From Phylloscopus collybita (lineage: Eukaryota > Chordata > Aves > Passeriformes > Phylloscopidae): a stretch of DNA of 64,000 bases. The stretch lies in the NCBI GenBank assembly GCA_027886175.1, contig JAJNNQ010000077.1, forward strand, positions 558,001 through 622,000, given 5' to 3'. The notes under the pieces are model-generated. The model worked only from the letters and a program-made list of their open reading frames with translations, ran no database searches and had not been told where the DNA came from. Shown in pieces: positions 1 to 64,000 of this stretch (its first letter is position 1; each line of letters begins with the position of its first letter). The position numbers and the translations under genes are program-made.

Positions 1-103
1 ACGGCTGATGTGGGTAGTAATCTGGGCTGGCTTGTCCTCTGGCAACAAGCCCCAATAACAAAATCACGCAGACATGTCGTTGATGTCTGGGTCTCACCCG
101 CAT
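1..103 (-). CDS. Probable start of ERV-A env, cut by the window edge
   Basis: A minus-strand methionine at 103 opens a frame that stays open to base 1. It gives a basic start, then a hydrophobic stretch (VILLLGLV) and a plausible signal-cleavage region. This is what a retroviral envelope leader looks like, and it lies just downstream of the integrase stop at 171, where env is expected. Only about 34 codons are visible, so the call rests mainly on position and leader character. Confidence 0.4.
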   Translation of the reverse strand, partial: MRVRPRHQRHVCVILLLGLVARGQASPDYYPHQP

Positions 104-170
104 GGGTTTCTCTGCCGCTGTCTGACGGTTTGGTGGTGTGTCTCGTTCCTCTGGGAGGGGCATATATGCA

Positions 171-1190
171 TTATGTGGTCGCCCCACCAGCATGTCCTGT
201 AAACAGAAACTCACAATTCTCATTAGTCTCATCCTGCTCATTGTGAAGATCAGGTTTAATTGATTTGAGAGGACACCACCTGATTTTCCCGTCCTTTTTG
301 ACAGCTGCATACCCTCGCCCTGCAAGCATCAATCTCCAGCCCTGTTCCCACTCACCCAGCTCATTTTTAATTACAACCTGCGGGCCCTCCTCTAGAGCTC
401 TGGAGGCCCAGTGTTTTTGAACGGGACTGTTTGTTTCATTTCCTCTAGGAAACTGATTCAATGCTATCAGAGCGGTTGCCAATATACGTGTCTGCTCTCC
501 TGAGGGGATGGAGTTGGTCAAGCCTTCTGCTTTTGCCAACACCTCTATCTTGGTTTTCAGGGTTTGATTTGCCCGCTCAACTATAGCTTGCCCGATACTG
601 TTATATGGAATACCTTGTACTAATGTGATCTGCCATTTGGAAGCAAATTCCTGCACTGGTTTAGAAATGAAGTTGGAACCATTGTCCGTTTTGATCTGCT
701 TGGGGATACCAAGCCATGCCATGGCTGTCAGCCAGTGCTGAATTGTGGCTTTAGAGTTAGCTTTGCAATGCTGTGTGGCTACGATCATTCCACTGAATGT
801 GTCCACTGTTACTGCAAGCCACGCTCGAGGCTTCAGCAGTTGACACAAGGTGAAATCTGACTGCCAGATTTCTGAGGGTTTGAGACCTCTTGGATTGACC
901 CCACTGGTCCACAGGGGTGACTTCTGGCAGTGAGGACAGGTGGCCACTACATGTTTGGCATCCGTTGTGGTGATTCCACATCTCTTTGCCAGTGCTTTGG
1001 GTCCAATGTGGAGAGATTCGTGCAATTGACGAGCTTCCTGCAGCGTCCAGATGCCTTTCGCTGCAGCGTCCGCCTTGTCATTGCCGATCTGGAAGTAACC
1101 TTTGACTGGGTTGTGGCTGTTGATTTTGTGGTGTAGCCACATCATCATGTTTGCCCAGCAGCCTGGACAGGGTAGAGCCATGGAGGGGCT
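171..1190 (-). pseudogene. ERV-A pol remnant: RNase H tail and integrase
   Basis: The frame opens inside the end of RNase H (an SH...GN..AD pattern). It continues through the integrase zinc-binding domain (H...H then CPHC), the catalytic core with D (QSDF), D (KTDNGS) and E (VERAN), and a C-terminal region rich in W and K. The integrase itself is uninterrupted for about 300 residues. The reverse transcriptase that should precede it is absent, and the frame abuts capsid sequence near 1190, marking a deletion. The product would be an integrase without the rest of Pol, so it is recorded as a remnant. Confidence 0.8.
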
Positions 1191-1194
1191 GTCC

Positions 1195-2901
1195 CTGTCC
1201 TGAGCCTTGGGCTAAAGCAGCTGCGCATTGGTCTGACCACTCCTGCTGAAACACAATCAACCCTGCTCCATCAAAGAACATACGAGTTATCTGGGAAATA
1301 TCAAAAGGTAACATGTCATCATTACTAAATAGCCCATCTACCAAAGTGGACACAACAGCTGATCCTATTCCCTTTTCTTGAATTGCCTTCACCACTGCTT
1401 GTATCTCTTTCGTGTTCAAAGGAATATAGGTTCGCCTTAAATTCTGCCTTGTCCCAGTAACTCGAACTGAGAAAGCATGGATTGCCGCAGCAGGTTCCCA
1501 TTCAGCACAAGCTATCTTTATCTTTCCCCAGTCACTAAGTTTATATTGTGTTCTTTCCCCTGTATTGTAAAAAGCTTTGCTCGGTTTTGGTAAAAAATTC
1601 ATAAATTCTGTTATCTCCGGTTCCGAATCTGTGTCAGACTCGGAGCTCTCGGTGGGACTAGCCACCGAGCTGTGATCCCACTCAGAGTCGGAAGTCGACT
1701 GCTGGTACACTTCCGGCTTGCTGTGCCTTTTTGTTGGGCTCCGCCCCCGTCCTGCCTTCCGGGGGTGGGCTTTGCCCGCCTCCCGAGCTCGGCCCCGTTC
1801 CGCCTCCCGGGGGTGGGCTTTCCCCTGCTCTCGGGGGCGGCGCTGGCACACCTCCTGGGGGCAGTCCCATTCCTACCCCCTGTGCTGGTCCTGCCCCCCC
1901 CAAGCGGGGGTATTTCCTTTGTAAAATGACCTTGGGAGCGATTTCCGGCCGCGCGCGCGCGCTTCCTTGCTCTCCCGCGCGTGCGCGGTGCAAACCGGCG
2001 TGTCTGGGCTCCCCTCCCGCGCATGCGCTCCCGCGGGGATCCGCGCTTCCGGGTTTTCAGCGCTACGCGGCCGATCACCCCGCCCCCACTCCGAGCTGCG
2101 GTCGCCATATTCGGGGTATGGTGGCGGCAGCGCCGCCGGCTCCGGCGCGGTGCCGGCTTCTCTCTCTACCTCTCTCGCCTCTCGCGCAAGTTCTTCCCAA
2201 ACGGACCGCGGTTTGTCCCCCGCCTGCGGCACCGGCTCGGCGACTGGGGAAATCGCGACCCCCCTCCCGGGTTCTGGAGATCGGGTGTCCCGCGTGCGCG
2301 GCGGCAGCGTCTCCGGACCCGCTGTTTCGCCGATATCGGGCGAATCTGGGTTCCGTGGACAGACGCAGGGAGGAGGTAGAGGCAGCAAAACCGCGATATT
2401 TTCGGGGGGTTCTGGGGGGGTTTTTTGATCCGGGGTGTCCCGCGGAACGGCCGGAGAGTTCCCTCCATGGTCCGGGACATCCGGACATGGGCTCTGGGGA
2501 GGGTATAACGCACCCCCCTCCCGCGCGTTCCTGCCGTAAAACTGGGGATTCCCCGGGGGTCCCGTGGGTCCACCGCCCCCCCCTTTCGGCTGCATAACAG
2601 CAAATAAACATGTTTTCGCCACATTCCATGTCTCCTGTTCTTCCCTTGCTTTTCGCAAAGCCTTCTCAACTTTTCCCCACGCTTTTAGAATTTTTCCACT
2701 GCCGGTGGCTTTTGTATCCTCTGCCAGAGTGGCTGTGTAACTCCCCCAACTTTCTACATTCAATATATCAACGGGCCGCTGGATCGTGCCCAAATCTATA
2801 AGCCTTGCAATAGCAAGATATAAATTCTTTCGCTCACAGCGTATTCCCCAATTCCCTTCCATAAGTTTTACAACCTGCGTGAGGGCTTCCATGCTGATCA
2901 C
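1195..2901 (-). pseudogene. ERV-A gag, matrix through most of capsid
   Basis: From a methionine at 2901 the frame encodes a matrix-like domain (start MISMEALTQVVKLMEGNWGI), then a long Pro/Arg/Gly-rich linker, then capsid sequence (for example FLPKPSKAFYNTGERTQYKL). The same reading frame runs throughout but is broken by an in-frame TAG at 1873-1875. The part from 1650 to 2600 is very GC-rich, so many spurious ORFs appear there on both strands. The C-terminal capsid and the zinc knuckles are deleted. Virion structural protein in origin, now non-functional. Confidence 0.75.
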
Positions 2902-2999
2902 TGGTTCCTGGGGCGTCCCCCTGTCCCTCCGCGGTAGTTCGGAACCTGCCGCTACCGCCGTCGTCCACCGTCCAGGCGTATCCTGTTCCCCAGGCTCTG

Positions 3000-3019
3000 T
3001 TCCCGGGTTTATGGCACCA
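3000..3019 (-). promoter_or_regulatory. Putative tRNA primer-binding site of ERV-A
   Basis: On the minus strand, TGGTGCCATAAACCCGGG begins three bases after the inferred LTR end. Starting with TGG and lying against the LTR are the expected features of a retroviral primer-binding site. I cannot assign the tRNA with confidence. Confidence 0.45.
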
Positions 3020-3022
3020 CTA

Positions 3023-3374
3023 TGTTGTCGCTCTTTCAGCCACCACCGTGGCGGCCTGGGTTAGGTGGACGGCACGGCTTCCACAAGCTGTGTGTGGAGC
3101 TCGGGCTAATGACACAGCAGACACCAATGTGGTGGATCGTCAAAAGCGTTTATTACCTAAAGCATAGGGTTTAAGTACTATCTGGGTCTCGCTACGTCAT
3201 AGGGGTCTTACTACGTTTCCTGAGGGTAACGGAAAAATACTGGTATGTCTGTGGAGAGGGGTTTGTGTGCTTGAGATAGAGTTATCTCGGGAGAGGAATG
3301 TGCCTTGCCCTTTCCCGTGACAAACCGACTGTCTTCCGGACGCCTGTCCCTTTCCAACTCACTTCTTCTCCACA
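3023..3374 (-). mobile_element. 5' LTR of ERV-A
   Basis: On the minus strand the block starts TGTGGAGAAG and ends GCGACAACA, giving the TG...CA ends of an LTR, about 352 bp. It contains an AATAAA polyadenylation signal (TTTATT on the plus strand near 3150). It lies between gag with its primer-binding site on one side and foreign integrase sequence on the other. No second LTR is visible for comparison. Confidence 0.6.
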
Positions 3375-3600
3375 TGGCATGAGGCACAGGATAGGTCTCC
3401 AGCCACCCAGTGGTGGCTTCCACCATGGTCAGCACGTAGTGCTTGCCTTGGCGGGTTTGGGGCAGGGTGATGTAATCAATCTGCCAGGCCTCCCCATACT
3501 TATATTTGGACCACCGTCCACCGTACCAGAGGGACTTCACCCGCTTGGCCTGCTTGATGGCAGCACACATCTCACAGTCACGGATAACCTGAGAAATACT
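3375..3600 (-). pseudogene. Integrase fragment of a second ERV
   Basis: About 60 codons on the minus strand carry the end of a zinc-binding domain and the start of an integrase core (YGEAWQIDYITLP, then YVLTMVEATTGWLETY, with the first catalytic D). This sequence differs clearly from the integrase at 171-1190, so it comes from another element family. The integrase reading is cut at the ERV-A LTR border. The open frame continues into the LTR only by chance. The other end stops at a 12-A run at 3601-3612. Confidence 0.75.
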
Positions 3601-4335
3601 AAAAAAAAAAAAGGCCGAGAGAAATTCAGGAATACTTGGGGAAATGTTGGGATTTGAGGGGGGAAATGGAGCAATTTTTAGGATTTGGGAATTTTGGGGG
3701 TGGGGTTGGGATTTGCTCCCTTCTGAGCCTGGGTTTGGAATTCTGGGATTTTTTGGTGCTCTGAGGGATTTTTGTGATTTTTCTGCTCTGGCAGTTGCAG
3801 CTGGGAGAGGGGAAGGAGCCAGAGACCCAAATCCGAGAATTCCAGCCCAAATTCAAATTCCGGGAGTGAATCAAAGGAATATTTGAAAGAATCATGGGAA
3901 TGGTGGGAAAATTCTGGGAGTAAACATGCAGCATCTATGGTGACTTTGGTGTTATTTCTAGAAACTGTAGGGAAAACTTAAAATTTTCTTAGAAGAATTC
4001 TGTAATTTTAGCGAAAATTTGGGGGATTTTTTAAAAAAATTTGGATTTTGGGGGGAATTTGGGGGATTTTAGGGAGAATTTTGGAAACTTTGGGAGATTT
4101 GAGGAGAAATTTCAGAAAATTTGGGGTGTATTTCAGGTGATTTGGGGGTAAATTTTAGAGATTTTTCAGTTGGTTTGGGGTGAATTTTGGGGACTTTTGG
4201 GTGGATTTGGGGTGGATTTTTGGGTGGATTTGGGGTGAATTTCAGGGATTTTTTTGGGTGAATTCTGGGGATTTGTATGGATTTGGGCGAATTTTGGAAA
4301 TTTTTGGCACCTCCGGGGAGGGCTGATGTCGATGT

Positions 4336-4350
4336 CCACCAGGGGGCGCC
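4336..4350 (+). promoter_or_regulatory. CTCF-like motif
   Basis: CCACCAGGGGGCGCC is an excellent match to the CTCF core consensus. It sits in the 3' flank of copy 0. Confidence 0.5.
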
Positions 4351-4539
4351 AGCATCAGCAAAAATTCCTCTGCAAAAAAACCCCAAAACGGCCCCAAAAG
4401 CGCCCCTAAATCCAGCCCAAACCACCCCAAAATCAATCAGGGCACCCCAAAATGTCTCAAAACGGTGAACACCCCCCCCCGCAAAAAAACAGCATAAAAA
4501 TATCCCTGTGACGGTTTTATTACCTGGTATTTCTATTTC

Positions 4540-4870
4540 ATCAGGAGAACATGAAAGAGGAGAACAGGTTTGTTTTAAAATTACAGATTTTGATTTTTTA
4601 TATTTTTATAAATGGAATCTGCTAATTTTATCCTTGTTATAAATGAAATTAATCTATTTTATCAGTGTTATAAATGAAATCAGCAGGTTTTATTGTTATA
4701 AACAGTATCAGCTGATTTTATCATTGTCATAAATGAAATTAATCAAATTTATCATTGTTATAAATGAAATCAATTTTATAATTTTTATAAACTAAATCAA
4801 CCAATTCTATCGTTATAAATGAAAATAATCAATTTTATAATTGTTATAAAGGAAATCAGTCGATTTTTAT
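4540..4870 (+). repeat. AT-rich tandem repeat, unit around TTATAAATGAAAT
   Basis: About seven degenerate copies of a roughly 35-bp unit carrying TTATAAATGAAAT and ATTTTATCA. The same repeat occurs downstream of copy 1 (12850-13010) and as a trace after copy 3, so it is part of the duplicated gene unit. Confidence 0.8.
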
Positions 4871-5044
4871 CAATAAAGGATTTATTAAAAAATTGAGATT
4901 TAAGCGACTGTGAAAGCCACAAACAGAAGTCAGCGCTGAGCCCGGGGTGAACCTGGATTCGGAGACCCCAAAATTCCCCCAAAATGCCCCGTATTTCCCC
5001 AAAATCTGCGGGTTTTTTTCCCTAATTTGGCCATTTCCCCAGCC

Positions 5045-5286
5045 TCATTTGCATAGGGGGCGTGGCCCGGCCCGCAGGGGGCGTGGCCAGATGGGCACCT
5101 CCTCCCCCAGCAGGGGGCGCAGGGGCAGCTCCTGCTCGGCCTCGCTCTCGCCCCACAGCTGCCGGGTCCTCCCAGCCTCCAGGTGGCGCTCGGTTGGTGG
5201 CGCGCAGCTGGGCCGGGTCATAGAGAGGGGCGGGGTCCAGGCCGTGGAGGTTGATCAGCGACACCAGGTACTGGGTGTAGTGAGCC
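5045..5286 (-). pseudogene. Terminal exon of an unrecognised minus-strand gene, frameshifted copy
   Basis: On the minus strand a splice acceptor (CACTCAG) precedes coding sequence starting AHYTQYLVSLINLHGLDPAP and running to a TGA at 5045-5047. It is homologous to 13702-13936. Relative to that copy it carries one extra base after the PAQL codons, which shifts the frame. A 6-bp in-frame difference follows in the Leu-rich tail. I do not recognise the family. The exon overlaps three CTCF-like motifs. It may be a decayed paralogue, or the extra base could be an assembly error. Confidence 0.45.
5071..5190. promoter_or_regulatory. Cluster of CTCF-like motifs
   Basis: Motifs of the CCNNCAGGGGGCG type occur at about 5071-5086, 5107-5123 (CCCAGCAGGGGGCGCAG) and 5176-5190 (CCTCCAGGTGGCGCT). 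They are repeated at the matching place in the next unit (13730-13841). Clustered, equally oriented sites are typical of insulators. Here they also overlap a putative exon, so some conservation could be coding. Confidence 0.5.
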
Positions 5287-6100
5287 CTGAGTGACCGCAA
5301 GTGACCACTGAGTGACTACTGAGTGACCACTGAGTGACCAGTGACCGCTGAGTGACCAATGACCACTGAGTGACCACAGCCCCAAAATGCACGAGAAATG
5401 ACCCAAAATGACCCCTGAGTGATCAGAGTGACCACTGCGTGACCACTGAGTGACCACGGCCTTGAACTGACCAGAAACTGCCCGGAAACCGCCCGAGAAC
5501 TTACCCAAAAATGGCCCCAAAGTGATGCAAAAATGACCCAAAGTGACCCAAGTGACCCGTGAGAGATCAATGAGTGACCCCAGTGACCCCCGACTGACCC
5601 AAGTAACCCAAAATGTCCCAAATGATGATGGTCACTGATGGTCACTGATGGTCACTGATGGTCACTGATGGTCACGGATGGCCATTGATGGTCATTGATG
5701 TCTGGTGATGGTGAGTGATGGTGAGTGATGGTCAGTGATGGTTGTTGATGGTCATTGATGGTCATCAATGGCCATTGATGATCCTTTGAGTGTCCAACAG
5801 TGGTGACCAAGACCTTTTGCCCTCTGAGTGTCCGGTGGTCATTGAGACCTTCCACACTTCGAGTGCCCAGTGGTCATCAAGTGCTCTTGTCCTTTGGGTG
5901 CCCAGTGGTGGTCAAGAGCTCCGGGCGTCCATCAGTGGCTGCCCAGGACCAACAGAACTTTTCCAGGTGCTCCCAGATGTTGTCCAGATGTTCTCCAGGT
6001 GTTTCCCAGGTGTCCCCAAGTGTCCTCAGGTGGTTCCCAGGTGTCCTCAGGTGGTTCCCAGGTATTCCCAGGTGCTTTCCAGGCATTCCCAGGTGTTCTC
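5287..6100. repeat. Minisatellites with 10-12 bp units
   Basis: Three adjoining blocks occur. 5287-5600 has degenerate copies of ACTGAGTGACC. 5620-5790 has a 10-bp unit of the GGTCACTGAT type. 5940-6100 has CCCAGGTGTCC-like units. Open frames across this stretch on both strands are repeat artefacts. The same families recur at 13937-15310. Confidence 0.85.
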
Positions 6101-6429
6101 CATATTATATATATATATATTTCAAGAGCTAATCTCTAATAAAGAACAATTTATTGCCAGGAGAACAACGGACAAGGAATTGACAAAGCCAAATAAAGAA
6201 ATTGACAGTCAGTGAAGCAAGGAAAGTCTGAGCCTCCTGAGGTGCCCTCTACCGCGACACTTCACCCCTGAGGTCTCACGAGTGCCCAAGTCCAGGTCTG
6301 CCAGTTTTATACCCTTCCCGGGTTTGGACTCCGTGTGCATGTCCGGACTTGTCTCCCTGGTCCTAGAATCGAGGGGGACATTGAAACTTCCAGGGCTGGA
6401 CTCGCTGCTCAGTGCAGAATTTCTTTATG
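6101..6429. other. No gene seen
   Basis: A short TA run (about 6107-6121) is followed by unique-looking sequence with scattered AATAAA words. I see no coding region, splice-bounded exon or recognisable element. Confidence 0.5.
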
Positions 6430-6725
6430 TTCCTTTGTCTCCTGATGGTGCAGCTGATGGAATTGGGAGGACCATGGGTTCCTCTGTCTCCTGATGGTGC
6501 AGTTGATGGAATCAGGAGGACCATGGGTTCCTTTGTCTCTTGATGGTACAGCTGATGGAATTGGGAGGACCATGGGTTCCTTTGTCTCCTGATGGTACAG
6601 CTGATAGAATCAGGAGGACCACGGGTTCCTTTGTCTCCTGATGGTGCAGTTGATAAGATCAGGAGGACCATGGGTTCCTTTGTCACCTGATGGTGCAGTT
6701 GATGGAATCAGGAGGACCATGGCTG
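6430..6725. repeat. 49-bp minisatellite, about six units
   Basis: Units such as GATGGAATCAGGAGGACCAT followed by gggttcctttgtctcctgatggtgcagtt repeat with a 49-bp period and few differences. Because 49 is not divisible by three, the frame rotates. The long minus-strand ORF (6363-6686) is judged an artefact. Confidence 0.85.
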
Positions 6726-6990
6726 GGCTTGAAGAGGTTTCCTGGGTGTGCAGGAAGTTCCTGGAGTACCCTTAATGTCCCAGATAAGATATCATCTCTG
6801 TGGCATCAATCCTTGACAAATGCTGATGGCTCTGGCTCTGGCTGCTCTCCACCTCTCCTTGGCATTGTAATTCCATTGTTCTTTTCCCGGAGTTGGAGAT
6901 GTTTCTTCTGCTCTCCAGGAGGTCCCTTTGGCATTCCTAAGACTCCATGTTCACCACCACCCGTAACAGCGAGCGTTATGACAACGTGAG
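6726..6990. other. Unique spacer, no gene seen
   Basis: Mixed-composition sequence between the 49-bp minisatellite and the AT-rich block. I found no supported exon or motif. Confidence 0.4.
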
Positions 6991-7740
6991 GTATAGTATG
7001 AAAACATGAATTAGCTCCTATTACCTTTATTAGCTATTAGACATTATTATATATTTATTGTCTATTATTTATTATATGTATTACTATCTGATATTTATTA
7101 TATATTTATTATCTATTATTATTTATTACCTATTATTTTATATATATTAGTATCTATTATTTAGTATATATTTATTATCTATTATTTATAAATACACATT
7201 TATTATTATTTATTATATATCATTATCATTTTATATATTATTATGTCTTACCTGTTATATAGTTATTATATATAATTTATCCATAAATATGTATTCATTA
7301 TCTATCATGTGTTATTTATTTTATAATAATATTTATTATCTATTAATTATTACTAATTTTATATTAACATCACTGTATATATTATTTCATATTATTTATT
7401 ACATATTTATTATCTATTATTAATCCATAAATATATATTTATTATCTATTATGCATTATTTATTTTATAATAGTATCATTATATATATATCATTCAATAT
7501 TATTTATTATATCTTTATTATATATAATTTATGCATAAATACATGTTTATTATCTATTATTATTTATTTTATAATAACATAATTATATACAGTATTACAT
7601 ATTATTTATTACATATTTATTTTACATTATTTATCCACAAATACATATTTATTCTCTATTATTTCTTATTTATTATCTATTAATATCATTATACATATTA
7701 TTACCTATTATCAACCCAACCAATTAATAATTCACCGTTA
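6991..7740. repeat. AT-rich low-complexity block
   Basis: About 750 bp built from TATTATTTATTATATATTTA-like words with no coding potential. It may be an expanded microsatellite and marks a sharp composition change inside an otherwise GC- and GT-rich array. Confidence 0.85.
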
Positions 7741-7859
7741 GCAACCATTTGATCGCATTCAATTTTTTGCAGAACCGAGCTGCCGAATTAAAATTCCTGT
7801 TTTTAATTTGTCCCTCTCAGTTGGATATCGGTATTAGGTCGGTATTCGTATTTTTAAAT

Positions 7860-8290
7860 AAATCAAGACAAAACTTAATAGAGGAGATACTAATTAAAGT
7901 AGGTATTGATTGAAGGAGATATTTATTAAAGAACTAGAGATTGATTAAAGTAGTTATTTATTAGAGATTTATTAGAGATTTATTGAAGTGTATATCGATT
8001 AAAGATTGATTAGAGATTTATTAAAGTAGAAATTTATTAGTGATCTATTAAAGTAGAGATTGATCAAAGCAGAGATTTATTAGAGATTGATTCAAGTAGA
8101 AATTGATGAGAGATTTATTAGAGAATTATTAAAGTGTAAATTGATTAGAGATTGATTAAAGCAGAGATTGGAGATTTATCAGAGATTTATTAAATTGTAT
8201 ATTGATTAGAGATTGATTAAAGTAGAAATTTATTAGAGATTTATTAAAGTAGAGATTGATTAAAGTTTTATCTACTTTAATCGGGAATTT
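7860..8290. repeat. Degenerate repeat of GATTAAAGTAGAGATTTATT type
   Basis: Tandem, partly degenerate words (TTAGAGATTGATTAAAG and TTTATTAGAGATTTATT) fill this block just upstream of the copy 1 promoter. The reverse-complement form of the same repeat sits at 15320-15990, just upstream of the copy 2 promoter. Confidence 0.8.
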
Positions 8291-8329
8291 TGGGCCAAAT
8301 TAAAATCGGGAATTTTGGGCTAAAAATCT

Positions 8330-9039
8330 CCTCCACAGGAGGCAGCTTTGGCTGAAAAGCGGGAAAACCGGAATTAAAGGGGGATAAGCGGGGGAAGCGG
8401 CGGGAAACGGGGCTGAGAGCAGAATTCTGGCGTCTTTTTAATCAAAAATCCCTTTTGTTTCCGCGTTTTTGGCCGCGTTGCCACGGCGACCGCGCAACGA
8501 CCCAATCGGAGGGCGGCAAAGCGGCGCTGCAGCCAATGGGAGCGCGCCGGGGGCGGGGCCGGCGGCTCGGAGGGGCCGAAGGTCCTCGAGGCCGAAGGTC
8601 GTCGAAGTCGCCGCCTCCGGGGCCGCGTCCGGATCCGCCGCCGCCGCTTCGGGGCTCCGGGGGGCCCGGTAAAGGGCGGCAGCGCTGTCGCGAGATGACG
8701 TCAGGGCCCCCCCCGCGCCGCGACCTCACGAGGGGGGCGGCGGGGCAGCGGCGGCGGCCGAGGGGGGGAACGGAGCCTGAGGGCGGCGCCGCCGAGGGGC
8801 GCTAAAGTGGGAGGGGAGGGGGAGCGGGGGCGGGGCTTAAAGGGCCTGGCTTGGGCGCCGCTGTTCTCAGCGGGAGGGGGCGTGGCTTGGGCTCCATTGA
8901 GTCCAATGGGGGCGCGGCTTGGACGGCCGTGACGTCATCGCCACGCTGCCGACGTCACCGCCGCTTCCCCCCCCCTCCAGACGTCACCGCAGGACAAAAC
9001 TCGGTTCCGGGGGTTTTCCCCCAAAAAATCCGCCCCGGG
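8330..9039 (+). promoter_or_regulatory. CpG-island promoter of copy 1
   Basis: A GC- and CpG-dense block precedes the first ATG. Visible elements in order are an RFX-type X-box GTTGCCACGGCGAC (8477-8490), CCAAT boxes at 8502-8506 and 8533-8537, GC boxes of the GGGGGCGGGGCC type near 8548, and CRE/X2-like sites. The matching block before copy 2 (16330-17100) keeps the X-box, both CCAAT boxes, the GC boxes and three CREs, which argues that they are functional. No TATA box is seen, in keeping with a CpG-island promoter. It could also be bidirectional. Confidence 0.65.
8930..8987 (+). promoter_or_regulatory. Three CRE/X2-like sites of copy 1
   Basis: TGACGTCA at 8930-8937 and two GACGTCAC variants at 8951-8958 and 8980-8987 lie within 60 bp, shortly upstream of the ATG at 9040. 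CREB/ATF-family factors bind this motif, and it equals the X2 box of MHC promoters. Confidence 0.6.
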
Positions 9040-12000
9040 ATGGGGTCGGGGGGCTCCAAAGCGCCGCCGGACCCGGTGAGCAAAATCCCAAAACTCGGGA
9101 ATTTGGTGGGGGGGCGGGGCTGGAATTTTTTGGGAATTTCTGGAGCTGAAATTCCCAAAAAATCCAACCCCCCCCCAGGCCTTTGCGATGATGTCAGACG
9201 ACTCCGACATCGAGGCCATGCGGAAGGAGCTCAAGGAGTTGAGGCAGGTGAGGGAATTTCGGGAATTTTTGTGAATTTTGTTTCCCATTTTTTACCTGAT
9301 TTTTCCAAAAACGCGGGAAATTTTGGGGGAGCAGGGCTGGAATTTTTCGGGAATTTCTGGAGCTGAAATTCCCCAAAAAACCCCAACCCCCCCCCCAGGC
9401 CCACGCGATGAGGTCAGAGTTCAGGATCGCCTTGCGGAAGAAACTCAAAGAGATGGTGCAGGTGAGGGAATTTCGGGAATTTTCGGGAATATTTTTCCCG
9501 TTTTCCAACTTTTTCAAAGCAGGAATTTTTGGAGGGGGCAGGGCTGGAATTTCTGGGGAATTTCTGGAGCTGAAATTCCCAAAAAAACCCAACCCCCCCC
9601 CCCCACCCAGGCCAACACACAGATGTCCAAGTTCTCCATCGCCTTGGTCAAGGAGCTCAAGGAGATGAAGAAGGTGAGAGAATTTCGGGAATTTTCGGGA
9701 ATTTTTTTTCCCATTTTTCCAGCGATTTTTCCTAAATCTCAGGAATTTTGGGGGAGGTGGGGCTGGAATTTTTTGTGAATTTCTGGAGCTGAAATTCCCA
9801 AAAGAAACCAAACCCCCCCAGGCTGACGCGACAACGTCAGAGTTCTGCACCACCTGGATGAAGGAGTTCGAGGAGGTGAAGCAGGTGAGGGAATTTCGGG
9901 AATTTTCAGGAATTTTTTTCCTGTTTTCCCACCGAATTTTCCCAAAACTCGGGAATTTTTGGGGGGCGGGGCTGGAATTTTTGGGGAATTTCTGGAGCTT
10001 AAATTGCCAAAAAACCCCAAAAACCCCCCCAGGCCAGCGCAAGGATGTCAGAGTTCAGGATCGCCTTGCAGAAGCAGCTCAAGGAGATTAAGAAGGTGAG
10101 GGAATTTTGGGAATTTTCAGGAAATTTTTTCCCATTTTCCACTGATTTTTCCCAAAACTCAGAAATTTTTTGGGGGGGTGGGGCTGGAATTCTGTGGGAA
10201 TTTCTGGAGCTGAAATTCCCATAAAAACCCCAACCCTCCCCAGGACAACGCAATGAGGTCACTGTTCTGCATCATCTGGCAGAAGGAGCTCGAGGAGTTG
10301 ATTCAGGTGAGGGAATTTCGGGAATATTCAGGAACTTTTTTCCCATTTTCCAACTAATTTTTTTCAAAACTCAGGAATTTTGGGGGGGGACAGGGCTGGA
10401 ATTTTTTGTGAATTTCTGGAGCTGAAATTCCCAAAAGAAACCAACCCCCCCCCAGGCTGACGCAATGATGTCCGAGTTCTGCACCACCTGGCTGAAGGAG
10501 TTCAAGGAGGTGAAGCAGGTGAGGGAATTTCGGGAATTTATAGGAATTTTTTTCCTGTTTTCCCACTGATTTTTCCGAAAACTCGGGAAGTTCTTCCTTT
10601 TTTTCCTCCAACTTCTGCCTAAATTTCCCCTTTTTTGCCCCAAATTTTTCCGATTTTGCCATTTTTGCCCGAATTATTTTTCCCAAATTGCCCCATTTTT
10701 TATTCTGATTTATCCCAAAATTCTTCATTCTTGCTCCGATTTCTCCGAAATTTCCCCCAAATTTCCCCAAAATTCTTCATTTCCCTCCTAATTTTCCTGA
10801 ATTTCCCTTTTTCTTTGAGTTTCCTCTGCCTTAACCTGATTTTCCCTAAAATTTTCCACCCCAGGAGCCCAGGAGGGAGAGCGGGAGCAGGTGAGGGAAT
10901 TTTGGGACAAAATCTGGGGAATTTGGGGGAAATGGGGGAACATGAAGAGGAAAATGGGAAATTTGGGGGAAAATTGTGAGAAATTGAGGCAAAGATGAAG
11001 AATTTTTGGAGAAATTGGGGCAAAAATGGGGAAGTTTGGAAAAAAATGGGGTATTTGGGAGAAATTGGGGTCAAAATGGGGAAATGTGGGAGAAAATTGA
11101 GAGAAATTGAGGTAAGAATGGGGAAATTGGGGAAAAAATTGGGAAATTTGGGAGAAAGTGGGGCAAAAATGGCAACATTGGGGGAAAATTTGGGAGAAAT
11201 GGAGACAAAGGTGAATTTTGGGAAAATATTTGGGGATTTGGGGAGAAAATTTGGGTTTTTTGGGGAAATCGGGTGATTTTCGGGTGATTTTCAGAAAAAA
11301 TTTTGATTTGGAGAGAAAATGTTGGAGTTTTGGGAGGGAATTTGTGTGGAATTCTGGGAATTTTGAGAACATTTGGGAATTCGGGGAGAAAATTTGGGGA
11401 GCCGGGACAAATTCAGGAATTTTGGAGGAAGTGTTGGGATTTGAGGGGGAAAATGGGGAGATTTTTAGGATTTGGGTATTTGGAGGGGGGGGGGGCGGGG
11501 GGAGGTGGGTTGGGATTTGCTCCTTTCTGAGCCTGGATTTGGAGTTTTTCTGGGATTTTTTGGGCTCTGAGGGATTTTTGGGATTTTTCTGCTCTGGCAG
11601 CTGCATCCGGGAGAGGAAAAGGAGCCAGAGTCCCAAATCCTGGGTTTCCAGCTCTGTATTCGGGAATTCCGGCCCCAAATCTGAGGATTCCATCCCCAAA
11701 TCCAGGAATTCTGACCCCAAATCTCAGGATTCCAGCCCCAAATCCCAGGATTCCGGCCCCAAATCTGGGAATTCCAACCCCAAATCTGGGAATTCCAACG
11801 CCAAATCCGAGGATTCCGGCCCCAAATCCGGGAATTCCAACCCCAAATCCCAGGATTCCGGCCCCAAATCCGGGAATTCCAACCCCAAATCCGAGGCTTC
11901 CGGCCCCAAATCCGGGGATTCCGGCCCCAAATCTGGAGATTCCAGCCCCAAATCTGGGAATTCCAACCCCAAATCCCAGGATTCTGGCCTTGAATCCCAG

Positions 12001-12717
12001 AATTCCAGCTCCAAATCCGGGAATTCAGGCTCCAAATCCAGGAATTCCAGCCCCAAATCCCAGGATTCTGGCCCCAAATCTGGGAATTCCGGCCCCAAAT
12101 CTGGGGATTCCAGCCCCAAATCTGGGAATTCAGGCCACAAATCCCAGGATTCCGGCCCCAAATCTGGGAATTCAGGCCACAAATCCCAGGATTCCGGCCC
12201 CAAATCCAGGAATTCCAACCCCAAATCCCAGGATTCCAGCCCCAAATCTGAGAATTCAGGCCCCAAATCCAGGAATTCCGGCCCCAAATCTGAGGATTCC
12301 AGCCCCAAATCCAGGAATTCAGGCCCCAAATCCGGGGATTCCGGCCCCGAATCCCGGGATTCTGGCCCCAAATCCGGGGATTCCGACCCCAAATCTGGGG
12401 ATTCCGGCTCCAAATCCGGGGATTCCAGCCCCAAATACAAGGATTCTGTCCCCAAATGCGAGGATTCTGGCCACGAATCCGAGGATTCCGGTCCCAAATC
12501 CGTGGATTCCGGCCAAAATTCAGATTTCTGGAGCAAATCTCTGGAATATTTTGAAGAAGTTTGTGAATTTGGGGTGAAATCTGTGGAATTTTTGGTGTTA
12601 GTTGCAGAACACGTGCGGAAACTTCAGGAAGCTTTGGGGATAATTTCGGACAGTTGGGAGAAAATTTCATCGATTCGGAGAAAATTTTCAGGAAATTCAG
12701 GGAGATCTGGGACTTAG
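9040..12717 (+). CDS. Copy 1 of an unrecognised multi-exon gene: myristoylation-type start, repeated helix exons, heptad-repeat tail
   Basis: Exons: 9040-9075, 9179-9247, 9399-9461, 9611-9673, 9822-9884, 10033-10095, 10244-10306, 10456-10518, 10865-10890 and 11601-12717. All introns are GT-AG. The sum is 1626 nt, or 541 residues. Exon 1 encodes MGSGGSKAPPDP, with G2, S6 and K7 fitting an N-myristoylation signal. Seven phase-0 exons (69 then 63 nt) encode short charged amphipathic segments such as IALRKKLKEMVQ. The 26-nt exon brings the last exon into frame. The last exon starts RERKRSQSPKSW, continues with about 41 seven-residue repeats (consensus DSGPKSG) and ends in a non-repeat tail (FWSKSLEYFEEVCEFG) to the stop. 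A membrane-tethered scaffold is one guess. The function is unknown, and I recognise no family. Confidence 0.65.
9076..10518 (+). repeat. Tandem exon-intron units of copy 1
   Basis: Seven units with periods of about 150-220 bp each contain a 63-69 nt exon, a GTGAGGGAATTTCGGGAATTT donor-side intron start, a poly-T/C stretch, an inverted repeat and a C-rich acceptor. Exons differ more than introns in places and always keep the frame. The inverted repeat GGGAATTTC-N7-GAAATTCCC is at 9132-9156 in the first intron. Confidence 0.85.
11650..12535 (+). repeat. 21-bp coding repeat of copy 1, about 41 units
   Basis: The unit GATTCCGGCCCCAAATCTGGG encodes DSGPKSG. The Pro-Lys-Ser core is the most constant part, and the other positions vary among D/N, S/G/N and G/Q/E/R. 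The array is open in several frames on both strands, so long antisense and shifted ORFs here are not evidence of genes. Confidence 0.9.
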
Positions 12718-13390
12718 GGAAGATTTGGGGGAAAATCTGGCAGATTTTAGGGGAAATTTTGGCAATTTTGGGAGATTTGGGGGCGAAACTGCAGAAAATC
12801 CAGGGGATTTGGGGCGGAATTTCTGGGAATTTTGTGATACCGGGGGGATTTTATCAGTGTTATAAATGAAATTTGCCAATTTTGTCAGTGTTATAAATGG
12901 AATTTGTCAATTTTATCAGTGTTATGAATGAAATAATCTGATTTTATCAGTGTTATAAATAAAATTAATTAATTTTATCAGTGTTACAAATGAAATCTGC
13001 CAATTTTATCGCCGAAGGATGAACCTGGATTCAGCCTCTGCTGTATATTTTGTACCATATATTGCTTATACCATAAGTTAGTCTTTATAACCTATAGTAC
13101 AGTAAAACACGAATTATTTTATACCATAGATCAAACATATTAAAAAAAAAAAAAAAAAAAAAGGAAAATAAGAAAAAAAAAAGGAAAAAAAAGAAGAAAT
13201 TTTTTAAATGTATTTTTTTTTCCTGGAAGTGTTTGCTTTTTTTACCTGCGATAAAAAAAAATAAAGCTTGTTGTTTGAGTTAATTTTGTTGGTTTTAAAC
13301 TAATTTTTTATTGGGGTTTTTTTAGGAAAGGAAGGGGATTTTGGGGGGGTCACGTTTATTGCAACCCCAAATTCCCAAAAGATGACCCAA
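12718..13390 (+). repeat. 3' flank of copy 1 with TTATAAATGAAAT repeats and a poly-A tract
   Basis: After the stop come GGGAATTTTGG-like sequence, about five copies of the TTATAAATGAAAT unit (12850-13010) and an A-rich run (13141-13200). AATAAA words near 13259 are candidate polyadenylation signals. No other exon is seen. Confidence 0.6.
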
Positions 13391-13690
13391 AATTACCCCA
13401 AACTACCCCCAAATTGCCCCAATTTCTCCTGAAATGACCCGAAATATTTCCTAAATGACCCCAAACTGACCCAAAACCACCAAAAATTCCCGAAAACTGC
13501 ACCAAAATGTCCAAAAATTCCCAAGAAATGACACAAACTGCCCCTGAATGACCCCAAAATGACCCAAATTTCCCCTAAATGGTCCCAAAATGCCCCAAAA
13601 CTGCCCCAAAATGATCCAAAATTCCCCCAAATACCCCTAAGTGCCCCAAATTTCCCCAAAATCCATGGGTGTTTTCCCCTTATTTGGCCA
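13391..13690. repeat. Degenerate CCCAAAATGACC-type repeat
   Basis: Short words such as CCAAAATGACCC and CCCCAAATTGCCC repeat imperfectly. A related block without the following exon lies at 24290-24840. Confidence 0.7.
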
Positions 13691-13701
13691 TTTCCCTGGC
13701 C

Positions 13702-13936
13702 TCATTTGCATAGGGGGCGTGGCCCAGCCCGCAGGGGGCGTGGCCGGACGGGCGCCTCCTCCCCCAGCAGGGGGCGCAGCTCCTGCTTGGCCTCGCTCTC
13801 GCCCCACAGCTGCCGGGTCCTCCCAGCCGCCAGGTGGCGCTCAGTGGCAGTGCACAGCTGGGCCGGGTCATAGAGAGGGGCAGGGTCCAGGCTGTGGCAG
13901 TTGATCACCGACACCAGGTACTCGGTGTAGTGAGCC
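13702..13936 (-). CDS. Terminal exon of an unrecognised minus-strand gene
   Basis: On the minus strand an acceptor CACTCAG precedes about 77 codons ending at TGA (13702-13704). The reading starts AHYTEYLVSVINCHSLDPAP and includes ERHLAAGRTRQLWGESEA and a Leu/Arg/Pro-rich tail ending PLCK. The exon enters in phase 2, so upstream exons must exist. They are not identified in the repeats above 13937. The sequence looks like ordinary protein rather than repeat, and a homologue is at 5045-5286. Function unknown. The weak point is that only one exon is visible. Confidence 0.45.
13730..13841. promoter_or_regulatory. Cluster of CTCF-like motifs, second unit
   Basis: GCAGGGGGCG near 13731-13740, CCCAGCAGGGGGCGCAG at 13763-13779 and CCGCCAGGTGGCGCT at 13827-13841 match the cluster at 5071-5190 in order, spacing and strand. 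Confidence 0.5.
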
Positions 13937-14480
13937 CTGAGTGACCGCAAGTGACCAGTGAGTGACCACTGAGTGACCGCTGAGTGACCAGTGACCACTG
14001 AGTGACCACTGAATGACCAGAGCCTCGAATTGACTGGAAACTGCCTGGAAACCGCTCAAGAAATTACCCCAAAATGGCCCCAAAGTGACCCAAAAATGGC
14101 CCCAAAGTGACCAAAAAATGGCCTCAAGATGGCCCCAAAGTGACCCCAACGTGACCCTAAGCTGACCAAAAAATGACACAAAGTGACCCAAAAATGACCC
14201 CTGAGTGATCAATGAGTGACCCCCGAATGACCCCAGTGACCAGCGACTGACCCAAGTGACCAAAAATGTCCCAAAATGTCCCAAAATGACCAAAAGTGAC
14301 CCCAAAATGACCGCAAAATAACCTAAAAATGACTCAAAAGTGACCCCAAGTGACCACTGACCCCAAGTGACCCCAAGTGACCCCAAGTGACTAATGAGTG
14401 ACCCCACGTGACCTTAAACTGTCCCAGAAATGACCCTAAACCACCCAAAAATCATCCCAAAAATGACCACAAAGTTACCG
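13937..14480. repeat. GAGTGACC / CCAAAAATGACC minisatellite
   Basis: Degenerate 10-12 bp words continue upstream of the minus-strand exon, as at 5287-5600. I found no exon within them. Confidence 0.8.
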
Positions 14481-14489
14481 CTGAGTTGA

Positions 14490-15310
14490 TAGCCATCAAT
14501 GGTCAGTGATGGCCATTGATGGTCGCTGATGGTTGTTGATGGTCATCAATGGCCATTGATGGTCATTGATGCCCATTCATGGATGTTGGTGGCCCTGGAT
14601 GGCTGTTGATGGTCATTGATGGTCAATGATGGTCAATGATGGTCAGTGATGGTCAGTGATGGTCACTGATGGTCGCTGATGGTCGTTGATGGTTGTTAAT
14701 GGCTGTTGATGGTCATTGATGGCCATTCATGGATGTTGGTGGCCCTGGATGACTGTTGATGGTCATTGATGGTCATTGATGGTCAATGATGGTCAGTGAT
14801 GGTCAGTGATGGTCGCTGATGGTCGTTGATGGTTGTTAACGGCTGTTGATGGTCATTGATGGCCATTCATGGATGTTGGTGGCCCTGGATGGCTGTTGAT
14901 GGTCATTGATGGTCATTGATGGTCAATGATGGTCAGTGATGGTCGCTGATGGTCGTTGATGGTTGTTAACGACTGTTGATGGTCATTGATGGCCATTCAT
15001 GGATGTTGGTGGCCCTGGATGGCTGTTGATGGTCATTGATGGTCATTGATGGTCAATGATGGTCAGTGATGGTCGCTGATGGTCGTTGATGGTTGTTAAC
15101 GGCTGTTGATGGTCATTGATGGCCATTCATGGATGTTGGTGGCCCTGGATGGCTGTTGATGGTCATTGATGGTCATTGATGGTCACTGATGGTTGTTAAC
15201 GGCTGTTGATGGTCATTGATGGCCATTCATGGCCGCTGATTGTCGTTCATGATCATTGATGGCCATTGGTAGACGTTGGTGGTTGCTATTGGCTGTTGGT
15301 AGCCATTCAT
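14490..15310. repeat. Higher-order GATGGTCATT minisatellite
   Basis: A 10-bp base unit is organised into longer units marked by GGATGTTGGTGGCCCTGGAT at 14581, 14731, 14871, 15001 and 15131. These markers are spaced by 150, 140, 130 and 130 bp. Spacing in multiples of ten shows that the longer unit grows and shrinks by whole base units. Confidence 0.85.
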
Positions 15311-15319
15311 GGTGTAATC

Positions 15320-15990
15320 AATCTCTGCTTTAATCAATCTCTAATAAATAATTATCTACTTTAATAAATCCCTAATTAATCTCTGCTTTAATCGATTTCT
15401 AATCAATCTGTTTTAATTAATAAATCCCTGCTTTAATTAATTTCTACTTTAATCAATCTCTGATTTAATAAATAAATACTCACTTTAATCTCTCTGCTTT
15501 AATAAATATATAATCAATCTCTGCTTTATTAAATAAATCTCTGCTTTAATATCTACTTTAATCAATCTCTGCTTTAATCAATCTCTGCTCTAATCAATCT
15601 CTAATCAATCTCTGCTTTAATCAATCTCTAATAAATGAATCTCTGCTTTAATGAATATCCACTTTAATAAATTTCTACTTTAATGAATCTCTAATTTAAT
15701 AAGTAACTATTTAATAAATCTCCACCTCTTTAATAAATATCTATTTCAGTATATAACTGCTTTAATATATATTTAATACATAACTACTTTAATGAATCCC
15801 TACTTAAAATAAGTCTCTAATTTAATAAATAACCTTATGAATCTCTAATAAATAATCTAATAAATATCTACTTTAATCAATATCTAATTTAATACATAAA
15901 TAGTTTAATAAATTTCCAAACAATCTCTACTTTAATCAATCTCTGCTTTAATCAATCTCTGACCAATCTCTAATCAGTATCTATTTAATT
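15320..15990. repeat. AATCAATCTCTGCTTTAATC repeat, inverted relative to 7860-8290
   Basis: Words such as CTTTAATCAATCTCTAATAA are the reverse complement of those before copy 1. The block lies directly before the copy 2 promoter. Confidence 0.8.
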
Positions 15991-16329
15991 GTTTTTTACT
16001 TAAACTTTTATTCCATTTCCATTAAAAATCGCTGAACAAGAGAAGAAGAAGAGAAAATCCCAGGAAATTTGGGAGGAATCGTTGGGAACAAAGGAAAAAA
16101 AAAAAACTGAAGGGAATTTGGGTCAAAAATGGAAACTTTGGGGGGAAACGCTCAGGAATTTGTGTCCAAAGGGGAAAAACAGGGCAAATCTATGGGAATC
16201 GGGGGAAATCCCTGGGAAATGGAGAAAACTGGGCGGAATTGAGGAGATTTGGGTCCGATTTTGGCCGATTTGGAGCAAATTGTGAGGGGATTTGGGGCAA
16301 AATTGGGAATTTTGGACCAAAAACCTCCA

Positions 16330-17100
16330 AAATCTCCTCCGTACGAGACAGCTTTCGGTCAACAGCGGGAAAACCGGATTAAAACGGGGATAACCGGGGG
16401 AAAGCGGTGGAAAATGGGGCTGAAGGCAAAATTTGGGCAATTCTGGTTTTTTTTTTAATCAAAAATCCCTTTTGTTTCCGCGTTTTTGGGTGCCTCGAGC
16501 GGAGGCTCCGCAGACCGTGCTGGGCCGCGTTGCCGTGGAGACAGCGCAACGATCCAATCGGAAGGCAGCAACGCATAGCTGCAGCCAATGGGAGCGCGCC
16601 GGGGGCGGGGCCAGCGGCTCGGCGGGGCCGAAGGTCCTCAGGGCCGAAGGTCGTCGAAGCCGCCGCTGCTGCCGCCTCCGGATCTGCCTCCGCCGGCCCC
16701 TTCTTCGGGGCTCAGGGGACCCGTTAAGGGGGCAGCGCTGTCGCGAGATGGCGTCAGGGCCCCCCCCCGCGCCGTGATGTCACGAGGGGGCGGCGGGGGG
16801 GGGCGGCGGGGCAGCGGCGGCGGCCGAGGGGGGGAACGGGAGCACGGGGACGGGAGAGCCGGGAACGGAGCCTGAGGGCGGCGCCGCCGGGGGACGTTGA
16901 AGCCGGAGGGCAGGGGGAGCGGGGCGGGGCTTAAAGGGGGCGTGGCTTGGGCGCTGCTCTACTCAACGGGAGGGGGCGTGGCTTGGGCGGCCGTGACGTC
17001 ACCGCCGCTTTCCCCATGACGTCACTGCCGCGGCCGCCCATGACGTCACTGCAGGAAAACACCGGATTCCGGGGGTTTTCCCCCCATTAATACCCCCGGG
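16330..17100 (+). promoter_or_regulatory. CpG-island promoter of copy 2
   Basis: Homologous to 8330-9039. It has an X-box GTTGCCGTGGAGAC (16529-16542), CCAAT boxes at 16554-16558 and 16584-16588, GC boxes, and TGACGTCA sites at 16994-17001, 17017-17024 and 17041-17048. The X-box here is closer to the RFX consensus in its second half than the one in copy 1. Confidence 0.65.
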
Positions 17101-20100
17101 ATGGGGTTGGGGGCCGCCAAAGTGCTGCTGAACTTGGTGAGCAAAAACCCAAAACTCGGGAATTTGGTGGGGGGGTGGGCCTGGAATTTTTCAAAAATTT
17201 CTGTAACTGAAATTCCCAAAAAATCCAAAAATCTCCCCCTGGCCAGCGTGATGCCGTCAGACGGCTCCGAGTCAGTGGCCTTTGAGAAGGCGCTTGAGGA
17301 GATGAAGCAGGTGAGGGAATTTCAGGAATATTTGGGAATTTTGTTTCCCATTTTTTAACTGATTTTTCCCAAAACTCAGGAATTTTTGGGGGGTGGGGTT
17401 GGAATTTTTTGGGAATTTCTGGAGCTGAAATTCCCAAAAAAAACCCCAATCCCCCCACCAGGCCCGCGCAAAGAGATCAAAGATCAGGATCACCTTGCAG
17501 AGGAAGCTCGAGAAGTTGGAGAAGGTGAGGGAATTTCGGGAATTTTTGGGAATTTTTTTCCCATTTTCCCACTGATTTTTTTCAAAACTCAGGAATTTGG
17601 GGGGGGGGGGGGCGGGGCTGGAATTTTTTTGGAATTTCTGGATCTGAAATTCCCAAAAAAACCCAAAAAACCCCAAAATCCCAGGCCCGTGCGTTGACGT
17701 CAGACAAATCCGACATTGACATCAAGGCCCTGCGGAAGAAGCTCGAGCAGTTGGAACAGGTGAGGGAATTTTGGGAATTTTTAGGAATTCTTTTTCCCCA
17801 TTTTTTAGCTGATTTTTCCCAGAACTTGGGAATTTTGGGGGGGCGGCGGGGCTGGAATTCTTCGGGTATTTCTGGAGCTGAAATTCCCAAAAAAACCCAA
17901 ACCCCCCCAGACCGGCGCGATGAGGTCAGAGCTCAACATCGCCTTGCAGAAGGAGCTCAAGGAGATGAATCAGGTGAGGGAATTTCGGGAATTTTCAGGA
18001 TTCTTTTTCCTGTTTTCCCACTGATTTTTTTTCAAAACTCAGGAATTTTGGGGGGGTGGGTTTGTGGGGCTGGAATTTTTTTGGATATTTTGGAGCCGAA
18101 ATTCCCAAAAAAACCCAAAATCCCCCCCCAGGCCGGCGCGATGATGTCAGATTACTCCGACATCGACATCGAGGCCTTGCAGAAGTCACTCGATGAGATG
18201 GAGAAGGTGAGGGAATTTCAGGAATTTTCAGGAAATTTTTTTTTTCCAATTTTTTCACCAATTTTTCCTAAAACTCGGGAATTTTTGGGGGGTGGGGCTG
18301 GAATTTTTTGGGAATTTCTGGAGCTGAAATTCCCAAAAGAAACCAAACCCCCCACAGGCCAATGTGATGATGTCAGTGTTCTACATCACCTGGCGGAAGG
18401 AGCTCAAGGAGATGGAGCAGGTGAGGGAATTTCGGGAATTTTCGGGAATTTTTTTTTCCCATTTTTCCAACTTTTCCACCAATTTTTCCCAAAACTCAGG
18501 AATTTTGGGGGGTGGGGGGCAGGGCTGGAATTTCTCAGGAATTTCTGGAGCTGAAATTTCCAAAAAAACCCAAAACCCCCCCAGGACGATGCGATGACGT
18601 CAGACGACTCCAACATCACGTGGAAGAAGCTCAAGCAGTTGGAGAAGGTGAGGGAATTTCGGGAGTTTTCGGGAAATTTTTTTTTTCCCATTTTTCCACC
18701 AATTTTTCCCAAAACTCGGGAATTTTTTTGGAGGGCGGGGCTGGAATTTTTGGGGAATTTCTGGAGCTGAAATTCCCAAAAAAACCAAAACCCCCCCAGG
18801 CCGACATGATGACGTCGGATGACTCCGACATCGACATCGAGGCCTCGCAGAAGAAGCTCAAGCAGTTGGAGAGGGTGAGGGAATTTCAGGAATATTTGGG
18901 ACTTTTTTTTCCCCGTTTTTCCAAATTTTCCACCAATTTTTCCTGAAACTCGGGAATTTTTTGGGGGGTGGTGCTGGAACTTTTCAGAAACTTCTGGAGC
19001 TGAAATTCCCAGAAAAAGCCAACCCTCCCCTCAGGCCGGCAAGATAACGTCCAATGTGTTAGACATCATCATCGAGACCTTGCTGAAGCAGTTCGAGGAG
19101 ATGAGGCAGGTGAGGGAATTCCAGGAATTTTCAGAATTTTTTTTTCCCATTTTTCCACCCATTTTTCCCAAAACTCGGGAGTTTTATGGGGGCGGGGCTG
19201 GAATTTTTCAGGAATTTCTGGAGCTGAAGTTCCCAAAAGAAACCAAACCGCCCCAGGCCGGTGCGAAGACATCAGACAATTCCTGCATGTTCATCAAAGC
19301 CTTGCTGGAGGAGATCGAGAAGTTGATGCAGGTGAGGGAATTTCCGGAATTTTCAGGAATTTTTTTTCCCATTTTTCCACCGATTTTTCCCAAAACTCAG
19401 GAATTTTGAGGGGGGGGCGGCGGGGCTGGAGTTTTTCAGGAATTTCTGGAGCTGAAATTCCCCCAAAAAAACCCAAAACCCCCCCAGACCCATGTGATGA
19501 GGTCAGAGCTCAACATCGCCTGGCGGAAGAAGCTCAAGGAGATGGAGAAGGTGAGGGAATTTTGGGAATTTTTGGGAATATTTTTCCTGTTTTCCTACTG
19601 ATTTTTTTCAAAACTCAGGAATTGGGGGGGAGGGGGGGCAGAGTTGGAATATTTTCAGGAATTTCTGGAGCTGAAATTCCCAAAAAACCCCAAACCCCCC
19701 CAGGCCAACTCATGGATGTCCAAGTTCTACATCGCCTTGCAGAAGGAGTTGAAGGAGATGAGGCAGGTGAGGGAATTTTGGGAATATTTGGAATTTTTTT
19801 CCCGTTTTCCACTGATTTTTTTCAAAACTCAGGAATTTTTGGGGGGGCAGGGCTGGAATTTCTCGGGAATTTCTGGAGCTGAAATTCCCAAAAAAACCCA
19901 AACCCCCCCAGGCCCTTGTGAGGATATTACAGATAAGGATCACCGTGCAGGAGAAAGTCGAGGAGATTAAGAAGGTGAGGGAATTTCTGGAGGTTTTTTT
20001 TCCCATTTTTCCACTGATTTTTCCCAAAATTTGGGAATTTTTTGGGGGGTGGGGCTGGAATTTCTCAGGAATTTTTGGAGCCGAAATTCCCATAAAAAAC

Positions 20101-23100
20101 CCCAACCCCCCCCACCCCCCCAGGACAATGCGATGAGGACACTGTTCCGCGTCATCTGGGAGGAGGAGCTCGAGCAGTTGGAGAAGGTGAGGGAATTTCG
20201 GGAATTTTCGGGAGGTTTTTTTTTCCCATTTTTCCACCAATTTTTCCCAAAACTCGGGAATTTTTTGGAGGGCGGGGCTGGAATTTTTGGGGAATTTCTG
20301 GAGCTGAAATTCCCAGAAAACCAAAACCCCCCCAGGCCGACACGATGATGTCGGACGACTCCGACACCGACATCGAGGCCTCGCAGAAGAAGCTTGAGGA
20401 GATGAGGCAGGTGAGGGAATTTCAGGAATTTTTAGGATTTTTTTTCCCCGTTTTCCCACTGATTTTTCCCAAAACTAGGGAATTTTTGGGGGTCGGGGCT
20501 GGAATTTTTTTGGAATTTCTGGAGCTGAAATTCCCAAAAAAACCCAACACCCCCCCCCCCCCCAGGCCCACGCGATGTGGTCAGAGTTGTGCACCGCCTG
20601 GAGGAAGAAGCTCAAGGAGATGGAGAAGGTGAGGGAATTTCGGGAATTTTCAGAATTTTTTTTCCCGTTTTTCCACCAATTTTTCCCAGATTTTGGGAAT
20701 TTTTGGGGGGGCGGGGCTGGAATTTTTTGGGAATTTCTGGAGCTGAAATTACCAAAAGAAACCAAACCCCCCCCAGGCTGACGCGACGACATCAGACGAC
20801 TCCGACATCAAGGCCAGGTGGAAGCAGCTCTACAAGGAGGTGAGGGAATTTTGGGAATTTTCAGGAATTTTTTTCCCATTTTCCACCAATTTTTCCCAAA
20901 ACTCGGGAATTTTGGGGGGGGGGCGGGGGGCTGGAATTTTTCGGGAATTTCTGGAGCTGAAATTCCCAAAGGAAACCAAACCCCCCCAAGGTCCCTGTAA
21001 TGGTGTCACAGTTCTACATCACCTGGCGGAAGAAGTTCAAGGAGTTGGATGAGGTGAGAGAATTTTGGGAATTTTGGGGAATTTTTTTCTCGTTTTTCTG
21101 ATTTTTCCACCGATTTTCCCCAAATTTCTGGAGTTTTGCCCAATTTGTCCCAATTCCCCCAATTTTCAGCTCGGTTTGGCCCCAAATTCCCTGGCTCAGA
21201 ATCGATTTCTCCCAGGTTTCTCGATTTTTCCCGGATTTTCTTCATTTTTGATGCAGTTTTCCCCCAATTTTCCTCAAATTTTCTGATTTTGCCCCAAATT
21301 TTCCCAATTTTGAATCAATTTCCCCAAGTCTCCTCATTTCACTCTGTAATTTTCCCAATTTTTCCTGCTTTGGGCCAAGTTTTATCCCAAATTTCCTTTT
21401 CTTGCCAGTTTTCCCAGTTCTTGCTGCAATTTTACCCAAATTATTCATTTTTGCTTCAATTTTTCTTAAATTTTCTGAATTTTTTTCCAAATTTCTCATT
21501 TTTCCCCAATTTTCCCCAAATTCTTTCTTTTCACCTGAATTTCTCCCAAATTTTCCAATTTTTGCTTCAATTTTCCCCGAATTCTTCATTTTCCCCATAA
21601 TTTTTCCCAAATTTCCCCTTTTCTTCCATATTTTTCTGGTTTTCCCCCAATTTTCCCCAAAATTTTCCACCCTAGGAAGAGCCCTAGGAGCCCAGGAAGG
21701 GGAGCGGGAACAGGTGAGGGAATTTTGGGGCAAAACTGGGGAAATTTTGGGATAAATTGAAAGAAATTAAGCTTAGAATGGCGAAATTGGGGAAAAATTT
21801 GGGAGAAATGGAGGCAAGGGTGAATTTTGGGAGAAAATTTGGGGATTTGGTGGGAAATTTTGGGTTTTTTAGGGAAATCGGGTGGTTTTTGGGGAAAAAA
21901 TTCATTTTGGGGGAAAGTTTTGGAGTTTTAGGAGGAAATATGGGTGAAATTCTGGAATTTTGAGGAAAACTTGGGAACTTGGGGAGAAAATTTGGGAGAC
22001 TGAGAGAAATTCAGGAGTATTGGGGTGAAATGGAGCAATTTTAGGATTTGGGTATTTTGGGGGGGTGTTGGGATTTGCTCAGTTTTTAGGATTTGAAATT
22101 CTGGGATTTTTTAAGGTCTGAGGGATTTTTGGGATTTTTCTGCTCCGGCAGCCACAGCCGGGAGAGGAAAAGGAGCCAGAGCCCCAAATCCTGGGATTCA
22201 AGCTGCAAATCCGGGGATTCCAGCATCAGATCTCAGGATTCCAGTCGTGAATTGGAGAATTCCGGCCTCAAATCCCGGGATTCCAACCTCAAATCCCAGA
22301 ATTCTGGCCTCAAATCTGGGGATTCCATCTTCAAATCCGGGGATTCCAGCCTCAAATCTCAGGATTGCATCTTCAAATCCAGAGATTCCATCTTCAAATC
22401 CAAGGATTCCATCCTCAAATCTGGGGATTCCAGCCGAAAATCCCAGGATTCCACTCCCAAATCCAGGGATTCCGGCCCCAAATCTGGGGATTCCAGCCTC
22501 AAATCCCAGGATCCCAGCCCCAATACGGGGATTCCATCCTCAAATCTGAGGATTCTGGCCCCAAATCCCGGGATTCCAGCCTGGAATTCCGGGATTCCGG
22601 CCTCAAATCCCAGGATTCCGCTCCCAAATTCGGGGATTCCATCCTCAAATCTCAGGATTCCATCTGCAAATCCAGGGATTCCGGCCCCAAATCTGAGGAT
22701 TCCGGCCCCAAATCCGAGGATTCTTGCCTCAAATCCGGGGATTCCAGCCTCAAATCTGGGGATTCCCCTCCCAAATCCGGGGATTCCAGCCCTAAATCCG
22801 GGGATTCCGGCCTCAAATTCCTGGATTTCGCTCCCAAATTCGGGGATTCCAGCCTCAAATCTCAGGATTCCATCTTCAAATCCCTGGATTCCAGCCCCAA
22901 ATCCGAGGATTCCATCCTCAAATCTCAGGATTCCATCTTCAAATCCAGGGATTCCAGCTCCAAATCCGGGGATTCCACTCCCAAATCCGAGGATTCCGGC
23001 CCTAAATCTGGGGATTCTGTTCCCAAATGCGGGGATTCCGGCCCCAAATCTGAGGATTCCACTCCCAAATCCAGGGATTCCGGCCCCAAATCCTGGTATT

Positions 23101-23301
23101 CCAGCCCCAAATCCGGGGATTCTGGTCCCCAATCCCAGGATTCCGCTCCCAAATCCCGGGATTCTGGTCCCCAATCCCAGGATTCCGCTCCCAAATCCGG
23201 GGATTCCAGCTCCAAATGCAGGAATCGCAGGTGCAAATCTGGCTAAAAATCAAATTTCTGGTTGTGATTTTGGAGAAAACTTTGCAGATTTGGGGTGCTA
23301 G
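17101..23301 (+). CDS. Copy 2 of the unrecognised family, with 18 helix exons
   Basis: Exons: 17101-17136, 17242-17310, 17462-17524, 17685-17759, 17911-17973, 18132-18206, 18358-18420, 18585-18647, 18800-18874, 19035-19109, 19257-19331, 19488-19550, 19704-19766, 19912-19974, 20124-20186, 20336-20410, 20566-20628, 20777-20839, 20991-21053, 21688-21713 and 22152-23301 (sum 2424 nt). Exon 1 encodes MGLGAAKVLLNL, still with G2. Helix exons come in a 63-nt class (such as IALQKELKEMNQ) and a 75-nt class carrying SDDSDIDIEA. Two defects are seen. The acceptor before 17242 reads CCCTG instead of CCCAG. The 21-bp array shifts frame near 22520, so the tail after it differs from copy 1. The gene may be skipping exon 2 (in frame), or it may be decaying. 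Confidence 0.55.
17137..21053 (+). repeat. Tandem exon-intron units of copy 2 (18 units)
   Basis: Eighteen units of roughly 150-220 bp follow the pattern seen in copy 1. The 75-nt exons (17685, 18132, 18800, 19035, 19257, 20336) alternate irregularly with 63-nt exons, so expansion was by blocks of several units rather than strict single-unit copying. All exons keep phase 0, and none contains a stop in the gene frame. Confidence 0.85.
22195..23230 (+). repeat. 21-bp coding repeat of copy 2, about 48 units
   Basis: The same unit as in copy 1 but more diverse, with Leu, Phe and Ile replacing Pro (SLKS, SIFKS). A one-base loss at about 22524 (CCCCAATACGGGG where CCCCAAATCTGGGG is usual, also one substitution) shifts the reading to the alternative repeat frame (PNPGIPA-like). 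That frame stays open to 23301. The unshifted frame is open from 22365 to 23246. Confidence 0.8.
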
Positions 23302-23579
23302 TTGTGGGATTTTTGGCCTCATTTGCAGGAAATTTGCAGAGAGTTCAGGAAGCCTTGGTGAACATTTCCCAGAGTTTGGAGGAAATTTTGGCAATCCGGG
23401 AGAGGGTTTTAGGAAATTAGGGAAATTCCTAATTAGGGGAATTTTGGTGGGGGGGGGTGGGGATTTAGGGAAAATCTGGAGATTTTAGGGGAAATTTGGG
23501 GAAATTTGGCGAGAAATTGCAGAAAATCTGGGGAATTTGGGGGGGAATTTTAGGGGGAATTTTGGGATATAAATCCCCA

Positions 23580-24230
23580 CGTCCCCAAAAATCAAAGTAA
23601 TAAAAGAACACCGAGCTAACGAACAAATTAATCAAATTGCAAAAATAAAAATATCAAAAATAAAAAAAAAATTTAAATTTTTAAAAAAAATTAAGATCGG
23701 AAGTAAAAAGCAAAAAATTCGAGAAATCGAAAAATTATGAAACGTAAAAAATACAAAAATAAAATTATTTTAAAAATGAAAAAATGAAGATACCAAAAAA
23801 ATAAAATGCCAAGAGTAAAATCAAAAATAAAAATAACAAAAAAACAGGAAACAAATTTAAAAAATAGTAAAATATCAGGAAGTAAGAAATGAAAACATAA
23901 AAAATAAAAAAAACCCCCAGAATATAGTAAAATATCAAAAAATAAAACATAAGAAAACAAGAAAAATATCAAAAAAGAATTAAACTAATAAAATACTGAA
24001 AAAGTAAAAAAAAATCAAAAAATAAACTTAAGTCAACGTTAAAAAAAAAAAATATCCTGAACTCAATAAACCCTCAACGCCTCAAATCATCCAAAACAAA
24101 AATACAAATAAACGGTGAATTATAAATATTAATACAAATATGAATATAAATAAATGTAAATAGAAATATATAAATGAAAATATGAATATGTAAATACAAA
24201 TATTAAATGAATCCTATTTCTTTGGTCGTT
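23580..24230. repeat. A-rich low-complexity sequence
   Basis: Long runs of AAAATA and ATCAAAAATAAA words with no coding potential. The composition break marks the 3' end of the copy 2 unit. Confidence 0.8.
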
Positions 24231-24289
24231 CTTTTGTTCAAGGCCATGTCCTCTTCTGATATTCACGCCCAAAATTGACCCAAAATTCT

Positions 24290-24840
24290 CCCCAAACAAC
24301 TCAAAATGACCGAAAATGACGCAAAATTGATCCAAAATTGTCCTCAAATGACTCAAAATGACCCAAAATCGACCCAAAGTTGTCCCCAAACGACTCAAAA
24401 TGACCCAAACCAACTCAAACTTGCCCAAAATGACCCAAAACTGCCCCCAAATGACTCAACATTGCCCCCAAATCCACCCAAAATGACCCAAAAATGGCAC
24501 AAAAATGACCCAAAATTGGCTTCAGAATCAACCCTGAAATGGCTCAAAAATGACCCAAAATTGACCCCAAATCCACCCAAAATGACCCAAAATTGACCCC
24601 AAAAATGACCCCAAATCGACCCCAGAATCAACCCTGAAATGGCTAAAAATTACCTGAAATTGACCCAAAATCCACCCAAAATGACCCAGAATTTGAGCCC
24701 CAAATCAACCCCAAAAAGGGCACAAAATTGACCCAAAAATTACCCAAAATTGACCCAAAATTGACCCCAAAAATGACCCAAAATTGACCCAAAAATGTCT
24801 CAAAATTGACCCAAAAATGTCTTGAAATGCCCCAAAATCA
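24290..24840. repeat. CCCAAAATTGACC-type repeat
   Basis: Imperfect tandem words related to 13391-13690. The CTCF cluster and the minus-strand exon that follow such repeats in the other units are missing here, so this unit has lost its middle. Confidence 0.75.
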
Positions 24841-24899
24841 AGAGTTTAAAGTGAGGAAGTTGATGGGATTTATTAAAATAAAAATGTCGATCAAATATT

Positions 24900-25870
24900 C
24901 TGAGTTTTTTTTTTTGGGGGGGAGGAGATTTTTGGAGAATTTAAAGGGAATTTTGGGGAAAAATTTAGAAAATTTGGGGAGATTTTGGGGAATTTTGTGG
25001 GGAATTTCAGGGGCATTTTGTGGGGAATTTCAGAGAATTTGGGGCAATTTTTCAAAAATTATTGGGGATTTGGGGGAATTTGGGGAGATTTTTGAGAATT
25101 TCAGGCAAGACTTCGGAGAATTTAGGGAGTTTTGGGGGAATTTCAGGGATATTGGGGAATTTTGGAGAATTTGGGGCGATTTTTCAACATTTAAGGGGAA
25201 ATTTGGGGAATTTTAGGGGAATTTCAGGGAATTTGGCAGAATTTAAGAAAATTTGGGGAAGATTTTGGAGAATTTCAGGGGGATTTGGGGGGAATTTTGG
25301 AGAATTTGGGGCAAATTTTCAAAATTTAAAAGGAATTTTGGAGAATTTTAGGGGGAAATTTGGGCAATTTTGGAGAATTCAAGGGAGTTTTGGGGGGAAT
25401 TCCAGGGAATTTGGGAAATTTTGGAGAATTTGGGGCAACTTTTCCAAATTTAAGGGGAATTTGGGGAGATTTTGGAGAATTTCAGGGGAAATTTTGGAAA
25501 ATTTTGGGCAATTTTTTGTCTCTGGCCCCAGCCCAGGGCCTTGCCCGCGGTTTTTGTGACCCCAAATCCGAGGATTCTGACCAAAATTCAAATTTCTGGA
25601 GCAAATCGCTGGAATTTTTGGGAAGAGTTTGTGGATTTGGGTAAAATTTGTGGAATTTTTGGCGCCATTTGCAAAAAATGTGGAGAAATTTGCGGAATCT
25701 TTGGAAAAAATTTTAGAGATTGGGGGGAAATTTGGGCGATTTGGGGAAGTTTGGGCATCTTTGGGAGATTTGGGGAGAAAGTGCAGAAAATCCGGGGGAT
25801 TTGGGGGGGAAATTTCTGGGAATTTTGGGATATTGGGGGGATTTTCTCAGTGTTATAAATGAAATTTGTG
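24900..25870 (+). pseudogene. Copy 3: collapsed tail of the unrecognised family
   Basis: Intron-like GGGGAATTTCAGGG sequence (24920-25510) leads into an end homologous to the copy 1 tail. DPKSEDSDQNSNFWSKSLEF at about 25560 parallels the last heptads and FWSKSLEYF of copy 1, followed by a stop at 25644. Only one or two heptads remain, and no promoter or helix exons are present. A single TTATAAATGAAATTTG trace follows at about 25853. Confidence 0.6.
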
Positions 25871-26350
25871 AATTTTTTCAATGATTTGTTTTATTGTTTT
25901 ATTGATTGATTTTAATATTGTTTATTTTTTTATTTGTTTCTATTTATTTATTATTTATTTCTTATTTATTTTATCAGTAAAGGATTTATTGAAAAATTGA
26001 GATTTAAGTGAGAAAGCTTAAACATTTATTTTATTATATTTATTATTTATTACGGCATCATAATAATATTATTTATTATTATGTTAGTTGATACTTTATA
26101 ATTTAGTATTATTTTTATAGTAGTATTTTATTGTATATTATATAATTGAATATATTTTATTTATTTATTTAGTGATTATTTATTATGTTATTTATCACTA
26201 AAGGATGAGCCCAGATCCAGCCTCTATTGTATGTTTTATTCCTTAAATTATTTTTATATATATAATTATTTTTATCCAATATCACACTAAAACACCAGTT
26301 ATTTTATTTATTTTGTCGCGTTTATATTAAAAAAAATGAAAATAAGACAA
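25871..26350. repeat. AT-rich spacer
   Basis: TTTATTTATTATTTATT-like sequence. It includes CAGTAAAGGATTTATTGAAAA (near 25975), which resembles the end of copy 0 (near 4870) and closes the array. Confidence 0.7.
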
Positions 26351-26369
26351 AAAAAAGGAAGTCCAACCA

Positions 26370-27390
26370 ATGCCCCAATGCCACCTTGTCACTCAGACCA
26401 TGCCACTGGAGAGGGACAGTGACTCTGCCACCTTCCCCCTGGCCAGCCCATTCCAATTCCCAATCCTCCTTTGTCTGAAGAACTTCTTCCTATTTTCCAG
26501 CCTAAACCCCCCTGGTGCAGCCTAAGGCTGTGTCTTCTTGTCCTGCCCTCCAGCAGATCCACACTCACACCCAGCTTGGTCTCAGCTGCCATTTGCTCAT
26601 GGTGGACTCGATGCCCTCACCCAGATCATCAGTGAAGATGTTAAACAGGACTGGGCCCAACACACATCCCTGGGGGACACCACCAGTGACTGGGCACCAG
26701 CTGGATGCAGCAGCATCCCCAGCACTCTCTGGGCCCAGCCTCCAGCCAGTTCTTCATTCTCCCAGCAAAGAGGGAACCTGCCCAAGTCAGGGGCTGCAGC
26801 TTTTCCAGGGAATGCTGTGGCTCATGGTGTCAGAGGCTTTGCTGAAGTCCAGGTAGACACATCCACAGCCTTTCCCACATCCACCACCTGGGTGTAACAG
26901 GAGATCAGGTTGGTCAGGCAGGACCTGCCCCTCCTAAACCCACGCTGGCTGGGTCTGATCCCTCAGCCATCCTCTGGGTGCCCTGTGATGGCACTCAAGG
27001 TGATCTGTTCCATCACCTGGCCAGGCACCGAGGTCAGGCTGACAGGCCTGGAGTTCCCCAGATCCTCCTTCCAGCCCTTCTTGGGGATGGGCTCCCATTG
27101 GCACCTCCAGCCCTCTGGGACCTCCCTGGTGAGCCAGGACTGATGAGAAATGATGGAGAGCAGCTTGGGGAGCTCATCCAGCAGCTCCCTCATGCCCCTG
27201 GGATGGATCCCATCTGGTCCCAGAGACACCTGTGAGCATCTGAGTGGCTCAGCAGGTCAGCAGCTGCTTCCTCCTGGATGACAGGGGGGCTCTTCTGCTC
27301 CCTGTCCCCATCTGCCAGCCCAGGAAAACACTTGTCCTGGAGGGCAACCTGTCTGATTGTTGAAAACTGAGGCAAAGAAGAGGTTAAGTA
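26370..27390 (-). mobile_element. CR1 LINE fragment (reverse transcriptase and 3' end)
   Basis: The minus strand encodes typical CR1 ORF2 pieces: GPDGIHPRGMRELLDELPK, then NSRPVSLTSVPGQVMEQ (reverse transcriptase core), later [12 protein letters not shown], and near 26500 a RLENRKKFF-like segment of the ORF2 end. Pieces between them are shifted or missing, so it is a dead copy with an internal deletion near 26525. Confidence 0.85.
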
Positions 27391-28010
27391 CCTCAGTCTT
27401 TTCCTCTTCTATGGTAACCATATCCCCAGCAATAAGGAATGGAGGTTGTCCTTATCCCTTTTTTACCATAAATGTATTGATAAAATAATGTTTATTATCC
27501 TTCTCAGAAGCAGCCTGGCTAAGTCCTAATTGAGCTTTCGCCTCTCAAATTTTCTTTTTGCATGACTGAGCAACATCCTTAAACATTTCCTGAGTTGCCT
27601 GCTCCTCTGTCTAGAGGGGATGCATCCTTTTTTTTTTTCCCTTGAGTTCCTGGGAAAAGCTCCATGTCTAGCCATGCTGGTCATTTTCCTCTCTGGGTGA
27701 TCTTTAAATACACAGGGACACCCTGCTCTTGCTGCTTTAAGATTTCTTTCTTAAAGTGTATCCATCTTTCCTGGACACCCTTTGTTTTTAAGGGCTGTTT
27801 CCCTTTAAAAAATCAGTACTTGTTCATGACTCCCAAATCTGCATCCTGAATAGGCTGAAGTCTGCTCTCTGTAAGTCCAGTGTAGAATTTTTGTTGATGC
27901 CCCTCCTTCTTTCACACAATATTTAAAAACTCAATCATTTCATGGTCACTGTAACCCAAACATCCTCTGACCACCACTGATCTCCCACCAGCCCTTCTGT
28001 GTTGGTGAAC
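27391..28010. other. Old interspersed-repeat-like sequence, no gene
   Basis: The text resembles the upstream part of avian CR1-type repeats (for example CCTGGACACCCTTTGTTTTTA and CATTTCATGGTCACTGTAAC), antisense to the plus strand. This rests on resemblance, not alignment. No open gene is supported. Confidence 0.4.
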
Positions 28011-28315
28011 AGCAGGAGACAGAGCTTTCCTTGGCAGTAGGAAGAGAAGGAAACCTCCCCAAAGTGCAGCTGGGAAGGTTCAGCCTGGAGCTGAGGAAGA
28101 AGAAAAGTCCCTGCCAGGGTAGAATTTTGGTGCAGGAGGTGTCCCAGCGTGAGCCTGGGCCCTGCCCTGGCTCTGTGTGCCAGGAGCCGGCAGCGCTGGG
28201 TGCAGGGAGCCCAGGGAGGGCAGAGAAATGCTGGGCTGAGAAATGCTGGGGGGACAGCGAGATGGGCGTGTGCAGCCGGCCAGGGCACAGCAGCAGCAGC
28301 AGGCACAGGGGGCAC

Positions 28316-29185
28316 AGGCTGCAGGAGAGATGGCCAAGGGCTGGGCAGGGCTGGCAGGGCCACAGGCACCCAGGCCTTTGTCCCCTGGGCTCTGCCAGCG
28401 CCTCTGCAGGCCCCACAGAAGGAACTTTCCTTGCAGGAAAGCCTGCACTTGGCTTCTGCCTGGCCCCTCCCTCAGCAGGCTGGCAGGCCTTGCAGCTTTA
28501 GGACATTTGTCCTTGCTGCCCCTGCCATCCCCCTGCCCCACCAACAGCCCCCAGCCAGCCGCGAGGGACAGGCCCTGCTGTGCCAGGCCTGGGCTCAGGC
28601 CTTGGCCTTTCTGCTCCCTCCAGCCAGCCCAGGCCTTGCTCAGCATTGCAGTCCCTGCTCACAGCCTTGGGCTCCCTGCAATCCTGGCCTCCAGGAGCTG
28701 CTCTCCCCAGTCCCTGGGCAGCCTTTGGCACTCCCTGCCCTCACTGGGGCCCAGGGATGCCCCAAGGGACTTGGAGTTTTGCTTCTGACTCCTTCAGCAA
28801 CTTCTTCAACCTTCTCTCAGTTCCTGGGGGTCCTGGACTCAGCCCCAAATCCAGTGTGGGGCTGATGAAAATACAGAAAGCCCTCAGAAGCTCCTTGTCT
28901 TCCTTCAATTGTCTTTGGGTCTCCAGGCCTTGTGCAGCTGACTGAAGTCAGTTTGTAGTCCCGTGAAGGAGAGAGACTGCAAAGTGCATGTCATGACATT
29001 TTCCTTTTTTAATCAAGCTTGTTTTATTTTACAGATCAGTGAGGATTGGATAAAAACATTCCCCAAGGGATCTTGATGCTCAATGCCTCCTCAGGTCAGA
29101 GCACAGAGAAGAATGAGCCCCTTGCAGGCTGACCCTGTTGGGACAACCTGCTCCTCACCCCAACCTCACCATGTCTGACATTGCC
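28316..29185. repeat. Duplicated block A
   Basis: Nearly identical to 41047-41912. The shared start is CAGGAGAGATGGCCAAGGGC and the shared end is CACCATGTCT. It is GC-rich, so several long ORFs occur in both copies on both strands, but none has splice or protein-family support. Nature unknown. Confidence 0.8.
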
Positions 29186-29630
29186 CACCTGGCACTGACA
29201 TCCCTGTGCCCTGCAGCACAACCTTGTCCCCTGAGCTCTGCAGCTGCCTGTCCCAGCCCATTGCACCATGTCCCACCTGCTCTCCTCAGGCCTCTGCCTG
29301 CACACAGGCCCAGGAGAAGTTTTCCTCTTGCTGAGGAAAGAATGGAAAAGCCTGAGCAGGCTTCCTAAACAACAAAGCCCACTCAGGAACCACATGCTCA
29401 GGAGAGGCTGCCTGGAATGATGTCACCTTTCTACAAGGGACAGTATCACCAGAAATGAGCTCTGGAAGCAGAATTCTCTGAGTTTCTCAGCTGAATTCTC
29501 TGTCCCTGTCCTGGATCTGTGTTGCAGATGGAAGCTGCTGGTGCCATCCTCAGCTTGAACCCTTCTTTGGAATGCAGACAGAGGTTCCCAGGTGTGTAAA
29601 GTAAGTGCTGCTCAATGTTGATGCAAAGCT
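29186..29630. other. No gene seen
   Basis: Unique-looking sequence between duplicated block A and the minisatellite. I found no supported feature. Confidence 0.4.
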
Positions 29631-29634
29631 TTTA

Positions 29635-30715
29635 TGTTCCTCCTGGAACCAAGGAGACTCTTGAGACATTGCAAGGCCTTGTTTAACCAAGGGTCCATTG
29701 TGACACAGCAGGGGGCTCATGGAATCAAGGAGACAATTGTGACACTAGGGAACCTCCTAGAAAGAAGTCTCTGTTGTGGCAGTCATGGAATCAAAGAGAC
29801 ATTTGTGACACAGCCAGGCCGTGTGGAACCTATGGTCCATTGTTACACTGCAGATTCAAGAAGAACATGGTTACACCACAGAACCTCATGGAACCAAGGG
29901 TCCTGTGTGGCACAGCAGGGCCTCATGGAACTAAGGGGACATTCTGACCCATTGGGACTGCATGGAAGGAATTGTCCATGATGACAATAGGGATCCAAGG
30001 AGACCACGGAGACACTATGGAACCTCATGGATCCAAGGGACCATTGTGACACCAAAGAACTTCATGGAACCCCGGGTCCATTGTGACATATCAAGGCCTC
30101 ATTGGAACAAAGGAACCATTGTTGACAGTACAGAAAGTCATGGAACCAAGGGGCTGTGGTGACACAGCAGGGACACATGGAAGCAAGGAGACCAGTGACA
30201 CTGCAGAAACTCATGGAAACAACGGTTCATTAGGACACTGCAGAAACAAGGAGACCATTGTTGACACTATGGAAGCTCATGGAACTGAGCAGCCATTGTT
30301 AAACTCCAAAGTGTTGTTGACCCAAAGTGACCATTGTCCAACTACAGAACCTCACGGCACAGAGGCTTCACTGTGACACAGCAGGGTTCCATGAAACCAA
30401 TTGTCCATTGTGGCAATGCAGATCCAAGGAGACCATGGTGACACTAGGGAAGCTCACGGAACCAAGTGGCCATTGTGACACAGCAAGGCCGTGTGGAACC
30501 AAGGAGACCATTGTGACATCATGGAATCTCATGGAACCAAGGGTCCATTTTTCCAGACCAGAACCAAGGAGACCATTTTGATACTACAGAACCTCATGGA
30601 ATCAAGGGTCACTTGTGAAACAGCTGGGCTTCATGGAAGCCATTGTGACACAGCAGGGCCACATGGAACCAATGGTCCATAGTGATACTTTGGATCCAAG
30701 GAGACCATGCCAATA
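29635..30715. repeat. Minisatellite of about 37-41 bp units
   Basis: Units built on CATGGAACCAAGGAGACCAT and TTGTGACACAGCAGGGCC repeat about 27 times with drift. The same family occurs reverse-complemented at 34730-35060 and 50405-51645. The unit length recalls the 41-bp repeat reported on chicken chromosome 16, but identity was not tested. Confidence 0.85.
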
Positions 30716-30724
30716 TTAGGGAAT

Positions 30725-31441
30725 GTGATAAATGAGTATGATTTTGTGCTAACTAAATTGTAACTGTATTAATATTTTAGAAAAAGACAAATTATATATG
30801 ATTAGTTTCACAAAAGTGATGTTTGCAGATGTTAATGAAAAAAAAATAGGATACAGGATGTAATTTCAGATAAGTAATATCCCAAAACGGAATAGGCCTT
30901 GCGATAATTGGAAGCTTGGCCTTGAAATGGACAATTGGGATGGTTCCAGGTACAGAATTTAAGTTTTGTTTTTATTTAAGGCTTATTTTTGGAATGTGAT
31001 GTTGGCCAGCATAACACAAGGCTTGGGGTGCATGCACAACCTGTAAGGTTACCCAGAGGACAATGAGGTAGACTGTGGGCCTTCATCCAAAAGACCACCA
31101 GAAGAAGGCAGAAGAGCCACTAACAACAAGTGAAGCATGCACCATGAAGTACAGTGAGGTAGATTTTTAGAATGGGAAATAGAGGAAACTGACAGGAAAC
31201 ATTGATGAATCTGTATTAGCAGATAATATATAAGTGTAATCTGAATTGCTCTGTTTTGTACCTGAGGTGGGGTGAGAAGCTCTCCCTGTACCCCAGTCAG
31301 TTTTGCTTCTGCCTTATCAGAACCTTAAACAGATTAAATTAATTATTGCCAAAGTTTTTTATATGTTTAATTTTATATTAAATTTCTGTTTAAAATGTTG
31401 CTAAATTTAAATTTGTTGTTTATTTTATTTGTATTTATAAC
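30725..31441 (+). mobile_element. Possible solo LTR
   Basis: The stretch starts TGTGATAAATGAG and ends TTTATAACA. It contains a TATAAGTGTAATC promoter-like word (about 31228) and a downstream CTCCCTGTACCCC segment, a layout common in avian LTRs. No coding region. Ends and duplicated target site are not proven. Confidence 0.4.
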
Positions 31442-31443
31442 AG

Positions 31444-31660
31444 GTGTCTGCCTTGTTCCAGGGCTGCCAGATGGCCTTGGGGCTGCCCTGCATCCTCCTG
31501 GGGAAGTTCCCTGAGTCTCAGAGCACTCAATGCCCAGACTCCTTTCCCTGTGCCTGCTGTGTCCCCTGGGGCTGCAGAGCTCTCCTGGCTCTCAGCAGAC
31601 ATTCAGTCCTTGATCTCAGGCTGACCCCACCCTGGCCAGGCCTGGTTGTGCCAGGGGCTG
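31444..31660 (+). repeat. Arm 1 of an inverted repeat
   Basis: About 210 bp starting CTTGTTCCAGGGCTGCCAG. It matches the reverse complement of 33945-34146. The shared ORF (for example LPCILLGKFPESQS) differs by scattered substitutions. Probably two copies of a local repeat in opposite orientation. Confidence 0.75.
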
Positions 31661-32159
31661 TATGAGGGAAATGGTGGGGTGGGGATGGGAACAAAGTGTG
31701 ATTGATTGTCAGCCATGAAGGGTCTTGATGTTCATATCTATTCAGAGCACCTGAGGAGGTGCTGGGGATCAGTATAAACTGGAGATTGCTGATACCAATC
31801 TATAAACAAGAAAACAAAACTAAAGAGGAAAAAAAAAAACCCAACAAAAAACAAACACAACCCTGCATTAAAAAATAACATATATATAGTATATTCTTTT
31901 TGAATGCACTTCTGAAATCTGTACAATTAACCACAGAAGATTTGAAGACTTAAAATGAAATTATTCCCAGGGGCTTTTGTTGTTAGAGTGCTTTGGAATG
32001 TTAATGAGCCTTTGGCACTGAATTTCTGAACTGAAGAGCTGAAGACTGAACAAGCCTCTGGAGAGCTGAAATTCATCAGGGAACCTCCAAGTTGCTGAGG
32101 ATCCATCCTCAGCAGAGCAGACTGAAGAGATTCCAGGGATTTCCAGCTGCTCAAGAGCT
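31661..32159. other. No gene seen
   Basis: AT-rich and mixed sequence with an A-run near 31830. The short antisense ORFs have no support. Confidence 0.4.
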
Positions 32160-32540
32160 GTGAGCTCACGTGCAGGCACAGGGGCTCCATGGTGGCATCT
32201 GAGGGGTCTCTGGGCTCCTGAAGATCTCTTTGGTCACACTCAGTCACAGGGGCCCTGTGGTGACATCCCAGGGCTCCTTAATCTTCCTAAGGGTCATGAC
32301 GTGACAGTCCCAGGGCTGCAGCGTGACAACAGAGGTGTCTGTGCCCTGCCAAGGAGCCAATTTGTCCCAGGCAGTGGCAGGAGTCCAGTGGTGACATCCC
32401 TGTGCTCCTAAAGAACAGCGAGGTCACCGACACTCCCAGGGGCTCCATGGAGACATCCCAGGAGTGTCCAGGCTGCCAAAGAGCTGGAATGTCACAGACA
32501 CTCACAGGGGTTCCTGTCATGGGCACAGTGGCAGCTTCAG
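32160..32540. repeat. Degenerate minisatellite of about 65-70 bp units
   Basis: Recurring words such as CAGGGGCTCCATGGAGACAT and GGTGACATCCCAGGGCTCC at irregular spacing. No gene. Confidence 0.6.
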
Positions 32541-33940
32541 GCAAAGTTTATTAGAGAAGCTCCTGTTGGGTCATGAGGTTCATAAAGGACCCAAACCAGG
32601 ACCCCCAGGCTTTCTAAACTCCTTCTGGGAAAGGATCTTGGCAGTGCCAGGAATGCAATCCCAGCACCAGATTTTCTCAAGGATTTATGCCTAAAGGATT
32701 ATGCAGGTGGAATTGAACCTTTGTACAACTTTGTCCCTCATCATTAAGGATGGCAAATCAGAAGTATTTTTGTACATATAGATATGACTGATTATGATCA
32801 TGATTAGACAAAAAGGTCTTAATCAGAATGATTTACTCTACAGTACAGGAGCTGTAACATATATTTTAAGATAGTGCCCTAGGATGCAATTTTGACGCAA
32901 TTGTATTAAAGCAAAATGAGTTATTAACCTGAGATGGGTGTCACTCCCCCAGACCAAGGACCCTGGGCAAATCTCTTTAGCTCAGCCTCAGGCAGTGACC
33001 TTGAGGGCTGTCCCCACTCCAGGGAGGAATCTCCACACCCCCCCAAGAAGGGAAATGTCAGGAGATGCTGCAGTTAAAATTTGGGATGGGGCTTTTCTAG
33101 TCTGAAGTGCTGCCCTGTCAGTCAGATGTGCCCAGGCTGGGCCAGCTCAGCAGCTCTGCAGAAGCTCTCAGTGGTGTCACTGGGTTGTTGCTTTCTCTGG
33201 GGATTTTAGCAGCTCTGCCACAGTTTCAGCTCCCTCTCAGCATGTGGAACTTTGGGATGGAGGAGTCAGGCTGCTTTCAGCATTCTTCACCCCCAAAGCA
33301 GCATGATCCCCTCCTTCATTTCCCACTGGGGGCTTTGCAAACAGGGCCTTGTTAGAGCTGTTTGAGCCCATTGCAGGCAGAGCCTCCTGCTCCAGCAGGA
33401 ACTGCCTTTCCTGTGCCAGGACCAGGGCAGGTCCTGCTGCAGGAAAAGCCCCAGGCCAGCCCCAGCAGAGGGAAGGGCTTGGGCACAAGTGCAGAGTGCC
33501 GTGCTGGGAGCTGTGCCAGGGAGAGCCTGAGGCACCAAAGGCCCCTGGGCAGCAGCAGAAGCAGCAGCAGCTCCCTGCAGGGCATGGCCAGAAGCCTCCC
33601 TTTGCTCTTCCTGTTGAGTCCCTCTCAGCAACAGGCCCAAGGAACAGACTCTGAAGAGGCTCATTCTGTTCCTTATTCTCCCAGGGCTCCGTGGGATGAG
33701 ATCAGGGTCCCAGGGTGGCCTTCAGGGGACTCAGGTCTGGGTCAGGTTCTGCTTGTTGGTGGCCAGGGCCCATCAGATGGGGAAGGGTCTGTGCTGAACC
33801 TTGCTCGGGCTGTGCAGCTTGTGCCAGGGCTGATGGCAGCGGAATGTTTGTCTGGAGGGCCTGGGGAGCTGCCAGGAGAGCACAGGGCACCTGCAGGGAC
33901 AGTGTGTGCCAGGGAGCAGCAGGGAGTGGAGCTCCCTGGG
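32541..33940. other. No supported gene
   Basis: GC-rich intergenic sequence with several overlapping ORFs on both strands (33287-33664, 33362-33997). Composition explains these, since none has a family motif or consistent splice pattern. Confidence 0.4.
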
Positions 33941-33944
33941 CACA

Positions 33945-34146
33945 GGCCTGGCCAGGGTGGGGTCAGCCCGAGATCAAGGACTGAATGTCTGCTGTGAGCC
34001 AGGAGAGCTCTGCAGCCCCTGCAGGGGACACAGCAGGCACAGGGAAAGGAGTGTGGGCACTGAGTGCTCTGAGCCTCAGGGAACTTCCCCAGGAGGATGC
34101 AGGGCAGCGCCAAACCCAACTGGCAGCCCTGGAACAAGGCAGGCAC
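33945..34146 (-). repeat. Arm 2 of an inverted repeat
   Basis: Reverse-complement match of 31444-31660, about 2.3 kb away. Confidence 0.75.
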
Positions 34147-34149
34147 CTC

Positions 34150-34725
34150 TGAGCAGCCTGCATGGCCCCAGCAGAGCCTGTGTGGGAGGGGTCAGTGCAG
34201 GGAGCACCATCAGCTGCCTCTGTCTCCCAGGCTGAGCAGCAGAGCCCAGCAGAGGCAGCCCAGGGCCCCGGGCAGCACAGCCCCCGTGCTCTGCAGAGCA
34301 GCAGCCCCAGCTCGGGGCTGTGGGCAGCAGGGCAGGGGCTGCAGCAATGGCTGCTCAGGCCAGCACAGACGTATTCCCCTGGGAAAGGCTCTGGGGGCAG
34401 CTGGCATGTGCCAGGAGCAGAGCAGGAGCCCCTGGGTGTGCAGAGGAGCCCTGGCAAGAGGCTGCCCTGTCCCTGGGGCAGCAGGAGATGCCTGAGGAGC
34501 CCCAGGGCCAACTCTCTGCTGCTGAGCTGGGCAGCAGGGCTGTCCCTGGGGCTGCAGGAGCTGCCAAATTGAGCATCTCCTGAACATTCCAGACACAGAG
34601 TGGCTGTCCCTGACCTCCAGTGCCTCCAGTTCCTGATGCAGGACCAGCCTTGCTCCCTTGCTCTGCTGGGCTGGGGCAGAGGTGTGGAGAGGCTGGACTG
34701 GGCAGTGCCAGGGAGAGGAAAACAA
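34150..34725. other. GC-rich repeat-like spacer
   Basis: CAGCAGCAGGGCAGGGGCTG-like sequence that resembles 62230-62600. Many chance ORFs, none supported. Confidence 0.4.
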
Positions 34726-34729
34726 TGGA

Positions 34730-35060
34730 GCCTTGGTTACATGAGACCCCACAGAATGGTCTCCATGGTCCCATGAGGCCCTGCAGTGTCACAGTGGCCC
34801 CGAGGTTCCTGGGATCCTGTAGGGTCAGAAGGGTCTCCTTGGTTCTGCAGGGTCCCAATGGCCCCTTGGTTCCCCAGAGTGTCACAGTGCACTCCTTGGT
34901 TCCATGGAGCCCCACAGTGTCACTGAGGTCCCCTGGTTCCCCAGAGTGTCACAGTGCACTCCTTGGTTCCATCCATAGTGTCACTGAGGTCCCCTGGTTC
35001 CACCAGGCCCTGCAGTGTCACAAGGCACCTTTGGTTCTGTGGGGCCCACAGTGTTTGTTG
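34730..35060. repeat. Minisatellite, GGTTCCATGGAGCCCCACAG type
   Basis: About eight units of the 37-41 bp family in the orientation opposite to 29635-30715. Confidence 0.8.
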
Positions 35061-35550
35061 TGCCAATGGGCAGGGTCAGCACCAGACACAGACACCACCT
35101 GAAGGAATTCTTAGAATGCAAAAGTGCAAAGAATCACAAAAGGAGAAGTGCCTACAGTGATTAGGAAAGATCCATCACCAGTGACCCTCAGACTTTCCCA
35201 TCACCCACATCCACACATCAGCTGGGGGAAGCTGTCACAGCCAAGGACTGCAGAGCCACTCCTGGACACTGGGAATTCCTGCAGGTGCCTCCAGCCACAG
35301 GTGAGGCTCCAGCCTCGCTGTGAGAGGGCCCAGCTCTGATAGTGCTGAATAAACAAACTCACAACACTTCTGGAGTGGGAACATCTGGATTCATCCTCCT
35401 CTTGGGTTCCCCCAAAGCCTGGCCAGGCCCCAAACAAGGCCAGATGTCAGATTTCATGGCTTTGTCCAAATTCTAAACATAGAATGGTCAATACATATTT
35501 CAATACATGTATTGAATACATCAATACATGGTCAATACATGTCTTTGGCT
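35061..35550. other. No gene seen
   Basis: Mixed sequence, including an ATACATGTATTGAATACATC-like run near 35500. No supported feature. Confidence 0.4.
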
Positions 35551-35559
35551 ATGGAACCA

Positions 35560-36260
35560 AAAATGTGTATTCTATTTCAGTTGTTGAAAGCAGTTGGGGA
35601 GATGCTTTTCTTTATCTCTTGTAACTCTGGGGGGAGGGAGGCAGATGCCTTTTGATAATGGGCCAGCTGTTCAAACCAGGCAGGGCAGTGTTTCTTATCT
35701 CTTTCACCACCTGTCCTCCCTCCAGGGGGATATTTTCTGCTGATGGGCCATTAAGGCTCACCAAGGACATGAAACATTCCATCATCCCATTGGGAGATGC
35801 TTCACCCAGTGTGGGGGGGAGCCAACCATTCCTACCTGGATAAAAACAGACGTAGGAACACGAGGGATCTGGTTCCACCGGATTCCTGGAGGAAGACCAG
35901 AGCCTTCTTCACTATCACTGGACCCTTTTCTCTCAGGATCATCTCTACTCCAACAACACCACATCTGCCACTCCAGGAGGACTCACTTTTGGACTGCTTC
36001 CAACACCCTGACCAACAGGGTGTCAGGTTGTAGCTCTGACTCTGTTAGGGTTTCTAGGATTGTTGTTTCTTTGCTTGTTTGTTTGGGGTTTTTTTTACTA
36101 CTACATATGTACTATTAATATTCTTAGTAAAGAACTATTATTCCTATTCCCAAATCTTTGCCTGAAAGTCCTTAATTGCAAAATGACAATTTGGAGAGGG
36201 GTTTACATTCTCCATTCTGAAGGAAACTCCAGCTTTCTCTGCCAGATACCTGTCTTTTCA
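35560..36260 (+). mobile_element. LTR, copy 1 of a shared family
   Basis: A promoter-like GGATAAAAAC (about 35838) is followed by GCTCTGACTCTGTTAGGGTT and TTCTTAGTAAAGAACTATTA. The same text recurs at 59943-60520 (plus) and reverse-complemented at 51655-51930. I infer an ERV LTR of an ERVL-like passerine family from its structure and repeated use. Exact ends are uncertain. Confidence 0.55.
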
Positions 36261-36289
36261 AACAAAGGCAGTTTATTAGAAGCTCTTTG

Positions 36290-38540
36290 AAATATTTCTC
36301 CATAACTCTAAGAAAAAAGATTCCTAGTGAACTGCACCAGACCAGAGGGAAATCAAGGCACAGCCATGGTTTGTCAAGACTTGCTTGATCCTAATGAGCC
36401 CCATGGTGCATTCGGTGCTGAGCTTTTGAACAATTGCATAAACCTTTCCAGAAGTCCAAGTCAGAAGAAAACTCCAGGCATTAGTGGGCCCCACTAAGTT
36501 TCATCCCCACCACAGGCTCCTCATGGAGTCCTTGGAGGAGTGAATTGGATTGCACAAAATCCTCCCAGAAACTCAGTGTGGGAAAAAAAATCCAAAGTAC
36601 CTTAAATACCTTGAGTATCTCAAAGTAATAATGAGCGCCACTGAGGGTCAATGCAAAGCTCTCAAGGGACTCATTAAAGCAGATAATTGGAGGTCAGGAT
36701 GGCACAAAAACTTTTCAGAGACTCAGTGCCAAAAAAAAGTTCTTTAAGAAACTTTGAGTACTTTAAACTAGTAATGAGCCGCACTGAGTGTTTTTACTGC
36801 CTAAGAATCCCAAAAGAATTGTTAAAGTAGATAATTGGGGCCATGATTGCACAAACTTCTCAAACTCACTGTCAAAAAAAGCTCTTTAAAAAACTTTGAG
36901 AACCCTGAAGTATTAATGAGCCCCACTGAGTGTTTTACTGACTAAAAATACCAAGGGACTTGTTAAACCAGATAATTGGGGCCATGATTGCACAATCTTT
37001 CTCACAGAATCAGATTTAAAGGGAAACACCAAGTACCTTAAAATACCTGAAGTATCCTGAAGCATTAATGAACCCCACTGAGTGTTGTTACTGACAAAGC
37101 CTCTCAAGGGACTAATTACAGCAGATAATTGGAGGCCATGATTGCACAAACCTCTCAGAAACTCCAAGGCAAAAGCCAAACCTAAAGTCCTTTGGAGAAC
37201 CTGCTGTGCCTGGGAGCATTCAGGAGCCTCCCAAGGGCCATTCTTGACCAGGGCTCCCCAGGGACTCCTTCCAGCAGATCCTTGAGGCCACTGGACTGTC
37301 AGGGGGATGCTGAGGGCAGGACAAGGGGCTGAGAGTGCCCAGCCTTGCTGGGGTTGTGCCAGGAGGCCCCAGAGCTTCAGGACAAGGTGTCTCCTGACAG
37401 CCCTTGGTGGCACAGACCCTGCTGTGCCCCAGGGCACCAAGACTGGGCTTCTCTTTGTCCCCTCCTGGCATCACTGCCTGCAGTTCTCTGCTCTGCCTGG
37501 GGCCTGGGAACACTTTCTCTGTTGTGTGCCTCAATGGGACCCATTAAAACTTCCAGAAACTTTGGATTGTGACTTGGAGTCCTTGAGAGGTTTCTTCATC
37601 TCCCAGTCAGGGACTGATGTTCAGGGCCTCAGCACAAGCCCCAAGAGGATCATTAAAGTCCTTGTGCTGTGTCTGTGCTGATGAGCTGGGCTGGGCTCCT
37701 GGCACAGAGGCAGCAGCTCCTGGCAACCAAGAAGAGCTTAAAACCACATTTCTCTTGCTGAGCAGCTCTTCTCCCAGCCCAGCAGGGCTGGGGCTCTGCC
37801 TGCAGCCACCCCGGGCACAGCACACAGGCACAGAGAGCTTCAATCACTCAGGGCTGGGAAAGTGCTGAGAAGAGACTGGGGGAGAATCACTGCCAGCCCT
37901 TGACACAGGAACCTCTGGCTGCAGGACAATGCAGCTGCAGCTCCTGCAGGGATCTCCTCAAGCTGCAACAGCCCAATGCCTACAGACTCTGTGAGTACAA
38001 CTCTCTGAGTATTTCTGGTGCAGGGGAGGTGAAATGCTCATGACGCTCTGACACACTAAGAGCTTCTGCACATTCCCAAAATATTTCCAAGAGAAGGATT
38101 TATTTTAAAATGAGGACATTTCCTGAGACTTAGTTTTCATTTTCCAACCTTAGGTAATAGGGGAGAGGGAGAACAAATGATAAAGGTGTCATTCATTTTG
38201 ACAAGTCGCTGGGACATATGAACTCTCAGTGATCAGCAGGTGTGCAGGAGTTCCCTGATGTGCTTTCAGCCACTCCTCTGCCCATGGACAGCACCAGCAT
38301 CAGCTTTGCTGGGCCCATCAGGCTTAGTCTGAGCTGTCCTTTCTCCAGGCTGCCAGCAGAACCTGTCCCCAGCCAGTGCCCTGCAAACAGGCAGGGTTCT
38401 GTAGGGCCAAGGAGAGTGCACAGAGATTTGGGGTCTGGGAGTGCTGGCAGGGAGAGCTCAGGCACAGGGAAAGCCCTGCAGGAGGAAAATCTGCAGGAAG
38501 CAGAGAGGAGATGAGGCAATGAGAGAAAACAAACGCCAGC
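36290..38540. repeat. Duplicated block upstream of the olfactory receptor
   Basis: Matches 60540-63740 in order, starting GAAATATTTCTCCATAACTC. It contains a tandem unit of about 130-190 bp with TATTAATGAGCCCCACTGAG and GATAATTGGGGCCATGATTG. Chance ORFs at 36913-37440, 37220-37534 and 38226-38753 have no support. Confidence 0.75.
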
Positions 38541-39480
38541 AATGTTGTGGCAGGGAGAGTTCAGAGATCTCCACAGGAGCCCCTCCAGTGCAGCCCCTCC
38601 CTCTGAACAAGCCCCCTCCCTCCTGTCCCCCAGCCCAGCCTGTGCCCTCAGGGCTGGGGCTCCAAGGCCTGAAGCCCCTCCTGTGCAGGCAGAGCTGCAG
38701 CAGAGCCCTGGAGCAGCTCTGCAGCCCCAGGCCCAGTTCCCTCTGCAGAGCACAGGGCTGGGAGCAGCTGCCCGGCCCTGGGGTCTCTGGGAGGGGGCAC
38801 AGCTGGCTCAGGGTGATGCTGTCCCCAGTGCCCAGCTCTGGGCAATGTTGTCAGTGCAGCCAGGGCAGGAGCTGCATCTCCCTCAGTCCAATGCCAGCAC
38901 AAGGACACTTGGAAGTCTCCCAGGGATTTCAGTCCAAGCTGGGAGCTTCAATCCAGGATGCAAACCTGTCCTGCAGCATCTTTGTTTTACCTGAAAGACC
39001 CCCAGGGAAAGGCAGAGGTGTTCTGACACTGAAAATGCTGTTGGGTTGGTGAAATGAGCAAAGTGAGTCCTTGGCTCCAAAAGTGGAGCTGGGCTGTGGT
39101 GGATCCATCTGCTCTCAGCAGTACCTGGGGATTTTTTAGGGGAAAAATGGGAAGCTGATCACCCTCCACCTGAGAAAAGTTAAAGCCCAGAGGAACTCTG
39201 AGCAGGTCAGAATGACAGACCATGTCCCCTCACTCTGCACTCATCACTGTTCCTCACAGAAGTTGCTCTGTTCTCCCTGGGGGCAGAAGAAATTCTGAGG
39301 GTTTGATATCCAAGAATACCAGCAGAGATGTGGGGAGAGCTTATAAAGATAACTGCACAACTCTTAAGAACAAAAGTTTGTCTGTGTGTTCCAGGGGAAG
39401 GTGTATAGGAAATGGCTTTGATTTTGGTTCCAGGTATCTGCTCTAACTCTTCACTGTCCTTTCTCCATGAACAGGTGTCC
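38541..39480. other. 5' flank of the olfactory receptor gene
   Basis: No second gene is seen. A splice acceptor TTTCTCCATGAACAG ends at 39474, six bases before the receptor ATG, so a non-coding 5' exon upstream is likely, as is usual for olfactory receptor genes. That exon could not be located. Confidence 0.45.
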
Positions 39481-40431
39481 ATGTGCAGCCAGAGCAAGTG
39501 TTCCAACAGCAGCTCCATCAGCCACTTCCTCCTGCTGGCATTGGCAGACAGGCGGCAGCTGCAGCTCCTGCACTTCTGCCTCTTCCTGGGCATCTCCCTG
39601 GCTGCCCTCCTGGGCAACGGCCTCATCATCAGCGCCGTAGCCTGCGGCCACCACCTGCACAGCCCCATGTTCTTCTTCCTGCTCAACCTGGCCCTCACTG
39701 ACCTGGGCTGCATCTGCACCACTGTCCCCAAAGCCATGGACAATTCCCTCTGGAACACCAGGAACATCTCCTACACAGGATGTGCTGCACAGCTATTTTT
39801 CTTTCTGTTCTTCATTTCAGCAGAGCTTTCCTTGCTGACCATCATGTGCTACGACTGCTACGTGTCCATCTGCAAACCCCTGCACTACGGGACCCTCCTG
39901 GGCAGCAGAGCTTGTGCCCACATGGCAGCAGCTGCCTGGGCCAGTGCCTTTCTCACTGCTCTCATGCACACAGCCAATACATTTTCCCTGCCCCTGTGCC
40001 ATGGCAATGCCCTGGGCCAGTTCTTCTGTGAAATCCCACAGATCCTCAAGCTCTCCTGTTCACACTCTAAACTCAGGGAACTTGGGATGATTTTGGTTGG
40101 TTCCTGTTTAGCTTTTGGCTGTTTTGTGTTCATTGTTTTCTCCTATGTGCAGATCTTCAGGGTTGTGCTGAGGATCCCCTCTGAGCAGGGACAGCACAAA
40201 GCCTTTTCCACCTGCCTCCCTCACCTGGCCGTGCTCTCCCTGTTTGTCAGCACAGGCTTTGTTACCTACCTGAAGCCCCCCTCCATGTCCTCCCCATCCC
40301 TGGATCTGTCCCTGTCAGTTCTGTACTCGGTGGTGCCTCCAGCCCTGAACCCTCTCATCTACAGCCTGAGGAACCAGGAGCTCAAGGCTGAATTGTGGAC
40401 ACTGATCATTGCTCTATTTCAGAAACATTAA
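39481..40431 (+). CDS. Olfactory receptor, OR14-like
   Basis: An intronless 316-residue seven-transmembrane receptor for odorants in the olfactory neuron membrane. Signatures in order: N-glycosylation site NSS near residue 9, GN in TM1 (LLGNGLI), LHSPMFFFLLNLALTDLG for TM2, conserved cysteines in the extracellular loops, MCYDCYVSICKPLHY at the end of TM3, KAFSTCLPHLAV for TM6 and PALNPLIYSLRNQELK for TM7. Family 14 receptors are greatly expanded in birds. Start at 39481 rather than the in-frame ATG at 39412, because an acceptor ends at 39474 and the extra residues are not receptor-like. The DRY arginine is Cys (GAC TGC TAC), which may impair G-protein coupling. The ORF is otherwise intact. 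Confidence 0.9.
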   Translation: MCSQSKCSNSSSISHFLLLALADRRQLQLLHFCLFLGISLAALLGNGLIISAVACGHHLHSPMFFFLLNLALTDLGCICTTVPKAMDNSLWNTRNISYTGCAAQLFFFLFFISAELSLLTIMCYDCYVSICKPLHYGTLLGSRACAHMAAAAWASAFLTALMHTANTFSLPLCHGNALGQFFCEIPQILKLSCSHSKLRELGMILVGSCLAFGCFVFIVFSYVQIFRVVLRIPSEQGQHKAFSTCLPHLAVLSLFVSTGFVTYLKPPSMSSPSLDLSLSVLYSVVPPALNPLIYSLRNQELKAELWTLIIALFQKH

Positions 40432-40680
40432 ACTGATGGACCATTTCTGCAAATCACTTGTAATAAAAGTCAACTTTGATAGTTCTAGTTGTTTTGGTTG
40501 TCATGTTTTTATTCCTTCTTTTAGTTTTCAATGATGTTCACAATAAAAGGCCATGGTTTGTGTCCCTTCTTTTTTAGTTTCTCTCTGCCTTCCCTGTGGC
40601 TATGCTCTCAATGGCTTTACACAAACAAAAGGATCTACCAGCAGAAGTTTCACTGGAGATCCCCCATTTGTTCCCTTCTC
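40432..40680 (+). other. 3' flank of the olfactory receptor
   Basis: An AATAAAAG word lies about 30 bp after the stop (near 40461) and another AATAAAAG near 40541. Either could polyadenylate the transcript. No other feature. Confidence 0.4.
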
Positions 40681-41046
40681 TGGAGTTGCAGCAGCAATGT
40701 CTGTGTGCAGAGCTGGGGGCAGGGCAGGACTGGCACAGCAACTCTGCTCCTGCTGGCCACACTGTTCCTGATCCAGACCAGGAGCTATTGGCCTTCTTGG
40801 CCCACCTGGGCACACTGCTGCCTCATGTCCAGCCTGCTGTCCATCACTCCCTGCAGGTCCCTTTCTGCCTGGCTGCTGTCCAGCCACTCTGTCCCCAGCC
40901 TGTAGCACTGCAGGGGTTGTTGTGGCCAAAGTGCAGGACCTGGCCCTTGGTCTTGTTCAACCTGACATTGTTGGATTTGGGCCCTGGATCCAGCCTGTCC
41001 AGGGCCCTGTGCAGAGCCCTCCTGCCCTCCAGCAGATCCACACTCA
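40681..41046 (-). mobile_element. CR1 LINE fragment
   Basis: The minus strand reads SVDLLEGRRALHRALDRLDP and VLHFGHNNPCSATG, both CR1 ORF2 C-terminal segments, with frameshifts. It joins duplicated block B directly at the words CAGCAGATCCACACTCACAC, which also occur in the CR1 copy at 26552-26571. Confidence 0.8.
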
Positions 41047-41910
41047 CACCTGCAGGAGAGATGGCCAAGGGCTGGGCAGGGCTGGCAGGGCCACAGGCAC
41101 CCAGGCCTTTGTCCCCTGGCCTCTGCCAGCGCCTCTGCAAGCCCCACAGAAGGAACTTTCCTTGCAGGAAAGCCTGCACTTGGCTTCTGCCTGGCCCCTC
41201 CCTGAGCAGGCTGGCAGGCCTTGCAGCTTTAGGACATTTGTCCTTGCTGCCCCTGCCATCCCCCTGCCCCACCAACAGCCCCCAGCCAGCCGCGAGGGAC
41301 AGGCCCTGCTGTGCCAGGCCTGGGCTCAGGCCTTGGCCTTTCTGCTCCCTCCAGCCAGCCCAGGCCTTGCTCAGCATTGCAGTCCCTGCTCACAGCCTTG
41401 GGCTCCCTGCAATCCTGGCCTCAAGGAGCTGCTCTCCCCAGTGCCTGGGCAGCCTTTGGCACTCCCTGCCCTCACTGGGGCCCAGGGATGCTCTAAGGGA
41501 CTTGGGGTTTTGCTTCTGACTCCTTCTGCAGCTTCTTCAACCTTCTCTCAGTGCCTGGGGATCCTGGACTCAGCCCCAAATCCACTGTGGGGCTGATGAA
41601 AATACAGAAAATCTTCAGGAGCTCTTTGCCTTCCTTCAAATGTCTTTGTGTCTCTAGGGCCTGTGCACCTGATTGGAGTTAGTTTGGAGTCCTGTGAAGG
41701 AGGGAGATTTCAAAGTGCATCTCATGTTTTGTTTTTTTTTTAATCAAGATTCTTTTATTTTCTCGATCAGTAAAGTGTGGATAGAAATGTTCTCCAAGGC
41801 ATCTTGATTATGAATGTCTCCTTAGGAGGTCTGGGCATGGAGAAGAATGAGCCCCTTGCAGGCTGACCCTGTTTGGACAGCCTGCTCCTCACCCCAACCT
41901 CACCATGTCT
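41047..41910. repeat. Duplicated block B
   Basis: Counterpart of 28316-29185. Its right end is cut exactly at the LTR of ERV-B (41911), where block A continues GACATTGCCC. Confidence 0.8.
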
Positions 41911-42213
41911 TGAAGTTAACCCCTTTCCCTCAGCCCCCCGAGACCCGTTGCCAGCTCAGATTTAGGGAGGTTAGGGGGAGGGGAAACCCCAAGATAGGGA
42001 CATAAAACCAAAGGAGGCTCTTACCCCGAGATGTTGTTCCAAGGTTTATTTCCTGAAGGGATCCCTAGGCCAAAGAGAGCGACCCCGAAGGGAAAGGGGG
42101 TTTTATCCCTTTCAGGGTAAGGGGCGGAGTTACCTATGGCCAAAGGCCATAGGTCAGAGTCAAGGGACAGGTAAAGTTTCACAGGGGGAGGGGATACCAA
42201 AGGGAATACAACA
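41911..42213 (-). mobile_element. 3' LTR of ERV-B
   Basis: In plus orientation it starts TGAAGTTAACCCC and ends AATACAACA (303 bp). Contains TTTATT (AATAAA on the minus strand, near 42041) and a TATA-like GATAAAACC near 42105. Homologous over its whole length to 50103-50402, but with a few dozen differences by eye. Confidence 0.85.
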
Positions 42214-42236
42214 TCTCACCCTTTTTTGTTTAACAA
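42214..42236 (-). promoter_or_regulatory. Polypurine tract of ERV-B
   Basis: The minus strand reads AAACAAAAAAGGGTGAGA immediately before the 3' LTR, the usual place and make-up of the plus-strand primer. Confidence 0.6.
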
Positions 42237-42257
42237 AGTTAAAGGAAAAACAATAAG

Positions 42258-43607
42258 TTACATGGAGTGTGGGTTTTCTCTTTCCCACCACTTACAACTG
42301 GTGGGGAAATCAGTTTGCTTTAGATTTGCCAACTCTGTGTGGTTGACTTCTGAGGTAGGAGGTATGAGACCATTGATAGCTTTGAAAACTAAACGACGTA
42401 GGATCCCGAATGCTAAGGTTACAAGGAAAAGGATAGCAAGGAATAACAAAATAGTTCTAACTATAGAAATCCACCACCCTGTGACTCCCCAGCCTTTGAA
42501 CAGTTCATTGAACCAGTCCTCAGATTCTTGCTTCATTTGTCCGATCAGGTTGTTCATGCTCCGAAGGGCAGCGTGGACGTTTGGTGCTTTCGACGTCAGG
42601 TTCATGCAGCAGAGTCCTTCAAATTCCTGGCATTCATGTCCATGAAGTAACAGGAGAAAGTCGATCGCTGCACGATTCTGCAGTGTGGCCTGTCTAGTAA
42701 TTCCCTCCTCTTCTAGGAGGGCACTGATGGCAGTTGAGGTCAGATTTGCCTGTTTGACCACCCAGCACTCTAGGTGACCCAATTCACCTAGAGCTTTGGC
42801 TGCTGCGACCCACGGAAGAAACAGGGACACAGCAACTCTTTTTGACTTTGCCCAATGAAAAATGTCTGAATTACAATTTGAATCCAAATTGTCAGCACTT
42901 CTCTTATGAATTTTGTTTGTCGAATTGTGTTTGTGAGTCCATTCACCAATTAGAGTTTTGTTGGGTGTCAATACGGACAACCGCCCTACAGTACATGGCC
43001 CTCCTAAAAGCCGAGATGGAATTCCTGCCCATGCTCGATCCCCACAAATCAAGAAGAATCCCTTAGGGAGGCTTTTGGGACTTGAGTGAGGTGGGTTGTC
43101 AGCTGCAACATGGCTTAGGTTATGACACCACCTGTTTGCAGTAAACTCCCCACGATATTGTTTTATGTAGTGGTATTCATCAGTGCTAGGGGGTTTTGGA
43201 TAGACAGAAAAATGTACGCAGTATGATGCAGGGGAGGAACCCAATAGCTCTAACTCTTGGGGTTCCTGAGCCATCTCGGGCAAGTTTGGTAACCACTCCA
43301 CTAAGGGGTTCGCAGTTACCACAGCTTCTTGCTGATTATTTTTGTATGGTTTTAGGAGAAGTGACTTTGGAATTTCATTGGACATATGAGTGTCCAATCC
43401 CGCAGGAAACTCTCCAGCCTGCAATGGAATTCCTACCAGACAGGTGGACATAGGATTCTTCGCTGACGCAGTGGACAAACATATGTTTTCCTGCTGAAGT
43501 GTCTGTGCCAGGGTCACCCAGACATTTTGACGTGGCTGAGGGACGATCCATGCAGCTGCCAGACTGTTCAGCATTAACAAGATGACAATTTGGCTGAAGT
43601 TCATCAC
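42258..43607 (-). CDS. ERV-B envelope, full-length open frame
   Basis: 449 residues from ATG at 43607, uninterrupted. Layout: hydrophobic leader (residues 5-20), surface subunit with many cysteines and N-X-S/T sites, a basic furin-like KSKR, then a hydrophobic fusion-peptide-like segment. A CX6CC motif follows (cysteine, six residues, two cysteines), as in envelopes with a disulfide-linked surface and transmembrane subunit. Near the C-terminus lie a membrane span (ILLFLAILFLVTLAFGILRR) and a short tail. An intact env in an otherwise damaged provirus may reflect chance, youth or host use, and sequence alone cannot decide. It starts about 95 bp after the pol stop and would be expressed from a spliced RNA. 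Confidence 0.85.
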   Translation of the reverse strand: MMNFSQIVILLMLNSLAAAWIVPQPRQNVWVTLAQTLQQENICLSTASAKNPMSTCLVGIPLQAGEFPAGLDTHMSNEIPKSLLLKPYKNNQQEAVVTANPLVEWLPNLPEMAQEPQELELLGSSPASYCVHFSVYPKPPSTDEYHYIKQYRGEFTANRWCHNLSHVAADNPPHSSPKSLPKGFFLICGDRAWAGIPSRLLGGPCTVGRLSVLTPNKTLIGEWTHKHNSTNKIHKRSADNLDSNCNSDIFHWAKSKRVAVSLFLPWVAAAKALGELGHLECWVVKQANLTSTAISALLEEEGITRQATLQNRAAIDFLLLLHGHECQEFEGLCCMNLTSKAPNVHAALRSMNNLIGQMKQESEDWFNELFKGWGVTGWWISIVRTILLFLAILFLVTLAFGILRRLVFKAINGLIPPTSEVNHTELANLKQTDFPTSCKWWERENPHSM

Positions 43608-43701
43608 AGGGATAAATGGGAGGAAGGTTTTCTCTAAAAGGGAAAAACAAACATTTCAAAACATGTTAAAAGTTTCTGTTACTGCCGGAAGGAGTCCACA
43701 C

Positions 43702-45231
43702 CTAGGAAGATTCTCTTTCCTCCATCCTACGGCGTCTCCTCTTGGAGGCAGTGGTCACTTGCTTTCCATCCCCTTCTGCTGGAGCTGGATTTTTGGGGAC
43801 AAAAGGTTTTACCCACTTCTGGGGGATCCACCGAGGGCCTGAGGGCATCGCTACGCACGCGTAGCCACGACCCCAGGTTACGAGCTCATAGGGACCCTTG
43901 GTTTCCCAAGTTTCTGGATCCCTAATCAGGACCGGTGGACGATGGGACAGTTTGAATTGATTGCCACTGTTAAAATGATGAACCACAGGTGGACTCATGT
44001 TTTCAAATGAACAGTTCAGAAAATTGATGGCCTTGCAGAGCTTCTGCTGTGGAGTCATCCACACAGTTGTGCTGCTCTCTTTAGCTAAAACCTGTTTGAG
44101 CATCTGATGTGCACGCTCAACCACAGCTTGGCCTGTGGGGGAGTGAGGGATGCCAGTTTTATGTTCCACTCCCCACTGCTGGACAAATTCCAGGAACTCC
44201 TTGGACACGTACGCTGGGCCATTGTCCGTTTTAATTTCTTTTGGGATCCCCAAAACCGAGAAAGCTTGCACTAGATGCTGTTTGGTATGTACAGCTTTTT
44301 CTCCTGCATGGGCAGAGGCATACACTGCACCTGAATGTGTGTCAATACTTACATGAACATATTTGAGGCAACCAAAGCTAGGAATGTGTGTGATGTCTGT
44401 CTGCCATACCTCACAACTGCCAAGGCCTCGGGGATTAACCCCCATACCCATGGATGGCATGGCCTGGAGCTGGCAATTGGGACAGGTGGCCACAATAGCT
44501 CGAGCCTGACTCCGTGTTAGCTGGAACTGACGGATCAGGCCTGGCACATTTTGATGATACTGTTGGTGACTCAGTTTTGCCTGTTGGAAAATGTCAGGGA
44601 GACGTGGTTTTTCTACCGGTGCAGCAAGGGAGTCTGCTCGACGATTCCCCTCTGAAATTTCACCTGGCAAATCGGTGTGTGACCTTACATGCATCACGAA
44701 AAACGGATATTCCCGATTAGAAACCAAATAAATCAGCCTTGAAAGCAACCTAAATAGGTGCTCATTCTTGATCTCTTTGAGCACAGCCTGCTCCGCTCTG
44801 GACACTACCCCCGCCACATATGCAGAGTCAGTCACCAAGTTAATTGGCTCTGAGAACTTCTCAAAAGCTCTCACCACTGCAGCCAGTTCAACTACCTGAG
44901 GCGATCCCTCCACAAACTCCACATCAGCTTCCCAATGCTGAGTCTGAGGATTTCTCCAAGTCATCACCGACTTGTGGGAAGCCCCAGATGCATCTGTGAA
45001 CACTGTGAGAGCCTTGAGTGGTCTCCGACTCCGTTTCTCACGAGGAATGAGGTGGAATTCCTCATTGAACAGCTTGTGGGATGGGGCATGGACTGATATT
45101 TGTCCCCTGTAGCTGTCCAGAGATAATTGGAGACTGGCATTGCTCTGGAGCAAATGCTCAAACATCTCTTTGGTCAGTCTCTTGGAGAGTTCCTTCCCTC
45201 CTCTGAGAGTTTGATTGGGAGGTGAATACAT
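43702..45231 (-). CDS. ERV-B RNase H and integrase, open frame
   Basis: About 509 codons, uninterrupted. RNase H carries D (FTDASG), E (VELAAV), D (VTDSAYV) and the SH...GN..AD end. Integrase carries the zinc-binding H/C residues (CPNC), and the catalytic D (QTDI), D (KTDNGPAY) and E (VERAH), then a basic C-terminus (KRRRRR). It lies in a different frame from the reverse transcriptase upstream, with the switch at about 45175-45231, so a frameshift separates the two halves of pol. First ATG at 45231 is a reading convenience, not a biological start. Confidence 0.8.
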   Translation of the reverse strand: MYSPPNQTLRGGKELSKRLTKEMFEHLLQSNASLQLSLDSYRGQISVHAPSHKLFNEEFHLIPREKRSRRPLKALTVFTDASGASHKSVMTWRNPQTQHWEADVEFVEGSPQVVELAAVVRAFEKFSEPINLVTDSAYVAGVVSRAEQAVLKEIKNEHLFRLLSRLIYLVSNREYPFFVMHVRSHTDLPGEISEGNRRADSLAAPVEKPRLPDIFQQAKLSHQQYHQNVPGLIRQFQLTRSQARAIVATCPNCQLQAMPSMGMGVNPRGLGSCEVWQTDITHIPSFGCLKYVHVSIDTHSGAVYASAHAGEKAVHTKQHLVQAFSVLGIPKEIKTDNGPAYVSKEFLEFVQQWGVEHKTGIPHSPTGQAVVERAHQMLKQVLAKESSTTVWMTPQQKLCKAINFLNCSFENMSPPVVHHFNSGNQFKLSHRPPVLIRDPETWETKGPYELVTWGRGYACVAMPSGPRWIPQKWVKPFVPKNPAPAEGDGKQVTTASKRRRRRMEERESS

Positions 45232-46562
45232 GCAAAGTCACAACCAGCCAGTTCACATAACCTCAACCTGGCCTTCTGAATCAATTGAGCTATCAACTCT
45301 TGTGGCTCAGTGATGGTCTTGGATCTTTGGTGCGAGAGAAAGACCCACTCTATGATTAAGAGTGAATCTCTCTGCCCTTCGATCCATTGGTAAATCAAAC
45401 CATGCAAGTGTGGCAGCTTTCCTAGCACAATGAAATGGAAAGGTAAGCTTGGTTCATACCTGTGAGCTTGTCTGTCTGACAAAGCTTTCTGTACCTTTTC
45501 GATTGCTGTCCTTGCCTCTGGGGTCAGCTCCCTGGGGGAGGCCAGCTCCTTCTCCCCTTTCAATAAATTGAAAAGAGGGTCTAGGTCCTCATTTGTGAGG
45601 CCTAGCCAGGGTCTCACCCAATTCAGTGACCCACACAGGGAGTGGAGATCTGCTAAGGTTTTGGGATTACACTCGATTTTCAATTTCTGAGGAACAACGG
45701 TCCTCACTGTTATTTGTAAGCCCAGGTACTTCCAAGGTGGCATCCTTTGAACTTTGTCTTCCTGTAATTGAAATCCAGCAGAGGTTAAAACTTTAACCAC
45801 TAGGTCAAGCGTGTGTTGGAGTATAGAGTCATTGGGGGCACACACCAGCACATCATCCATGTAGTGAAGGATGATGGCATCCTGTCTCTCAGCACGAACA
45901 GGTGACAGTAATGATGCTACGTACTGTTGACATATGAAAGGAGCTGATTTTAGACCTTGGGGAAGGGATTTCCAGTGATATCTTTTCATCGGAGCCTGGC
46001 GATTCAGGGTAGGAACTGAGAATGCAAACCTTGGGGCATCTTCTGGGTGTAGAGGAATTTGAAAGAAACAATCTTTGATATCTAAAACAGCCAATTTCCA
46101 ATTTCGAGGGAGCATTGTTGGAGAAGGCGTCCCTGGTTGAAGTGGTCCCATGTCCTCTATAATTTTGTTTATTTCCCTGAGATCATGGAGCAGCCTCCAC
46201 TTGTCTTTTCCTGGTTTCTTTATTACAAAGACTGGGAAATTCTAAGGGCTTGTTGTTTCCTCTAGGTGGCCTTGAGGCACCTGTTCCTCCACAAGCTCCT
46301 CAAGTGCCCCGAGCTTTTCTTTGCTCAATGGCCACTGTGCTACCCATTTTGGGGTGTTATCTAACCATGTTAACTTGTGGGTAGGGCGCTTGTGGCTATT
46401 GTGTGCTGTGTAGTCACAGTGGCTATTTCTAAAAATCCTGGGGTGTCTTAGGAATGACCAATTGGACTCCCCATTGGGACATGGTGTCTCTCCCCCACAA
46501 GGGGGTTTTGTAGTTTGCAACGAATGGACGGACACTTGCCAATTTTCCGTCAGGTCCCTCAA
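45174..46562 (-). pseudogene. ERV-B reverse transcriptase
   Basis: A reverse transcriptase palm and thumb with DIKDCFFQIPL, LPQGLKSAPF and the catalytic YMDD. An in-frame TAG at 46242-46244 splits the N-terminal part (LTWLDNTPKWVAQWPL region) from the core, and a frameshift at about 45200 cuts it from RNase H. It would normally be made as part of Gag-Pro-Pol. The mutations make it non-functional without repair. Confidence 0.8.
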
Positions 46563-47337
46563 TTTCTATGATATTTTTTGAAATTTTTGCCAATGTGATT
46601 CCTCCTATGCCCTGAAGTTTGCCTGCTACAGGTTGCAATTCCCAGTGTGATGGCCACTTGCTCTCTGGTAGAACGGTCACGCTCGCCCCTGTATCTAGAA
46701 CCCCCTCCACATGGAGGCGCTCTAGCCCATTTGCTATATTTCATGCCATGGAAGGTTTGTCCTCTCCCACCACCTCTGCCCAGTAGGCTTCCGGTGATTT
46801 TCCATCTGCTATTACCTCTGCCGGAACGGGAATGGCCTGGGCAAGGATTTGCCCCTCTGCCAGGTAGAATGGTGGGTGTTTGCAGCGTGCCAAGAGCATG
46901 AGGCATGTTATGTTTCCCTTAATGGTCATGGGAACTACCTCAATTTCCTCTGGTGTGTGTGCAGTATCCCCAGTAACAAAATACTCACTCTCCTGTTCCA
47001 TGTGGTTACCCGTCAGTTCTTGTGGGATGTCTGGCAGATGCACTGTAATTACTGTCCAGTTAGTAGATCTGAAATGAAAACCTTTGGTAGTCACAAGCCT
47101 ATACCGGCCTCGCGGCTGCCAAACCTTGTTAATTGAGCATTTGACATTTTCACCTTCTTTTACCCCCACCCCCTCCCCCTTTTTTGTTAAGAGAGAGGTA
47201 TCAACTGGTGGAGGACCCCTCATATTTATGTTCTCGCGCGTGATTGCATCGACAAGGGGGGCGCGCTGAGAAATTAGTTTTTTTGTTTGTTGGGCTTCCT
47301 TTGCTGGTTCTGCTTCTGGTTCCGGTTCCGGTTTCAA
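46429..47337 (-). pseudogene. ERV-B protease and upstream dUTPase-like region
   Basis: The retroviral aspartic protease active site LDTGASVT is at about 46690, followed by a GIGG flap-like segment. Upstream, about 190 codons include a stretch (FYLAEGQILAQAIPVP) that recalls betaretroviral dUTPase-linked protease regions. That match is weak. Both parts share one frame but are divided by an in-frame TGA at 46741-46743. Confidence 0.65.
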
Positions 47338-49460
47338 GGGCAGGAAACTGCAAAATGTCCAGGCTGTTTGCAGAGATGGCAGATGATATGCTGTAGGCGG
47401 TCTGGTGGTAGTGGTTGCCTTCTTGGTTCTGATAGCACAGGTGCTGCAGTCCTGGGGTGTGCCTGTCCTGGATTTCTTTCAGGTTCACTGAACATCTCTG
47501 CTTTCATGGCACAGGCTTCGATCATGTGAGTTAGGGATGGTGGTGGATCCAGGGGAAGGCTAAGGATGATTCTGCGACAGGTTTCATTAGCATTTCTCCG
47601 AGCCATCTCTTTGATCATTGTGGTCTGTATGGAGGGTTCAGGCACTTGTCTTTTCACCTGTGTCCTCAAGCGATCAACAAACTGCAAAAATCTTTCTGAA
47701 GGAAACTGTTTAACATCCATAAAACTGCATTGACTCTCAGTAGTTGGTAGTTGATAAAAGGTCTTTTCTGCTGCAATACAAATCTTATCTAAAATTTGCT
47801 TTGATAGTAATCTGGCCTGTTTTTCAGGACAATGCATTTCACCCTCCCCACACAGATGGTCTAATGTTAAGTCATTATCATCATTATCTTGTGCTGTTTC
47901 AGGGGTTTGTTGAATGTCATGCAATACTGTTTTTAAAGTTTTTTTCCATATGCACTCCCACAATTCATATTCTGAAGGTGTTAGTAAACATCTGAACAAA
48001 TCTTTGATACCAGTTGGTACTAATTCATTTGAACTGAATGTAGCTGTTATCATGCTTTTAAAAATTTCACTGGATCTGCCGAATTCCCTTTGTATTTTAC
48101 AAAGTTCTTTTTTGTCTTGGTAAGAAAATGGCTTATAATCTCTTCTACCATTTTTCCTGCCAAGATACACTACAGGTACAACATGAGGAATGCTTTCATT
48201 AGAATTAGTCTGGATTTGGGAAAGTTCTATTGCTGTTGTAGGAAGCTGAGAGGTAGAAGGCATTGTGCTTTCTCCCCTTTGGGCTACAATGGCAGGCAGT
48301 CCCCTCCCCCCACCCGGGATTCCCGTGCTGGACTGGTCCTGGGTTGGAGCTGTGAGGGAGCTGCCGTCCCCATCGTGGCTGTGGGGAGGCGGGGGTCCCA
48401 CCCCCCCCCTCCGCTCTCCGGAGGGGGGGCAAGACCGCTGCTACTTTTAGGCGGGGGGGCAAGCCCCGCCGCTGTGCCTCGGGCGCCTGCTGTGCCACTG
48501 CTGCCGCAGGCGATTGCGGGACCGCCGCGCGCCGCCATGCAGCAGCCACAGGTGCTGCTGGTGCCCGCACCGCGGGGCTCGCCCGCTGCCACCGGCGCGG
48601 GGCCGCTTCTGCCGCCGTCTGCCGGCACGGGGCCGCGCGCTGCGCCGCCCGCGCCGCCGGCACCGGCACGGAGAGCACCCGCCGTCGCCGCGCTGCTGCT
48701 GCCCGCGGCGCCTCGTGCGCTGCTTGCGCCGCTGCCCACGCTGCCGCGCGCCGCCGCAGGGCCGCCTGCTCCGCGGGCGCCCGCGGCGCTGCGGACCACG
48801 GCAACGGCACTGCCGACATCGTCACCGAAAGCGGTCGCGGTCGCCGGCGCCGCGCCACCCACGGTTTGCGCCTCCCCCCCTTCCCCGTGTCCTGTGCCAG
48901 GCTGGGGGCTGGGGAAAAAGACGCTGCACTCATTGCCAGGGTAGCAGGGGGCGGAGGAGAGCGGAGGGAAGGCGGGGGGCGAGGTTGCAAGGCACAGGGT
49001 ATGGGAAAGAGTCGGAGCTGTGGGGTAGGAATGGGCTATGGGAAGGAGACCCGAGCACGTGGTTGCCACCATTGTCCCCCCCCCACGCCACAGTATACTG
49101 GGGTGGTTGGGGGGTGTTCTCATAGGGAATAGGGGGCTGGGAGGGGAAAGAGGAGGATGAGGAGGTTTTCTGTGGCTGTTTGATGCATTCTAATTCCAAT
49201 AGATGCTTGCGTGCTTTTAAGAAAATTGGGATAAATTTCGAAGCTTTTGTGTCTCCATTTTCAATTTTCAAGGTGAGTAATTGCCCAATATCATCCCAAA
49301 ATGCCACGGAATGAACATTATGGAGGTTAAAATCTGGAAACTCAGCAAACAACCAACAGATAAAATTCTTTAATAAACTATTAGGGATTTTAAGATCTTT
49401 CAAAACAGGTTTAAGCTGTTTTAAAAGACTCCTTTGGTTAGTGGAAAAGTTAGAACCCAT
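47334..49460 (-). pseudogene. ERV-B gag
   Basis: The start at 49460 encodes MGSNFSTNQ, a myristoylation-type matrix beginning. A capsid with a major homology region (QFPSERFLQFVDRLRTQV) and one zinc knuckle (CHLCKQPGHFAVSCP) ends the frame at 47334. Matrix and capsid share a frame, but a TGA at 48930-48932 and a very GC-rich Pro/Ala segment (48400-48930) with shifted frames break the middle. A second zinc knuckle is not seen before the stop. Confidence 0.75.
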
Positions 49461-50082
49461 ATTTGTGATGTTAAAGCGTTAAAAAAAGAAGAAAAAAAAA
49501 ACCACATACACACACACACGGCTCTGTCCCAGTCCCTCTCTCACTTTAGAGAACTCCGGGACGTGGGGGGGTGTACTCCAAGGCGGGGATTTGGCACCGT
49601 GCCGAGCTTCCCCGGCTCCGGGGGCTGTGAGGGGGTCGCCCCGTTGTCCAGGATTCTCCTCAAAGCCCGCAACACCCCGAGACGCCGTGGATCTCCGGGA
49701 CAGCCGGCGCCTGGCTTGCCAGAGATGAACCACAATCACAACTTCTGAGATGTTGCAGTGGGTTCTAAAAGGGCTTCACTGCGTAGCTATGGACTCAATG
49801 CCCACCCGCAGCAAAAGATTTTTCTTTTTCCCAGCCGCACCGAGACTGCCCTCCCCCCCTTTTTTTTTTTCTGAGGGGAGGATATCGTGCTTTTGGGGTG
49901 CCCTGCTCTTTTCCTATAAAAAGTCCCTACTGAATTGACCTATGTGGATACACAGGCTGCCGATTCTTCTTAAACCCTCCCCAACTGCACAAAAAGCAGC
50001 TGGATCAGTGGAGAAGCAGTTGAGCAGTCCAAAAGCTTTTGAGATCTCAAGATAAAGAGACTCCAGCCTTTGCGTGGTTTTC
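49461..50082 (-). other. ERV-B 5' leader
   Basis: Untranslated leader between the primer site and gag. A minus-strand donor for env splicing is expected here but could not be fixed. ORFs on both strands are not supported. Confidence 0.5.
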
Positions 50083-50100
50083 AGGCCACGTTGGACGCCA
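50083..50100 (-). promoter_or_regulatory. Primer-binding site of ERV-B, tRNA-Lys type
   Basis: The minus strand reads TGGCGTCCAACGTGGCCT, two bases after the LTR end. This is close to the lysine-tRNA primer site used by betaretroviruses. Confidence 0.75.
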
Positions 50101-50102
50101 AG

Positions 50103-50402
50103 TGAAGTGTTCCCCTTCCCTCAGCCCCCCGAGGTCAGCTGCTAGCTCAGATTTAGGGAGGTTAGGGTGAGGGGAATCTTCAGGATAGGGAGGTAAAACC
50201 AAAAGAAGCTCTTACCCTGAGATGTGTTCCAAGGTTTATTCCAAGAAGGGGATCCCAAGGCGAAAGAGGGCGGACCCCGGAGGGAAAGGGGGTTTTATGC
50301 ATTTCAGGGTAGGGGGCGGGGTTACCTATGGCCAAAGGCCATAGGTCAGAGTCAAGGGGCAGGTAAGGTTTCAAAGGGAGGGGATGCCAGAGGGATACAA
50401 CA
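50103..50402 (-). mobile_element. 5' LTR of ERV-B
   Basis: In plus orientation starts TGAAGTGTTCCCC and ends GGATACAACA (300 bp), with TTTATT near 50236. It borders minisatellite sequence on its outer side. Confidence 0.85.
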
Positions 50403-50404
50403 CC

Positions 50405-51645
50405 TTGGTTCAATGAAGCCTGGATGTGTCACAATGGTCTCCAGGATTCCATGAGGCCCCACAATGTCACAATGGACCTTTGGTTCCATGAGTCCCACAA
50501 TGTTCCATGAATCCTCAGCTCCATGGGGCCCTGCAGTGTCTCATTTGTTTCCTTGGTTCAATGGTGCCACACAGGGCCAAAATTGCCCTTTGTTACAACA
50601 GGGCCTCAGAGTGTCACAATGGACTCCTTGCTTCCAGGAGGCCTTGCAATATCACAACAGACTCCTTGGTTCCATGGGGATGCAAAGTTCCACAATGGCA
50701 CTTTGGTTTCACAAGGCTTACAAGTGTAAAAATGGCCTCTGTGGTTTCATGTGGCCATGCTCAGTCACAGTGGACCTCTGGTTCCATGATGCCCCATAGT
50801 GTCACAATGGTCTCCTTGGTTCTGCACTATGAGAATTTCCCCTTGGTCCCTTGGAGCCCCAGAGTGTCACTATTGTGCCCTTGGTTCCATGAGGCCCTGC
50901 AGTGCCACAATGGTGCTTTGGTTCCACAAGGCCCCATGTGTCATAATGGTCTCCATGGTTCCATGAGACCCTGCTGTGTAACAAGGGCCTCCTTGGTTCC
51001 ACAAGGCCATGTAGTGTCAGAAAGGTCTCCTTGGTTCCATGGGGTCAGTATGGACCCTTTGTCCCATGGAGCCCCACAGTGTCACTGTGGTCCCCTGGAT
51101 TCCATCAGGCCCTGCCGTGCTACAATGGACTCTTGGTTATACAAGGCCCTGCAGTGTCACCATGGCCCCTTGGTTCCAGTGGGTTCCCAAGGGTCACAAT
51201 GGTCTCCAGTGTTCCAGGAGGCCCCACAACATCCCAATAGACTCTTGGTTCCAAAGTGGCCTGAATTTGCACAAGGCTGCCTTAGTTTGATGAGGCCCTG
51301 AAGTGTGCTAGTGGCCCCTTGGTTCCATGAGGCAAAGCAGAATCAGAGTGGCCCCTTTGTTCCATGGAGTACCACAGTGTCACTGTGGTCCCCTTGGTTC
51401 CACAAGGCCCCACAGTGTCACAATGGACCTTTGGTTCCATCAGGTTCCTCAGTGTCTCAATGGCCCCTTGGCTGCATATGGCCCTGCTGTGTCACAGTGT
51501 CAGGTGGTTTCATGAGGCCCCACAGTGTCCAAATGGTCTCCTTGGTTTTGTGAAGCCCTACAGAGCCACAGTGGACCCTTGGTTCCATGAGGCCTTGCTC
51601 TGTCACAATGGACTTCTGGTTCCATGAGTGCTTGCACTGTCAGCA
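50405..51645. repeat. Minisatellite, GGTTCCATGAGGCCCTGCAG type
   Basis: About 30 units of 37-41 bp carrying TGTCACAATGGTCTCCTTGG. This is the reverse complement of the family at 29635-30715. Long ORFs in it are artefacts of repeat structure. Confidence 0.85.
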
Positions 51646-51654
51646 ATGGTCTGA

Positions 51655-52300
51655 GTTCTTGTCTTGGTTTGGAAAGACTGGTATCTGCCAGGGAAACTGG
51701 AGCTCCCCTAGAATGGAGAATGCCAACCCCTCACACCCCGACGAATTATAATTTTGCAATCAAGGGCTCTCAGGCAAAGATGTTGGGGATAGGAATAACA
51801 GTTCTTTACTAGGAGATATTAACAATACAAATATGATAGGAAACAAAACCACTCAACCAAACAAACAAATAAACAAATAAACAATAATTTTGGAAGAAAA
51901 CCCTGACAGAGTCAGAGTTTCAATCTGACCCTGTGATTCAGGATGTTGAAAGCAGTCCAAAAGTAAAGTCCTTCTGAAGTGGCAGACGTGATTCTGTTGG
52001 AGCAGAGATGATTCTGCGAAGAAGCCGGTTCAGGGGCGGCGAGGAGGGAAACAGGATGGCGAGCACAGCAGGCGAAGAAACCTCTTGCCACCACGGCAGG
52101 GGAGCAAACGCAGAGCTCTCCGCTCCTGCAGCAGCGCAGCACCGGCGCGGTCCCAGCCTTCTCTCCTGCCCGCCTCCCCTCCCCCCACCCCCCCCCGCCA
52201 GGGCATGAGATGTATAGAAATGCAAATGCACCGCACAGGCTGGGGAAGGTGGCAATGGCCCTATCAAGGTGGGACATCAGGCCCCCAAACAAATGTAAAT
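51655..52300 (-). mobile_element. LTR of the shared family, minus orientation
   Basis: 51655-51930 is the reverse complement of sequence at 35990-36255 and 60230-60520 (for example CCCTGACAGAGTCAGAGTTT). The rest is a GC-rich segment and TATA-like words, whose membership of the LTR is inferred. Confidence 0.5.
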
Positions 52301-52980
52301 AGAATACACAAAACCCGGCTCCACAACCCAGGACACTATTCTATATGATAATTGATAAAGCCTACAGTATATCATTTCTATATACAAGACATATATATCT
52401 ATGAAATAAAAACCTAGATGCTTATATGTACAAAATTTCAAGTCAGCTCCAGAACAGTTGGTCCAATACCATCCTAAAGGTGTCCATTCTGGAGACAAGG
52501 AGAGTCCATCCATTGATTGGTCCCGGGCAAGCAGAGCTTATTTATCCTCTTGGTCCTCTTTGCCCAGTTTCTTTCTTCTGTCCCACATTCCCACTTCTTT
52601 CATTCTCCAATATTTGTCCCTTCTCAAAGGCTGGGAACAACTGCATGTTGCACCTGGAGTTTGGCCCTGCATGTGTGGCGTGTGCTCTCTTCATGTGCTT
52701 GCTCAGGAGCTGCCGAGTTCATCCATGGGCAGGGCCTTATGCAGATCTGGGTGCCTTTTTTTGGGGAATGAAATGATACCAGGAGGTAGAATAAATCCTC
52801 CCATGACCCTCCACCGGCTGAGGTGTCAGGAGAGGCTGTGGGACCTTGGCTGGAGCCTTTGCACACATCCTCTTCTCCTTCCAGCACCAAACTTGTCCTG
52901 GGAGGTGGATCTCTGCTGTCAGGTGGAAGCAGCCCAAGCACAGCTCTGTGCTCCTGGCCGTGACTCCTGGCCATCACTGA
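52301..52980. other. No gene seen
   Basis: Mixed sequence. Small ORFs at 52458-53108 (plus) and 52624-53037 (minus) have no family features. Confidence 0.4.
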
Positions 52981-52981
52981 T

Positions 52982-53335
52982 TCAGTGTTCAGCCAGAAGG
53001 ATTCTTTGGAACCACTGTCGCAGCACCTGGTACTCACTCATTGCCTGCCTGTGGGCGGCCGATTGCTGCGCCAGGTGCTGGAGGAGATTGCAGGTCTCAC
53101 CCATTTGAACATCTTGGGGCAAAGGGATGTCCCCAGGGAGCCTCCGGTTACCCACAGTGAAGTGGTTGAGGCTTTTGGCTGGCACACAGAAGCGCAGGAT
53201 ATCGATGATATCCACCAGTGGCAGCAGGAAATCTCTCCTGCGCTGCTGTGACACGGGCACGACATGGAGCAGGTGCAGGACGATGGTAACCGGCAGGAGC
53301 CCAGGCAGGAGCAGGGGATGCTGAAGAGAGGCCAA
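52982..53335 (-). CDS. Unrecognised small minus-strand ORF or exon
   Basis: 117 codons with a strongly hydrophobic N-terminus (LLLPGLLPVTIVLHLLHVV), then a polar, mixed-character part (for example VDIIDILRFCVPAKSLNHF and VQMGETCNLLQHLAQQSAAH). The codon mix and residue balance look like a real protein. An acceptor-like CCTCTCTTCAG (minus strand) precedes the third codon, so it may be an internal exon rather than a full gene, with a first exon in the CpG island near 54000. I recognise no family. The first 15 codons lie in a perfect inverted repeat (53290-53333). Confidence 0.35.
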   Translation of the reverse strand: MASLQHPLLLPGLLPVTIVLHLLHVVPVSQQRRRDFLLPLVDIIDILRFCVPAKSLNHFTVGNRRLPGDIPLPQDVQMGETCNLLQHLAQQSAAHRQAMSEYQVLRQWFQRILLAEH

Positions 53336-53844
53336 AACCTGTCACTTCCCTCCTCACCCTGGGCAGGGAACAGAACACATAAGGAAAGGCTCGAGGGTAT
53401 GGGTAAGGGTGGGGAGAGTTCAATCACTGCTCACGGGCACCACACACTTGACTCAGGGACATCAACTGAATTTATTATCAAACAAATCAGAGCAAGAGAA
53501 TGAGAAGGAAAATAATTCCCACGAAAACATCTTCCCTCCACCTCTCCCGCCTTCCTCGGCTTCCCCTTATCCTGCATTCCCTCCTGCTCCCATCCAGAGG
53601 CACAGGGGATGGGGGTCACAGCCAGGTCAGGTCACTGCTTCCCCCTGGCAGACAGGAATCCTTGTCCTGCTCCAGCCCAGGGCTCCTCTCACGGGACACG
53701 GTCCCTCAGGAACAGGCGGCTCCAGCGGGGATCCCCAGGGGCTCGCAAGTCCCGCCAGGAGCCGCTTCCACGGCTCTGCAGGGGCTCCCCATGGGCTCGG
53801 GGCCTCTCTTCAGCATCCCCTGCTCCTGCCTGGGCTCCTGCCGG
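53290..53844. repeat. 44-bp perfect inverted repeat
   Basis: 53290-53333 and 53801-53844 are exact reverse complements (for example GGCCTCTCTTCAGCATCCCC at the start of the right arm), with a 467-bp spacer. Confidence 0.85.
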
Positions 53845-53949
53845 GGCTGCAGGTGGCTCCCTGCTCCATCCCGGCCTCAGCCACAGCTCCCAGCGCCCTC
53901 AGGTCCCGCTCCCCTCGAGCTCCCGGCGGTTCCGGGCAGCAGCGGTTCC

Positions 53950-54560
53950 TTGGCCTCCTGCCCGGGCCGGGCCCAGCGCCGGGGCCGCTCCTCAGCCGAG
54001 GTTTCCGAGAAATGGCGGAGTTGGGCGAAAGGAGCCAAGAGCGTGCCGTGTGCAGAGCCCGCCGCTCGCTGCGATTGGCTGGCTCTGCCGTCACTCCTGG
54101 CTCTTGCTGCTCGCTGATTGGGCAGAGCAGAGCGGGGAGAGCCCGCATCCCGCCCCCCAGCGCAGCTGAGGCGCCATTTTGGAGCGTCTGTGCGGGCCCG
54201 GGAGCGGCGGCGCCGGCCGGAGCCCGGTGAGGCGGCGGCGGAGCTCGGAGGCGGCCATGGCACAGCGCCCAGGCACGGGGCAGCCGCTTCTGTCCTACCC
54301 ACAGGAACCGGGATGAGCCAGCGCTGCTCTGGCACCGGCTCCTGCCCAGGCACCCGCGGGAAGGAGACCGCGGGCAGCCGCTCCCGCAGCGCCCTCAGGG
54401 CACGGGGAACACGGCGCGGACACGGCACAACCGAGCCACAGCCAGAGCCCCCTGCCGCCCCCTCCGCCCGCAGCCAGCCCCGAGCCCCGGCACAACCCAG
54501 CGCGGCTCCCACCTGCGCCGGGGCCGCCTCTGAGCTCCGCCGCCACCTCAGCGGTGGTGC
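53950..54560. promoter_or_regulatory. CpG island promoter, gene not assigned
   Basis: CpG-dense block with inverted CCAAT boxes: GATTGGCTGG (near 54075) and CTGATTGGGC (near 54114, equal to the MHC Y-box core). A GCCATTTTGG word (near 54171) and possible donor CCCGGTGAGG (near 54225) suggest a non-coding first exon on the plus strand. It may serve the class I gene region, the minus-strand ORF at 52982-53335, or both. Confidence 0.5.
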
Positions 54561-54569
54561 CCAGTCACC

Positions 54570-54840
54570 CCCTGGATGATCCCGGTCACTCCCAGGATGT
54601 TCCAAGTCGCTCCCAGTAGGATCCCAGTTGCCCCCAGTGATCTCAGTGGCTCCCAGTCATCCGCTGTATGGCCCCTTTCACTCTCAGTCACTCCCAGTAA
54701 GAGTCCAGCGTGGCCCCAGTCAGTTCCAGTATGAACCCAGTCACACCCTCTATGATACCATTTGCGCCCACTGTAGTCCCAGTTGCTCCCAGTGCAAGTC
54801 CAGTCACCCCCAGTATGATCCCAGTTACGGTTCCTGGGTA
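54570..54840. repeat. CCCAGTNNCTCCCAGTATGA-type minisatellite
   Basis: Degenerate units of about 22-26 bp containing TCCCAGT and GATCCCAGT. No gene. Confidence 0.75.
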
Positions 54841-54879
54841 TGGGGACCCCCCTACACCCCGCAGTCGGCACTGGGACCC

Positions 54880-55165
54880 CCTGCACCTCTTCCCGGCCAT
54901 CCCGGCCATCCCAGACCCCAGACCCGCCCTTTTCCTTCACCTTTGCATCCCCAGATCTCCCAAATTTCCGTGTCCCCCCAGTTCTCCACTCCCAGCGCTT
55001 TTAAGGGGGGTCCCAGGTGGTTCTCAGAGGGCTCCGGGGGGGTCGCAGCGGGGATCCAGAGGGATCCGGACGAATTCTCGGGAACGCCCCCGTCCCCTCC
55101 CCCACCGCGCGCTCCCTCGGTCTCCTTCGCTTCTCGCTTCTGCGAGACCGGGATCTGCCCGGCGA
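54880..55165 (+). repeat. Class I 5' flank segment also present in intron 1
   Basis: Homologous to 55900-56170. Shared words include TCTCCCANNTTCCGTGTCCC, GGTCGCAGCGGGGATCCA and GGGATCTGCC. The copy inside intron 1 stops just before the X2/Y promoter part. Confidence 0.65.
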
Positions 55166-55272
55166 CCGGTGACGTCACTGACATCTCGGGCTACCATTGG
55201 CGAGAACGAAATCCCGGCACCAATGGCGAGGCAGGAGGCGACTCTGGGGGCGGGGCCAGGGCTGGGGGCGCG
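55125..55272 (+). promoter_or_regulatory. MHC class I promoter with ISRE-like, X2 and Y elements
   Basis: In order: a GCTTCTCGCTTC interferon-response-like segment (near 55129), an X1-like GGCGACCGG, an X2 box TGACGTCA (55170-55177) and an inverted CCAAT ATTGG as Y box (55196-55200), about 19 bp apart. A CCAAT at 55220-55224 and a GGGGGCGGGGCC GC box follow. This is the arrangement bound by RFX, CREB/ATF and NF-Y with NLRC5 in class I genes. An out-of-frame ATG at 55223 lies within the putative leader and could lower translation if transcribed. Confidence 0.65.
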
Positions 55273-58200
55273 ATGGCTCCAGCGCTGGGACTGGGGCTGC
55301 TCTTGGGGCTCCTGGGGGACCCTGGGGGCACAGAGAAAGGTGAGTGGGACCCCCCCGAAACCGGGAGCCCCCTGAACTTCCATTTTCGGGCACCGGGAAT
55401 CCCCGAGACCTCCATTCCCGGGCACGGGAACCCCACTGAACCCCCAGTTTGGGTCCTGTGATCCTCCTCCGTCCCCGTCTTCAGCACCTGGATCCCGCTG
55501 TACCCCCTGCTCTGGCACTGGGACCCCCTGTACCTCCTTCCCCAGCATCGAGACCCCCTTGTACCCCCTTATGTGGCTCCGGGACCCTCCTGAGTCCCCA
55601 TTGCTTGGCAGGAAACCCCCCTGAGCCCCCTTTCCTGGGCACTGGGGCGCCCTTAAATCTCCATTTCCGAGCACCTGGACCCCCCTGTGCCCCCTGATCT
55701 GGCACCGAGACCCCCTGATCTCCCACTCCTGGACATCAGAATCCCTTTGAACCCCAAATCGCGGCACGGGAACCCCTTTGAAACCCCCTTTCCTGGGCCC
55801 TCGGACACCCTTGAATCTCCATTTCCGGGCACCGGGACCCCCCTACACCCCCGTCAGTTCTCTGGGACCCCCCTGCACCCCCTTTTCGGGCATCCCGCTT
55901 TTACCAGACCCCAGTCTCGCCGTTTTCCTCGACCTTTGAACCCCCCAGATCTCCCAGCTTCCCGTGTCCCCCTCGTTTTCCACTCCCGCCGCTTCCCCAA
56001 ACGGGGTCCCAGAGGGTCCCGGGGGTTTCAGGGGGGTCGCAGCGGGGATCCAATGGGATCCAGAGGAACTCCCTAGAATTCCCCTTTTCCCCGTCCCCTT
56101 CCCCACCGCGTTCCCTCCGTCACTTTCTCTTTCCCGTTGCCCAGGCTGCATCTCCGGGATCCGCCCGCCTCTCCCAGCCCCAGACCCCCCTTGCCCGTGA
56201 CCCAGGGACCCCCTGGACCCCCAGTCCTGCCTTTCCCAGCTCTCAGACCCCACTTCCCTCAACACCGGGGACCCCCGGACCCCCCTTTCATGGGCACAGG
56301 GACCCCCCAGATCCCCCATCCCGCCTCTCCCAGTCCCTTCCTTGAACCTTGGACCCTTCCCGGCTCTCCTGGTTCCGCTTCCTGACCCTTGGACACCCCG
56401 AGACCCCCCCAATCTCTGCATCCCTCCAGTTCTTCACCCTCTGCATGGGAGGTCCCAGTGGTTCCAGGAGGGTCCCCGGGGCGTTGTGGAGGATCCCAGG
56501 GGGGACTCTGGGCCCTGGGACCCTCTGAATTTCCAGTCCTGGAGACCTGGACCCCGCTGCACCCCCTTTCCTGTCCATTCCACCTCTCCCACCCCTGGAA
56601 ACCCTTTCCTTGGCCCTGGGATCCCCAAACCCCTTCCCAGCTCTCCCAGTTTCCCCTTTCATTGATCCAGGACCTCCTCAAGCCCCCCAAATCTCCGTGT
56701 CCCCCCAGTTCTCCACTCCCTGCATTACCTGAGTGTGGCTGTGTCAGAGCCCAGCCCGGGGCTCCCCCAGTACACGTCCATTGGGTTCGTGGATGGGATC
56801 CCCTTCAGACGCTACGACAGCGAGCGGGGCCGGACGGAGCCGCTGACGCAGTGGATGAAGGATGGAGCTGATCCGGGATATTGGGATAGGAGCACCCAGA
56901 TCAATCTGAGGAACCAGCACGTGTATGCTGTGGGCCTGGAGACGCTGCGGGACCGGTACAACCAGAGCAGGGGTGAGTGGGGGGATCTGTGGGGCTGGGA
57001 TGGGATCTGTGGGGTTGGGATGGGATCTGTGGGGCCAATTTGGGATCTATGGTTTTGGGACACAGATTCATGGGGCTGGGATGGGAACTGTGGGGCTGGG
57101 ATGGGAACTGTGGGGCTGGGATGGGAACTGTGGGGCCATTTTGGGATCCATGGGGTTGGGATGTGCATCCATGGGCTCCAAGGGGCTGGGATGAGGCTCT
57201 GTGGGTCTCCATCAGACTCTGGAGCTCCATAAGGCTGGAGTGGGGCTCTGTGGGGCTGGGACACAATTCCATGGGGCTCTGTGGGTACAATCCCCCCAGG
57301 TCTCCACACATTGTTGCGAGTTGCCGGCTGTGAGCTCCTGTCTGACGGGAGCGTCCGTGGATCCGATCGGTTTGGCTACGACGGGCGGGATTTCATCTCC
57401 TTTGAGCTGGGATCTGGGAGATTCCTGGCTGCCGACGGCGCTGCTGAGATCACCAGGAGGCGCTGGGAACATGAAGGGATCGTGGCTGAGAGGATGATGA
57501 ATTACCTGAAGCACGAGTGCCCTGAATTGCTCCAGAAATACATTGGATACGGGCAGAAGGAGCTGGAGCGCAAAGGTGGGTGGGAATTTGGGATTTGGGA
57601 ATGGAGGATTGGAGAACATGGTAAATCCTCTTGGAATTCCATGGGCAGATCTCACCCTCATCCCATTCCCATGGAATTCCATGGGTGCATCTCACCACTA
57701 TCCCATTCCAGAGCCCCCTGATGTCCACGTGTCCGGAAAAGAGGAACACGGGACGCTGATCTTGTCCTGCCACGCGTACGGATTCTACCCCAGAACCATC
57801 ACAGTCAGCTGGATGAAGGGGGATGAAATCTGGGATCAGGAGACGGAGTGGGGCGGGGTCGTTCCCAACAGCGATGGCACCTTCCACACCTGGGCCAGGA
57901 TCGAGGCGCTGCCGGAGGAGCGGGAGCAGTACCGGTGCAGGGTGGAGCATCCCGGAATGCTGGAGCCCAGGATCTTCGCTTGGGGTGAGGCTGGGAATGT
58001 GGGAATTGGGAATTGGGAATTCCCAAATGGGGATTCCCCTTCCTCACTATCCTGCGTTTCCCAGAGCTGACACCTGGCAGGAATCTCACCGTGGTGGTTG
58101 CTGTGTCTGTCATCGCTGCCATCCTCATCCTCATCGCCCTCATTGGATTCATTGTCTGGAAGCGCCAATCCGGTAACACACGGGATGGGGTCGGGAAGGA

Positions 58201-59024
58201 GCAGGGATCCACCCAGCACCGTTCCAGGAATCCTGTGCCACTGACGCTGATCCCACTGTTCTTCCACAGGGAGGAGGGACAGGGATGTATACAACAGGGC
58301 AGCCGGTGAGTTCCAGTGGCGGATCCAGCTCTGGATCCCCTCTGAGTGGATCCCAGGATGGATCCTGGGGTTAATCCCAGTGTGTGATCTGTGCTGGAAT
58401 CTCATGGATCTTCTCTTTCTGCAGGAAGAGATGTGGGAACCAATGGCTCGACCACAGGTACGGAGCGGGATCAGGGTGGAATTCCAGAGGGAGATCAGGG
58501 CAGGATGAACAGACTGGGATCAGGGAGGGATTCTGGAGAGGGATCAGGTGGGTGGATGGAGCAGGATTGTTGCAAGATGGATGGAGAAGGATCAGGGCTG
58601 GATTCCAGACAAGAAGCAGGTGGGATGGAATGGGACAGAATGGAGCCAGGAGGGGTGGGGCGGGATCACGTGGGATTCTGGATCAAGGCAGGATTCCAGT
58701 GTGGGATTTGTTGGGATGGATGGAGCAGGATTGGGGCAGGATGGATGGAATGGGATCACATGGAATGGATGGAGCAGGATTGGTGCAGGACAGATGGAGC
58801 AGGATCAGGCTGGGATTCCAGGGAGGGACTGGGACAGGGTGGATGGGGTGGGATCAAGTGGCATGGATGGAGCACGACTGGACAGGATTGGGATGGGATC
58901 AAGTGGGATTCCGGAGCAGCTCCCGCTCTCCATGGGCTTCACAGCCAGGTCCATCCTGTGGGATGGGGACAGGGACAGGGTGACACCGTGACCCTCTCTC
59001 ATCCTGGCAGGAATCACCACCTGA
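55273..59024 (+). CDS. MHC class I alpha chain, complete eight-exon gene
   Basis: Presents peptides to CD8 T cells at the cell surface with beta-2-microglobulin. Exons: 55273-55339 (leader), 56709-56972 (alpha-1), 57300-57575 (alpha-2), 57712-57984 (alpha-3), 58065-58172 (membrane), 58270-58305, 58425-58457 and 59011-59024 (tail). All introns are GT-AG in phase 1. The sum is 1071 nt, 356 residues. Alpha-1 begins VLHSLHYLSVAV and ends with glycosylation site YNQSRG. Alpha-2 keeps both cysteines (GCELL, HECPELL), YDGRDFISF and LLQKYIGYG. Alpha-3 has the Ig pair CHAYGFYP...YRCRVEH. The membrane span is followed by KRQ and a tail tyrosine (DVYNRAA). The frame is intact. Whether it is classical or non-classical cannot be told from one allele. 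Confidence 0.95.
55340..56708 (+). repeat. Class I intron 1 with duplicated pieces and minisatellite
   Basis: A GGACCCCCCTGANCCCCCAT-type repeat fills 55360-55860. Then comes the 5'-flank duplicate (55900-56170), and further partial copies of the exon 2 acceptor region precede the real acceptor at 56708. Confidence 0.65.
56975..57290 (+). repeat. Intron 2 minisatellite
   Basis: Units of TGGGGCTGGGATGGGAACTG (20 bp) and variants nearly fill the intron between alpha-1 and alpha-2. Confidence 0.85.
58458..59010 (+). repeat. Intron 7 degenerate repeat
   Basis: GGATGGATGGAGCAGGATTG and related words repeat imperfectly. The plus-strand ORFs that cross it are chance products. Confidence 0.7.
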
Positions 59025-59529
59025 GCAATCCATGGAGCTGGATCCAGTCCCTTTCCTCTTCCCAGGAAAGCTGAGGGCAGCCAGCAGAGCTCATCCCGCT
59101 GCTCCCACCCACCCCACAGCTCTTGCTAATGGATCAATTTCTTGTTTCCAATGTATTGGAAAAGATATTCCCAATGCTTTAGGTCTGGTGGTAAATTATC
59201 CTGCTTTGGGCAGTAAGTCCTGCTTGCGGTGATGAATCTGGGTTCCCTCCTGCAGTGTCCAGCAGTTTCTCTCTGGGAGAAGGGAATGGGAGTGGGGACA
59301 ATGGGGACAGGGATGGGGACACTGGGAGCAGGGATGGGGATGCATGAATGGGAATGGAGACACACCAGGAGCAGGCTGGGGACACCAGGAGGAGGTTGGG
59401 GACTTGCCAGCCATGCTCGGCTCCATCCCTTGGGATTCATTTCCCACTCCATGTCCCATGTCCAGGGTGTCCCCAGGAGAGGTTTGGCTGTGTCGGGCTC
59501 CTGGAGGGGCAGTGGGATGGGGGAGGGGT
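59025..59529 (+). other. Class I 3' flank
   Basis: Untranslated sequence and a GGGGACANTGGGAGCAGGGAT minisatellite (59285-59400). A clear AATAAA is not seen before 59530, so the polyadenylation site is unresolved. Confidence 0.45.
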
Positions 59530-59942
59530 TGATAGTATAGGGTTAAAATGATTTCTGTAGAACTGCCAGCAGGTAACTAGGGGTGGTGGTGGTTAGGAAG
59601 GGAAAGGCCCGGGCTTGCTGGTCAACAGGGCCTTGAGAATAGAACGTTAGCTTTGCTGTAGTTGCCATAGCTAAGGCCATTGTTTTAACTAAATCAAGTA
59701 TGACTTTGGTTGGGGAATCGAATATGATCACTGTTTGGGTAAAATACAAGAAATTTTGCTTAGGAACAATCCAGGGTAACCAATCAATTTGTAGCTGTGT
59801 GGCAGAGGGGTATAAAATGTGTGTGTTGTGAATCACTGTCGGAGTCAGATTTGGGTTTGTCTGTGTACCCCGGCTCCCGGAGCTCCTCAATAAAAGCACC
59901 TGCATATAATCATTCCCTGATTATGAGTTTCCAACGCTAACA
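59530..59942 (+). mobile_element. Solo LTR
   Basis: Starts TGATAGTATAGGG and ends CCAACGCTAACA. It contains a TATA box GGTATAAAATG (about 59809) and the polyadenylation signal AATAAAAG (59890) at LTR-like spacing. No internal retroviral sequence is attached on either side. It may supply a polyadenylation site to the class I gene upstream. Confidence 0.65.
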
Positions 59943-60520
59943 CCTCCAGGGGGATATTTTCTGCTGATGGGCAATTAAGGCTCACCAAGGACACAACACA
60001 TTCCATGATCCCATTGTGAGATCATTCACGAAGTGAGGGGGGAGCCAACCATTCCTACCTGGATAGAAACTGAGACATAGGAACACGAGGTATCTGGTTT
60101 CACCAGAGGAAGACCAGAGCCCTCTTCACCATCACTGGGCCCTTTTCTCTCAGGATCATCTCTACTCCAATAACACCACATCTGCCACTCCAGGAGGACT
60201 CACTTTTGGACTGCATCCAACACCCTGACCAACAGGGTGTCAGGCTGTAGCTCTGACTCTGTCAGGGTTTCTAATATAGTTGTTTCTTTGCGTGTTTGGT
60301 TTTTTTTTGTGTGTTTTTTTTTTTTTGTTTGTTTGTTTTTTTTACTACTACATTTGTATTGTTAATATTCTTAGTAAGGAACTTTTATTCCTATTCCCAA
60401 ATCTTTGCCTGAAAGCCCTTAATTGCAAAATTATAATTTGGAGGGGGGGAGGGGTTTACATTCTCCATTCCAAGGGAAACTCCACCTTTCCCTGGCAGAT
60501 ACCTCTCTTTCCAAACAAAG
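59943..60520 (+). mobile_element. LTR, copy 2 of the shared family
   Basis: Same text as 35720-36260 from CCTCCAGGGGGATATTTTCT onwards. The 5' part present near 35560-35720 is missing, cut where the solo LTR ends. Confidence 0.55.
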
Positions 60521-62699
60521 ACAGTTTATTAGAAGCTCTTTGAAATATTTCTCCATAACTCAAAGAAAAAAGATTCCAAGTGAACTGCACCAGACCAGAG
60601 GGAAATCAAGACACAGCCATGGTTTTTCAGGACTTGCTTGATCTTAATGAGCCCTATGGTGCATTCGGTGCTGAGCCCTTGAACCTCAGGGCCTGAGAGG
60701 AGATTGCACAAACCTTTCCATGAGTCAGAGTCAGAAGAAAACTCCAGGCATTAATGGGTCCCACTAAGGTCCATCCCCACAACAGGCTCCTCATGGACTC
60801 CTTGGAGGAGAGAATTGGAGGCCAGGATTGCACAAAAACCTATCAGAGACTCAGTGTGGGAAGGAAATTCCAAAGTACCTTAAAAACCCTGAGTATCTCA
60901 AAGTATTACTGAACCGCACTGAGTGTCAGTGCAAAGCTCTCAAGGGACTCATTAAAGTAGATAATTGGAGGCCAGGATGGCACAAAAACTTTTCAGAGAC
61001 TCAGTGACAAAAAAAAAAGTTCTGTAAGAAACTTTGAGTACCTTGAAGTATTAATGAGCCCCACTGAGTGTTTTTACTGACTGAGAATCCCAAGGGACTT
61101 GTTAAAGTAGATAATTGGGGCCAGGATTGCACAATCTTTCTCACAGAGTCAGATTTAAAAGGGAAACACCACGAACCTTCAAATAACTGAAGTACCTTAA
61201 AGTATTAATGAGCCCCACTGAGTGTTTTTACTGACTAAGAATCCCAAGGGACTTGTTAAAGTAGATAATTGGGGCCAGGATTGCACAATCTTTCTCACAG
61301 AGTCAGATTTAAAAGGGAAACACCAGGAACCTTCAAATAACTGAAGTACCTTGAAGCATTAATGAGCCCCACTGAGTGTTGTTACTGACAATACCTCTCA
61401 AGGGACTAATTAAAGCAGATAATTGGAGGCCATGATTGCAGAAACCTCTCAGAAACTCCAAGGCAAAAGCCAAACCCAAAGTCCTTTCAAGAACCTGCAG
61501 TGCCTGGGAGCATTCAGGAGCCCCCCAGGGCCATTCCTGACCAGGGCTCCCCAGGGATCCCTTCCAGCACATCCTTGAGGCCACTGGGCTGTCAGGGGGA
61601 TGCTGAGGGCAGGACAAGGGGCTGACAGTGCCCAGCCTTGCTGGGGTTGTGCCAGGAGGCCCCAGGGCCTCAGGACAAGGTGTCTCCTCCCAGCCCTTGG
61701 TGGCACAGACCCTGCTGTGCCCCAGGCCACCAAGACTTGGCTTCTCTTTGTCCCCTCCTGTCCTCACTGCCTGCAGTTCTCTGCTCTGCCTGGGGACTGC
61801 GGACACTTTCTCTGTCCTGTCCCTCACTGGGACCCATTAAAACTTGCAGAAACTTTGGAGTTGGATTCTGACTTGGAGTTCTTGAGAGGTTTCTTCATCT
61901 CCCTCTCAGGAACTGATGTTCAGGGCCTCAGCACCAGCCCCAAGAGGGTCATTAAAGTCCTTGTGCTGTGTCTGTGCTGCTGAGCTGGGCTGAGCTCCTG
62001 GCACAGAGGCAGCTCCTGGCAACCAAGAAGAGCTTCAAAAGACATTTCTCCTGATGAGCAACTCTTTTCCCAGCCCAGCAGAGCTCACTCACAGCTCACT
62101 GGAGGAGAAATCCTCACAGCCTTGGGAACAGTCACTCTCTGGCTGAGGGAAGATAAGCTGCAGTTCCTGCAGGGATCTCCTGAAGCTGCCACATCCCACA
62201 GTTCTGAGGCCCTTCCAGGAGCACTCTCAGAGCTGCTGCAGGGCAGGGATGTGGCCCTGGGGCAGGGCTGGGTTTCCCTGCTGCAGCAGCCCAGGCACAG
62301 CACAGGGCAGCTCCCTGTGCCAGGATCTGCTGCAGGGCTGAGCAGCCAGGGCTGCAGCCAGGGCTGCCCAGGGCTGTCCTGCAGAGCAGGCTCCTGCAGC
62401 CCAGGGCTCTGTGCTGCCCCAGGGACTCTGCTGCCTGCCAGGGACAGCTCTCAGCCGGCCCTGGGAGCTGCTCCCAGTGCTGGGGAGAAGCTGTGGGGGG
62501 AAGGAGCCACCCTGAGCAGGGCAGGTGCTGCTGCTGAGAGGTGCTGTGTGGGGCAAGGCTGCTCCCAGCTCCACACCAGCCTGGGCACAGCTCTGGAGGA
62601 CACTTCCTAAAATAAGGTGAGCCTGGGATTGCTGTAAAGATCAGGAGCTTTCCTGAGAGTGTTTTCAATTTCCTGCTTAGAGAAGTATGGGAGAGTTGG

Positions 62700-63000
62700 A
62701 GTGATGACAAATGGATTTTTGCTTTTCATACATTTTTCATATATTCATAGCTCTGTTAACTACTACTATGTAGTTATAAAACTATAATTTTTAATTTACT
62801 CCATTCAACTACTTTTGCAAATACTTATTATAGTATGTATATATATTCTAGTATATATATATGTACATATACTTATAGTAAATATATGTACATATACTAT
62901 AGTATATATTGTATAGTATTGTATAGTATACATATATATACTTATATACTTATAGTATACATATACTTATTTAAGTATATTTCTTATTTAATTCTAGCAT
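62700..63000. repeat. TA-rich microsatellite
   Basis: TATATATATGTACATATACT-type sequence with no coding potential. Confidence 0.8.
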
Positions 63001-63059
63001 GTTTCCTACCCTTTCTTTTACATTTTAGAACAATAAGCTGATCTTCTAATTATATTCCT

Positions 63060-63400
63060 GAACTAATGTGTAGTTTTATTATCAGGAAGGGGACCTACAA
63101 GAAGAAAAATTTGGTTTTTCAACCAGAGTTTGAGCAGTCATAAAGAAAAGTGGGGCAAAGAAGCCCTTGGACCAACTCCAATTGGTTGACCCAGAGATGT
63201 GTAACAGGGGGAACTGAATCTCCTATTGGATGTACCTGTTAAATATCCTAATTAATCAACCTCAATAAACTGTTGAAATCAGGGGCTGGGTGTGCCCCAT
63301 CCCCACTGGGACACCTGGAATCTTCCAATAATAGTCTGGTTTTCACTTTACTGTACTCATGTTGTTGCAAGTGTTATTTTTTTTTTTCTCTTTTCATTAC
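63060..63400 (+). mobile_element. Possible LTR fragment
   Basis: CCTCAATAAACTGTTGAAATC near 63262 and a following TTTTCACTTTACTGTACTC recall the R/U5 part of an avian LTR. Low confidence because no paired end is seen. Confidence 0.3.
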
Positions 63401-63429
63401 AGGTAACAGGAGGATGAGAGCAGCAGAAC

Positions 63430-63500
63430 AGGAATTGCAACCACAGAAACACAGAACATTCTGGGTTGAAAAGGACACTCAGGATCATCAAAGGAATGTT
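63430..63500 (-). mobile_element. CR1 3' end fragment
   Basis: ACAGAACATTCTGGGTTGAA followed by AAGGACACTCAGGATCATCA matches the common antisense form of CR1 3' ends in birds. Confidence 0.5.
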
Positions 63501-63740
63501 GGAACATTTACAGAGACTCCAGCACTGTAACTTTGGGTGGTCAGTCTCTCTGCTGGGAGGCTCCTAGAGGGCCTTCAGCTCCTCCTCAGCCCTGGACAGC
63601 AGCAGCAGCAGCATCACCTTAGCAGGGCCCAGCAGGGCTCTCCTGAGCTGCCCTTGCCCAGCTGCAGACAGAGCCTGCCCCAGCCAGGGCCCTGCAGACA
63701 GGCAGGTTTCTGTAGGGCCGGGCCCAGGGCACAGAGGCTG

Positions 63741-64000
63741 GGATGGGCTCTGTCAGCGCTGGCAGGGACAAGGCTCCTCTCAGCAGGGAAATGTCCAGGC
63801 CCAGGGAGATGCTGAGGGAAGGAGAGGGGGCTGAAGAGAGCAGTGCTGGGGGCAGGAGGGCACTGTGGGTGTGTGGGAGGTGCCGTGCACAGCTGGGCAC
63901 GGGAACACTGTCCTGAGTGCCCGGCTGTCTCTGCCCTGCCCTCCCAGGCACAGCCCCACCACATCTTCTCTGGGTTCTGCACTGCCCTGAGATTGTCCCT
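63741..64000. other. GC-rich end of window, no gene seen
   Basis: Several short ORFs on both strands but no supported feature. The block resembles sequence upstream of the olfactory receptor. Confidence 0.4.

Follow-up and report, generated by a model that had tools for sequence, protein, structure and literature searches.

Two parts of the 64,000-nucleotide stretch of bird DNA analysed here (the window) carry tandem runs of small, similar exons, and the question they raise is whether such arrays are genes, what kind of protein they would encode and how they come to differ in length. We consider it likely, together with the explanation developed below, that they belong to a real gene family, present in multiple copies in a passerine-like bird and probably protein-coding. 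The family is apparently undescribed and lies near an MHC class I gene. The protein it predicts would be assembled from small, similar exons whose number varies and each of which encodes a short helix, and on the evidence of sequence we read the members as fast-evolving helical-repeat proteins, putative in expression and function, in which unequal exchange adds and removes exon units.

The two copies in the window, copy 1 (9040-12717) and copy 2 (17101-23301), both lie on the + strand, and the plan that an earlier note had described for them was re-derived from the sequence: 7 tandem unit exons in copy 1 and 18 in copy 2, each in phase 0 and 63, 69 or 75 nt long, followed on the 3' side by a 26-nt exon and then by a long last exon. 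All 25 unit exons are free of stops in this single frame, as had been claimed. Unit donors read GTGAGG or GTGAGA and unit acceptors are all AG, with the sole exception, correctly named beforehand, of copy 2 unit 1 (TG at 17240-17241). The introns between units measure 145 to 164 nt and take all residues modulo 3, whereas the exon lengths are all multiples of 3. Beyond the window, more than 12 further copies of the same plan occur in the bird genome, which bears out the proposal of a family founded on duplicated symmetrical exons.

The exon chain of copy 1 forms one open frame of 541 codons. Exon 1 (9040-9075, 36 nt, MGSGGSKAPPDP), with its myristoylation-like start, leads to a 69-nt unit (9179-9247) and then to units of 63 nt at 9399-9461, 9611-9673, 9822-9884, 10033-10095, 10244-10306 and 10456-10518. 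The phase-setting exon of 26 nt (10865-10890, EPRRESGS) has the same length in 8/8 copy-1-type genes, and the last exon (11601-12717) encodes RERKRSQSPKS, 40 repeats of seven amino acids (SGPKSGD/N type, 21 nt), a C-terminal helix (12523-12714) and a stop. This exon, which in the earlier note supplies the phase required by the last exon, is present as a phase-setting exon in both copies. The C-terminus was modelled by single-sequence AlphaFold2 as one helix, with a mean pLDDT of 91 in the best model. Upstream, the CpG-rich promoter region (8300-9039) contains CCAAT and GC boxes and the CRE-like element TGACGTCA at -344 and -110; CpG observed/expected is 1.14 in the 900 bases upstream of the copy, and the element recurs at -110 in all seven copy-1-type genes of that promoter scan. 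Divergence between L001 and L005-L007 is 0.020-0.025 upstream and 0.041-0.066 in introns.

Copy 2 repeats this arrangement and carries lesions. Its CpG-rich promoter region (16400-17100) has TGACGTCA at -107, -84 and -60, and its 36-nt exon 1 (17101-17136, MGLGAAKVLLNL) is followed by the 69-nt unit 1 (17242-17310) with the faulty TG acceptor, which is common to 4/4 copy-2-type genes; skipping this unit would preserve the frame. Units 2-18 (17462-21053) lie at 17462-17524, 17685-17759, 17911-17973, 18132-18206, 18358-18420, 18585-18647, 18800-18874, 19035-19109, 19257-19331, 19488-19550, 19704-19766, 19912-19974, 20124-20186, 20336-20410, 20566-20628, 20777-20839 and 20991-21053. The phase-setting exon (21688-21713, EPRKGSGN) must take its 26-nt form, because an acceptor 12 nt upstream, which would give 38 nt in the same phase, brings in an in-frame TAG. 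The last exon (22152-23301), again of 21-nt repeats, starts in the frame used by copy 1, but from about 22520 it is read one base off the SGPKSGD-type repeat, as an IPAPNPG-type repeat, so that copy 2 lacks the C-terminal helix. This change of frame is common to the 3/3 copy-2-type genes aligned.

That the arrays exceed what chance would produce is upheld by the fetched regions, where the length of 187 of the 195 scored unit exons is a multiple of 3. Stops occur in frame in 4/187 units, as against 153 and 73 of the 183 intact units in the other two frames; the unit finder ignored frame and used a profile built from the 25 window units, and the scored units, being related by descent, are not independent. 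In all eight copy-1-type genes exon 1, the unit-exon frames, the 26-nt exon and the splice sites are intact. Seven of them have 7 units. The eighth, otherwise alike, has 4, having lost three exons of 63 nt together with their intervening introns; apart from these three whole-unit losses exons 1-9 of the eight genes show no indel, while the introns show many, of 1, 2, 3, 8, 11, 12, 14, 18 or 20 nt. One type-C copy is likewise without a unit present in two sisters, and the idea that unit number changes by gain or loss of whole units is supported. Apart from two +1 shifts and a +3 or +2 close to the stop, indels in the last exon of copy-1-type genes are multiples of 21 (21, 42, 84 and 588); the C-terminal helix is reached in frame by five of the eight, the rest having the two +1 shifts or a nonsense codon.

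Estimates of selection depend on depth. Sister copies mostly show dN<dS and deeper comparisons are mixed. Among copy-1-type genes maximum-likelihood omega is about 0.26 (2 delta lnL 9.2 against omega 1), and among B, D1 and D2 it is about 0.3 (2 delta lnL 54), a value that depends on the codon-frequency model; kappa was set on a coarse grid in these runs. By the NG86 method D1-D2 gives 0.46 and B versus D about 1.0, and the maximum-likelihood omega of the C-terminal helix is no different from 1, so constraint is uneven. Because the deep comparisons are model dependent (NG86 about 1, maximum likelihood about 0.3), we do not claim strong purifying selection for them. The frame appears to have been kept by selection in copy-1-type genes and in the unit exons as a set, not in every copy. 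Divergence between the 25 units is about twice as great in the exons as in their flanking introns (0.346 against 0.169 and 0.195), and with CpG-related sites removed the values are 0.248 against 0.111 and 0.123. The suggestion of rapid evolution thus stands for the comparison between units, but recent copies look mildly constrained. Across 39 units substitutions at hydrophobic positions are conservative, and most units retain K14 and E18.

Some family copies are pseudogenes. In type C a stop is common to 4/4 of the copies fetched, a donor has been lost and a retrovirus-like sequence has been inserted; D1 has one frameshifted unit; D2 has one shortened unit, whose acceptor is without a pyrimidine tract. 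Such damage, present in several copies as stops, frameshifts, splice-site losses or a retrovirus-like insertion, is what might be expected of a decayed family, one in which formerly coding arrays now survive as pseudogenes or as non-coding repeats that are transcribed and copied along with segmental duplications, and the B-D value of about 1 and the lack of an annotated homologue within reach of the searches point the same way. Against such decay stand the eight copy-1-type genes, intact through exon 9 with omega below 1, their exon indels of whole units beside intron indels of any size, and the depletion of stops in one frame only, and we regard it as unlikely. In two type-E copies the tail runs without a stop for 616 and 428 codons until it reaches the C-terminal helix, which is found in distant paralogues at 47-57% identity.

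In the coding interpretation that we prefer, the predicted protein would have four parts: a 12-residue start from the 36-nt exon; a rod of amphipathic helical units, numbering 4 to 18 in long-array copies and each encoded by one symmetrical phase-0 exon, usually 63 or 75 nt long; a tail of 7-residue repeats rich in Ser, Lys and Arg; and an amphipathic helix at the C-terminus. Since the units are in phase 0 at both ends and the introns, of about 150 nt, closely resemble one another, whole exon-intron units can be gained or lost by unequal homologous exchange with the frame kept, and the tail changes likewise in steps of 21 nt. We infer transcription, the helical rod and the agency of unequal exchange. 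In this reading types B and D descend from a form with about 18 units, and copy 1 looks like a shortened one. B and D1 are 18-unit paralogues that are 48% identical and collinear in unit order (diagonal score 803 versus 432 +/- 58, reached by 0 of 20,000 permutations); positional kinship of their introns is weak, and between B and D2 it is absent.

The same symmetry would also serve combinatorial splicing, in which any subset of units joins in frame, each gene yields rods of many lengths, and the uniformity of the introns is for exon choice and not for recombination. Every intact unit is symmetrical, the splice donors and acceptors are nearly identical, introns are more uniform than exons, and broken units could be skipped harmlessly. 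An inverted repeat, GGGAATTTC...GAAATTCCC, is conserved in the introns of most of the 25 units, but without compensatory change, so that intronic RNA pairing is not supported, and the conserved order of units between B and D suggests that all units normally count. We judge this alternative very unlikely.

A comparison with avian BG had been drawn in the earlier note and holds as analogy only. Chicken BG genes, in the accessible parts of two accounts (PMC4046983, PMC5938342), have tail exons of 21 nt (at times 18 or 24) with a split first codon (1+2), standing behind signal, Ig-V and TM exons; they are multi-copy genes of the MHC region whose exon number varies between copies, and selection on the repeats is reported. 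The present family resembles the BG tail in being multi-copy, with many small exons of equal phase that code (here predictedly) for helical repeats and that vary in number. It differs in its phase 0 and its lengths of mostly 63 or 75 nt, in its 12-residue start exon, and in its Ser/Lys/Arg 7-mer tail and C-terminal helix; in both copies exon 1 leads straight into the unit exons with no Ig-V-like or TM exon between. Descent in passerines from the BG / butyrophilin family, with loss of the Ig-V and TM exons and retention of a growing coiled-coil tail, would account for the tandem helix-coding exons, the varying copy and exon number and the proximity, in this window, of an MHC class I gene, but membership is rejected on exon phase, exon length and the missing Ig-V and TM exons, and with no Pfam match and an exon 1 and C-terminal helix of their own shared by distant copies we find such a descent extremely improbable.

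Other systems offer partial likenesses. Titin PEVK, nebulin and tropoelastin contain runs of phase-equal exons that are gained, lost or skipped in frame; the symmetrical exon repetition is alike, but those are conserved genes, and the present family turns over fast, includes pseudogenes and yielded no relative. In snake venom PLA2 and three-finger toxin genes exons evolve faster than introns, and here too exons are more divergent than introns among duplicates; the duplicates in this case, however, are units inside one gene, and whole copy-1-type sisters show omega below 1.

The start exon is 36 nt long in 26 of 27 homologous places found by blastn, and begins with ATG in 26 of the 27. The N-myristoylation pattern consists of a Met-Gly start and a small residue at position 6. 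The Met-Gly start of types A to D (17/27) would fit N-myristoylation, but Gly2 is missing in the 10/27 homologues of types X and E (MA, MV, ME, MT or, in the one that lost it, no ATG), and myristoylation of the whole family is rejected, which leaves membrane tethering to a subfamily at most. TGACGTCA lies between -60 and -110 in 16/16 promoters scanned, all of them belonging to types A to D, these copies having been picked by a pattern that demands ATGGGG. Amphipathic periodicity of the predicted rods is modest (z 2 to 3), the power peak being at 3.3-3.4 in copy 1 (z 2.0) and 3.7-3.8 in copy 2 (z 3.0). Proline accounts for 0 of 149 residues in copy 1 and 2 of 404 in copy 2, and a polar SDDSD stretch inside the 25-residue units may break the helix.

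The earlier note recognised no homologue, and none was found here among relatives that share 5-residue words and fall within the length range searched; others would be missed. Copy 1 residues 1-195 gave none at E <= 1e-3 among 1333 word-sharing candidates of 298-947 aa, and an alignment of four sequences (types A and B and two distant D genes) gave none at E <= 10 among the 7993 top word-sharing candidates listed. Avian proteomes are in the database, since the control query (the window's olfactory receptor) returned passerine proteins. Pfam gave nothing significant and no Ig or TM family among its rows for the two predicted proteins, and searches of NCBIfam and, by sequence, of the PDB gave nothing significant. 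That no relative appears in annotated proteomes, within the reach of these searches, is odd for an expressed, conserved gene. No description of the family was found in the open-licence literature searched, including the accessible parts of PMC2907588 and PMC7875000.

As to function, our tentative guess, of low confidence, is a helical scaffold that acts in defence and is subject to diversifying selection; a role for it in male germ cells, for which the CRE sites in the promoters are the basis, is a doubtful guess, also of low confidence. It is quite unlikely that all of the following hold together: an MHC-linked bird family with a rod of up to 18 diversified helical units, exon-unit exchange and in-frame exon choice, acting as a defence or recognition scaffold, in which the near-identical introns would recombine to yield ever new rod lengths as the exons diversify. 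The MHC class I gene lies about 33 kb from the family copies, and linkage is shown in this window only, because its alpha-1 and alpha-3 segments found no tblastn match in 13 other fetched regions (<=20 kb each), which would speak weakly against linkage genome-wide. If expressed, the genes would represent an unrecognised multi-copy protein family in a hard-to-assemble part of bird genomes. They would offer an unusually clean natural record of the birth and loss of exon units, in which exons diversify, introns stay uniform and symmetry protects the frame, and a tractable case for the growth and shrinkage of tandem-exon genes and for any role of these in turnover of the songbird MHC region.

Traces of other copies remain on the + strand. 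At 3610-4300 the end of a last intron and a last exon form the remnant of a third copy (type C), adjoining a retrovirus-like stretch, with the same junction, compared by eye, in a type-C copy at C86:1633k. A degenerate tail and C-terminal region at 24800-25870 may be a remnant of a fourth (weak tblastn match at 25591-25641, E 0.002). An olfactory receptor gene also lies in the window.

The gene plan proposed in the earlier note is correct: copy 1 (9040-12717) has seven tandem phase-0 unit exons and copy 2 (17101-23301) has 18, set between a short exon 1 and a 26-nt exon that precedes the long last exon. The unit exons of both copies always have a length that is a multiple of 3 and no stop in phase 0, and the splice sites of both copies are canonical save for a single acceptor. 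The family is real and apparently undescribed; its principle of growth, symmetrical exon repetition, is well known, and its architecture appears to be new. At least the type represented by copy 1 is probably a functional protein gene evolving by such repetition, and any function assigned to the family is a guess. Searches of Pfam, NCBIfam and PDB returned no significant relative of the predicted proteins, and the earlier statement that no homologue could be recognised was borne out, no protein relative lying within reach of database searches in which a control query returned many passerine proteins. Judged by the phase and length of its exons and by its domain plan, the family is not BG, the genes offered as an analogy.

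Searching the whole genome (1.25 Gb, 517 contigs) at the DNA level with copy 1 as query gave at least 293 matches, with seven contigs among the matches listed. A hand count of promoter/exon-1 matches and unit arrays among those listed leads to an estimate of about 30 gene copies or remnants. How many loci these represent is uncertain, because the search gives minimum counts and alternative haplotypes may be present among the contigs. The comparison set comprised the window and 13 further regions, the loci on contigs C54 and C107 and parts of C32 and C287 falling outside it. Eight genes belong to type A (that of copy 1) and four to type B (that of copy 2); type C has five copies, four of them fetched, type D has 18 units and was seen three times and fetched twice, and types X and E have few units and long tails.

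Coding potential was assessed with a unit finder anchored on splice sites and blind to frame, which on the fetched DNA produced 204 unit matches, 195 of them with an acceptor/donor pair. The length is divisible by 3 in 187 of the 195 paired units, only 4 of the 187 contain a stop, and in the 183 intact units (127 distinct sequences) stops occur in 153 in the +1 frame and in 73 in the +2 frame; two of the nine units lacking a pair under the finder's rule are seen intact in the alignment of type A genes. None of the eight type A genes shows damage to exon 1, to the unit exons it has, to the 26-nt exon or to the splice sites, and indels in these exons are whole-unit losses only, as against indels of any size in the introns. 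The last exon has indels in multiples of 21, the exceptions being two +1 shifts and, at the stop, a +3 or +2; the C-terminal helix is reached in frame by five of the eight genes, because L003 and L004 carry the +1 shifts and L002 a nonsense codon. Between the type A genes L001 and L005 there are 6 synonymous changes over 105 sites and 8 nonsynonymous over 444, and introns 1-8 differ by 4.1%. Among the 28 type A pairs omega is 1.00 in one, another pair is unchanged in these exons and the others lie below 1, up to 0.88; the maximum-likelihood omega of the eight genes is about 0.26 (2 delta lnL about 9.2 versus omega 1). Two distant D genes with 79% amino-acid identity give an NG86 omega of 0.46. 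For the C-terminal helix alone the maximum-likelihood omega is not distinguishable from 1, and the NG86 omega between B and D is about 1; both results speak against strong constraint of a simple kind.

When the window's 25 units are compared with one another, exon pN is 0.34 and pS 0.30, as against 0.127 for flanking introns. A single common alignment of these units gives 0.346 for exons versus 0.169 and 0.195 for introns, and 0.248 versus 0.111 and 0.123 once CpG-related sites are removed, a step at the exon borders that should not be expected of a neutral tandem repeat. The 39 non-redundant 63-nt units have a pN of 0.394 and a pS of 0.264, and the 17 units of 75 nt have 0.305 and 0.316. Exchanges at hydrophobic positions are conservative (F/L, I/V, W/L, L/F/M, L/M/V), and in the 63-nt set K14 is kept in 32 of 39 units and E18 in 27 of 39. 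We read these patterns as units that diversify upon a conserved amphipathic helix, and infer that the introns are homogenised by exchange. In the introns between unit exons an inverted repeat, GGGAATTTC-N7-GAAATTCCC, lies about 50-75 nt 5' of each acceptor and is conserved in the majority of the 25; comparison of the 25 units turned up no compensatory change in it.

Unit number has changed within types: one type A gene (contig C122, about 1.04 Mb) has four units rather than seven, three 63-nt exons and the intervening intron sequence being gone, and one type C gene is without a unit found in two sisters. B and D have their 18 units in collinear order (diagonal score 803; permutations averaged 432 with sd 58, and 0 of 20000 reached the observed score), and thus an array of about 18 is older than the B-D split; type A looks like a shortened array, because its units appear closest to B units 11, 12, 14, 15 and 16. 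Unequal homologous exchange between near-identical introns would be the simplest agent of such change.

Damage affects many copies. Copy 2 has one unit without an AG acceptor, common to all four B genes, and a frame change in the tail common to the three B genes aligned; copy 2 could still encode a protein whose tail differs, or it could be a gene on its way out. Another B gene (L022, first 2 kb of C86:1-10000), located where contig C86 ends, has unit exons of 62, 64, 74 and 76 nt, and these 1-nt indels may stem from assembly or sequencing errors at the contig end. Type C, with a TAG in all four fetched copies and, in the copy read, a lost donor and a retrovirus-like insertion, looks like a pseudogene; one unit of D1 is frameshifted, and one unit of D2 is shortened and has a poor acceptor. 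A fair summary is a birth-and-death process that has left some members intact and not others, the intact ones being foremost those of type A.

With exon 1 of both copies as blastn query, 27 homologous places were found in the fetched regions, 26 of which are 36 nt long (the other, close to a contig end, is 35 nt) and 26 of which start with ATG. Met-Gly followed by [SLW]G[GAP][SA]K occurs in 17 of the 27, belonging to types A to D, the 35-nt copy being counted by its first residues; the remaining 10, of types X and E, start with MA, MV, ME or MT or have no ATG. Such Met-Gly starts compare with the N-myristoylation pattern, which is excluded as a family-wide trait by types X and E. The promoters of type A to D genes are rich in CpG, and all 16 that were scanned have TGACGTCA at -60 to -110; CRE sites of this kind are linked with germ-cell expression. 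The rod has a modest helix-like periodicity (z 2 to 3) and is nearly devoid of proline, and the tail consists of a 21-nt repeat coding for 7-mers rich in Ser, Lys and Arg, of which copy 1 has 40; in two type E copies stop-free tail stretches of 616 and 428 codons run up to the C-terminal helix. A single-sequence model of the last 66 residues of copy 1 is one helix (mean pLDDT 91 in the best model, 63 to 91 across five).

Fragments of the last, C-terminal exon of RNF31 (HOIP, the LUBAC ligase; Pfam PF18091 2e-7, PDB RNF31 8e-11) lie on the minus strand, tail-to-tail with family copies: one, at 13705-13935 and open over 77 residues, follows copy 1, and the other, at 5048-5285 and frameshifted, follows the type-C remnant. 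Ten of the 13 further regions also contain matches and none was found behind copy 2, a distribution from which the ancestral family gene may have adjoined RNF31; duplicated segments would then have carried a piece of RNF31 along.

The window belongs to a 6.1-Mb contig, and about 33 kb from copy 2 it holds an MHC class I gene (56735-58070, plus strand; Pfam MHC_I 4e-18 and 2e-21, C1-set 7e-14) with the alpha-1, alpha-2 and alpha-3 domains all readable. In the portion available of a long-read survey of bird MHC regions, zinc fingers and PAK1 are the commonest other genes in passerine MHC-rich contigs, and the present family is not named in that portion (PMC7875000). An olfactory receptor frame lies at 39412-40431, and retrovirus-like stretches with long reading frames were recognised by eye at 171-3570 and 42258-49460, both on the minus strand; the former abuts the type-C remnant near 3610, and this junction recurs in another type-C copy read. 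Arrays of a 10-nt repeat of the TGATGGTCAT type lie between the gene copies at 14466-15330 and 5595-5820.
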